From NCBI GenBank assembly GCA_029063085.1, contig JAIDOW010000048.1, positions 1 through 39,191 of the forward strand: a stretch of DNA of 39,191 nucleotides, read 5' to 3'. The stretch is from Lachnospiraceae bacterium. GTDB taxonomy: Bacteria > Bacillota > Clostridia > Lachnospirales > Lachnospiraceae. The translations under genes were made by a program, and so were the position numbers. The notes beneath the pieces were generated by a model. The model worked only from the letters and a program-made list of their open reading frames with translations. It was not told the origin of the DNA and did no database searches. This document shows positions 1-39,191 of the stretch, one piece after another (within the stretch, counting starts at the first letter, position 1; every line of letters begins with the position of its first letter).

Positions 1-328
1 CACAATATATAGTGCTATTCATTTTATTGCCATACACTCGATGCATTTTGATAAATTCCAATACATTTTTTACACAATATTTTCCTATTCTCAATAAAAA
101 TATAATTAATCTGCATAATTATATAGATTCCCAATTCTTCACTCCGCTTTGGTGGTGCTAAACATGTGTCACTGGACATACTTCCCTTCACAGCAGCCGT
201 CAGGGACATACAGGTACGACTTTGGCTCGCTGCCACAGAAATAAAGCGGCATCCGCCCAAAACACCAAGGCATAGATACCGCTATAAAATACTGATATTC
301 TTTTGCAAATTTATCCATAAAGGCTATA
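1..328. other. Left-edge stretch without a supported gene
   Basis: This AT-rich stretch follows the stop codon of the permease gene. Short open frames occur on both strands, but none has a ribosome-binding site or a recognisable product. On the minus strand a weak inverted repeat (CTGATAT ... ATATCAG, roughly 292-332) followed by a T-rich run lies just after the permease stop, and could be a poor terminator for the efflux operon. I see nothing else. Confidence 0.5.
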
Positions 329-1564
329 TCAGTTCTGCCTCAAAGCCTCTATCGGGCTTAATTTTGCTGCCTTTCTTGCAGGATAGATTCCAAAAAACAG
401 TCCTACAAAAGACGAAAATGCAGATGCCAGTAATATCGTATCTAATTTAAGGGCAGGTGCAAACCTCATCTGCGGCACCATCATTCCAATGATTCCTGCA
501 ATAATCCATGCACCCAGAACCCCAAGAATAATTCCGATCAGTCCTCCGATCAAAGTAATAAATGCAGACTCTGCCAAAAACTGAAATGTAATGGAACCGG
601 TTTTTGCGCCAAGTGCCTTCCTGATACCGATTTCCCTTGTTCGTTCTGTTACAGACACCAACATGATATTCATAACGCCAATTCCTCCAACTAACAATGA
701 TACGGAAGCAACAAATGCAACAAAAATAGTAATCAGATTAATAATTGAATTTACCTGTTTCATCATATCATCAAAACTCTGATAGATATACACATGATCT
801 CCTCTGCAATGATGTCTGGTTTCCAGATAATCTACGATATCATCGCAAAGCTTCTGGGAATCAACATCATCTTCTTTTAAAATAAAGAAATCCGTAATAT
901 CTTTGTTTAAATCAATACCCAGCATGGTCGAGAATGCCTCTGGAGGCATAATCAGCTGTATTGATGGATCGGAATACATAGATGTAATGGTATTATCCTC
1001 CTCAGATTGAGCGATACCGATAATCGTAACCGTAATATCATACTGCCCAAATAACGTAATATCAACATCCATCCCCAGCACATTTGTAGAACCAAACAGC
1101 TTCATTGCATCATTCTCACTTATAACGCAGACTGGTTTCCCATTCTCTGCCTCTTTTTCGGTATACGGCCCCCCTTGTACATATGTATTATCCAAAAAAG
1201 CAAAACCATCTGGATTAATCGCCACCACATTTGTCTTAAATTCATCCTTTTTGGTCTTAGTCGTGCCTTCAAAAAAACTCTGGGTGGCTGCTGCTTTTAC
1301 ACCCTCCATGCCCCTGATATGCTCAATTTCATCGCTTGTCAGGTAATATTTGTCCTGATAATCCGTTAAATAAAATTGAATCTGTCCTTTACCAAGCTCT
1401 CCTAATTCCGAGGTAATCATATCTGTTGCTCCATTTCCTACAGATATGATCAAAATAACCGAAGAAATACCTATAATAATTCCAAGCATGGTAAGAAACG
1501 TCCTTACTTTATTTGCCCATATATTTTTAAGGGCCATTTTCACATATTCACCAAGCTGTGCCAT
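329..1564 (-). CDS. MacB/FtsX-type ABC transporter permease
   Basis: Membrane permease of a MacAB-like export system, about 411 aa from the chosen start. One N-terminal membrane segment (about residues 21-43, GIIIGISSVILIISVG) is followed by a large extracytoplasmic MacB_PCD-type domain and three C-terminal membrane segments with the FtsX signature (SVTERTREIGIRKALGAK, then a Pro/Ala-Arg-Lys-Ala-Ala-Lys-Leu-Ser-Pro-Ile-Glu-Ala end). The open frame extends to 1603, but the start at 1564 is preferred because AGGAGG lies five bases upstream (1570-1575). It is last in an operon with the adaptor and ATPase upstream. The ATPase is a separate protein, unlike in E. coli MacB. The substrate (peptide, antibiotic, lipid) cannot be told from sequence. 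Confidence 0.93.
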   Translation of the reverse strand: MAQLGEYVKMALKNIWANKVRTFLTMLGIIIGISSVILIISVGNGATDMITSELGELGKGQIQFYLTDYQDKYYLTSDEIEHIRGMEGVKAAATQSFFEGTTKTKKDEFKTNVVAINPDGFAFLDNTYVQGGPYTEKEAENGKPVCVISENDAMKLFGSTNVLGMDVDITLFGQYDITVTIIGIAQSEEDNTITSMYSDPSIQLIMPPEAFSTMLGIDLNKDITDFFILKEDDVDSQKLCDDIVDYLETRHHCRGDHVYIYQSFDDMMKQVNSIINLITIFVAFVASVSLLVGGIGVMNIMLVSVTERTREIGIRKALGAKTGSITFQFLAESAFITLIGGLIGIILGVLGAWIIAGIIGMMVPQMRFAPALKLDTILLASAFSSFVGLFFGIYPARKAAKLSPIEALRQN

Positions 1565-1668
1565 ATGCGCCTCCTGTTTTCCGCAGCTGCTTACCGCAGG
1601 CATAATTTAATAACAATGTTTATTCTTTACCTGACAGCTGCTTTTATCTGCTATACTCCACTTCACAT

Positions 1669-3225
1669 TTAAGGTGTTACCATACCGGCAGTATTCACGT
1701 ACAAATCTCCCGGTTTCATTTCCTTTGTCACATTGGTGATTACCCTGTCACCTTCCTTAACGCCGTCAAGAACTTCGTAATATTCATCCGAATAAATTCC
1801 AACAGTAACATTTTTGCGTTCAATCAGATTTTCCTTATTTACAACATAAACAAAATCTCCATCTATATCTGTATTCAGGGCTTCGTAAGGAATCACCAGT
1901 GCCTGCTCGGATTTTCCCACAAAAATATATGCTTTAGCCGATACTCCGATATAAATATTGTCATCCGGATTATCAATCAGGATTCTCCCTTTAATCGTTC
2001 CCCCTGAACTTGTATTATTTCCTGCCATGGACATATCCGTAACCGCTACCCGGCTGACATAGTCAATTGTCCCTTCATATTCATTGCCTGCAATGACTAC
2101 TCTTGCTTTCTGCCCCTTTGTAATGGAGCCCAGATCATCCTTTGAAATCGAGAATTCCACACCAATACACTCTGAATCAATAATGGTTATCAGTGTCTGT
2201 GTCTCATTGGCATAAGCACCTTTTACGATATCTATGGATTCCACAATGCCGTCAGAAGCAGCAGTAATTCCTGCTTCAGCTGCATTCAGTGATTCCTGTG
2301 CATCATCTATATTCATATCTGATAATTGATTACTCGCACTAATCTGTGCCTTGGTACTTTCGGACACTGTCACATCCTCATTTGCAGCAACAATAGATTC
2401 CTGCTCTGCCAACTCTGACTGTTTTGCAGCAAGTGTCTCATTTTTCTTTTTTAGCTCTGAAACAGCTTTTTTGTATGCCTTACTGTCTACGGTTCCGGCT
2501 GCTGTCGAATCCCCATTCTCCTCATCCTTTGAGGCCACTCCTTCCTCTGCTGCTTTCATTTGGCTTTCATAAGCTTCTACCTGATTTGACAAAGAAGATA
2601 TCTTTTTCTTCAAATCCTTAATATCATCCTTCAAACTTTTTATTTTTTTCTTTGCTTCGCTTACTTTTCCGGCAGCCTTATTTGCAGCCTCGAAACTCTC
2701 ATTACCCGCAGCACGTTCAGACTGCGCCTGAATCTTAACTTTAGCTAAATTATCACCCAGCTCTGAAGCATCATATGTAAGCAGAATATCGCCTTTTCTG
2801 ACAATCTGTCCAACCTCAACTTTAACATCCTCAACCTTCGCAGTAACAGGTGAAGTATATGCATTTTTTAAAGTTCCTATCACCATCCCGGAAGTAGTAA
2901 TCTCCTGTTCCACATCTTTCTTCACTACTTCAAAAGTATCCTCACTATCCGATGCCATATTTTCCATGGCTTCCTGCATACCCTTCGAAATATTGCTGAT
3001 GACACTTCCCAAGATGACGATCAAGAGAAGTACTGCCACTACCACAATAGTGATCACTATCTTCGCTTTTGACTTCTTCTTTCCTGCCTGCACTTTTTTT
3101 CTCTCTGCTCTCCTGTTTCCCATATCTTTTTCTCCCTGCGTTTCCGTTACTAATTCTGCCATGGTTTCTGTAACTTCTACCATCTGCCGTTCTTCATTCT
3201 GGTCTTCCATATCCTGACTACTCAT
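1669..3225 (-). CDS. HlyD/MacA-family efflux adaptor (membrane fusion protein)
   Basis: Periplasmic-adaptor-type protein, here acting across the single membrane of a Gram-positive cell. About 518 aa: an unusually long, charged cytoplasmic N-terminus, one membrane anchor (about residues 54-76, IVITIVVVAVLLLIVILGS), a split biotinyl-lipoyl-like domain (TSPVTAKVEDVKVEVGQIVRKG and the later AASDGIVESIDIVKGAY), a long Lys/Glu/Ala-rich coiled coil in between (about 165-290), and beta-barrel and membrane-proximal domains at the C-terminus. The open frame allows a start at 3237, but GGAGG (3231-3235) fits the ATG at 3225. It lies between ATPase and permease genes in the same direction, 24 bp after the ATPase start-to-stop gap, so the three form one export complex. 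Confidence 0.92.
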   Translation of the reverse strand: MSSQDMEDQNEERQMVEVTETMAELVTETQGEKDMGNRRAERKKVQAGKKKSKAKIVITIVVVAVLLLIVILGSVISNISKGMQEAMENMASDSEDTFEVVKKDVEQEITTSGMVIGTLKNAYTSPVTAKVEDVKVEVGQIVRKGDILLTYDASELGDNLAKVKIQAQSERAAGNESFEAANKAAGKVSEAKKKIKSLKDDIKDLKKKISSLSNQVEAYESQMKAAEEGVASKDEENGDSTAAGTVDSKAYKKAVSELKKKNETLAAKQSELAEQESIVAANEDVTVSESTKAQISASNQLSDMNIDDAQESLNAAEAGITAASDGIVESIDIVKGAYANETQTLITIIDSECIGVEFSISKDDLGSITKGQKARVVIAGNEYEGTIDYVSRVAVTDMSMAGNNTSSGGTIKGRILIDNPDDNIYIGVSAKAYIFVGKSEQALVIPYEALNTDIDGDFVYVVNKENLIERKNVTVGIYSDEYYEVLDGVKEGDRVITNVTKEMKPGDLYVNTAGMVTP

Positions 3226-3249
3226 ACAATCCTCCATTCTGTTTTTCTT

Positions 3250-3948
3250 TTACTGCTGATCCTCTTTCTTTACTGTATCTGACTCAATCTTTCCGTCCAT
3301 AATTCTTACTACCCGTTTTGCATTTGCCGCAATTCCGTCATCATGGGTAATCAGCACAATTGTATTCCCCTGCTCATTTAATCCATCCAGAATCTTCATG
3401 ATATCCTTTGTAGATTTTGAATCCAGATTACCTGTAGGTTCATCTGCCAGAATAAGCGGCGGTGCCGCTGCTATGGCTCTCGCAATCGCTACACGCTGCT
3501 GCTGCCCGCCGGACATTTCTGCCGGCTTATGCTTCATCCGCTGCTCTAATCCCACTTTTTTCAATGCCTCTACAGCCAGCTGCCTCCTTCTGCTCCTGTC
3601 CACCTTGCGATAAATAAGTGGCAATTCCACATTTTCAAGCGCCGTCAGGTTCTGTATCAGATTAAAGCCCTGAAAAATAAATCCAATATAATTATTCCTA
3701 ACCTCGGATAATTCGTTGTCACTCAGACAGGAAACATCTTCCCCGTTCAATATGTATGTTCCCTCCGTCGGAACATCCAGACAGCCCAGCATATTCATAA
3801 GGGTGGATTTGCCGGAACCGGAATGGCCAATGATTGCCACAAACTCTCCTTCATTAACGGTCAGGCTCACACCGTCTAATGCCCGTACTTCATTCTCACC
3901 GGGATTGTATATTTTATACATATCCTCAACCTTTATTAAAGTATTCAT
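3250..3948 (-). CDS. MacB/LolD-family ABC transporter ATP-binding protein
   Basis: Cytoplasmic ATPase driving the adjacent adaptor and permease. At 232 aa it has the normal length for a stand-alone ATPase of the MacB/LolD (type VII ABC) family. Walker [10 protein letters not shown] (41-49), Q-loop IFQGFN (Q93), signature MSGGQQQR (145-152), Walker B LILADEP (165-171) with D-loop GNLDS, and switch His in LITHDD (H202) are all intact. AGAGGG sits seven bases before the ATG. It is the first gene of the operon, and the promoter at 4173-4237 is about 230 bp upstream. Such operons in Firmicutes are often induced by peptides or antibiotics through a two-component system, but none is visible in this window. 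Confidence 0.95.
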
Positions 3949-4163
3949 ATATCCCTCTTTGATTCTCCCTTTCTTATTTTTGCATTATGTAAACTTATCT
4001 GTAATCATCAAACCTATCAGCAAAAGCCTTCAGCATATATCACATCAGCCAAAAATTCCACCACAAACAAGGAAGCATTAAATTAATACCACGACAAAAA
4101 GTGGAATATTATGTCTATCTGGTTCGTTGCCCGTAAACATAAATAATTGTTAAGTCTTATTGT

Positions 4164-4185
4164 ACTGTTGTAATAATACAACAGT
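4164..4185. repeat. Perfect inverted repeat overlapping the efflux promoter -10
   Basis: Nine-base arms ACTGTTGTA and TACAACAGT separated by ATAA. It covers the -10 hexamer of the predicted efflux-operon promoter (4173-4178, minus strand). It could be an operator for a repressor, or a hairpin at the very start of the transcript. Confidence 0.6.
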
Positions 4186-4237
4186 GTTTTTCATCTTGCA
4201 AGATGAAAAAGTCGATTTTTTCTTAAGACTTTCTTAA
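4173..4237 (-). promoter_or_regulatory. Predicted promoter and activator repeats of the efflux operon
   Basis: On the minus strand, -35 TTGCAA (4196-4201) and -10 TATTAT (4173-4178) have a 17-bp spacer. Just upstream of the -35, TTAAGAAA occurs twice in the same orientation with an 11-bp period (plus-strand TTTCTTAA at 4219-4226 and 4230-4237). An 11-bp direct repeat upstream of -35 is the usual arrangement for OmpR/PhoB-family response regulators, so two-component activation is inferred. A leader of about 220 nt would precede the ATPase gene; I see no open frame in it. Confidence 0.6.
4187..4210. repeat. Perfect 24-bp palindrome across the efflux promoter -35
   Basis: Uninterrupted palindrome with 12-base arms (TTTTTCATCTTG and CAAGATGAAAAA). 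It contains the predicted -35 hexamer of the efflux operon and starts one base after the neighbouring inverted repeat. A dimeric regulator site is the simplest reading. Because it ends in T and A runs it could also fold as a terminator-like hairpin, but no gene ends here. Confidence 0.6.
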
Positions 4238-4301
4238 ATTAATAATATCTACTATAATTTTTACTATTGTGCGCTATTTCTCAATATAAAATAAATGACA
4301 C

Positions 4302-4340
4302 AAAAACAGCACACTTACTATATATAAGTAAATGTGCCGC
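4302..4340 (-). terminator. Intrinsic terminator of the 839-aa surface-protein gene
   Basis: Read on the minus strand, arms at 4327-4340 and 4306-4319 pair over 14 bp (three G-U pairs) around a TATATAT loop and are followed by a U run (plus-strand A run 4302-4306). It begins 14 bp after the stop codon of the surface-protein gene. Confidence 0.85.
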
Positions 4341-4353
4341 TTCCCTATATATT

Positions 4354-6873
4354 CTATTTTACCGTTATTTTTATCGCTTTGGCATATCCGTTTCTGGCAT
4401 AGATATAGACAATGCAGGTGCCTTTTCCTACTGCCTTAATCTTGCCGTTTTTTGATACTGTTGCAATTTTTTTATCACTGCTGGCATAACGGAACTGTCT
4501 GGCATGAGCATTAGAAAGCTGTTTTTTACCCCTGCTTACCAGTACAACCTTTGCCTGTATCATTATCGTACCGCCCTGTTTCAGTGTATAAGAATTTTTA
4601 TTCACCCTGATTTTTTTGACATTCGTGTATTTTTTATTGTTCTTCCCAACAATGTGGGCAGTGATGGATTTCCCCAGTATTTTCTTTTTTCCGTCTGACA
4701 GATTATACGCTTCTACATAAATCTTATAATTCTTCTTAAGGTCCAGTTTCTTTCCGTTTACCTTTTTTACAGTAATGCTTGTATTGTTTCCTCCTATTAC
4801 CTGATTGAGTGATTTATCATTGAATTTCATACCACAATACTGCACATATACATGATAGCCGTCAGCATCAGACAATCTTCCCCATGATATATTAATTTTT
4901 CTGCCAGTCTGACTTACTTTCAGTTTGGCATTTAATGCCAATTCCCTCTGTTCCTGCTGCTCTTTCTCTGTTCTATCTTCTTTATCCGGTTTCTCTTCTT
5001 CAACTTCCGGTGGTAATGGATGTACACAGCCTGTTACAGGAATGATGACCGTTACCGTGCCAAATTCCGATGTGTATTTCTGTGAGCCGGTCTCAGTCTC
5101 AGTAGGCTCTTTCCGTTCACCCAGTGTCCACACATCTGTATCCGTCAGTACAGGAAGTTCCTTTATCTCCTTATGGGTTCCATCTATTTGGCAGACACGC
5201 TTTGCTTCCCCCTTTGCCTCTAGTGTCGGGGCAGTGGTTATCTCCCACTTGCCATAACTGTGACCTTTTGCTGCCTCCCCTGCCGGAACATCTGCAATTT
5301 CTACCGTACCGTTTTCGTCACCGAACATCTTTCCACAGCTCCCTGTTCCCTCACATTTCCAATATTCTCCTGTGCCAGGCTCTGTACAGGTCGCTGCTAC
5401 ACTATCATGATGTATCAGCTTATGTATATGACCGATTGCAGGAATAATGACCGTCACCATACCAAATTCCGATGTGTATTTCTGTGAGCCGGTCTCAGTC
5501 TCGGTTGGCTCTTTCCTCTCACCCAGTGTCCACACATCTGTATCCGTCAGCATGGGAAGCTCCTTTACTTCCTTATGGGTTTCATCATTTTGGCAGACAC
5601 GCACTGCTTCCCCTTTTGCTTCCAGTGTCGGAGAAATAGTTATCTCCCACTTACTATAGCTGTGGCCTTTTGCCTCCTCTCCTGCCGGAACATCTGTAAT
5701 TTCCATCGTACCGTTTTCATCACCGAACATCTTTCCACAGCTCTCTGTTCCCTCACATTTCCAATATTCTCCTGTGCCAGACTCTGTACAGGTCGCTGCT
5801 ACGCCATCATAATGTGTCAGCGTGTGTGTATGAGAAATTTCGCCCATTAGCAGATAGGGGGTATCAGCAGCCCCGTCACCTGTTGGGAACACGGTATCTT
5901 CTTTAATATAAAAAGCGGGGCGGACTCCTATACTTTCTGCATCGATAACACTGCATCCAATTTGACCGTTTCTGGACACATGTCGGACAGAACCCTGATT
6001 GCCCTCATCATTTACATAAGGTGAACGCAGCCAGTTATACCAGTCACTGCCCGCTTGAATCAGGGCATCTTTATAATCGCTGTTTGCTACAGCTTTTTCA
6101 GTAAGCGTTCCAATATGATACCAAAGTCCTAATTGAGGGGTATGATTAAATACATTTTGTATCTGCCATACATCCAGCAGGAATACTCTGTCCTCTACCT
6201 CTTCAAAATACGCCTCATCATAATTCTCCAGTATACTTTCATATACCAGCTTACCATCACTTACAGAATAAATAGTATCATTATATTTATGTAATTCACT
6301 ACCTTTTGCACCTGCAATATCCTTGTCAGCATAAGCCAACAGTGATTTCTGCATAACAGATTTTATCACTCCTTTTTCCAAATCAGTGAATGCATTTAAG
6401 AACCCTGCCTCATCAGCATATGCATTATATGGAACGTTCTCTGCACTCGGCGGATTACCACAAGACCACACGATATCGCCTGCCGCCGCATCAGAATTAA
6501 GCCACAAACGGATATTGCTGTCCTTCCAATAATTGGACCCAACCTGTTCTCTACCCTGATATCTGCCATGGGAACCCGACACATTGCTACCGGGTGCATC
6601 CCAAGGTTTTAAGCACAAAATTCTATCTGACAGCATAAGCGGTCCGTTTTCATCAATATCCACACACCGCCATAATATTGGCTCATCATAGTAGGAACCC
6701 ATTTGCACATAGTCACCTATTTGTAATTCTGCTGCACTTGCACTTCCTTCAGAGTCTCCCTCTGCTGTCCGATTAGCATGATATTCTGCCCTGACCGGCA
6801 TAGTGAAAATCAAAGAGAGCAGCATAACCATAGCCATAAAAAATGACAACCCTTTCCTTTTCTTTCGTATCAT
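4354..6873 (-). CDS. Secreted DUF6273 / two-repeat / BIG2 surface protein
   Basis: About 839 aa, exported (signal peptide residues 1-29 ending MPVRA), function unknown. Order: a DUF6273-like module (about 45-350; motif IGDYVQMGSYYDEPILWRC, later NWLRSPY and IGVRPAFYI); two 134-aa repeats, each with paired cysteines (GEYWKCEGT.SCGKMFGDENG, then VCQ), ending in TVTVIIP; a charged linker; an FN3-like stretch (KINISWGRLSDADGYHVYVQY); and a C-terminal BIG2 Ig-like domain (YTLKQGGTIMIQAKV ... GKIKAVGKGTCIVYIYA). The open frame reaches 6903, but AGGAGG seven bases before 6873 and the signal peptide fix the start there. No LPXTG motif or C-terminal anchor is seen, so how it stays on the surface is unclear. 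Confidence 0.85.
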   Translation of the reverse strand: MIRKKRKGLSFFMAMVMLLSLIFTMPVRAEYHANRTAEGDSEGSASAAELQIGDYVQMGSYYDEPILWRCVDIDENGPLMLSDRILCLKPWDAPGSNVSGSHGRYQGREQVGSNYWKDSNIRLWLNSDAAAGDIVWSCGNPPSAENVPYNAYADEAGFLNAFTDLEKGVIKSVMQKSLLAYADKDIAGAKGSELHKYNDTIYSVSDGKLVYESILENYDEAYFEEVEDRVFLLDVWQIQNVFNHTPQLGLWYHIGTLTEKAVANSDYKDALIQAGSDWYNWLRSPYVNDEGNQGSVRHVSRNGQIGCSVIDAESIGVRPAFYIKEDTVFPTGDGAADTPYLLMGEISHTHTLTHYDGVAATCTESGTGEYWKCEGTESCGKMFGDENGTMEITDVPAGEEAKGHSYSKWEITISPTLEAKGEAVRVCQNDETHKEVKELPMLTDTDVWTLGERKEPTETETGSQKYTSEFGMVTVIIPAIGHIHKLIHHDSVAATCTEPGTGEYWKCEGTGSCGKMFGDENGTVEIADVPAGEAAKGHSYGKWEITTAPTLEAKGEAKRVCQIDGTHKEIKELPVLTDTDVWTLGERKEPTETETGSQKYTSEFGTVTVIIPVTGCVHPLPPEVEEEKPDKEDRTEKEQQEQRELALNAKLKVSQTGRKINISWGRLSDADGYHVYVQYCGMKFNDKSLNQVIGGNNTSITVKKVNGKKLDLKKNYKIYVEAYNLSDGKKKILGKSITAHIVGKNNKKYTNVKKIRVNKNSYTLKQGGTIMIQAKVVLVSRGKKQLSNAHARQFRYASSDKKIATVSKNGKIKAVGKGTCIVYIYARNGYAKAIKITVK
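5033..5836 (-). repeat. Two tandem 402-bp repeats inside the surface-protein gene
   Basis: The same block recurs with an exact 402-bp period; for example CAAATTCCGATGTGTATTTC starts at 5061 and 5463. Each unit encodes 134 residues (about HTHTLTHYDG to VTVIIP). The copies are nearly identical in DNA, which suggests recent duplication or gene conversion. Confidence 0.9.
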
Positions 6874-6933
6874 AAGACTTCCTCCTTCATAATTATCTGC
6901 CACACCTATATTAATATTTTATTTTTATATACC

Positions 6934-6999
6934 ATAATAGGCAAAAAGGAAATCTCTGAAAAGTATTTCAGTATCAATCGCACTTTTTTCGGTATCATT
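6934..6999 (-). promoter_or_regulatory. Predicted promoter of the 839-aa surface-protein gene
   Basis: On the minus strand, TTTTCA (6957-6962) and TATTAT (6934-6939) are separated by 17 bp, about 60 bp upstream of the start codon. Directly upstream, two related 11-mers on the plus strand, TCAGTATCAAT (from 6968) and TCGGTATCATT (from 6989), repeat with a 21-bp period (two helical turns), a possible regulator site. Confidence 0.45.
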
Positions 7000-7040
7000 T
7001 GCCTGTTTTTGCAACTTTTCCTGAGATTGTTCTCGTTTTT

Positions 7041-7461
7041 CTATGGTTCATCATAAAGGCTATAGTCTGTTGTCAACCCGTTGTACCACCGGCTCATTCT
7101 CCACTCGCTGTTTTCATTATATAAAAGGTATTCCATTTCTTCCTCTGAACATTCATCACTTCTGGTCATTTCTTCACCATTTACTGTCAAAACTGTAACA
7201 AAATCATCCGAACTCCCTTCTTCGTATGCGCACAGTTCTCTATACAAAACATATGTATCATCCTGAAATTTAAATTCTGCCCAGCTATGGGAAGCAGCCG
7301 AATTGCGCCAGTAACTGAGTATCAATTTATTATTCCCATCAACCGAAGGATTTGGAATATCTGACCTCTGTCAGATCCGTTTCCTGTATTTTTACAGATG
7401 ACAAAAAATCTTCCTTGTCTTCAAAGCCGCAGCCACTTAATACAAATATACATATCAGCAT
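7041..7461 (-). pseudogene. Frameshifted small lipoprotein gene
   Basis: Two reading frames read as one protein. The first, from ATG at 7461, gives MLICIFVLSGCGFEDKEDF with a lipobox (LSGC) and runs to a TGA at 7339-7341. The second frame, open from about 7366 and ending at 7041, continues as RSDIPNPSVDGNNKLILSYW and ends in YSLYDEP. Joining them near 7360-7366 needs a one-base shift and gives about a 130-aa acidic lipoprotein. The signal peptide is also odd: it lacks basic residues, and an ATG with MKDRQ in another frame (7478) overlaps the nfo stop codon, hinting at a second one-base loss around 7462-7466. It follows nfo directly. No known family is recognised. It may be a real decayed gene or a sequence error. 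Confidence 0.65.
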
Positions 7462-7477
7462 AATTGCCTATCCTTCA

Positions 7478-8404
7478 TCATACAGTATGCTTTGCCTCTG
7501 CCACAATTTCCTCCCTCATGGCCGGACGAAAAACACCTTCGCGTATCATGGCAATTTCATGTTTATACGGCTCATAGGATTTCTTCGGATTCTCCGGGTC
7601 CGGAATATATGGTGTCTCTAAAATTTTCGGAATTTCCGTAAAATCCTTATGAGTCATAATATACATCAAAGCATCAAAACCAATCTTTCCAAATCCAAAA
7701 TTCTCATGCCTGTCCTTTGCCGCTCCCGGTATATTTTTACTGTCATTCATATGAAAAACTGCTATCTGTTCTTTACCAATCAGTCTGTCGAACCGTTCCA
7801 TTACACCATCAAAATCATGGATAATATCATAGCCTGCATCACTGGTATGGCAGGTATCAAAGCATACACGAAGCTTGTCATTATAGAGCACCTTATCATA
7901 AATCATGGCAAGTTCTTCAAAACTCCTTCCAATCTCACTTCCCTTTCCTGCCATGGTCTCTAATGCAATATACACTTTTGTATCCCTTGTGAGAACTTCA
8001 TTAATCCCCTTTGCAATCTGCTCTACTCCTGCTTTTACACCTTCCCCTACATGGGAACCCGGATGCAGCACCAATGTTGCAGAACCCATTGCTTTTGTTC
8101 TTGCAAGCTCCAATTCCAGAAATTCCACAGCAATCTCAAAGGTCTCTGCCTTCACGCTGTTGGCAAGATTGATGATATATGGTGCGTGCACCACAAATTC
8201 TTCAATCCCATGCTCTTTCATCAATTCCTGTGCTTCTTTAATTCTCAGTTCCGAAATATCCTTTCTCCTGGTGTTTTGCGGTGCACCCGTGTATAACATA
8301 AATGTATTCGCCCCAAAACGAACAGCATCCTTTACGGAGCCTAGCATCATTTCCTTTCCGCTCATGCCCACATGACAACCTAGTTTCAACATAATCCTCA
8401 CCAT
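7478..8404 (-). CDS. nfo: Endonuclease IV (AP endonuclease)
   Basis: Cleaves DNA 5' of abasic sites in base-excision repair, using a trinuclear zinc centre in a TIM barrel. About 308 aa with the complete ligand set: H73 (VVHAPY), H114 (VLHPGSH), E149 (ALETMAGKG), D183 and H186 ([13 protein letters not shown]), H218 (VFHMNDSK), D231/H233 (DRHENFGFG) and E263 (LETPY). Three starts compete: ATG 8404, GTG 8401 (better spacing to GGAAGG) and ATG 8392 (MLKLGCHVG, the family's usual N-terminus). Its stop overlaps the ATG of the decayed lipoprotein frame. The organism has a second, unrelated AP endonuclease (exoA) 5 kb away. Confidence 0.93.
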
Positions 8405-8480
8405 TCCCTTCCATCAGTTTTGCCCTCCCATCATTTCCATTATGTACCTTCATGCAAGACACTATACCGGAACGCAGATA

Positions 8481-8522
8481 GGGCTGTCACAAAATGAAAA
8501 ATTAACCTTAATGCAACAGCCC
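8481..8522. repeat. Inverted repeat after the 1575-aa surface-protein gene
   Basis: GGGCTGT (8481-8487) and ACAGCCC (8516-8522) form a stem with a 28-nt AT-rich loop. It lies 14 bp past the stop of the large surface-protein gene. There is no clear U run after the stem on either strand, so a terminator role is only possible. Confidence 0.4.
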
Positions 8523-8535
8523 CATCATTATAACA

Positions 8536-11500
8536 CTATTTCTTTATTTTTGCCTTGGAATTAACTCCCCGTTTTTTCAACGTCTTCTTGTATGCCTTAA
8601 GCTTACTCTTCGGAACCTTCACAACCATTTTCTTATAGTTGCTGCTTCCTGCTTTTGTAAATGCTTTACTTCCCACATTCTTTGTTGTCAGCTTTGTTGT
8701 TTTGATTGTAATATTCAGCAGCTTTTTACATCCATAGAATGCCTTGCTTCCGATTTTTACCACAGTCTTTGGAATTACAATCTTTTTAAGTGCTATACAA
8801 TTGTAAAAAGCATTCTTACCAATCGTTGTAACATTGGCACCCATGGTTACAGTCGCCAGCTTCTTACATCCTGAGAAAGCCGCATTGCCGATGGTCAGAA
8901 TCTTGGAAGAAATCACAACCTTTTTCAGCTTCTTATTATTTTTAAATGCATTGTCAGCAATCGCAGTCACATCATAACTGATATTATCTATTATCACAAT
9001 AGCCGGAATATTCACTGTGGCTGCTGCTTTATCGGTAGTCGCCATATACATTACTGTTCTGGAACCTTCTTCGGTTCCTGTCACCTTATACTTTGCCTTT
9101 GTAACACTGTCATTTAAAATCGTTCCCGCTGCCGGAATATTGGTATTTCCTCCCGAATTCTCATTTCCGCCTGGGGTAGTTCCTTCCAGTGCGGCAATCA
9201 TTTCAGTTTTTATCTTCTTACATACCGTACAGGTTATGATTTTTTCACCTTTCTCGGTGGCTGTCGGCTGTTTTATTACAACTCCTGCATCCCATGTATG
9301 AACAGCTTCTTCTGCTTTTTCCCCACATTCACATTCCTTCCAGTGCTTATCTGCATCCGTCTTCCATGTATTTAAGTATGTGTGTTCATGTGGGTTCTCT
9401 CCTGTTGCCGGCTCCGATACAACCTTTTTCATCCCGCACACTGTACACGTTAGGGTTCTCTCCCCTGCTTCTGTAGCTGTCGGCTGTTTGGTCACAACTC
9501 CTGCATCCCATATATGAGCAGCTTCTTCCGCTTTCTCTCCACATTCACATTCCTTCCAGTGCTTATCTGCATCCGTCTTCCATGTATCTGAGTACGTATG
9601 TTCATGCGGATTCTCTCCTGTCGCAGGCTCTTCCACAATCTTTGTTGCTTCACATACAGTACAGGTCAGCGTTCTCTCTCCTGCTTCTGTGGCTGTCGGC
9701 TGTTGGGTTACAACTCCTGCATCCCATGTATGGGCTGCTTCTTCTGCCTTTTCTCCACATCCGCATTCCTTCCAGTGCTTATCTGCATCCGACTTCCATG
9801 TATCACCATATCTGTGTATATGGATAACCTTAACGGAAACCTGTAACTGTGCTGGCATAATCTCATAGCAGTCAGGATCTTCCGGCACATAGGTGACAAA
9901 ATAAACCGCTTCCTCACCCTCTAATGCATCAACTACAATATCTGCGTCTTCCCATACAAAAGCCCCATCCGGCAGATCTTCAGCCGAAACGGTCGGATTT
10001 TCAATCTCCTCCCCGCCAAGATACCACACTCCGTTCTTGTTATATGGAAGCTCTATTTCTGACAATATATTTCCATACTCAGCAGCTAATTCTACTGGCA
10101 AACCGTCAATCGGCACCTCCACCTTAACCAACTCTGATTCTCCCTGTTGTACCACGATATTCAGTGTAAGATCTGCTTTCGTTCCATTCTTACCTGTTAT
10201 GTGGATGATGGTTGTTTTACCGTCCTCGTACACTCTCGCTGGCGTTCCATATATTTTTCCATTTTTTAGTCTGAGTCCCGTTGGTAATCCATATTCTTCA
10301 TCTACCTCATAGGATACCGTTCCTTCTTCTGCATCATTAATGATTTCAATATTTGCCATATCATACAGCGGACTTTCTGCAGTCGTAGCTATATTAAATT
10401 CTGCTTCCAAGCCTAATTCCGTTTTATCCAGTGTAATCTGTGTCGCAGCAAAGGCAGCATTGATGTTAACTGGCTCTTTTGGCATTGTAAAACTGTATTT
10501 ACCCGCCGTGGTCTCATCCTCTGTTATGTCACTCAGACTCTCACCTGTTAATTTCTTTATTTCCACACTGGTTGATTCATAACCTTTCTTTGCTTTGCAG
10601 GTAACGGACATAGGATGTCCCACCCTGCCAAATAAAAGCTCCGGACACAAAGACGTCCCATTTACATTTCCACCTGCTGTTACTGTACCCATTTCTTCCA
10701 AATAATCCAGCGTAATCGGATAATACAGGTAACTGATATTATCCGTGGGCGTGTCCAGTTCTCCTCCATTTACATAGTATGAACTAACCTTATAGCCATT
10801 ATCCTGACAGACTGCACCTCTCAATGTCCCCTCTATTAAAAACTGGGTTCCGTCTTGTGCATAAATCATCCCATTGTCTTCTACAGAGATGGTGATTCCT
10901 TCTGGAATCTTCATAATCGCACCATTGCTTAAATAGATACTTCCAGCTGCTACATTTTCCGTAATCGGATAAGAACCTGTAAAATAGTAATCCCCTCCAA
11001 TCGCAAGCATATTGCCACCTTTATTCGGAGAAACAGTAGGTTTATTCTCTACATAATAATTTCCATTTACTGTACAGGTATCTTTTATATCAAAAACCGC
11101 ATATGTATCTTTCGCTGCTGGATTCGTAAGATTTATCGTATTCCCATCCTTACCAAGAACCGCTCCGTCTACCACCAACGTTATATTATCTTTGGTATTC
11201 GATTCATAACATGGTTCAATCTTGCTGATATAATTTCCACCGTTTATGTGCATAGCTACCGTTCCGCCAATCTCACTCACAGTATAGAGACCATAAAAAT
11301 ACTTGTATTGACAATCCGTTATCTCTGCTGTTACACTTCCTTCTGCCTTCCCCATTTTCAATCCGTAAAAGTATCCCCCGCTTGATACGGATGCAGTATC
11401 GCCACTGCACTGAAGAGTCACATTTCCTGTTACCTCCGCATTCGATACCCCTTCAAAGGATGTAAACTGATTATCTTTTGTTGTGATCTCCACATTCTGT

Positions 11501-13263
11501 TTGCAGACTGCATCTTTTATCATATAAGCACATCCATAACTATTGGATGAATCATCCACTTCCTGTAATGTTATGTTGACATTTCCCTCCACTTCTATGC
11601 TATGCACACCATACAATTTATCATATTCTCTTACACCTTTTATAGTAAGTGTATAATCACCAGCAACCTTTGGTCTTGAATTTGAAGACGTGCTATTATA
11701 ATTGAGCCCACTATAATAACCTCCCACCTCCGTAATGATTACATCCCCGCCAATTTCAGTTGGTCCATAATTAAACGGATATAAATATGTATAATTTTGA
11801 GCCATAGTATTTGCATTATATATGCTAAACTCAAAATTTCCGTTTACCGTCCCGCGACAGCCATAGATATACCCCCCGCCAGTAAACTCTACCGTTTCTC
11901 CGGTTGTTAATCTGAAATCTCCACCAACAGTTGCATCCTGCATCCCAGTCAGACTCTTGAAATTTCCCTCTTCAATAGAAACCGTCACATTTCCATTCAC
12001 GTTTGCATCTTCTTCAACACAATACAGCTGTTCCCAATGTCCGGTCATCTGAATTACGGTCAGATCCCCGCCAATCGTATAATTCTTTGAAGCTGCCTTT
12101 GATCTCACGATATGAGCTTGATTTGGCATACTACTATACTGACTTCCACACATCTGCACGGTTACATCCTTGTCTACAGAAGCATTTTCTAAAACATAGA
12201 ATTGATAAATACTGGCATTCTCCCCTAAAACAACAGACATATCCTCTGTAATTATTACATTATTCTGTGCTATAAAAACAGGACCTGATGACATATTATC
12301 TGCCATCACTGTTAAAGAACCATCAATAGTTATATTATTACGAACTGCATATAGAGCACTTACAGATAGACTGCCACTCACCTGTCGCCCTGAACCATCT
12401 ATATTAATATCTACCGCTCCCGTAATCTCAGTCGCTTCTGCATTTAAACCTGCATCGCCAGAAACGACATATAATTCTTTACTAACCGCTGCATCCTGCA
12501 GGATATCAACATCCAATGCTGTTTTAGCGTTAGATGCCATAGCCACATCACTGCATTGGTCTACATAACAACTGCTCACTGTTCCCCCCGTCATTTCAAG
12601 AGCAATTCCTGTATTTACATTTTCCCCCGCTATAACCGTACAATCTTGCACACCATAAAGAGCACTGATATTACCGTCCACCATACGAACAGCAATCGCT
12701 TTCTCTACTGTTCCTGATACCGTAACCGTACTTGACTTGGCAGCATAACATTCGCCGATGCTACCACAATCAATATCCATAAGGACTGCCGTCCCTTCAC
12801 TTGTCACCAGTTCCCCTTGATTTACACCAATAACCGTTCCGTAACCACTGCCCTCCAATGTTATCCTGATTGGTGTGGTGGATTTTGCCTGATAAATACC
12901 ATAGATCGGTATAGTGGCAGGAACATCGGAATTATCCGAACCTCCCATATACATATCCAAAACCACCTTCTCTTCTCCCTCATCTACAATTCCATTCTGG
13001 TTTTCATCGATATAAATATTGTGATATTTTACTGTCTCGCCTTCCCCTACCGGAACATCTTTAATAATAACAGAATTCCCGTTTAGATTAACAAACTGTG
13101 GCATTCCCTGTTCATTACATTCATAGGTAATACCATCCGCAAGATTCACCATCTCCAGTGTACTTTCTTCAGCATGTACAAAACCTGTCATTCCATGAAA
13201 TACATTTCCCGCTGTCATACATGCCAAAAGTCCAAATGCAGCCAATATCTTTCGTTTCCTCAT
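8536..13263 (-). CDS. Giant secreted protein: beta-solenoid-like N-half, 72-aa repeats, BspA-type LRR tail
   Basis: 1575 aa; signal peptide residues 1-31 (ends GFVHA). The N-terminal ~850 residues are rich in short repeats of the type VNGNVTVSIE / VGGDFRLTT / EVEGNVNITL, compatible with a right-handed beta-helix. Then come Ig-like segments (including PLYDMANIEI ... GLPTGLRLKNGKIYGTPA), three 72-aa repeats (HTYSDTWKTDADKHWKEC, CGEKAEEA, WDAGVV, TCTVC) and a C-terminal BspA/LRR_5 array (AFKNNKKLKKVVISSKILTI, GNAAFSGCKKLATVTMG, AFYNCIALKKIVIP, AFYGCKKL) ending in a Lys-rich tail. GGAGGAGG lies six bases before the ATG. It is likely surface-exposed or released, for adhesion or binding; no anchor motif or enzyme domain is recognised. 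Confidence 0.88.
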   Translation of the reverse strand: MRKRKILAAFGLLACMTAGNVFHGMTGFVHAEESTLEMVNLADGITYECNEQGMPQFVNLNGNSVIIKDVPVGEGETVKYHNIYIDENQNGIVDEGEEKVVLDMYMGGSDNSDVPATIPIYGIYQAKSTTPIRITLEGSGYGTVIGVNQGELVTSEGTAVLMDIDCGSIGECYAAKSSTVTVSGTVEKAIAVRMVDGNISALYGVQDCTVIAGENVNTGIALEMTGGTVSSCYVDQCSDVAMASNAKTALDVDILQDAAVSKELYVVSGDAGLNAEATEITGAVDINIDGSGRQVSGSLSVSALYAVRNNITIDGSLTVMADNMSSGPVFIAQNNVIITEDMSVVLGENASIYQFYVLENASVDKDVTVQMCGSQYSSMPNQAHIVRSKAASKNYTIGGDLTVIQMTGHWEQLYCVEEDANVNGNVTVSIEEGNFKSLTGMQDATVGGDFRLTTGETVEFTGGGYIYGCRGTVNGNFEFSIYNANTMAQNYTYLYPFNYGPTEIGGDVIITEVGGYYSGLNYNSTSSNSRPKVAGDYTLTIKGVREYDKLYGVHSIEVEGNVNITLQEVDDSSNSYGCAYMIKDAVCKQNVEITTKDNQFTSFEGVSNAEVTGNVTLQCSGDTASVSSGGYFYGLKMGKAEGSVTAEITDCQYKYFYGLYTVSEIGGTVAMHINGGNYISKIEPCYESNTKDNITLVVDGAVLGKDGNTINLTNPAAKDTYAVFDIKDTCTVNGNYYVENKPTVSPNKGGNMLAIGGDYYFTGSYPITENVAAGSIYLSNGAIMKIPEGITISVEDNGMIYAQDGTQFLIEGTLRGAVCQDNGYKVSSYYVNGGELDTPTDNISYLYYPITLDYLEEMGTVTAGGNVNGTSLCPELLFGRVGHPMSVTCKAKKGYESTSVEIKKLTGESLSDITEDETTAGKYSFTMPKEPVNINAAFAATQITLDKTELGLEAEFNIATTAESPLYDMANIEIINDAEEGTVSYEVDEEYGLPTGLRLKNGKIYGTPARVYEDGKTTIIHITGKNGTKADLTLNIVVQQGESELVKVEVPIDGLPVELAAEYGNILSEIELPYNKNGVWYLGGEEIENPTVSAEDLPDGAFVWEDADIVVDALEGEEAVYFVTYVPEDPDCYEIMPAQLQVSVKVIHIHRYGDTWKSDADKHWKECGCGEKAEEAAHTWDAGVVTQQPTATEAGERTLTCTVCEATKIVEEPATGENPHEHTYSDTWKTDADKHWKECECGEKAEEAAHIWDAGVVTKQPTATEAGERTLTCTVCGMKKVVSEPATGENPHEHTYLNTWKTDADKHWKECECGEKAEEAVHTWDAGVVIKQPTATEKGEKIITCTVCKKIKTEMIAALEGTTPGGNENSGGNTNIPAAGTILNDSVTKAKYKVTGTEEGSRTVMYMATTDKAAATVNIPAIVIIDNISYDVTAIADNAFKNNKKLKKVVISSKILTIGNAAFSGCKKLATVTMGANVTTIGKNAFYNCIALKKIVIPKTVVKIGSKAFYGCKKLLNITIKTTKLTTKNVGSKAFTKAGSSNYKKMVVKVPKSKLKAYKKTLKKRGVNSKAKIKK
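9205..9830 (-). repeat. Three tandem 216-bp repeats in the giant surface-protein gene
   Basis: The plus-strand 10-mer CAGTGCTTAT starts at 9341, 9557 and 9773, an exact 216-bp period, or 72 codons. Each unit has HWKEC-C-CGEKAEEA and TCTVC, with cysteine and histidine pairs that could bind a metal or form disulfides. Boundaries are approximate; the outermost copies diverge. Confidence 0.9.
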
Positions 13264-13327
13264 ACCTTACCTCCTCCATTTTTTGCAAATAGTATTCCAC
13301 ATCTACATTGAAACTCATTATGCCTTA

Positions 13328-13356
13328 ATGATATATCATTTAGTCACTCTGTACAA
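13328..13356 (-). promoter_or_regulatory. Predicted promoter of the giant surface-protein gene
   Basis: On the minus strand, TTGTAC (13351-13356) and TATCAT (13328-13333) lie 17 bp apart, about 65 bp before the start codon. The -10 sits in a 14-bp palindrome (AATGATATATCATT, 13327-13340). The rest of the 350-bp gap between the giant gene and exoA holds only the stem-loop at 13509-13542 and AT-rich sequence. Confidence 0.4.
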
Positions 13357-13508
13357 TTTATTTTTTATCAACATAAAATTTTCATCATTTTGCACAACTC
13401 CAGTTGTGAATTTCTATAAGAATACTATCCCAAACTTGATCTACATAAAGTAAACCATTAGTAGAATGGCCTATTTTATAAAAATCCCAAACAATTTCTG
13501 CACGCAAA

Positions 13509-13542
13509 CAGAACCGGAAACAACGATCTGTTCCCGGTTCTG
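13509..13542 (-). terminator. Probable terminator downstream of exoA
   Basis: Arms CAGAACCGGAAACA (13509-13522) and TGTTCCCGGTTCTG (13529-13542) form a 14-bp stem with one mismatch and a 6-nt loop. It lies about 70 bp past the exoA stop. Only a three-base U run follows on the minus strand, so termination may be weak. Confidence 0.5.
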
Positions 13543-13614
13543 CTATCCATACGCTTATATTATTTTATGCCTTCATTTTCACCCATGTCTGAATCCGACA
13601 GGGTTATCATCACA

Positions 13615-14376
13615 TTATTTTAAGTCTGCAATATCCAGCTCCACCGGACAATGATCAGAACCCATAACTTCTGTCAGTATTTTTGCATCCTTCAACTTAT
13701 CCTCTAATCCCTCTGACACCAGAAAATAGTCAATCCGCCATCCGGCATTCTTCTCCCTTGCCTTAAACCTGTAAGACCACCATGAATAAATGCCCTCCTG
13801 CTCAGGATAAAAATAACGGTATGTGTCAATAAAACCATTTTCCAGCAGGATACTGAATTTCTCCCTCTCTTCATCCGTAAAACCGGCATTTTTCCGGTTC
13901 GTCTTGGGATTTTTTAAATCAATCTCTTTATGTGCCACATTCATATCCCCGCAGACAATCACCGGCTTCACCTCTTCCAGTTTTTTCAAGTAGGCACAAA
14001 ATGCATCTTCCCATGCCATCCGGTAATCCAGACGTGCCAGTTCATTCTGGGAATTTGGTGTATACACTGTTACCATATAAAAATCTTCAAATTCCAGTGT
14101 AATAACACGCCCTTCTTTGTCGTGCTCCTCTATCCCGATTCCATTTACCGCAGATAAAGGTTCTTTTTTTGTAAAGACCGCAGTTCCCGAATATCCCTTT
14201 TTTTCTGCATAATTCCAGTACTGATGATAGCCCGGCAAATCCAAATCCAGCTGTCCTGCCTGCATTTTTGATTCCTGTATACAGAATATATCTGCATCAA
14301 TTCCCTTAAAAAACTCCTGAAATCCTTTTCCTACACAGGCACGAATTCCATTTACATTCCAAGATATTAATTTCAT
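13615..14376 (-). CDS. exoA: Exodeoxyribonuclease III (AP endonuclease, EEP family)
   Basis: Base-excision-repair enzyme that incises abasic sites and removes 3' blocking groups, Mg-dependent. 253 aa, normal for the ExoA/Xth family. The catalytic set is visible: N7 ([10 protein letters not shown]), E35 (CIQESK), D144 and N146 (CGDMNVAH), and the D241-H242 pair (GSDHCPVEL); the YTPNSQ and WRIDYFLVS motifs are also present. AAGGAG lies six bases before the ATG. The gene stands alone, preceded by a GGTTACAA-type repeat right at its ribosome-binding site. Confidence 0.95.
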
Positions 14377-14386
14377 CGCATTCTCC

Positions 14387-14428
14387 TTATTTGTAACCGA
14401 TTACAAAGAATTGGTTGCCTGCTTACTG
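14387..14428 (-). repeat. GGTTACAA-type intergenic repeat before exoA
   Basis: Plus strand TTTGTAACCGATTACAAAG contains the arms TTTGTAA/TTACAAA and is followed by AATTGGTTGCCTGCTT. Nearly the same string, including the TTGCCTGCTT end, lies before the DUF5716-like gene (30862-30900), and the core recurs at 20745. In all three cases the motif ends only a few bases before the ribosome-binding site of a minus-strand gene. Confidence 0.6.
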
Positions 14429-14489
14429 CTATATGCTATTACCAGACAAACATTTTCCATACACATGATATTTATATCCAGCAGCATCC

Positions 14490-16784
14490 CTATTTATCCG
14501 TTGCCGCCATAAGATAAATAAGCGGTGAGTTCCAATAAATGGTTACCTCATTACATGAAAAGCTCTGTGCATTATCTACATAACATTTTGCAGCAGGAGT
14601 ATTTAAGAATACCGCCTTTGCATATGGGTCTTCCAGAGCGTTGTCCGGACCACCTACCAGCATACCCGGCATACATTTCTCCAACACCTGGGACGGTCTG
14701 TGATGCGGATTCTCCGGACACAGTGTACCGCTTCCGGTAATAAAACAATATCCTGTTGCATTGATACCCATCAGATAATTCAAATGTGCCTTTGCGTATG
14801 TCATATATTCTTCATTAGGCTTAATGTCATTTGCGAGACAAAGCAGCATTCCGCTGTTTGCAATAGACATATTGGAACCCCATTCATAACTCTTTGCCCT
14901 GTCAACCTGATATTCATTTTCTTTACTTTTCTTCAGGCTTTCCTCTACAATCTCAAAAAAGATTGTTTGGATATCTTTTCGTAAATTACTGCTGTCAGTA
15001 AGCAGAATATCTGTCGTCAATGCCGCATATGCACCAAATACTCCTACATCTGCCCATCCAAGCCCCTGAAGATTCTTTTTATCCCCAACCAGTTCTGCCA
15101 TCGCTTCTTTATAAGATGCATCTTCTGTAGCCTTATAAAGTTCAGCAGCAGCCCAGAAATATTCATCTTCATCTTTGCTGTCAGGATATTCACCGGTTAC
15201 AATTTCTTCTGGGTTTTTATATCCCTTTTCTTCCTTATGTCCTTCCAGATAAGACCATGCCTTCTTTGCTGCTTCCAGACAGGTATTTGCATAGGCAGAG
15301 TCCACATCTTTATAAATGCGGGATGCCATTGCCATTACTGCCGCAAAATCTCCTGTTGCCGTATTGGAAATCGGACTTACAATCAATTCATCCGTCTCAT
15401 CCTGCGGCATGACCGTTTCTGGAAATACTGCACAGGTAACCTTATGATAAACTCCACCACTGGCACTATCCTGCATCTTCAACATCCAGTCCAATTCATA
15501 TTTTACCTCATCCAAAGCGTCACTGATTCCGTTTCCGCTTTCTGGTATCCCCATATCATCAGAAAATGCTTCCGGGTTCTTCTCATATGCCAGTAAAATA
15601 TCCGCAACAGCCTTTGCTCCCGAAACAACATATCTTCCGTAATCTCCCGCATCATGCCAGCCGCCGCTTACATCTATTTTATTATTTGTTCCATAAATCA
15701 CTGCCTGGGTGTCATGGCATACCGGATGTGCATAATCTCCCGCCAGTTCACTTGACAGTTCCATTCCACAGCGCTGTAAATATAACATCTTTACAACATT
15801 AGAAAAAGTCTCATCATATATATTCTCACCAATGGTAAATGGGAAGGATTCTTCTCCCTTTCCGCTTACTACTTTATAAGTCCCTTCATCCTTTAACTCG
15901 GAAAAATCACCTATATTATTCCATTCATCCGCTACTACATTTAAATCCCTCTCGGAAAGCTCACCTTCAAAAACAGTCTCATTGGTATCTGCATTTACCA
16001 CAGTAAATGTAGTATCGTCTTTATCCAAATCAGCAAAAATAGCAACCTTCTTGTCATCCTTTTTATAACCCAGCTGATTTACCTTTGCCTTTGGTACATA
16101 TACCGGGTCCGGATCCTTAATCATGTTGGTATCATCCACCACGGTTAAAGAAAGATTATCCAGCATAATGGAATGCTCACCTACACTGTCCGCATCAATT
16201 CCTGCATCCTCCATGGAATGCACAAGTCCCATATTAAAACATAGCCTTGGTGCCGGATCCGTCTCTTCCTCCATTGTAAACTGCCCTGACACATGCTGTA
16301 CCTCGTCCGTAACTTTTACCGTATCCATAATATACGCATGATAATCACCGCCATTTACCTGAATTCTCCAGTCTACATCACGCTCCAATGTTCCATATAT
16401 GTCAAAAGAAAACTCATAAACACCGCCCTGGCGGATTGCAAAACCGTCGTAATATATCTGTACACCATGTTCTACCTTTCCAATCTTGGCAATGTCGATC
16501 TGAAGCTCCTCTTTGTCATTCACAGCCATTGTCATCTGACCACCGTTGGTATAATTTGAAAAACTGCCAATCCCATTAGAGAAATCACCATTCCGAATCA
16601 TATTTCCCTGTCCGTAAGGAACACTTTCTTCCGTTGTTTCCTCCGTATCCTCTTTCTCACTTTCCGTACTCTGCTTTTCTACAGTTTCTGTAGTCTCTTC
16701 CTGCTTTTTGTCATTGCAGCCAACCAGACTAAAAACCATTGTTGCCGCAAGCAGTAATGCTGCCGCCTTTTTAAACTTTCGCAT
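14490..16784 (-). CDS. Glycoside hydrolase family 9 lipoprotein with CBM and CelD-type Ig domain
   Basis: Endoglucanase/cellodextrinase-type enzyme, probably anchored outside the membrane as a lipoprotein (lipobox LVGC, Cys23). 764 aa: Glu/Thr-rich linker (24-57), CBM4/9-like beta-sandwich (about 60-215, starting [14 protein letters not shown]), CelD N-terminal Ig domain (about 234-318, [17 protein letters not shown]), GH9 (alpha/alpha)6 barrel (about 325-762). Active-site markers are intact: [13 protein letters not shown] (D378, D381), PENPHHRPS (H694 region) and [10 protein letters not shown] (proton donor E746). AGGAG before 16784 lies inside the end of deoC, overlapping it by 14 bp, so the two are probably translationally coupled. 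Cell anchoring suggests trimming of oligosaccharides at the surface. Substrate could be cellulose, mixed-linkage glucan or xyloglucan. Confidence 0.93.
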
Positions 16785-17493
16785 ATAAAATCTCCTCCTT
16801 TATTATCTCCACCGTTGCAGACGTCCCAAGCCTGTCCGCTCCGGCTGCTATCATTGCCTTTGCTGTTTTCAAATCCCGGATGCCCCCTGATGCCTTTACA
16901 AAAACCCTCTTCCAGGTCTTCCCTGTCTCTTTTTCAAGTGCAGCCGTTTTGGCATCAACCGTCTTCCGCATCAGTGCCACATCTTCCACAACAGCACCTC
17001 CGGTACTAAAACCAGTAGAGGTTTTTACAAAATCAGCACCGGCCTCTACTGATATCTCGCACGCCATCACCTTTTCTTCCTGTGTCAAAAGGCAGGTTTC
17101 TATAATAACCTTTAATATAACTTCTCTCCCCATAGTATTATGGGTACAGACTTCTTTTACTTCTTCTATATCTTTTTTCACAAATTCCCAATCACCATCT
17201 TTTACGGCACCTACATTGATTACCATATCAATCTCTCCGGCCCCGTCTTCAATAGCCGTTAAAGTCTCTATTTTTTTTGCCATTGTACTCATGGCACCAA
17301 GTGGAAATCCAACAACTGTGCAGACTTCAACATCAGTATCCAGCAATAGATTGGACACCTGTCTGGTTCTTGCACCATTGACACATACTGATGCAAAATG
17401 GTGTAAAACTGCTTCCCGACAGACAGCATTTACCTCCTCTTCACTGGCATCCGCCTTTAAAATCGTGTGGTCAAAATATTTACTAAATTCCAT
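16771..17493 (-). CDS. deoC: Deoxyribose-phosphate aldolase
   Basis: Cleaves 2-deoxyribose-5-phosphate to glyceraldehyde-3-phosphate and acetaldehyde in deoxynucleoside catabolism (cytoplasm, class I aldolase). 240 aa, slightly longer than the common ~220. Signatures: FDHTILK (7-13), GFPLG (62-66), [10 protein letters not shown] (D89), Schiff-base lysine K157 in [13 protein letters not shown], and proton-relay lysine K200 in [15 protein letters not shown] lies five bases upstream. It sits 22 bp after rnhA and overlaps the GH9 gene, so rnhA-deoC-GH9 look like one transcript. No deoR, deoA or nupC-type partners are adjacent. Confidence 0.96.
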
Positions 17494-17515
17494 GTCTTCC
17501 CCCTTCTTATAAATT

Positions 17516-18172
17516 TCATAATCTGCCCTGCACCGTCAGACCAAGCGCTTCTTTTGCCAGCCGGTCCGCCAATTCGTTATATTCTACTCCGGTATGAGCA
17601 GCCACTTTTTCAAAGAAAATATCAATTTCTTCCCTCTTCTGTGCAATAAACGCCTGATACCGTTGCGTTCCGGTCTTATTAGCTTTCCAGATTCCGTTCG
17701 CCCATTTTTCAATGCCTTCATAATCATAATAAATGGTAACTGCCTGATACCCGTGTTCCACTGCCCAGTTCACTGCCTGTTCACTCCCAAGAATCTCTCC
17801 TGCCACATTTCTCATTGCAACATATTCTTCCTTATTATCACGACCATTCAGTGTGACAACCTCATCCGCCAACACCAGCACACAGCCATAGGCATAGCTG
17901 TACTGGCTATGATCATAACTCCCATCCACATACGCAATCAGATGATCCGGCGTACTTATTTTCTCCATAACGGACTCCGTATGGCTGCCATCATTTACAG
18001 AAATCCCTCGTCCTCCTGCCGCTTTTTTAATAAATTCCTCTGCTTCTGCTATCGTTGAAAAGCTTTTGTAAACTGCTCCTGAAAATTGCTGTACCTGTGC
18101 CTTACAGTCCTCCCATGTAAAATAAATACCCGGTGTTCTTCCTTTCGCAACTGCATAATACTTTTTTCCCAT
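17516..18172 (-). CDS. rnhA: Ribonuclease HI with N-terminal viroplasmin (hybrid-binding) domain
   Basis: Degrades RNA in RNA-DNA hybrids, such as R-loops and primers. 218 aa: a viroplasmin/caulimovirus-type hybrid-binding domain (3-50; [33 protein letters not shown]), a short linker, and an RNase H domain (77-212) with the carboxylates D83 (AYVDGSY), E126 (GEILGSEQA), D150 (IYYDYEGI) and D203 ([12 protein letters not shown]). GGAG lies six bases before the ATG. It is the first gene of the rnhA-deoC-GH9 run. The domain order matches the family common in Clostridia and in eukaryotic RNase H1. Confidence 0.95.
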
Positions 18173-18255
18173 TATACACTCCGCATTCTCGAAAATATCT
18201 GCTATCCTTCAAGTTACTTTTCACATTATTCATACGTGTTTTTCTCAATATGGTT

Positions 18256-18284
18256 AGTTTAACAACAAATACTATATTTGTAAA
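18256..18284 (-). promoter_or_regulatory. Predicted rnhA promoter with inverted repeat
   Basis: On the minus strand, TTTACA (18279-18284) and TAAACT (18256-18261) lie 17 bp apart. Between them is the inverted repeat ACAAATA-CTA-TATTTGT (18265-18281), a candidate operator. It lies downstream of the terminator at 18311-18360, so rnhA is probably transcribed independently of what lies upstream. Confidence 0.4.
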
Positions 18285-18304
18285 CAAAAAAGAAAAACAA
18301 TTAT

Positions 18305-18490
18305 CAACATAAAAGAAGCTGCTACACAAAGAAAATCCTTCCAGTGCAGCAGCCTCTTTTATGGAGTGCCAGCTATATGTTAATAATAGGAACATGCGCC
18401 TATTTTGTCTTTTAAAATATGAGGCAACAGATGAACGTATATTCACAAGGGGGGGGAGAGAGTAAATCCACTCACCTGTGCCTCATACCA
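18305..18490 (-). ncRNA. Candidate structured non-coding RNA
   Basis: No protein frame with a ribosome-binding site fits here, yet a strong intrinsic terminator (18311-18360) ends a minus-strand transcript. Upstream, 18476-18487 and 18418-18430 pair over 12 bp with one bulged base (plus strand TATGAGGCAACAG / CTGTGCCTCATA), enclosing two small hairpins (GAGT..ACTC and TGAA..TTCA) and an unpaired run of eight C. A further hairpin AATAGG/CCTATT follows. The whole would be about 185 nt. I checked it by eye against 6S, SRP, tmRNA, T-box and common riboswitch cores and recognise none. No convincing promoter is visible, so existence and 5' end are inferred. Confidence 0.4.
18311..18360 (-). terminator. 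Strong intrinsic terminator without an obvious upstream gene
   Basis: Arms 18344-18360 and 18311-18327 pair over 17 bp. The only two non-Watson-Crick positions become G-U on the minus strand, and the minus-strand 3' arm ends in UUCUUUU. The orientation is therefore minus. The nearest upstream sequence on that strand holds no gene, which supports a small RNA. Confidence 0.75.
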
Positions 18491-18534
18491 ACAAAAATGT
18501 ATCCATCTTTCTTGTATAGAATACTGCATTTTTC

Positions 18535-18563
18535 TTGTGTTTTCTATCAATTTTAAGTATAAT
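18535..18563 (+). promoter_or_regulatory. Predicted promoter of the AraC-type regulator
   Basis: A perfect -10 TATAAT (18558-18563) with a weak -35 TTGTGT (18535-18540) at 17 bp, giving a leader of about 80 nt before the AraC start. A weak -35 fits a promoter that needs an activator. Confidence 0.5.
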
Positions 18564-18650
18564 TATATAACAATCTTATATTTCGCCCCTAAAACTAACA
18601 CATAATGCTATAAAACATTTAATTTGTCAAGATATATGGAGGGAAAAACT

Positions 18651-19589
18651 ATGAATGAGCAAGCTATAATTATTAATGATAATCTGTTAGAAACTATTCA
18701 ATACAATTCCCCTACCACCCCAATTAAAGCTTCCCATACCCACCTTTCTGATTTTCCAAACGGAGTCACACCCTGCCACTGGCATAACGAATTAGAATGT
18801 ATTGTCATGTTAAAGGGTGGATTAAACTATTATGTAAATAACGAAACATATATTTTAAAAGAAGGTGACGGTATCATCATCAATACAAACCGGCTTCATC
18901 TATGTGGTCCCTCGGATACAGAAACTAAATCTTCTAAAGAACATTGTCATACCTATCTGCCGGACGACGAAGACAATAACCATTACGCCGTTTTATTGCT
19001 CCACCCAGATACTCTCCGCTTTAACCGTAAAATGGAAGAAAAATATATCAACCCTTTCCTCTTTGATAACAACAGCGATGTTATTTTACTCGACCATAGT
19101 CATAACTGGCACAAAGAAGCTATTTCAGGTATTCTGGATATTTTTTATGCTGTCACCGAGAAAATCCCATGTTTTGAGCTGATTGCCCAAAGCCGGTTCT
19201 TCCAGCTTTGGAGTATACTGTATCAGAATACGATTGCGAAAAACGGTTATGAATTAGTAGAGACAGACCCCATGAATCCTCTAAAAACCATGATTTCTTA
19301 TATTCAGAATAATTACCAGAATAAAGTTACCCTAAATGATGTCGCAGAAGCGGGAATGATGTGTCAGTCCAAATGCTGTAGATTATTCAGGGAAGCACTC
19401 AGACAATCCCCTATTGAATATCTGCAAAATTACCGGATACAGCGCGGCATTTACCTGTTAGACCATACCAGTATGAGTATCACGGAAATTGCTTTGGAAT
19501 GTGGTTTTCATGGTGCCAGTTATTTTACAGAAACTTTTCGTAAAATTAATGGCATCACTCCCAAAGAATATCGCAGAAATCAATTTTAA
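18651..19589 (+). CDS. AraC-family transcriptional regulator with cupin sensor domain
   Basis: 312 aa. The N-terminal cupin-type ligand domain is typical of sugar-sensing AraC proteins (TPCHWHNELECIVMLKGGL, then YVNNETYILKEGDGIIINTN). The C-terminal two-helix-turn-helix AraC domain lies at about 210-310 (VTLNDVAEAGMMCQSKCCRLFREAL, then SITEIALECGFHGASYFTETFRKI, GITPKEYR). The frame could open at 18624 with TTG, but GGAGGG lies seven bases before the ATG at 18651. The nearest plausible target is the convergent neighbour (overlap 4 bp) or something outside the window; none is evident. Likely a carbohydrate-responsive activator. Confidence 0.92.
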   Translation: MNEQAIIINDNLLETIQYNSPTTPIKASHTHLSDFPNGVTPCHWHNELECIVMLKGGLNYYVNNETYILKEGDGIIINTNRLHLCGPSDTETKSSKEHCHTYLPDDEDNNHYAVLLLHPDTLRFNRKMEEKYINPFLFDNNSDVILLDHSHNWHKEAISGILDIFYAVTEKIPCFELIAQSRFFQLWSILYQNTIAKNGYELVETDPMNPLKTMISYIQNNYQNKVTLNDVAEAGMMCQSKCCRLFREALRQSPIEYLQNYRIQRGIYLLDHTSMSITEIALECGFHGASYFTETFRKINGITPKEYRRNQF

Positions 19590-19927
19590 TGCTTTGCACG
19601 GACTGCTTCCCATTCATCATATCTTGTTTCGTATTGTTCATTTAACCAGGCAATCATCTGTTCCTTTCCGTCCATATCAAAAGGAAAGGTCTTTGTCACC
19701 TTTTGGTCGTTTGGCGTTACCTCATAACAAAACGGTTCCGGCCAGACAACTGCCTCAAACACTGCATCTCCTTTTTGATCCTGGGGTTTCAAAGCAACAT
19801 CCTCCATCGGATTTCTTGACAAGCGGAAACGCATCCCTCTATGACTTCCCAAATACGCCTGTCCATGTTCATAATATGTGATTCCATAGGAATCCTTATT
19901 TTGAATTTTTATGATTTCCTTTTCCAT
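19586..19927 (-). CDS. Uncharacterised 113-aa protein, last of a three-gene operon
   Basis: Not recognised. Acidic/aromatic, soluble, with no membrane segment. It reads GITYYEHGQAYLGSHRGMRFRLSRNP, PEPFCYEVTPNDQKV and an Asp/Glu-rich C-terminus (GKEQMIAWLNEQYETRYDEW), suggesting one alpha/beta domain. GGAGG lies five bases upstream. It is 24 bp after the 188-aa gene in the same direction, and its stop overlaps the convergent AraC gene by 4 bp, so the genes are tightly packed. Codon use resembles its neighbours. Confidence 0.75.
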   Translation of the reverse strand: MEKEIIKIQNKDSYGITYYEHGQAYLGSHRGMRFRLSRNPMEDVALKPQDQKGDAVFEAVVWPEPFCYEVTPNDQKVTKTFPFDMDGKEQMIAWLNEQYETRYDEWEAVRAKH

Positions 19928-19951
19928 ATGTACCTCCAGCCTAACTGGCTT

Positions 19952-20518
19952 TTAAGTCAACAACCTGTTAACAATCATGATATCCCGGCTATTCAGAAAA
20001 TAAAACTTTAACTCCAAATTTGAATGAACCGCCAGTTCTATTCCAATTTCCAGCATTCTGTCATTCAGTCTATGGTACATGATATTTCCATGCCACGGAA
20101 TGCCTAAAATATACTCCTTCTCTCTGCCGGTGAGACAAGACAGCTGTTCCATATATTCTGTTTGATTCTCCTTAATCCACTTTCCAAACGGACACTGCAT
20201 ATAAGCATTATCTTCACCGTTTTTTTGAATCTTCTCCCTTAATCTTTGAGAAATGATAGGACGTGAAACATTCTTTAAGTAAGACACCTTCATGACCTCC
20301 TCTTCTACAGGTAATGTCTCAAGCAATATGCCAGACTCCACCATATATTGATATACGGTCTTCTCCACTCGCTTTCTTGGTGTCGGATAATCCAGCTGCT
20401 CCATAATCCGGTCAACAGAATATCCCATATCTACCAGATGGCGGATTGCACCTCCACTTGCCATATCATGCACAAAATTAGATAACGCATCTTCAAAGTA
20501 TCTTGGCCTTTCTTCCAT
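19952..20518 (-). CDS. Uncharacterised 188-aa protein, middle gene of a three-gene operon
   Basis: Not recognised. Soluble and mostly helical at the N-terminus (FVHDMASGGAIRHLVDMGYSVDRIMEQLDYPTPRKRVEKTVYQYM, which looks like a helical DNA- or protein-binding region), a central basic part (SRPIISQRLREKIQ), and a C-terminal CPFGKW ... YILGIPWHGNIMYHRLNDRMLEIG region with conserved-looking Trp, His and Cys. GAGG lies nine bases before the ATG. It is 25 bp downstream of the 60-aa gene and 24 bp upstream of the 113-aa gene, so probably co-transcribed from the promoter at 20826-20854. Confidence 0.78.
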   Translation of the reverse strand: MEERPRYFEDALSNFVHDMASGGAIRHLVDMGYSVDRIMEQLDYPTPRKRVEKTVYQYMVESGILLETLPVEEEVMKVSYLKNVSRPIISQRLREKIQKNGEDNAYMQCPFGKWIKENQTEYMEQLSCLTGREKEYILGIPWHGNIMYHRLNDRMLEIGIELAVHSNLELKFYFLNSRDIMIVNRLLT

Positions 20519-20543
20519 AAAAAAATATCCTCAATTTCCAGAT

Positions 20544-20726
20544 TTAACAGTCAAAGTTTCTTACTTTCCCTGTAGCCCACGGGCTTCCTACATCACAACG
20601 TCCATGATGATACACTTCTTTTACGGAATCCTCTCTTTCTGAGACATCTACTTTAATCCGGCTAACACCCGCAGACACCTTTTCATCCAGCAGCCTAATA
20701 ATATTTTCAATATCCTGATCTTCCAT
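20544..20726 (-). CDS. 60-aa protein with HHGRCDVGSPW tail, first of a three-gene operon
   Basis: The acidic helical N-terminus (EDQDIENIIRLLDEKVSAGV) is followed by a beta-like segment (RIKVDVSE) and a distinctive tail, VYHHGRCDVGSPWATG, ending in a cysteine. I recall similar tails in other Lachnospiraceae proteins but know no function. Two His, an Arg-Cys-Asp and a terminal Cys could bind a metal, or make this a modified-peptide precursor; no maturase is adjacent, so that is only a possibility. AGGAGGG lies six bases before the ATG, and the operon promoter is strong. Confidence 0.8.
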   Translation of the reverse strand: MEDQDIENIIRLLDEKVSAGVSRIKVDVSEREDSVKEVYHHGRCDVGSPWATGKVRNFDC

Positions 20727-20744
20727 GATATTTCCCTCCTGAAT

Positions 20745-20757
20745 TTGTAACCAATTT
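20745..20757 (-). repeat. GGTTACAA-type motif before the 60-aa gene
   Basis: Minus-strand AAAATTGGTTACAA ends eight bases or fewer from the ribosome-binding site, as in the copies before exoA and the DUF5716-like gene. Here the 3' partner arm is different (GTAGAATTTTGTAAAC further upstream), so the hairpin is degenerate. Confidence 0.5.
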
Positions 20758-20825
20758 TACCCTGTAGAATTTTGTAAACTGCACCTTTACCGCCCTCTTT
20801 TTCATTCTAAATTAGGAATAATTTT

Positions 20826-20854
20826 ATTGTATCGGACCAGAAGAAAAATGACAA
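20826..20854 (-). promoter_or_regulatory. Strong predicted promoter of the three-gene operon
   Basis: On the minus strand, TTGTCA (20849-20854) and TACAAT (20826-20831) are each five of six to consensus and lie exactly 17 bp apart. It sits right after the stop of the 100-aa gene, so the 60/188/113-aa genes form their own unit, with a leader of about 90 nt. Confidence 0.7.
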
Positions 20855-20859
20855 GAATT

Positions 20860-21162
20860 TTATTTAAAAACATCTTTACAAAATTCATCTGCTTTTATAC
20901 CACTTAACAGCAAATCTACTCTTTCCTCCACTGTCAATTCCTTATTGCCAATAATCTCAATTAAAACCCGCTCCGTATCCTCTTCTTCCGGCAATTCCAA
21001 ATAGGAACTATGAACATGATTGCGAATCACCTCATAGGTGCCGCCAATATTGTTAAAAGCTCCTTCTTGATATCCCATACCCGTTAATCTTTTCATCACC
21101 TTATTCATTTCCCATAGTTCATCTTCTACCTCTATTAACAGCATCATATCTTCCCGTGTCAT
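20860..21162 (-). CDS. Uncharacterised 100-aa protein, paralogue A
   Basis: Function unknown. Soluble, acidic, helical. It aligns along its length with the 90-aa protein at 21734-22006: MTREDMMLLIEVEDELWEMN versus MTKEDMIIMVEVADSLREMD, RLTGMGYQEGAF versus RLTGKGHSTGEF, HVHSSYLEL versus HNIHSSYKEL, and ERVDLLLSG versus ERANLLLEG. AGGAGG lies six bases before the ATG. It is divergent from the XRE regulator across a 175-bp gap that carries an operator-like inverted repeat, so regulation by that protein is likely. Confidence 0.8.
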   Translation of the reverse strand: MTREDMMLLIEVEDELWEMNKVMKRLTGMGYQEGAFNNIGGTYEVIRNHVHSSYLELPEEEDTERVLIEIIGNKELTVEERVDLLLSGIKADEFCKDVFK

Positions 21163-21290
21163 AATTTTCCTCCTAAATTAGTATTATCAACAATCTTTTT
21201 CAATTCTGCATGTCACAATAAATTAAGAACAATGCATATCATTAGTTATAACTAAATATATTTTATTTTGCATTATTATCCTGATAGGAA

Positions 21291-21317
21291 TAGTACATTA
21301 ATATAAGAAATATACTA
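21291..21317. promoter_or_regulatory. Operator-like inverted repeat before the XRE gene
   Basis: TAGTACATT (21291-21299) and AATATACTA (21309-21317) are arms of an 8/9 inverted repeat with a 9-bp spacer. A third half-site, GGTACTA, lies at about 21329, next to the ribosome-binding site. The position fits autoregulation of the XRE gene, and possibly control of the divergent 100-aa gene. An upstream TTGCAT (about 21269-21274) may be the -35. Confidence 0.45.
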
Positions 21318-21337
21318 TATTAAAAAGAGGTACTATC

Positions 21338-21670
21338 ATGGCAGACTTGGATTTCAAGGCAATCGGCATAAAAATCAAAGAACGTAGACAATCGCAAGGC
21401 ATTACACAGGAATATATCGCTAATCAGTTAGATGTAAATCCTTCACATATCAGCAATATCGAATGCGGTCGTGCTAATCCGTCTCTTACTGCTCTTGTTA
21501 AAATTGCAAATATCCTAGAATGCAGCGTTGACTATTTTATCAGTAGCGAATATACCTACAAAGCTGACAAAGACACGCAAATGACATTGGATGATAAAAT
21601 CATAGATAAATTAAAATATTGCGATATTGATAAGAAAAATAGAGTCTTAAAAATAATCGATTTACTCTAG
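21338..21670 (+). CDS. XRE-family helix-turn-helix regulator
   Basis: 110 aa DNA-binding protein. HTH_3 domain at residues 8-65: IGIKIKERRQSQGITQEYIANQLDVNPSHISNIE in spirit, with the typical RGRANPSLTALVKIANIL-like continuation (here CGRANPSLTALVKIANILECSVDYFI). The C-terminal tail is short, charged and helical, perhaps for dimerisation. AGAGG lies about seven bases before the ATG. It is divergent from paralogue A and convergent with paralogue B, which flank it on both sides, so all three may form one regulated module. Confidence 0.92.
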   Translation: MADLDFKAIGIKIKERRQSQGITQEYIANQLDVNPSHISNIECGRANPSLTALVKIANILECSVDYFISSEYTYKADKDTQMTLDDKIIDKLKYCDIDKKNRVLKIIDLL

Positions 21671-21733
21671 TCAAAATTATCGTTCTCCATACACATGATA
21701 AAAATCCTCTTCATAATAATCCTATAAATCAAT

Positions 21734-22006
21734 TTAATCCCTTTTTCCTTCCAATAATAAATTTGCTCTTTCCCCTACTGATAAATCCTCATTATCAAGA
21801 ATTTCCATCAAGACCTTGTTTATTTCCTCTTCTGTCAATTCTTTATAAGAACTATGAATATTATGTTTTATAACTTTATAAATATTATCCAGTCGAACAA
21901 ATTCACCAGTCGAATGTCCTTTACCTGTTAACCTTATTAATTCTGAATCCATTTCCCGCAGACTATCTGCTACTTCCACCATTATAATCATATCTTCTTT
22001 TGTCAT
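21734..22006 (-). CDS. Uncharacterised 90-aa protein, paralogue B
   Basis: The open frame reaches 22054, but AAGGAGGAG four bases before 22006 and the alignment with paralogue A (both begin MT-R/K-EDM) set the start there. Acidic, helical, soluble, no known domain. The shared pattern EDM...VE..D.L.EM....RLTG.G...G.F......Y.VI...HSSY.EL and a GERxxLLL end define the family. Copies on both sides of an XRE gene suggest duplication. Function unknown; it might be an antitoxin-like or adaptor protein, but there is no direct sign of that. Confidence 0.78.
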   Translation of the reverse strand: MTKEDMIIMVEVADSLREMDSELIRLTGKGHSTGEFVRLDNIYKVIKHNIHSSYKELTEEEINKVLMEILDNEDLSVGERANLLLEGKRD

Positions 22007-22147
22007 TTTGCTCCTCCTTAGAATTCTCATTCTATTGCACCTATATTGTGACATTATTTATATCGGCACCATCCTACAATTCTTTAGTTATAGATAATTA
22101 TATTTTGTATTATAACATCCCTCAATAAATTCAAAAGAAAATTTACT

Positions 22148-22363
22148 TTAAAACATTGAACATATCAATTTCATTACAAAGCGTATGCTATTTTCAAATC
22201 CTGACTGTTCCGCCGTCAATGTTACAGCTACTAACAAATCTTTTAACTCTTCCACATCATTAGTATCCAGCCGTTCCGCATAATCATGAACAAGTTGATT
22301 AATTTCTTTCGTCAACTTGCTCATTAAGTCTAATAACTTCCTTCTCATATACAAGTATATCAT
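22148..22363 (-). CDS. Possible small helical protein (71 aa or fewer)
   Basis: Reads MRRKLLDLMSKLTKEINQL followed by an amphipathic helical stretch and the end FENSIRFVMKLICSMF, which reminds me of small phage- or element-linked Clostridial proteins such as DUF6809. The starts at 22363, 22348 and 22321 all lack a well-placed ribosome-binding site (AAGGAAG is 13-14 bases before the ATG at 22321). It may be a decayed gene. The 185 bp between it and the terminator at 22542 hold only AT-rich DNA. Confidence 0.4.
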   Translation of the reverse strand: MIYLYMRRKLLDLMSKLTKEINQLVHDYAERLDTNDVEELKDLLVAVTLTAEQSGFENSIRFVMKLICSMF

Positions 22364-22541
22364 TATAAATTCTTTAAAAAACTATCCATATTTTCATCCT
22401 CATTTACAATTATAAAATATTTAAATACATGGTAATTCTGTTTTGAATTATAATATTTTTATGTCTATAATAAAATAAGCCACATAAGTAAAATATACCT
22501 ATATAATATTCCCTATAAGAAGATGAAAAACTTTTATACAC

Positions 22542-22572
22542 AAAAAAACGGTATAGCCACAAGGACTATACC
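22542..22572 (-). terminator. Intrinsic terminator ending the Rpn copies
   Basis: GGTATAG (22550-22556) and CTATACC (22566-22572) form the stem, and a seven-base U run follows on the minus strand (22542-22548). A second, damaged version exists at 22978-22998, in which the outer arm reads CATAGCC-CTATACC and the U run is lost. Confidence 0.85.
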
Positions 22573-22630
22573 ATAATTTAATACCCCCTCACTTTCTCAC
22601 GTGATGAGATTAAATGTTATGGTGGTTTTC

Positions 22631-22987
22631 CTACTTCTTCTCTGCAATCTGCTTCACTTTCTCCAATGGGACATCTGTCAGAACGGATACCTCCTCACAA
22701 GTCATATCCTTATTTAACATAGACAATAAAATAATTGCTTCGCCTTGTTTAATCCCCTCTGCTTTTCCTTCTGCTCTACCTTCCGCTCTACCTTCTGCTT
22801 TCCCCTTATCTTCTGACATTTTTTTAATCTCTTCTAAAGCTTTACACATATCAACTTCACCATCCCTTTCCCCTTCTTCCCTATTTTCCGGAAAATCCAT
22901 ATCAATAAATAAGGATAACAACCTTCCTGTTGCTTCATTCAGCTTGGAATATATATTTTTATTCTTCTGAATAAAGCATAGCCACAA
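22631..22987 (-). pseudogene. Truncated duplicate of the Rpn gene (C-terminal fragment)
   Basis: The frame reads QKNKNIYSKLNEATGRLLSL and continues to DVPLEKVKQIAEKK, matching the C-terminal third of the neighbouring Rpn protein with a few substitutions. It lacks the nuclease domain. The possible TTG start at 22987 (MWLCF...) is made of the old terminator sequence. It has four AEG-type units against nine in the full gene. It may be read through from the full gene because the terminator between them is damaged. The complementary strand also has an open frame, rich in Pro-Ser-Ala, which is a by-product of the repeat. Confidence 0.8.
22758..22805 (-). repeat. 12-bp tandem repeat, four units
   Basis: Encodes KAEG-RAEG-RAEG-KAEG within the truncated Rpn copy. 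The same array in the intact gene (23181-23288) has nine units, so the number varies. Confidence 0.85.
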
Positions 22988-23053
22988 GGACTATACCATA
23001 ATTTAATAAACTCCCTCACTTTCGTGATAAGAAGGAATGTTATGGTGGTTTTC

Positions 23054-24121
23054 CTACTTCATCTCTGCAATCCGCTTCACTTTCTCCAATGGGACATCTG
23101 TCAGAACGGATACCTCCTCACAAGTCATACCCTTATTTAACATAGATAATAAAATAATTGCTTCGCCTTGTCTAATCCCCTCTGCTTTTCCTTCCTCTTT
23201 TCCTTCTGCTCTACCTTCTTCTCTGCCTTCCGCTCTGCCTTCTGCTCTACCTTCCTCTCTGCCTTCTGCTCTACCTTCTTCTTTCCCCTTATCTTCTGAC
23301 ATTTTTTTAATCTCTTCTAAAGCTTTACACATATCAACTTCACCATCCTTTTCCCCTTCTTCCTTATTTTCCGGAAAATCCATATCAATAAGTAAGGATA
23401 ACAACCTTCCTGTAGCTTCATTCAGCTTGGAATATGTATTTTTATTCTTCTGAACAAACTCCAACATAGCCGTTCCATCATCCACATATTTTAAAAGCTC
23501 AAAAATGTCCTTAAGGCTTCCCTGATACTTTAACGTATCCTCCACCTCATACACACTGATGAGATTCAGTGGAGACGAAACCATAAATGGCAGCATTTCT
23601 TCCACATAGGATACATCGCCAAATAATCCCTTCAAATCCCTGGCAGCATCCCACTTCTCTTTTCCCGTATAAAAAACAATGGTAATCGTCGGAATCAATA
23701 TGTCTTCTTTTTTAAAATGAGATAAAAACTCTCTGCCTCGGACATCCTTTTTCCGTTTATGTTCCTGTTCAATCATCCTTGCCTGTTTCAAATATTCCAG
23801 GGTATCATAAACCAATGTTCGCAAAGCCATAGAATAGTCTATCTCACTTTGCTGTTCAACACCTAACACGGCTAAATGTATCCTGTTTCCATCAAGCGTT
23901 ACTTCCCGGACAATATCCCGTTCTTTTTTGATCACCTCATAAGTATCTTTTCTTCCTTTCACCATCCCGTCTGTCAAAAGGAATCGGTATCTTCCTTCTA
24001 CCTCCCTTAAAATCTCTGGTTTAACAATCTGTTTTCCTCCAAATACAAATCCATTAAAGAGAGAGGCAAACACTTCCGGCTGCGATAAATAGTCAATAAT
24101 AATATTTTCCTTTTTTCCCAT
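23054..24121 (-). CDS. Rpn-family PD-(D/E)XK nuclease / putative transposase
   Basis: 355 aa. Rpn (recombination-promoting nuclease, formerly transposase_31/PDDEXK_2) proteins in other bacteria stimulate RecA-independent recombination with a Mg-dependent PD-(D/E)XK nuclease. Here the core is at residues 8-115: IIDYLSQPEVFASLFNG, RDIVREV (D69) and VLGVEQQSEIDY (E89-Q90, the E-x-Q-type motif); the middle IPTITIVFYTGKEKWDAARDL matches the family. A coiled-coil-like tail of nine E/A-EG-R/K units is followed by a small helical end (IILLSMLNKGMTCEEVSVLTDVPLEKV). AAGGAG lies six bases before the ATG. Some Rpn proteins form toxin/antitoxin-like pairs with internally started C-terminal products; the duplicated tail next door resembles such a product. 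Confidence 0.9.
   Translation of the reverse strand: MGKKENIIIDYLSQPEVFASLFNGFVFGGKQIVKPEILREVEGRYRFLLTDGMVKGRKDTYEVIKKERDIVREVTLDGNRIHLAVLGVEQQSEIDYSMALRTLVYDTLEYLKQARMIEQEHKRKKDVRGREFLSHFKKEDILIPTITIVFYTGKEKWDAARDLKGLFGDVSYVEEMLPFMVSSPLNLISVYEVEDTLKYQGSLKDIFELLKYVDDGTAMLEFVQKNKNTYSKLNEATGRLLSLLIDMDFPENKEEGEKDGEVDMCKALEEIKKMSEDKGKEEGRAEGREEGRAEGRAEGREEGRAEGKEEGKAEGIRQGEAIILLSMLNKGMTCEEVSVLTDVPLEKVKRIAEMK
23181..23288 (-). repeat. 12-bp tandem repeat, nine units, in the Rpn gene
   Basis: Exactly 108 bp encoding nine four-residue units of the type K/R-E/A-E-G. Slippage or recombination would keep the frame because the unit is 12 bp. The neighbouring fragment has four units. Confidence 0.9.
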
Positions 24122-24188
24122 ATCAAACTCCTTTCATTTATCCTTTTCCAATGAAAAAAGTATGCTACGGTTTATGGAGAGTTCTGTC

Positions 24189-24200
24189 GGTCATATGACC
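24189..24200. repeat. 12-bp palindrome GGTCATATGACC
   Basis: Perfect palindrome about 70 bp upstream of the Rpn start codon and 150 bp before the KAS III promoter. Possible regulator or restriction-type site; otherwise the 360-bp gap holds only AT-rich DNA and the promoter at 24353-24381. Confidence 0.4.
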
Positions 24201-24352
24201 TCCTTCCCTCTCCAAGTATGAACAATCTTATTTTATCGGATTTTAGAGAATATAACAACAAAATAATTGTGAAAAATATATACAAATCATTGAAAGCTGT
24301 CTTTAGAATAAACATTTAAGTAACAGATTTGAAAAAACATGTATTTAAGTGC

Positions 24353-24381
24353 TTTACTAGCATAATTATTTTTGATATAAT
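24353..24381 (+). promoter_or_regulatory. Predicted promoter of the KAS III-like/receptor pair
   Basis: TATAAT (24376-24381) with TTTACT (24353-24358) at a 17-bp spacing, giving a leader of about 95 nt before the KAS III-like start. Confidence 0.5.
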
Positions 24382-24483
24382 TAAGCCATTCAAGCTACAG
24401 AATAAACAGAGTTTCTAGTCATAGTGTACACTTATACAAAATCATGTAAACAATCAAAAACTATACGGAAGAGGTGGTGCATC

Positions 24484-25479
24484 ATGAAAAATGTATTAAT
24501 GCAAGGTACAGGGGTTTATATTCCAAGTAATAAGGTATACAATGAAGAAATTGATAAACATTTTGAAGTATTAGGATTAAATGCTCATAATCTGATGGAA
24601 CATTTGGGGCGACGAAAAAGATATTTTATTTCCGAGGGTGAAAATGCTATCACCATGTGTATGAACGCTATTAATAACTGTGTAACAAAAAACAACATTG
24701 ATCTTGAAGAAATCGAAATGTTGATATTTTGCTCGGACACTCCAGAATATCTGTCACCTTCAAACGCTCTTAAACTGGTGGGGTTATTTGGAGACAAATT
24801 AAAAAATGTAAATATTGCATTTGATATAAACTCTAATTGTACAGGCATGATACAGGGATTAGACATCATTCACAAGTACATGCTAAATAGTAACGTAAAA
24901 AACGCTTTAATTATAGGCAGCTTTTGCATATCTCCCATTGCATTATGGTCCGATACCGTTGTATATGCAAATTTTGCAGATGCAGCAGCATGTATTGCCG
25001 TTTCAGCAAAAGATGAGAATCAGAAACGGGGATTCATAGATACAGAAGTATACATTGATGCCGCCTATTATAATAATGTCACATATCCGAAATGTGGAAT
25101 GTCAAAGGTCCCATTAAAATCAATTGAACCGAATGAAAAAAGATTAGAATGGATTCCCTTTTCCATGGATTTTATACCTGAATACTGGGCAAGGGAAATC
25201 AGAAAAATATTGAAACGAAATTCATTAAAGCCCACAGATATAGATTATTATATCTTTTCCCAATTAAGTGATGCTTACAATATGAAAACATTGGAGCTTC
25301 TGGGAATATCAGAGGGCAAATATCATTTTCTCGGCAAAGAATACGGTTACACCGGAAATACCTGCCCAATTTTATGTCTAAATCGTATGTGGGATACATA
25401 TTCTCAAACAGGAAATAAAATAGTGTTTTGTACAATCGGTGCAGGATATACCATCATCGTACAATTATATGAATTCTAA
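24484..25479 (+). CDS. FabH/KAS III-like ketoacyl synthase with replaced catalytic His
   Basis: 331 aa, the usual KAS III length and fold. Thiolase-fold enzymes of this type condense or transfer acyl groups from CoA or ACP. Nucleophile C119 lies in DINSNCTGMIQGL (compare FabH AACAGF). The asparagine N292 lies in YTGNTCP. The C-terminal IGAGYTIIVQL is also typical. The place of the catalytic histidine (FabH PHQAN) reads IFSQLSD, with Ser259 instead, so normal decarboxylative condensation is doubtful; an acyltransferase or a signal-making role (PqsD/CerJ-like relatives) is possible. AGAGGTGG lies before 24484; an upstream in-frame ATG-less extension to 24424 is not supported. Ten bases downstream is the receptor gene, so the two are one operon. 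Far from any fatty-acid synthesis cluster. Confidence 0.82.
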   Translation: MKNVLMQGTGVYIPSNKVYNEEIDKHFEVLGLNAHNLMEHLGRRKRYFISEGENAITMCMNAINNCVTKNNIDLEEIEMLIFCSDTPEYLSPSNALKLVGLFGDKLKNVNIAFDINSNCTGMIQGLDIIHKYMLNSNVKNALIIGSFCISPIALWSDTVVYANFADAAACIAVSAKDENQKRGFIDTEVYIDAAYYNNVTYPKCGMSKVPLKSIEPNEKRLEWIPFSMDFIPEYWAREIRKILKRNSLKPTDIDYYIFSQLSDAYNMKTLELLGISEGKYHFLGKEYGYTGNTCPILCLNRMWDTYSQTGNKIVFCTIGAGYTIIVQLYEF

Positions 25480-25488
25480 GGAGGATTA

Positions 25489-27033
25489 GTGAGTATGGAG
25501 TCTAAAACTTTAACTGCATTAGAAGACTATATCAATAAAGTATACACTATTGTTTTACTGGTGGTTCCGGGTGCCTGTCAGGCCGCGGGAATCCTGTACA
25601 CGCTTGAAAAAATACTTGGTTTATTCCCAACCGTAAACTGGCCACTGCTAATTGTGTTTGACCTTACCTGCTTGTTATATCTTGCAATCGGTATTTTTTT
25701 CGTCAAGACAGGTTTTGAGAACAAAGTAGTGATACAAAAAAAATTAAAACAAGGTAAATTATTTCTCATTATTATCATGTTTACACAGTTTAATTTTATT
25801 CTGTATTTGATTCCATCAACAGAATTTTGGGCATTTGCCTTTTTATTTACCGTTGCCACCGCATTGTTTCTAGATTGCAAAATGGTACTCGCCACAAGTA
25901 TGGAAATAACAATATCCTTAATCGTATCATGGATTTTGCGAAGCAATACATTACTGCCTGTCAAAGACGAATTATTTATACCAAATATGGTAAACAGATG
26001 TGTCTGTGTTATCTTATCCCTGCTGTTTATATGGCTGCTCACCTGGCTTGTGGAACGTTTTTTAGTAAATGCAAAGAAGGATGAAATGGAAAAAAATAAC
26101 GAAAGAGTACAAAATATGTTAGTTTCTGTTTCCGAATTGTCTGAAAAGTTAGGCAGTGCAGGCAGTACGTTATCAAGCATTTCAGAAAATGAAAGTGCTT
26201 CCGCAGAAGAGCTTGCTGCAACAAGCGAAGGTCTGCTTTCAAATAATACTGCTTTAAGCAGAAAAAGTGATGACAGCATTGAAAATCTTAATGAATTACA
26301 GCAATGGGAATCTGTGATGAGTGACTATGTAGATAAGGTAGAGAACAACTCCAAAGAATTATTAGAGCATTCCAAAGAAAACGAAGAGCATTTACATGCG
26401 CTAAAAGCAATTAATCAGGAAGTTTCTCTGTCTATGGAAAATACAAATCAGGTTGCTGCGAAATTATCAGCAGCTGTTGAAGAGATTGGCGTAACATTAA
26501 ATATCATTAGCGACATATCTTCTTCCACAAATCTATTAGCACTAAATGCTTCTATTGAAGCTGCAAGAGCCGGCGAAGCAGGACGGGGATTTGCGGTTGT
26601 TGCAACAGAAGTTGGAAATTTGGCCAATGATACAAAAGAATCTTTAGAACAAGTAACCTCTGTTATCGCAAAGGTTCAGCAAAATGTATCCGATATGACA
26701 AAATATGTAGAACAAAATACGAAGAAGCTTAAACAGCAAAATGAATACTTCAATATAGTATTTATTGGAATACAGAATATGATTCATATTCTGCACACTT
26801 CTATCGAAAATATCAATGCAATGGGTGATGCCCATAGCAAACAATCCGAAGTAATCAAAAATACGGTTGAGATTAATGAAAATATTGCAGATAGTATCAA
26901 ACAGGAAAATGCGGAATTTTCCAACATTAATGACATGGTCGAAAATAACACCAGAGATATTACAATAATAACAGAGCAGGTTGCTGTTTTAAATCAAATG
27001 GTGGAACAAATTAACTATCTGCTCTCTCAGTAA
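25489..27033 (+). CDS. Methyl-accepting chemotaxis-like receptor with six-TM sensor domain
   Basis: 514 aa. Six predicted membrane segments (about residues 19-38, 51-73, 90-108, 112-130, 133-151, 168-188) and almost no extracellular domain, unlike a classic two-TM chemoreceptor. There is no HAMP domain. A long cytoplasmic helical region (195-514) carries the MCP signalling tip, [20 protein letters not shown], followed by [17 protein letters not shown] (344-377). AAGGAGG precedes GTG 25489 by four bases; ATG 25495 is the alternative. The sensor may read a membrane-soluble or intracellular cue. No CheA/CheW is in the window. Co-transcription with the KAS III-like enzyme suggests its product or substrate could be the ligand (inference). 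Confidence 0.85.
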
Positions 27034-27323
27034 TATAGAGCTTTGCGAGAAGATGCTTCATCAGCTTTGCATACCTTCGAATCAGGCTCACTTCGTTCCC
27101 CAAGGTCTCTGGTATCGGTCACTGGCTTCGACTTTCCCGCCTTGCACCTCGATTTCGCTTTGCTACATCTCGGTCACTGGCTTCGACTTTCCGCCTTGCA
27201 CCTCGATTTCGCTTCGCTACATCTCGGTCACTGGCTTCGCCATATACGAATAAATGAGAATACCGCTATTAGTGAGCAAGCTCCCAAAGCGGTATTCTCA
27301 TTTATTCGTGCAAGGCTCATTGC
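27034..27323 (-). repeat. Structured intergenic repeat element, copy 1
   Basis: Fills the space between the receptor stop and the end of the coiled-coil gene. On the plus strand it contains GCATACCTTCGAAT, CACTTCGTTCCCCAAGGTCT and about 2.3 copies of a ~55-60-bp unit (GGTCACTGGCTTCG ... CTTGCACCTCGATTTCGCTT ... GCTACATCTC), and ends with the hairpin at 27247-27308 and TGCAAGGCTCATT. Copy 2 lies at 29400-29586 with the same order of blocks. GC content is higher than its surroundings. An open frame on the plus strand is an artefact of the repeat. Confidence 0.85.
27247..27308 (-). terminator. Long perfect hairpin after the coiled-coil gene
   Basis: Arms 27247-27267 and 27288-27308 are perfectly complementary over 21 bp around a 20-nt loop containing GCAAGCTCCC. 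It begins 16 bp past the stop codon of the 392-aa gene. No U run follows, so it may protect or process mRNA ends rather than terminate. It is part of the repeat element. Confidence 0.6.
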
Positions 27324-28502
27324 CTACTGAACATTTATATGATATACTTCTAATTCGCTCTTTACCTGAGACCTTAAATCAGGATTTTGTTTTAACATCT
27401 CTTGGATATCTTTAAGTCCGGATAGCCTTAATTCATCATTATATGCTATCTGCTCTCTTAATTTCTGCCTTCTCACATTAAGAGAATGCTTTACCTCCAC
27501 CATTTCCCTATCATCAATAAGCGCCAACGACTGTTTAGACCAGATATCAGGATCTTTAATTCCATGCGCAAATAATAATTTAGACAGTGCTTCCGAAAAT
27601 TCCCGTAAATCCCCTGTTGTCTTTTGGTATTTTCTCACTTCATCTACCATAATCAGATACTGATCATGCAGATATTCCAGTTCGCGAAGACTCTTAATAT
27701 TATACTTGCTGTAAAGATAGTCAAGAGTTGACGTATTATTAACACATTTAATCTTAACCTTATTCATCAAATTAATGGCACGGTTTTCTTTCGCTTCAGA
27801 CATCTTGAATTCATAAGACAACTTCCGATAGGTTATAACAGTAAGAGCAGCCATGCCCGCTATCACTAATAATATCAAAAGAATCAACACCATCAAATTG
27901 GTATCTGTCAGAATTGCAACAACTGCCAATATCAAAACCAAAACAGTTGAAGCACTGCCAAACCCCATCAGAAACATCCGAAGCTTTGCCTGTCTCTCTT
28001 CTATGGATTCCTGTAAATATTCCTGAGTATTTTTCTCTGCTTCCAAGTTCTTCAGATCACGCTTAATCTTAAGATCCATATCTTCCAAATCTTTCAGCTG
28101 TTTAAAAATATCTGTCAGATCTTTTTCCATTCCCTGAATCATCCTGAAATTTTCATCACTGATCCGGTCATCTGAATGCAGAAATTCTGAAGTTTCATTC
28201 TCTAATAAAGCAATCTTTTTTGCTATATCGGTTATTTCTTTTCTGACATCTTGGGGCAGTTCCTCAATTGTCTGAATATCCGTGAAATAAGATGTTACCA
28301 TCTCATATTCCACCCGCAAATCCTCCATCTGATAAGTTGCATCTACAATCTGGTCACATTTAAAAGCAACCTCATTCTCCGGTGTCCTGTTTTCTTTCTC
28401 TGTCTCCCCTGACAGGAAGCTGTCAATGCTCTCATATTCAAACGACTCCTCGGTAATCTCTGTTTTTGTAAAAATATTCTTTACTGTATTTAGTAAACCC
28501 AT
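27324..28502 (-). CDS. Two-TM coiled-coil protein of the DUF5716/DUF5717 operon
   Basis: 392 aa, not a named family that I know. An acidic, disordered N-terminus (15-45), helical coiled-coil segments (45-175), two adjacent membrane segments (about 182-198 and 203-225, forming a hairpin), then a second helical cytoplasmic region (225-392) with MVEVKHSLNVRRQKLREQI near the end. Both ends are therefore on the same side, presumably the cytoplasm. The ribosome-binding site GGGAG lies nine bases before the ATG. Last gene of the operon, 39 bp after the TPR-like gene. It could anchor the other, soluble products to the membrane (inference). Confidence 0.85.
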   Translation of the reverse strand: MGLLNTVKNIFTKTEITEESFEYESIDSFLSGETEKENRTPENEVAFKCDQIVDATYQMEDLRVEYEMVTSYFTDIQTIEELPQDVRKEITDIAKKIALLENETSEFLHSDDRISDENFRMIQGMEKDLTDIFKQLKDLEDMDLKIKRDLKNLEAEKNTQEYLQESIEERQAKLRMFLMGFGSASTVLVLILAVVAILTDTNLMVLILLILLVIAGMAALTVITYRKLSYEFKMSEAKENRAINLMNKVKIKCVNNTSTLDYLYSKYNIKSLRELEYLHDQYLIMVDEVRKYQKTTGDLREFSEALSKLLFAHGIKDPDIWSKQSLALIDDREMVEVKHSLNVRRQKLREQIAYNDELRLSGLKDIQEMLKQNPDLRSQVKSELEVYHINVQ

Positions 28503-28541
28503 TCTATTCTGCTCCCTGCTAACCTTTTTTCTCTTTCTTTA

Positions 28542-29375
28542 TCAACCAGTCTGTGCACGAAAATCTGTTTTCAGACGTTCAATCACTATATCCATTCTCT
28601 TATTAAAATCTGTCAGGTTATTCTTCTCATAATGGAACATTGCTTTTTCCATGCTATGATAAATTGGCGATCCTGTTACATCTGCTTCTGCATCCTGAAT
28701 AGCACCATAAATCGGTTCTACCATTTCTTCCACATCATAGTGCTTCGCAAGCACTTCAATATCAGAACGCTCCTTCATAGTCGCCATTATCAGAAGATAC
28801 TCATAAATAGAACTGTTGTTTTTTGTATATCCGTATGCTTTGAGATAAGACTCTGCTGCATCCTTTAACTCAAAGTTATTTGCTAAAGCAACTGCCCGGT
28901 TATGATAAATTGCACCTAACAGCTTATCATTCTGCAAATCCGGATACTGTTCTAATATTTCATCATAAATAGCTGCTGCTTTCAGATATTTGCGGTAACG
29001 CAAAAAACCATCTGCCTGAAGCTTGCGATACTGGGGCGGTGTCAGCCCTTTCATTCGTTCAATCTGCAAAATAAATCCTTTTATCTCCGGAATCGTATAA
29101 TATTCCTTGAATGTAAGAATCGTTGTCAGAAGATCCGTTAAATCCGTCGTATCCTTCTGCTTTATCTCTCTAAGCTTTTGTGCAAGTTCCGGCAGTTTTA
29201 ATTCAGTCTCAATCCAGTGAAATATCGTTACCCCAATATGTTCCTCCGAAATCAGGGCTATATTATTGTAAACATAAAAGCAAAGTTCTTCATAAGAAAA
29301 TACCTCTATCTTTGTATTTGGAAATATATATGAAGTTTTCGCCGGTATTGTTTCGCATAATATTACTCTGCCCAT
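28542..29375 (-). CDS. TPR-like protein of the DUF5716/DUF5717 operon
   Basis: 277 aa, soluble. An N-terminal alpha/beta part (MGRVILCETIPAKTSYIFPN, YEELCFYVYNN) is followed by helical repeats that look like TPRs: ADGFLRYRKYLKAAAIYDEI, LGAIYHNRAVALANNFELK and DAAESYLKAYGYTKNNSSIY, with the typical small/large residue spacing. An acidic C-terminal region follows. GAGG lies seven bases before the ATG. It lies between the second repeat element and the coiled-coil gene. TPRs usually mediate protein contacts, so a scaffold role with the Hsp70-like neighbour is plausible. Confidence 0.83.
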   Translation of the reverse strand: MGRVILCETIPAKTSYIFPNTKIEVFSYEELCFYVYNNIALISEEHIGVTIFHWIETELKLPELAQKLREIKQKDTTDLTDLLTTILTFKEYYTIPEIKGFILQIERMKGLTPPQYRKLQADGFLRYRKYLKAAAIYDEILEQYPDLQNDKLLGAIYHNRAVALANNFELKDAAESYLKAYGYTKNNSSIYEYLLIMATMKERSDIEVLAKHYDVEEMVEPIYGAIQDAEADVTGSPIYHSMEKAMFHYEKNNLTDFNKRMDIVIERLKTDFRAQTG

Positions 29376-29399
29376 TTTACTACCTCGCTCATTTAATAT

Positions 29400-29586
29400 A
29401 GAAGGAGTCTTGCACCTCGATTTCGCTTCGCTTCATCAGTTTTGCATACCTTCGAACTAGGATCACTTCGTTCCCCAAGGTCTCTGGCATCGGTCAACGG
29501 CTTCGCCGTATATGAATAAATCTAAATACAGCTTTACGTAAGCAAGCTCCCGACAGCTGTATTTAAATTTATTCATGCAAGGCTCA
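29400..29586 (-). repeat. Structured intergenic repeat element, copy 2
   Basis: Same blocks as copy 1 but shorter: CTTGCACCTCGATTTCGCTT, CATCAG, TTGCATACCTTCGAA, CACTTCGTTCCCCAAGGTCT, then CGGTCAACGGCTTCGCCGTA and the hairpin, ending TGCAAGGCTCATT at the stop codon of the DUF5716-like gene. It lacks the extra ~60-bp units. It lies inside the operon, between the DUF5716-like and TPR-like genes. Confidence 0.85.
29513..29575 (-). terminator. Hairpin of repeat element copy 2
   Basis: Arms 29513-29533 and 29555-29575 pair over 21 positions; the only C-A mismatch on the plus strand becomes G-U in the minus-strand RNA. The loop keeps GTAAGCAAGCTCCC. Compared with copy 1, five positions in the left arm differ and four have matching changes in the right arm. 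It lies 11 bp after the DUF5716-like stop and would sit inside the operon mRNA. Terminator, processing or attenuation roles are all possible. Confidence 0.55.
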
Positions 29587-30843
29587 TTACCCAATTGAAA
29601 ATTCTTTGCGGTATATTTTGTTTGTGGTAGGATATATTTTTCCAAATCCTACATCACGGATTACGATCGCCCCTAATTTTTCGTCGTATAATTCTACTTC
29701 AAGGGATATCTTTGTTGTCTTTGGCGGACGTTTTGGCAAACCATGAATTTCTATAATTTCTTTTTGCACTTCCTTTGTCACTTTATCCCTATAGACCATA
29801 TCTATCCGGTTCGTATCATCCAGGATCAGCGTAACTTTTCCTCGCATATTATACCATTCTCTGCCGCCAATAGCTATTGGATAAAATTGATTTCTACCCT
29901 CCATATCGCCAATACTGACACCTATATCAAACGGTATACTTCCCTCTGTACACAGAATACAGTCTTTGTCTGCTTCATAGGCTCCCAGCTTTGCATGGTA
30001 ACAGGCTCCTTTGGTATAAATATTTTGCCCCATAAAAACCCTTCTTCCATCACAAAGAACCTTTGTAGACTCCTCAATCCATTTATCATTAAAACCCGGC
30101 CCCGTCAAATATACGGTAGAAATATAAGTTTCCTTCATTTTTTTCCTTGCTATTTCCGTAAAATGCCTGTCCAGTTTTTCCACATCTTCAAACAACATGG
30201 CATAAGTCACATCCGCCTTCATATCCTGATGACCTAAATAAAAAATTTTGGCATTCCCCTGATGTTTCTTATCTATTCTGTAGTATTCCATTCCCTCAGT
30301 TCCATATTCAAACATTGCTACACTGTTAGTGCGCAGTCTTTCATCCTGATTCATCACATACTGAAAAAATGCATTTTCATGGCTCATGATATAAAAGGAA
30401 TCCTTAGAAAGTTCCAGTTCATCCTTTAACTTTCCAACAACATCATAAATTTTAGGATGATATGTTTCCAATGTAACAGTAAGTCCGCATAATTGATATT
30501 CCTCAGAACGTTCCAGAAACTCTTCTATAAGAGTTTTAAGAAGAATCAATAATAAAACATCGTAAGTATAAGCACCACCCTCAACAACCACGTGTTCAGA
30601 AGAGTCAATATTTCCGACAATATCCTCCACCATAACGCCCTCTTTTTGAAAACGGATGGCACTGACATTATTCCCCGCATACCACTTTTTTTCTTCTTTG
30701 GTATAAAACATAACATTCGGAAGCTGATAGGTCTCTGTATTATTCATCTGATAAATGGATTCCGGTTCCTGCTTATCTTCCCTGAAATAACTCATCTGTA
30801 TATTTTTCTTACATAAATCAAGACCTAAATATATCTCCTTCAT
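29587..30843 (-). CDS. DUF5716-like protein with degenerate Hsp70/actin (ASKHA) fold
   Basis: 418 aa; I match it from memory to DUF5716. The ASKHA landmarks are in order: phosphate-1 YLGLDLCKKNIQMSYF (5-20), LPNVMFYTKEEKKWYAGNNV (41-60, like the Hsp70 start), connect-1 IMSHENAFFQYVM (152-164), phosphate-2 VAMFEYGTEGMEYY (175-188), adenosine motif VYLTGPGF (244-251) and connect-2 TKGACYHAKLGA (277-288). The usual T-T-N and D-G-G-T residues are replaced, so ATP hydrolysis is doubtful. A C-terminal beta domain (330-418) may be a binding part. AGAGGAG lies before the ATG. Second gene of the operon, after the DUF5717-like gene. Cytoplasmic, no signal. Confidence 0.82.
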   Translation of the reverse strand: MKEIYLGLDLCKKNIQMSYFREDKQEPESIYQMNNTETYQLPNVMFYTKEEKKWYAGNNVSAIRFQKEGVMVEDIVGNIDSSEHVVVEGGAYTYDVLLLILLKTLIEEFLERSEEYQLCGLTVTLETYHPKIYDVVGKLKDELELSKDSFYIMSHENAFFQYVMNQDERLRTNSVAMFEYGTEGMEYYRIDKKHQGNAKIFYLGHQDMKADVTYAMLFEDVEKLDRHFTEIARKKMKETYISTVYLTGPGFNDKWIEESTKVLCDGRRVFMGQNIYTKGACYHAKLGAYEADKDCILCTEGSIPFDIGVSIGDMEGRNQFYPIAIGGREWYNMRGKVTLILDDTNRIDMVYRDKVTKEVQKEIIEIHGLPKRPPKTTKISLEVELYDEKLGAIVIRDVGFGKIYPTTNKIYRKEFSIG

Positions 30844-30992
30844 ATGGTACTCCTCTTATACTTGTAACCAATTTTGTAAAACAAAATTGATTGCCTGCTT
30901 GCCCGCCATCACGGAGTGATCTTTAATGCGGGCAATTCCCGTTTCGTAAATTCTCATAATCCACTTTACACTACTTGTTTGTAACTAATCTC
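30844..30992 (-). repeat. Structured spacer with GGTTACAA repeats between operon genes 1 and 2
   Basis: 149 bp between stop and start. It has GCCCGC (30901-30906)/GCGGGC (30928-30933) enclosing ATCAC-GGA-GTGAT (30908-30920), and the inverted repeat CAATTTTGT-AAA-ACAAAATTG (from about 30869). Plus-strand TTGTAACC (30862-30869) and TTGTAACT near 30980 mark both ends. TTGCCTGCTT matches the repeat before exoA. No U run follows the stems, so it is probably not a terminator. Confidence 0.6.
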
Positions 30993-33900
30993 CTACTCCA
31001 ATAATTCCAGATTTTCTTCTATAACTGCTGCCAGCTTTAAGTATTTATCAATCTTATTTATCAACATTTGATTCTCGCCAATCTCCTGATTCAGCAGCAT
31101 GGCATTTAACATCTCAAAACGGTTCTCATACTCCTCCGTTTCGCCTTTTGCTTTCATGCCCTCACTCTCGTATACCCGGGTATTGCCTGCATTTTCTTCT
31201 GCCATTTCATAAAGTAAATTTTCACCATGAAATAATACAAATTCTTTCATGTAATATCCGGGCAGTACTTCCATCATTCTTGCTTCCCTGTTACATTCCG
31301 GCTTTTCCACACCAAACTGAATACCATACCGAAAGGAAATCTGTCTGCCCGCCTTATCTCTAGTCACCACATAAGTCATTAAAAACAAATCCTTTGGAAG
31401 CTTTAAATATTTTTTAAAATTCCTGAAAAACGGCAGTAAGATTCCGCGTTTTATAAAATACTCCACCTGCTTTTTGAGCCACGCAATTTCCTGTCCCTCC
31501 AGTTTGGCTTTTCGGCTCAGGAACAAAAGCATGGCAGCACGGCACATATCATCCGATAATTCACCTGTTTCCATCTGCTGCAAAAGGTCGTCAAAAAAAG
31601 TTCCGGGAAACTCCTCTTCTTCTATCAGATAGGCAAAAGAAGCCCGTTTAAAAAATGCTTTTATGACCATTCCCCGCCGTTTTTTCCGCATATAAGACTC
31701 AAACACCATAAAAATATCACTATGCCACTGCTCCGTATATAACAATTCACAAATGATATTTTCTTCTAACAAATCCAGCCTCGCTAACCGTCTGTGTGCA
31801 CGTTTCCAAAGACGCAGCATATCCTTCAATCCACTTTGATAATAATCTGCCAGATAGCTTAAGACTTCCGGCGTATCCTGTCCCATCCTGTATAAATGGA
31901 CAGCAACCGAAATCAGGCTGTCTTCTTTGGCATACTGGGAAAACTCCTTCACTGCTTCTACAAGCTTTATGAGATGCTCTGCCAAAACTCCCTGATGACC
32001 AAAACGTTTTATTGCCTCATATGCTTTATCATAAAGACCACAGGTAATCAGATCGTCAATAAATTCCACACCATTTTGAGGTGAAACATAATCCATATCT
32101 ATCCGATCCAGATAACTCCTTAAAATATCCATATCCAGATGTTCATGATAATACCGGACAATCCCATACATAGCCTGTTGCTTTGTCTCTTTGCTGATCT
32201 CCCGAAATGCCAGTATATCCCTTGCTATATTTACTTCTCTTGCATTCGTTGCATCGTATGCGCCCAAAACATCATACTGATACAAAACATAACGAAAATC
32301 ATCTCCTGCATATTGTGCCAGAATATCTATATATTCGGACTCATCCACCAGCTTCTGCAATTTATAAGGAATGGTACTGATAAAACGATTCTGGTCTTTA
32401 TCCACCAGAGAAATAACTGCTGACTCTGTGATCATATCTACATAGGCAGCATGGTTTACCACCGGAATCACCGTCTCTTCTTCCAGTTCCTTATGGGATA
32501 CTACAACAGCTGAAATATTATCATTGACTACGGTTAATTTTCGTTTAAATATAACATTGACGATACTTGCTGCAAAATGAGGGGTTACTGCCTGTGGCTT
32601 TAAAAACTCACTGTATATAACCGAAAGATCATCGCTCATATTGCCTTTTACTATCTGACCTTCCATAAATGCAGCCATATTTGGTAGATATTCTTCATAC
32701 TGCCCCAGATACTGGCGTTTATTCGAGATAACATTCGCATATAAATATGCAAATTCACTATCAGTCAGAAAACTTTTATAATTAAAATATCTAAGGACGG
32801 ATTCAGGAATCAGGTCATAATGGCTTTTATCCATACTCCGCAGATAATTTTCCTGTATTCCCACGATCTTATATCCACACCGTATTCCCTCCAAATAATA
32901 TGAGTGGTAACGGTGCTCCAATCTGCCTCCTTTAATCAGCAGACCACATATAATTCTGATTATATCCGGTTTCTTTTCAATATCATAAATCATTGCAAGC
33001 AAAGAAAAGACCTGTGGAGAAAAATCCTTTTCTCTTGATGCCAGCTGCAAAAATTCTGCTTCTGCTTCTTTACTTAAACAATGATTCTTCAGCCCGAATC
33101 TTATTGCCGCAAGTTCCAGCGGTGATAACTTTTTAAGCAGCAACGGTTCCTGATTGATCAAATCACAAATCTCAAGAGCAAGAACCGGACTCGCATATCC
33201 TCCCATAAACAGACCTTCAATCTGGGAAAACAGCCATTGTTTGTCCTTTTGATATCTCTCATCCAAATAAATCAAAAGCCAAAAATAAAACAGCTTATCC
33301 TTTTCCTTTGCCAATGCTCTCTCTATCTCCTCACAGGCATTTACAATCTGCCTTGCATCCTTCGAAAGAAGTGCCTTCAAATAGAGATAGTAGCAATGTT
33401 CTCTTGGTCCTTCCATTGCCTTATCCATATCAGCTTCCATACGGCGGATTTCCTGTCTTACATTCTCTTCCTTCCCCCCAAGAATCCCCATATGCAAAAG
33501 CCCCAGCTTATATATTCCCACATCAGGTTCAAAGCCGATCAGATTTTGAAGGGCTACCTTTGTCTTATCGATAAATGCTGAAAGCGGAAGCATTCCAATC
33601 CGGTAATCCAGATAATTATGAATCAGTGCCGTTATCTCCAGCTTCTTTAATTTCGCTTCGGACTTATGCTGCACTAAAACCCTTGGCTCCAGTTCAGGCT
33701 TTTTTATCATCACATTTACTACTATTTTCTGATATGTATTTTCTAAAATAATATGCCCGGCAGCAGATTCCTTTTCATCCAGCATCTCCGGGTCCAAAGT
33801 GTAACTTAAAGTACAGTTATTTTCTGCAAAATCCATACTACAGATTTCTGATTGATGTACAGTAATGAATTTGGCATCCGTATACACCTTCATGCTGCAA

Positions 33901-34565
33901 TAGCCCCATGTATTCTTACGAAGTACCAACTGATGTTCTTCCCTCATTTTAGGAAAATTAAATTGAAAACGGTCATGCTCCACTTGTAAAGCAAGTGCCC
34001 GCTTTTTATGTACATACACCAAAAATTCCTCTAATGCCTGATTCTTATTCAGCGAATCTCTCAGACTTCTATATGCCGCCAGATAATCCTCATGATTCCC
34101 CAGCAGTGTATGTGCAAATTCATCTGAATAAAATACCTGTAATGCTTTATTCCAGTCAGCCTCTGCAAGTGCGGAAAACTTCATCAGATCTTCTAATGCC
34201 ACACCGTTCACATCAATAAATGGTGCCACAATTTCTATATTGTAGGGAATTTCCTTTTCCATTCCGTTACCTATCACATGGATAGCACCTTCAAAAACAC
34301 TGCCTCTTTTTTTACTGGTTCCATCAAAAGAAAATGCGATTTCGCCCTTGCGCCCAATCAGGCTATGGTCATTCAGGCTCAACAAATAAGCATCGTCATA
34401 CACCATCATTTTCATCGGAATGTCGTTTTCAGAAACAACTGTAATGGTTCCTGTATAGACGCTGCCTGCCTCTATTTTTAGTTGTAAGTAGCTTTTTGAA
34501 AGCTTAATCTTCGGGTACTCTATATAAAAGTCCCCTTTTGCATACTGTTCAACTTTACTCTTCAT
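30993..34565 (-). CDS. DUF5717-like giant protein with N-terminal Ig-like domains and alpha-solenoid
   Basis: 1190 aa, matched from memory to DUF5717; function unknown. No signal peptide or membrane segment, so probably cytoplasmic. Two beta-sandwich modules at the N-terminus (about 15-110: FYIEYPKIKLSKSYLQLKIE ... RGSVFEGAIHVIG; and about 205-300: LVLRKNTWGYCSMKVYTDAK ... VVNVMIKKPE). The long middle (310-1000) is helical and repetitive, like a TPR/HEAT solenoid. A beta-rich segment (1040-1110, FRYGIQFGVEKPE, VLFHGENLLYEM) and a helical end follow. The start codon follows a weak GAGAAACTT, with an overlapping divergent promoter region upstream. First gene of the operon. A large scaffold working with the Hsp70-like and TPR proteins is the simplest idea. 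Confidence 0.85.
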   Translation of the reverse strand: MKSKVEQYAKGDFYIEYPKIKLSKSYLQLKIEAGSVYTGTITVVSENDIPMKMMVYDDAYLLSLNDHSLIGRKGEIAFSFDGTSKKRGSVFEGAIHVIGNGMEKEIPYNIEIVAPFIDVNGVALEDLMKFSALAEADWNKALQVFYSDEFAHTLLGNHEDYLAAYRSLRDSLNKNQALEEFLVYVHKKRALALQVEHDRFQFNFPKMREEHQLVLRKNTWGYCSMKVYTDAKFITVHQSEICSMDFAENNCTLSYTLDPEMLDEKESAAGHIILENTYQKIVVNVMIKKPELEPRVLVQHKSEAKLKKLEITALIHNYLDYRIGMLPLSAFIDKTKVALQNLIGFEPDVGIYKLGLLHMGILGGKEENVRQEIRRMEADMDKAMEGPREHCYYLYLKALLSKDARQIVNACEEIERALAKEKDKLFYFWLLIYLDERYQKDKQWLFSQIEGLFMGGYASPVLALEICDLINQEPLLLKKLSPLELAAIRFGLKNHCLSKEAEAEFLQLASREKDFSPQVFSLLAMIYDIEKKPDIIRIICGLLIKGGRLEHRYHSYYLEGIRCGYKIVGIQENYLRSMDKSHYDLIPESVLRYFNYKSFLTDSEFAYLYANVISNKRQYLGQYEEYLPNMAAFMEGQIVKGNMSDDLSVIYSEFLKPQAVTPHFAASIVNVIFKRKLTVVNDNISAVVVSHKELEEETVIPVVNHAAYVDMITESAVISLVDKDQNRFISTIPYKLQKLVDESEYIDILAQYAGDDFRYVLYQYDVLGAYDATNAREVNIARDILAFREISKETKQQAMYGIVRYYHEHLDMDILRSYLDRIDMDYVSPQNGVEFIDDLITCGLYDKAYEAIKRFGHQGVLAEHLIKLVEAVKEFSQYAKEDSLISVAVHLYRMGQDTPEVLSYLADYYQSGLKDMLRLWKRAHRRLARLDLLEENIICELLYTEQWHSDIFMVFESYMRKKRRGMVIKAFFKRASFAYLIEEEEFPGTFFDDLLQQMETGELSDDMCRAAMLLFLSRKAKLEGQEIAWLKKQVEYFIKRGILLPFFRNFKKYLKLPKDLFLMTYVVTRDKAGRQISFRYGIQFGVEKPECNREARMMEVLPGYYMKEFVLFHGENLLYEMAEENAGNTRVYESEGMKAKGETEEYENRFEMLNAMLLNQEIGENQMLINKIDKYLKLAAVIEENLELLE

Positions 34566-34588
34566 AAGTTTCTCGCATTTTATTTTTC

Positions 34589-34624
34589 TTGATGTTTTAT
34601 ATCTTTGAATGTTATAATATGAAA
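34589..34624. promoter_or_regulatory. Overlapping divergent promoters: aminotransferase (+) and DUF5717 operon (-)
   Basis: Plus strand: TTGATG (34589-34594), 18 bp, TATAAT (34613-34618). Minus strand: TTTCAT (34619-34624), 17 bp, TATAAA (34596-34601). They share most of the same bases, so polymerase binding in one direction would exclude the other. The plus one is the better match. Confidence 0.5.
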
Positions 34625-34692
34625 CATATATGTAATGATTATATCAAATTTTACTACATAATGAAAGAAAAAATGGAAAGAAGGTTATTTTT

Positions 34693-35784
34693 ATGGCTAT
34701 ATTACAGGATTCCTTTCACGGAAGTGACTTAGAAGTAATTGCAAAGCGCTATCATATGGAACAGGACTCCATTATTCCATATGGATCAAATGTAAATCCC
34801 CTTGGCATCTCCCCATTGGCAAGGCAGGCACTTTTAGATAATATTGATGCAATCAAAGCATATCCAGACAGAGACTACGTCTCTCTGAAAACTTCTATTT
34901 CCAATTATTGCGGGGCATCCCCAGATCATCTGATTCTTGGCAACGGCACTTCCAATTTAATCAGGCTTACTCTGGAAACCCTTTCTCCAAAAAGGACCCT
35001 GATCGTAGCTCCAACTTATTCGGAATACAGCAGGGCTGCAAAGCTGGTGGGCAGTGAGGTGGATACCTATATGCTCAAAAACCTTGATGATTTTGAGGTT
35101 GATATCGACATGTTTTTAAAAGCGTTAAATGAGTCCTATGAACTTCTGATCATCTGTAACCCAAATAATCCGACCAGCAAAGCCCTGACCAGAGAACAGA
35201 TGGACACTATTTTGGAACGCTGTCTTGAACTTGATATTTTTGTTATGGTGGATGAAACTTATGTAGAATTTGTAAAAGATATTCATCATATTTCTTCTGT
35301 CATTCTCGCAAAAAAATATGAGAACCTGATTATACTTCGCAGTGTTTCCAAATTCTTTGCCGCACCGGGAATCCGCCTCGGTTATGCAATTACAAGCAAC
35401 AAAGACTTTTTAGAAGCAACCTCCAATGGCAAAGTCCCATGGAATATCAATACTTATGCTTCCATCGCCGGTGTTATGTTTGAAGATGAACATTACATCA
35501 ATCTGACAAAAAGCTTAATCCAGACAGAGCGAAACCTGATTTATTCCGCACTGTCCAGCCGCAAGACCATTAAGGTATTCAAACCGGAAGCAAACTTTGT
35601 ACTAATCAAATTATTAAAAGAAGAACAGACTGCATCAGAGGTGTTTGATTATTGTATTGAAAGAGGTTTTATGATTCGCGACTGTACTGATTACGAAGGG
35701 CTGGGTGAAAAATATATACGTTTCTGCTTTATGAAACCCGAACAAAACGATAACATTGTAAATACGATCTTAGAAATTGTATAA
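34693..35784 (+). CDS. PLP-dependent class I/II aminotransferase (HisC/CobD-like)
   Basis: 363 aa, fold-type I PLP enzyme. Markers: YGSNVNPLG at the N-terminus (as in CobD/HisC), GNGTSNLI (83-90), CNPNNPTS (155-162), VDETYVEF (186-193, PLP Asp187), RSVSKFFAAPGIRLGYA with Schiff-base K220 and R228, and IRFCF near the end (carboxylate Arg). CobD (threonine-phosphate decarboxylase) and HisC (histidinol-phosphate aminotransferase) cannot be separated by eye; neither cob nor his genes are adjacent. AAGG lies eight bases before the ATG. Single gene, ended by the strong terminator at 35797-35844. Confidence 0.88.
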   Translation: MAILQDSFHGSDLEVIAKRYHMEQDSIIPYGSNVNPLGISPLARQALLDNIDAIKAYPDRDYVSLKTSISNYCGASPDHLILGNGTSNLIRLTLETLSPKRTLIVAPTYSEYSRAAKLVGSEVDTYMLKNLDDFEVDIDMFLKALNESYELLIICNPNNPTSKALTREQMDTILERCLELDIFVMVDETYVEFVKDIHHISSVILAKKYENLIILRSVSKFFAAPGIRLGYAITSNKDFLEATSNGKVPWNINTYASIAGVMFEDEHYINLTKSLIQTERNLIYSALSSRKTIKVFKPEANFVLIKLLKEEQTASEVFDYCIERGFMIRDCTDYEGLGEKYIRFCFMKPEQNDNIVNTILEIV

Positions 35785-35796
35785 AATACTTACTAA

Positions 35797-35844
35797 AAAA
35801 CGGAACCGCTCCATCTAATCATCTTAGAGGAGCGGTTCCGTTTT
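35797..35844. terminator. Strong bidirectional terminator
   Basis: Arms AAAACGGAACCGCTCC (35797-35812) and GGAGCGGTTCCGTTTT (35829-35844) are perfectly complementary over 16 bp; the 16-nt loop adds a TCTAA/TTAGA helix. The A and T flanks allow use from both the aminotransferase and phosphoglucomutase sides. Confidence 0.93.
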
Positions 35845-35884
35845 CAATTTCACCGAGCAATCCATCAGTTGTATTATATATATT

Positions 35885-37621
35885 CTACATCATTTTATCA
35901 ATCATGGCAAGTACTTCTTCACCTAATTCTTTAGATAATTTTTGGGCATCCTCCAGGGAAGTCCCTTTCACTCCATAATAGAATTTAACTTTTGGCTCTG
36001 TTCCGGAAGGTCTTACACAGATCCATGCATCATCAGACAGGTCATAGTAAAGCACATTAGAACTCGGAAGTCCCGTTGCCGTCACTGCACCGGTTGCAAG
36101 ATTCTTAATAGTATCCTTTTTATAATCCCTTGCAGATAAGACGTCATACTTACCAATCTTAGCTGGTGTATTCTCCCTTAAGGTATTCATTATTTCCTGA
36201 ATCTTTTCCAACCCTTCAATCCCCTTTAAGGAAATCGACTGAATCGCATCAATACAGTATCCATACTTATCATACATGTCCACCATGGCATCCCATAAGG
36301 TTTTACCCTGGCTCTTAAAATAAGCGGCAGCTTCACAAAGTGCCATTGTAGCGACAATTGCATCTTTATCTCTGGCATGTGTACCGATCAGGCATCCATA
36401 GCTTTCCTCAAAACCGAATAAATAAGTTCCTTTACCGGTAGTTTCAAAATTCAGTATCTGCTGACCGATATATTTGAATCCTGTCAGTACCTCAATTAAT
36501 CTGATATCATATGCTTTGGCAATCTCATCTGCCAGATTCGAGGTTACGATCGTCTTAATCAGAGCACCATCCTCTGGAAGGGAGCCATTGATCGCCTTCA
36601 TCTGGCTGATCTCATAATCTGCCAGCAAACAGCCCGACATATTACCAGTTAAAGTAATATATTCTCCTGACTTGGTATCCTTTACATAAACACCCAGACG
36701 ATCTGCATCCGGATCTGTTGCAAGTACCAAATCTGCATCCTTTTCCTTTGCAAGCTTAAGTGCCAGTTCAAATGCTTCCGCTGCTTCAGGATTCGGATAG
36801 CTTACAGTCGGAAATTCACCATCCGGCAATTCCTGTTCCGGTACAACATAAACATTCTCAAATCCGATTTCTTTCAATACCCTTCTTGCCGGTATATTTC
36901 CAGTTCCATGAAGCGGTGTATAAACAATCTTGATATCTTTGCCATATTTATCAATACAATCCTGATGAAGTACCAGTTTCTTAAGCTCTGCTATATAAGC
37001 ATCATCCACTTTTTCCCCTATCGTCTCGTAAAGACCAGCCTTCACGGCTTCTTCCTTATCCATTGTCTTACAGACAGATAAATCAGTAATCGCTTTTACT
37101 TCAGCCATGATACCGTTATCATGCGGTGGTGTAATCTGTGCGCCATCTTCCCAATACACTTTATATCCGTTGTATTCCGGAGGATTATGACTTGCTGTTA
37201 CATTGATTCCAGCAATACAGCCCAAATGACGGACTGCAAAGGATAATTCCGGCGTCGGTCTTAAAGATTCAAAACGATATGCTTTAATTCCATTCGCCGC
37301 CAGACAAAGTGCAGCTTCCTCTGAGAACTCCGGTGACATTCTGCGGGAATCATATGCGATCGCTACCCCTTTGTTCTCTCCTCCCTGCTTCTTAATATAA
37401 TTAGCAAGTCCCTGTGTTGCACGACGTACCACATAAATATTCATGCGGTTAATACCTGCACCGATAATACCTCTTAAACCTGCGGTACCAAATTCCAAAT
37501 CAGCATAAAATCTTTCCTTCTTCTCATCTTCATTATCCGCAATTGCTGCAAGTTCCTTCTTAGTATCCTCATCAAAATACGGATTGTTCATCCATTCCTC
37601 ATAAATCTGCTTATATTCCAT
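35885..37621 (-). CDS. Phosphoglucomutase/phosphomannomutase
   Basis: Interconverts hexose-1- and -6-phosphates (alpha-D-phosphohexomutase family), linking glycogen/cell-wall sugars with glycolysis. 578 aa, normal for the long bacterial PgcA type. Phosphoserine loop TASHNP (S144), Mg loop DPDADRLG (303-310), sugar loop GFEESYG (about 403-409) and C-terminal phosphate loop RPSGTEPKVKFY (about 546-557) are all present, as is FGTAGLRG (44-51). AAAGGGG lies seven bases before the ATG. It lies 55 bp downstream of the PEGA-lipoprotein gene in the same direction. I do not assign a gene symbol because pgm and pgcA cannot be told apart by eye. Confidence 0.95.
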   Translation of the reverse strand: MEYKQIYEEWMNNPYFDEDTKKELAAIADNEDEKKERFYADLEFGTAGLRGIIGAGINRMNIYVVRRATQGLANYIKKQGGENKGVAIAYDSRRMSPEFSEEAALCLAANGIKAYRFESLRPTPELSFAVRHLGCIAGINVTASHNPPEYNGYKVYWEDGAQITPPHDNGIMAEVKAITDLSVCKTMDKEEAVKAGLYETIGEKVDDAYIAELKKLVLHQDCIDKYGKDIKIVYTPLHGTGNIPARRVLKEIGFENVYVVPEQELPDGEFPTVSYPNPEAAEAFELALKLAKEKDADLVLATDPDADRLGVYVKDTKSGEYITLTGNMSGCLLADYEISQMKAINGSLPEDGALIKTIVTSNLADEIAKAYDIRLIEVLTGFKYIGQQILNFETTGKGTYLFGFEESYGCLIGTHARDKDAIVATMALCEAAAYFKSQGKTLWDAMVDMYDKYGYCIDAIQSISLKGIEGLEKIQEIMNTLRENTPAKIGKYDVLSARDYKKDTIKNLATGAVTATGLPSSNVLYYDLSDDAWICVRPSGTEPKVKFYYGVKGTSLEDAQKLSKELGEEVLAMIDKMM

Positions 37622-37676
37622 AATAAACCCCTTTCTTTCATAAAATATAATTTATATATATAAAGAATTTTATAAA

Positions 37677-39104
37677 TTACTCTATCAAGCTGGTTATTGA
37701 TATCAAATCATCATATTTAAGAGAGACATCTTTGCTGTCATCTACAAAAGTAACTGTATAACTCTTGGATAAATATCCCAATTTACTAAATGTAATTATA
37801 TGACTTCCCGTTACTTTTGTAAAGGATATCGGGGCAATTCCTAAATATTCACCGTCAAAATAGACACTGGCCCCAACCGGTGCTGAAATTGTAACTTTAT
37901 TGGAAGTCTTTGTTCCGGTTGTCGTTGAAACATCCTTCACATTATCATTTTCTGATGTACTGCTTTGCGTTGTCCCATCCTGAGTAGAATCTTCCGTACT
38001 TGTATTCTTTTCTGTAGTCTGATTCGAATTATTCTGTTTTCTTGTCGTACCGGAAGAGGATTGGCCTTCCGTAGTTCCATCCTCTGACTGCAAGGTATAT
38101 TCCTTAATCTTATATGCATAATTCACATTGAACGAAGCACTGTAACTCTGATAACCCTCTGCAATAATATTAATCTTGTGTTTTCCATATATGATATCCA
38201 CTGCGCCTTCCGTATTGACCCGTTTCCCGTCAATATAAACAGCAGCATCCGACGGTGTCACCTTAAATAAAACAGAACCTATCTGCTTCGGCTCTATGGC
38301 TATATCCGCTAATGACACATCTATTTCCTGATTTTTCAAGACCTCTACTGTCTTTGTCCCTACATCATTATCTTTTGCGATACGAAGTGTATACTCTCCT
38401 TCCCTTACAGTAAGCAGCATATCCTCCGTCACCGGAACGATCACATCATATCCAATCTCTACCATCCCTCCAATGTAAGACGCATAATCAGAAAGTCTCA
38501 CATATCCATGTCCCAGTTCCACATACATGGAACAGACCACATCATTACACAGCCAGATGGTAAGCTGATCCTCCGAACAGATTTCATTCAATCCAATTTC
38601 ATTATTATCGGAAAATGCACTGATATTATCATTCATACGATAGCTTGTCCCGTTAATCCTGACCGTTCTTTCCAGATTGTCAATCACAGCCCCTGAAATT
38701 CCCTCCATTTTGCGAATACTCCCATCCTCGCTCATATGCAGGGAGATCAGCTTATCCCGGTTTGCATCATATACCACATCTACAATACTTCCAAGCCCCA
38801 CTTGGGACATAGACAAAATATCACCATACTTATCCCTGACATCCGCCCCGCCATTAAAGGTAAGTGTAATCTCCGTCTCATAATTAACTGCCCGGAGCGT
38901 AATTTTTTCATTTACGTCATCCAGATTGCAGATAATGGCAAACATAGATACCTCTTCGGCCGGTATCACCTCATCATCATAGGAAGGAACTGTAATTTCC
39001 TTTCCACATCCGGTCATAACAAAGCCCAGACACCAAAACAGCATAAGCATAGTGATACATTGTTTTATTATTTGATTGTTAAATCTTTTCATTTGTCTTT
39101 TCAT
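37677..39104 (-). CDS. PEGA-domain surface lipoprotein
   Basis: About 475 aa. The signal peptide ends in a lipobox MTGC (Cys33). An extracellular beta-rich N-terminal half (35-280) follows, and PEGA domains come next: VLFKVTPSDAAVYIDGKRV near the middle and, after a Ser/Thr/Gln/Asn-rich linker (about 340-395), VTISAPVGASVYFDGEYLGI at the C-terminus. PEGA modules are typical of surface layers in Gram-positive bacteria. The frame opens at 39116 with TTG, but GGAG (39111-39114) fits the ATG at 39104. Function unknown, perhaps binding of wall polymers. It may share a transcript with phosphoglucomutase. The promoter region is cut by the window end. Confidence 0.87.
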   Translation of the reverse strand: MKRQMKRFNNQIIKQCITMLMLFWCLGFVMTGCGKEITVPSYDDEVIPAEEVSMFAIICNLDDVNEKITLRAVNYETEITLTFNGGADVRDKYGDILSMSQVGLGSIVDVVYDANRDKLISLHMSEDGSIRKMEGISGAVIDNLERTVRINGTSYRMNDNISAFSDNNEIGLNEICSEDQLTIWLCNDVVCSMYVELGHGYVRLSDYASYIGGMVEIGYDVIVPVTEDMLLTVREGEYTLRIAKDNDVGTKTVEVLKNQEIDVSLADIAIEPKQIGSVLFKVTPSDAAVYIDGKRVNTEGAVDIIYGKHKINIIAEGYQSYSASFNVNYAYKIKEYTLQSEDGTTEGQSSSGTTRKQNNSNQTTEKNTSTEDSTQDGTTQSSTSENDNVKDVSTTTGTKTSNKVTISAPVGASVYFDGEYLGIAPISFTKVTGSHIITFSKLGYLSKSYTVTFVDDSKDVSLKYDDLISITSLIE

Positions 39105-39191
39105 TATTTTCTCCAATATTAAATCTTATCTTTATCCAAAACAATCTTATTAAATACACGGTAAAACCTGTCTATGTGCATACAAAAAATA

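Follow-up and report, generated by a model that had tools for sequence, protein, structure and literature searches.

The four-gene unit

The window analysed here, a 39,191-nucleotide stretch of a Lachnospiraceae genome, carries a unit of four genes next to a divergent aminotransferase gene that serves as a flank marker:

34693..35784, plus strand: divergent aminotransferase (PF00155), outside the system
30993..34565, minus strand: Nig-DUF5717, putative scaffold, 1190 aa, first gene of the unit
29587..30843, minus strand: pseudo-Hsp70 (DUF5716), 418 aa (PF18980, E 1.9e-92)
28542..29375, minus strand: TPR adaptor, 277 aa (TPR_2 matched by 21 of 35 orthologues)
27324..28502, minus strand: membrane coiled-coil protein (ccTM), 392 aa (homology to the ccTM of a larger operon)

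As a preliminary description of this DNA had noted, all four open reading frames lie on the minus strand with no other genes between them; the longest opposite-strand reading frame in 27324..34565 spans 164 aa (among those of at least 90 aa). In transcription order the intergenic gaps are 149, 211 and 39 bases, and the three terminator-like sites on the minus strand all fall within genes, none of them intergenic. A promoter scan is uninformative because it returned 26 sites where 26.6 are expected.

The four-gene arrangement is more than chance. Among 92 Lachnospiraceae-type loci, window included, the DUF5717 gene adjoins the pseudo-Hsp70 gene upstream in 89 of the 91 testable, the TPR gene adjoins it downstream in 90 of 90, and a membrane gene comes next in 64 of 79. 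The preliminary description had staked its proposal of a system on such conserved co-occurrence, and the loci bear it out.

A putative scaffold of sandwiches and a solenoid

In a Pfam search the 1190-aa protein matched PF18984 (E 1.7e-250) and PF18983 (E 1.1e-60), both DUF5717, and the 418-aa protein matched PF18980, DUF5716_C; these are the family numbers that the preliminary description had proposed. The bit scores for the window unit (309.9, 833.9 and 205.8) exceed the curated cut-offs (34.7, 25 and 25) and place the proteins in DUF5716 and DUF5717. The Pfam descriptions returned for these families state neither a function nor kinship with Hsp70. The AlphaFold model of Nig-DUF5717 (pLDDT 86.0, pTM 0.60) predicts the following parts, all on the minus strand:

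34224..34511, minus strand: first PapD/ASH/MSP-type beta-sandwich, residues 19-114 (AlphaFold model)
33696..33998, minus strand: second beta-sandwich, residues 190-290 (AlphaFold model)
31416..33659, minus strand: long helical solenoid with a beta insert, residues 303-1050 (model secondary structure)
31152..31376, minus strand: C-terminal beta domain, residues 1064-1138 (model; inside the PF18983 match)

The predicted model agrees with the earlier idea of an Ig-and-solenoid scaffold, with two PapD/ASH-type sandwiches followed by about 750 mostly helical residues. The matches listed by the fold search span mainly the two sandwiches and barely cover the solenoid and the C-terminal domain, and the DUF5717 profile found no match among PDB sequences. 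The solenoid region corresponds to the ~900-aa DUF5717 core gene of the larger operon described below.

An Hsp70 with an eroded nucleotide site

The second protein had been read as a degenerate chaperone core, and its predicted model has a full-length Hsp70 fold rather than one unrelated to the actin/Hsp70 superfamily: a homologous ASKHA nucleotide-binding domain (NBD) and the beta part of the substrate-binding domain (SBD-beta) are both present. Alignment with the intact Hsp70 HspB extends over 411 columns (hhalign E 7.5e-26). The closest folds include, among the matches listed, Ssz1 and Hsp110; MreB, FtsA and actin do not appear among the best 50 matches listed per fold search of the 418-aa model, which leaves room for distant kinship. 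A closer relationship to MreB than to Hsp70 was considered and rejected, since hhalign gives alignment A4 a probability of 0.3% against one MreB-like protein and 78% against DnaK, both from the same genome. Alignment A4 holds 74 of the 81 available rows (from a pool of the window, 79 orthologues and locus L060); alignment A5 holds 50 of 70. The regions of interest are:

30802..30831, minus strand: degenerate phosphate-1 motif (GLDLCKKN, compared with GIDLGTTN in the same genome's DnaK)
30292..30312, minus strand: degenerate phosphate-2 motif (FEYGTEG, compared with YDLGGGT in the same DnaK)
30124..30258, minus strand: subdomain IIB deletion site (from phosphate-2 to adenosine motif spacing)
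30091..30108, minus strand: adenosine motif remnant LTGPGF, first Gly invariant across the 92 Lachnospiraceae copies
30001..30063, minus strand: most conserved stretch, consensus LCxGRRVFxGxNxxSKGAC, about where DnaK has NPDECVAIGA
29590..29943, minus strand: SBD-beta-like domain, residues 301-418, without a helical lid (full-length fold alignments reach the Hsp70 SBD)

Lys70, Glu171 and Thr199 are catalytic residues of Hsp70, and the protein departs from Hsp70 at all three. At the positions of DnaK T11, K70, E171, D194 and T199 the window copy reads K, V, H, E and G, in keeping with the degenerate ASKHA motifs described earlier; the catalytic trio is thus V/H/G. Across the 92 Lachnospiraceae copies Lys70 and Glu171 are never kept, Thr199 is kept in 2, and the equivalents of Asp194 and Asp8 are kept in 67 and 84, respectively. 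Because these two aspartates persist in so many copies, the pseudo-Hsp70 may still bind nucleotide.

Subdomain IIB is where GrpE grips Hsp70, and here too the protein departs from the family. About 70 residues of IIB are missing from the Lachnospiraceae pseudo-Hsp70: the phosphate-2 to adenosine spacing is 57 residues in the window copy but 119-170 in catalytically intact Hsp70s, and all 92 Lachnospiraceae copies retain just 48-98 IIB residues, whereas the DnaK of the same genome has 131 and all 28 pseudo-Hsp70s of the larger operon have 120-140. The helical lid (SBD-alpha) is absent as well; the chain stops after the SBD-beta strands, and most DnaK lid columns are empty. Conservation peaks at residues 261-280 (mean 0.82, the top 20-residue block), and 12 columns are invariant in the 74-sequence alignment.

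The putative TPR adaptor and the membrane protein

That the 277-aa gene is TPR-like stands for the family, in which TPR_2 reaches E <=0.05 in 21 of 35 orthologues (best E 6.7e-9), but not for the window copy, which reaches no TPR model. The protein aligns with the TPR protein of the larger operon over 164 columns of the N-terminal half (E 3.3e-17). A Death-like domain match in the window copy (bDLD3, E 0.0048) was set aside as chance, being found in only one of the 35 orthologues.

The ccTM protein aligns with its counterpart in the larger operon over 321 columns (E 1.1e-25) and has one hydropathy feature:

27819..27983, minus strand: hydrophobic stretch, residues 174-228 (hydropathy)

This single 55-residue stretch is long enough for two helices, as the two transmembrane segments proposed earlier would require, and probably forms a two-helix hairpin. 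Membrane attachment is not general, because ccTM is undetected in 15 of 79 testable reduced loci and found in only 6 of 28 full-operon loci; the proposed membrane component is supported as a membrane coiled coil but is not obligate.

A larger Hsp70/GrpE operon in sister families

In sister families the corresponding locus is an operon of eight to nine genes in the order Nig, DUF5717, HspA, coiled-coil GrpE, pseudo-Hsp70, HspB, Hsp70-VWA, TPR and ccTM. It encodes three Hsp70s with intact catalytic residues, one of them fused to VWA, and a GrpE domain carried on a long coiled-coil protein. Our full-operon set comprises 28 loci from 10 families, and every gene from DUF5717 to TPR is present in 21 of them; the other seven are incomplete in the stretch examined, and several of them, from families f5 and f19, seem to be broken up or scattered and not simply truncated. 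Hsp70-VWA orthologues occur in 13 families. Lys70, Glu171, Asp194 and Thr199 are kept in 22 of 22 HspA, 27 of 27 HspB and 23 of 24 HspV sequences, the 24th having a gap. Among the operon's own pseudo-Hsp70s (n = 28), Lys70 and Thr199 are kept in none, Glu171 in 5 and Asp194 in 27. In other words, the catalytic Lys and Thr of the pseudo-Hsp70 are gone already in the full operon. The preliminary description had called the system likely undescribed; we too found no published account, but it missed the larger operon, of which the unit is a reduced remnant.

The derivation of the four-gene unit, at the corresponding chromosomal site, from this eight- to nine-gene Hsp70 operon is well supported by gene content, gene order and phylogeny. 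Both forms have four homologous, orthologous genes in identical order at the same locus, with shared flanks in part of the loci only. Among loci with at least 600 bases upstream, a divergent aminotransferase precedes the unit in 29 of the 82 reduced and in 4 of the 8 full-operon ones; valS is found downstream of 14 of 71 reduced and 4 of 15 full-operon loci. Only a minority of reduced loci share these flanks. In a tree rooted on HspB, the Lachnospiraceae pseudo-Hsp70s nest among the full-operon copies, as sister to L044 (100/99), a bridging locus from a MAG with split genes; the full-operon copies form a group of their own in 0% of 200 bootstrap trees. The careful tree holds 17 of 92 Lachnospiraceae pseudo-Hsp70s, 18 of 28 full-operon ones and 8 of 27 HspB, and a quick tree holds 13 of the 92, its long branches flagged as unsure. 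The missing genes were sought elsewhere in the family. Hsp70-VWA has no orthologue in any of the 15 Lachnospiraceae genomes of the order sample, compared with 59 of 131 others that have one; a search of 100 Lachnospiraceae genomes found no orthologue of HspB (the top hit has 183 bits and 31% identity), no coiled-coil GrpE (the top hit, at 37 bits, covers the GrpE domain alone) and no HspA at E 1e-50, an empty result that carries little weight by itself and is read against the 671-801 bits that HspA orthologues score. On the line to Lachnospiraceae, three catalytically intact Hsp70s and the coiled-coil GrpE were lost, and the pseudo-Hsp70 eroded further, shedding most of subdomain IIB.

Distribution and constraint

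DUF5717 is kept in 147 of 150 sampled Lachnospiraceae genera. In one pair of genomes, with dS saturated, dN/dS is ~0.05 for DUF5717 and pseudo-Hsp70 and 0.11 for TPR. Of 146 genomes sampled from the order, 71 have neither the reduced nor the full form, which makes the function dispensable outside the carriers. No plasmid match was found for the unit, and 37 pattern matches in viral contigs included no relative by tblastn. Five records labelled 'Bacteriophage sp.' do match; the two examined are faecal scaffolds of unverified status that contain the bacterial operon, in one case next to valS, and a phage origin was rejected on these grounds.

Proposed role and alternatives

What does a chaperone operon do once its motors are gone? 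The frame is strongly conserved, so the unit is probably useful without its motor. Its most likely role, as we infer from sequence and predicted structure and hold with somewhat better than even confidence, is that of a nucleotide-independent, non-catalytic holding or assembly scaffold derived from a reduced Hsp70 operon. Synteny and the Nig-DUF5717 fusion suggest a physical complex. DUF5717, with its Ig sandwiches and solenoid, would be the scaffold and the pseudo-Hsp70 its docking part, whose lidless SBD-beta domain may still hold peptide segments; the TPR protein would bridge partners or clients, and ccTM, where present, would tether the complex to the membrane. Such a complex would hold or assemble one constitutive, family-wide client with no folding cycle, in the way that Ssz1 binds chains but leaves ATP unhydrolysed. 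A more specific history, to which we give slightly less than even chances, is that a multi-Hsp70 machine became an ATP-free structural complex once, at the Lachnospiraceae root; that most of IIB was deleted alongside the loss of the operon's own exchange factor; that the LCxGRRVFxGxNxxSKGAC stretch is a new surface, conserved at part of the former nucleotide site; and that the complex is now core and serves one dedicated client.

The pseudo-Hsp70 could instead work within an active cycle, assisting the ordinary DnaK as co-chaperone or in exchange, in the manner of Ssz1 or Hsp110, with the scaffold recruiting DnaK to clients. The genome has DnaK, making an engine available, and Ssz1 and Hsp110 are among the closest folds in the matches listed; Ssz1 is itself lidless, binds ATP without hydrolysing it and needs no classical exchange factor, according to the available text (PMC7083937). 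We nonetheless regard this reading as unlikely: a single J-domain query of reading frames of at least 80 aa from the loci examined returned only the genome's own DnaJ (L052), most of subdomain IIB, the route of exchange-factor action, is absent, and the top conserved stretch sits at part of the DnaK nucleotide site.

A chaperone-type system for conflict or phage defence is, in our view, a quite improbable reading of the unit. Theme two of GAP1-N2 does join HSP70, GrpE, a second truncated HSP70 and FNIII-TPR proteins, in the available text of PMC7159879, and CoCoNuTs have degenerate Hsp70, HEAT and Ig parts, in that of PMC11090510. In PADLOC, three operon Hsp70s hit the candidate PDC-M61B (E 4e-8 to 1.7e-5) and there is a weak LeoBC hit for the membrane gene (E 7e-4), but these matches look generic, spanning the Hsp70-type region or the coiled coil. 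Against defence, neither the window unit nor one full operon (L047) has a Pfam match to a GTPase, nuclease or effector domain, and 147 of 150 genera carry the unit; the plasmid, viral-contig and 'phage'-record results above also count against it.

That the four-gene form is ancestral, with Hsp70 and GrpE genes inserted later in other families, is more improbable still; it has the appeal of a smaller, simpler starting point but demands two separate order-preserving insertions and a regained IIB, and the HspB-rooted tree nests the four-gene copies inside. Finally, a functionless, decaying relic would fit the loss of most genes and catalytic residues but is scarcely credible given DUF5717 in 147 of 150 genera, the low dN/dS of that one pair, 12 invariant columns across 74 sequences and intact gene order in nearly all testable loci.

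Significance and relation to known systems

The holding or assembly scaffold that we favour would be of interest beyond this locus. The unit occurs in 147 of 150 sampled genera of Lachnospiraceae, a family common in the gut, and our literature search, degenerate-Hsp70 terms included, found no published role for it. As far as that search reaches, the larger operon is an unreported bacterial Hsp70 machine, equipped with a GrpE of its own, a VWA-fused Hsp70 and a built-in dead Hsp70. The two forms offer a natural experiment in which one scaffold exists with and without an ATP engine, making testable both the role of the pseudo-Hsp70 and the reason it outlasts active Hsp70s. The ancestry proposed here also supplies an origin for two Pfam families of unknown function, DUF5716 and DUF5717.

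Among known systems, Hsp110 (Sse1) serves as an exchange factor and has its NBD complete, whereas the pseudo-Hsp70 lacks most of IIB. The full operon resembles DnaK-GrpE in having catalytically intact Hsp70s and a GrpE domain but differs in its VWA-bearing Hsp70, in carrying GrpE on a long protein and in having no J-domain gene that we could find in the loci examined. In the ribosome-associated complex RAC (Ssz1-Zuo1), Ssz1 binds ATP, has a J-domain partner and is located at the ribosome, according to the available text (PMC7083937); here no J-domain gene was found in the loci examined and most of IIB is gone. CoCoNuT CnuD, as described in the available portion of PMC11090510, has a comparable degenerate Hsp70-like NBD and SBD with HEAT-like parts, and CoCoNuT systems also feature Ig-like domains; Pfam matches of the window unit and the L047 operon include no McrB-type GTPase, McrC or nuclease domain. 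The same matches include no TRAFAC GTPase or GAP1, and the likeness to GAP1-N2 lies in its neighbourhood of HSP70, GrpE, a second truncated HSP70 and FNIII/TPR proteins (Kaur et al. 2020, available text of PMC7159879). Unlike GAP1-N2, the unit described here is near-universal in its family, Lachnospiraceae, and its gene order is fixed.

The four-gene unit of the window

The unit consists of four minus-strand ORFs with no competing gene, in keeping with the preliminary description of four co-directional genes without others between them; the longest opposite-strand ORF across the span encodes 164 aa. The genes and their upstream neighbor are as follows.

34693 to 35784, divergent: aminotransferase, upstream of the unit
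30993 to 34565, minus strand: DUF5717 gene (Pfam, two DUF5717 models)
29587 to 30843, minus strand: pseudo-Hsp70 gene (Pfam, DUF5716_C)
28542 to 29375, minus strand: TPR gene, third of the unit (ORF call)
27324 to 28502, minus strand: gene for the membrane coiled-coil protein ccTM, fourth of the unit (ORF call)

Pfam returned both names behind the earlier labels, DUF5717-like and DUF5716-like; the third and fourth genes have no Pfam match above the curated cut-off, and none of the four matched NCBIfam above a cut-off. The proteins are under constraint: in one pair, with dS saturated, dN/dS is ∼0.05 for DUF5717 and the pseudo-Hsp70 and 0.11 for TPR, and the membrane gene yielded no value. In DUF5717, residues 19–290 include two sandwiches similar to the ASH/PapD-like domains found in chains of the ciliary central apparatus (7sqc, 7n6g); 7sqc also contains a chain, 7sqc_Z0, that matches the pseudo-Hsp70, possibly by coincidence. 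Elsewhere, the window encodes a protein of 1575 aa (8536–13263) that has BspA-type leucine-rich repeats toward the C-terminus and weakly matches the adhesin HupY, a GH9 cellulase (14490–16784) bearing CBM_4_9 and, at its N-terminus, an Ig-like domain, and a protein of 479 aa (37677–39116) that matches a PEGA domain.

A core element of Lachnospiraceae

DUF5717 belongs to the core of the family, its model matching 147 of 150 Lachnospiraceae genomes (one per genus) and 124 of the 126 of good quality. The same model matches 5/398 genomes of a phylum sample, every one Lachnospiraceae, and 11/291 of a class sample, of which 10 are Lachnospiraceae and the eleventh, at 21 bits, is below cut-off. Relatives of the pseudo-Hsp70 number at least 556 among GTDB contigs, and the best 80 of these were used; their record titles mostly name Lachnospiraceae or what we take to be its genera (Anaerosporobacter, Lachnotalea, Eisenbergiella, Herbinix, Acetatifactor, Roseburia, Pseudobutyrivibrio, Coprococcus and others), and some give only Clostridiales, Clostridia, Eubacteriales, Eubacterium or Bacillota. 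Two loci titled Gastranaerophilales (L105) and Oscillospiraceae (L096) bear the Lachnospiraceae-type operon and are possibly mis-binned or mis-titled.

Co-occurrence, the check that the preliminary description had proposed, bore out the unit across 92 Lachnospiraceae-type loci (the window, L032–L043 and L061–L139): DUF5717 lies directly upstream of the pseudo-Hsp70 in 89/91 testable loci, TPR directly downstream in 90/90, and ccTM was detected in 64/79. Beside the other three genes, ccTM went undetected in 15 loci (L034, L041, L043, L062, L069, L073, L078, L085, L090, L103, L109, L117, L123, L128 and L139), in several of which valS comes directly next. Two "Bacteriophage sp." records of human faecal origin, both unverified (L166, 4431–14019; L167, 3–5388), carry the bacterial operon, in one of them adjoining a valS that is itself in two ORFs, which suggests chromosomal scaffolds under a wrong label.

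A larger operon in sister families

Over 146 genomes of the order, the DUF5716 model matched 71. These are the full sample of 15 Lachnospiraceae plus 56 genomes outside the family, many of which have two neighboring matches in ORFs of ∼520 and ∼550 aa. The 28 full-operon loci that we read (8 + 20, spanning 10 families) have the order Nig, DUF5717, HspA, GrpE, pseudo-Hsp70, HspB, Hsp70-VWA, TPR, with ccTM next in 6/28 and valS beyond it in 4. Every gene from DUF5717 through TPR is present in 21/28; the incomplete loci (L140, L141, L144, L152, L153, L154, L156) are in some cases at the end of a contig or stretch and in others look interrupted or dispersed, and in two genomes of family f5 (G004, G109) Hsp70-VWA is on a separate contig. 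In one full operon (L047), four genes match HSP70 in Pfam, the pseudo-Hsp70 at E 4.3e-19 and the others at 6.1e-75, 2.7e-60 and 5e-95. The third Hsp70 also carries VWA, and GrpE lies in the long protein encoded after HspA and before the pseudo-Hsp70; TPRs and both halves of DUF5717 are recognized as well. GrpE recurs in 25/26 submitted orthologues of the long protein, and HSP70 with VWA in 24/24 Hsp70-VWA orthologues. Nig corresponds to the N-terminal part of DUF5717 (7/7 tested), and the two are fused in 82/86 Lachnospiraceae loci with a DUF5717 ORF >800 aa; the unfused loci are L043 and L076, L089 and L101, the last three of which start at a contig end. Since four of the 28 loci outside the family (L050, L148, L158, L159) are fused as well, the fusion is not unique to Lachnospiraceae.

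The engine, i.e. the operon's three Hsp70s with intact catalytic residues together with its coiled-coil GrpE, was not detected in the family genomes sampled. A query from the C-terminal part of Hsp70-VWA split the 146 genomes cleanly, with 59 (13 families) at 143–757 bits and the others at ≤69 bits; none of the 15 Lachnospiraceae is among the 59, and the maximum in the class sample is 59 bits. Hsp70-VWA and DUF5716 occur together in 55 genomes, Hsp70-VWA alone in 4, DUF5716 alone in 1 non-family genome, and neither in 71/146. Queries from L044, a bridging full-operon MAG, were run against 100 Lachnospiraceae genomes: HspA found nothing at E 1e-50, and the best match to HspB, at 183 bits and 31% identity, we take to be DnaK or similar. 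The coiled-coil GrpE profile gave seven matches in these genomes (≤37 bits, GrpE domain only, ORFs of 206–263 aa) that look like ordinary GrpE. Full-operon orthologues score 671–801 bits with the HspA model and 170–781 bits with the GrpE model; among Lachnospiraceae-locus ORFs, none matches the latter and the maximum for the former is 33 bits. The window's genome has DnaK and one more Hsp70, a 562-aa protein (L053, 1498–3186) that is presumably HscC-like; in the quick tree described below, neither joins the HspA, HspB or Hsp70-VWA group.

Direction of change

With 116 Hsp70-type sequences, a quick tree, flagged for long branches, placed HspA, HspB, Hsp70-VWA and the Lachnospiraceae pseudo-Hsp70 in one group each. 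A more careful tree, rooted on HspB and including 17 Lachnospiraceae pseudo-Hsp70 copies, shows a ladder from most full-operon copies through family f22 (L050, L158, L159) and L044 to all 17 Lachnospiraceae copies (100/99), and full-operon copies form one group in 0/200 bootstrap trees. The flanks are partly common: the divergent aminotransferase is found at 29/82 family versus 4/8 full-operon loci (with ≥600 bases upstream), and a co-oriented valS no more than 3.5 kb downstream at 14/71 versus 4/15. All four window genes have full-operon counterparts, and the two forms share ancestry. Taken together, the ladder, flanks and counterparts point to loss in place as the most likely origin of the four-gene form. 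In L044 (JAQSXR010000023.1, the same record as L060), Hsp70-VWA (5340–7384) and TPR (4205–5231) are each in two ORFs, which may be an assembly error or a first step of decay.

Erosion of the pseudo-Hsp70

Catalytic residues were read against DnaK of the window's genome, in what we take to be E. coli DnaK numbering (Lys70, Glu171, Asp194, Thr199, Asp8). The first four are retained in HspA (22/22), HspB (27/27) and Hsp70-VWA (23/24, one gap).

Residues retained in pseudo-Hsp70 copies
Full operon (n = 28): Lys70 0, Glu171 5, Thr199 0, Asp8 27, Asp194 27
Lachnospiraceae (n = 92): Lys70 0, Glu171 0, Thr199 2, Asp8 84, Asp194 67

With Lys70 and Thr199 absent from every full-operon copy, the pseudo-Hsp70 is degenerate already in the full operon. 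Spacing between the phosphate-2 and adenosine motifs is 119–170 residues in catalytically intact Hsp70s, 120–140 in 28/28 full-operon pseudo-Hsp70s, L044 included, and 48–98 (median 62; window 57) in 92/92 Lachnospiraceae copies. The family copies have lost most of subdomain IIB, the missing segment being its core. Conservation in the family peaks at residues 261–281 (LCxGRRVFxGxNxxSKGAC), about where DnaK has NPDECVAIGA. In E. coli, subdomain IIB residues 255–272 and 276–302 are described as GrpE contacts (PMC10825016). At this sample's resolution, the operon GrpE and the part on which it docks disappear on one branch.

Possible function and relation to known systems

We propose that the proteins of the four-gene unit form a complex, that the reduced unit would have no nucleotide cycle, and that its role may be client holding or assembly, with a link to the membrane wherever ccTM is present. 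The ORFs of the loci yielded no J-domain gene. In the literature searched, which covers few subscription papers and no preprints, we found no paper on DUF5717 and a single one on DUF5716, unrelated by its title; for an Hsp70/GrpE/VWA operon in Lachnospiraceae, the matches listed concern only other systems (e.g. PMC7159879, PMC11090510, PMC11019930). The parts are known already, and this literature yielded no description of the assembly or of its reduction. Ssz1, of the eukaryotic ribosome-associated complex, is the best functional model: it is lidless, does not hydrolyze ATP, requires no classical exchange factor and yet binds chains weakly (PMC7083937).
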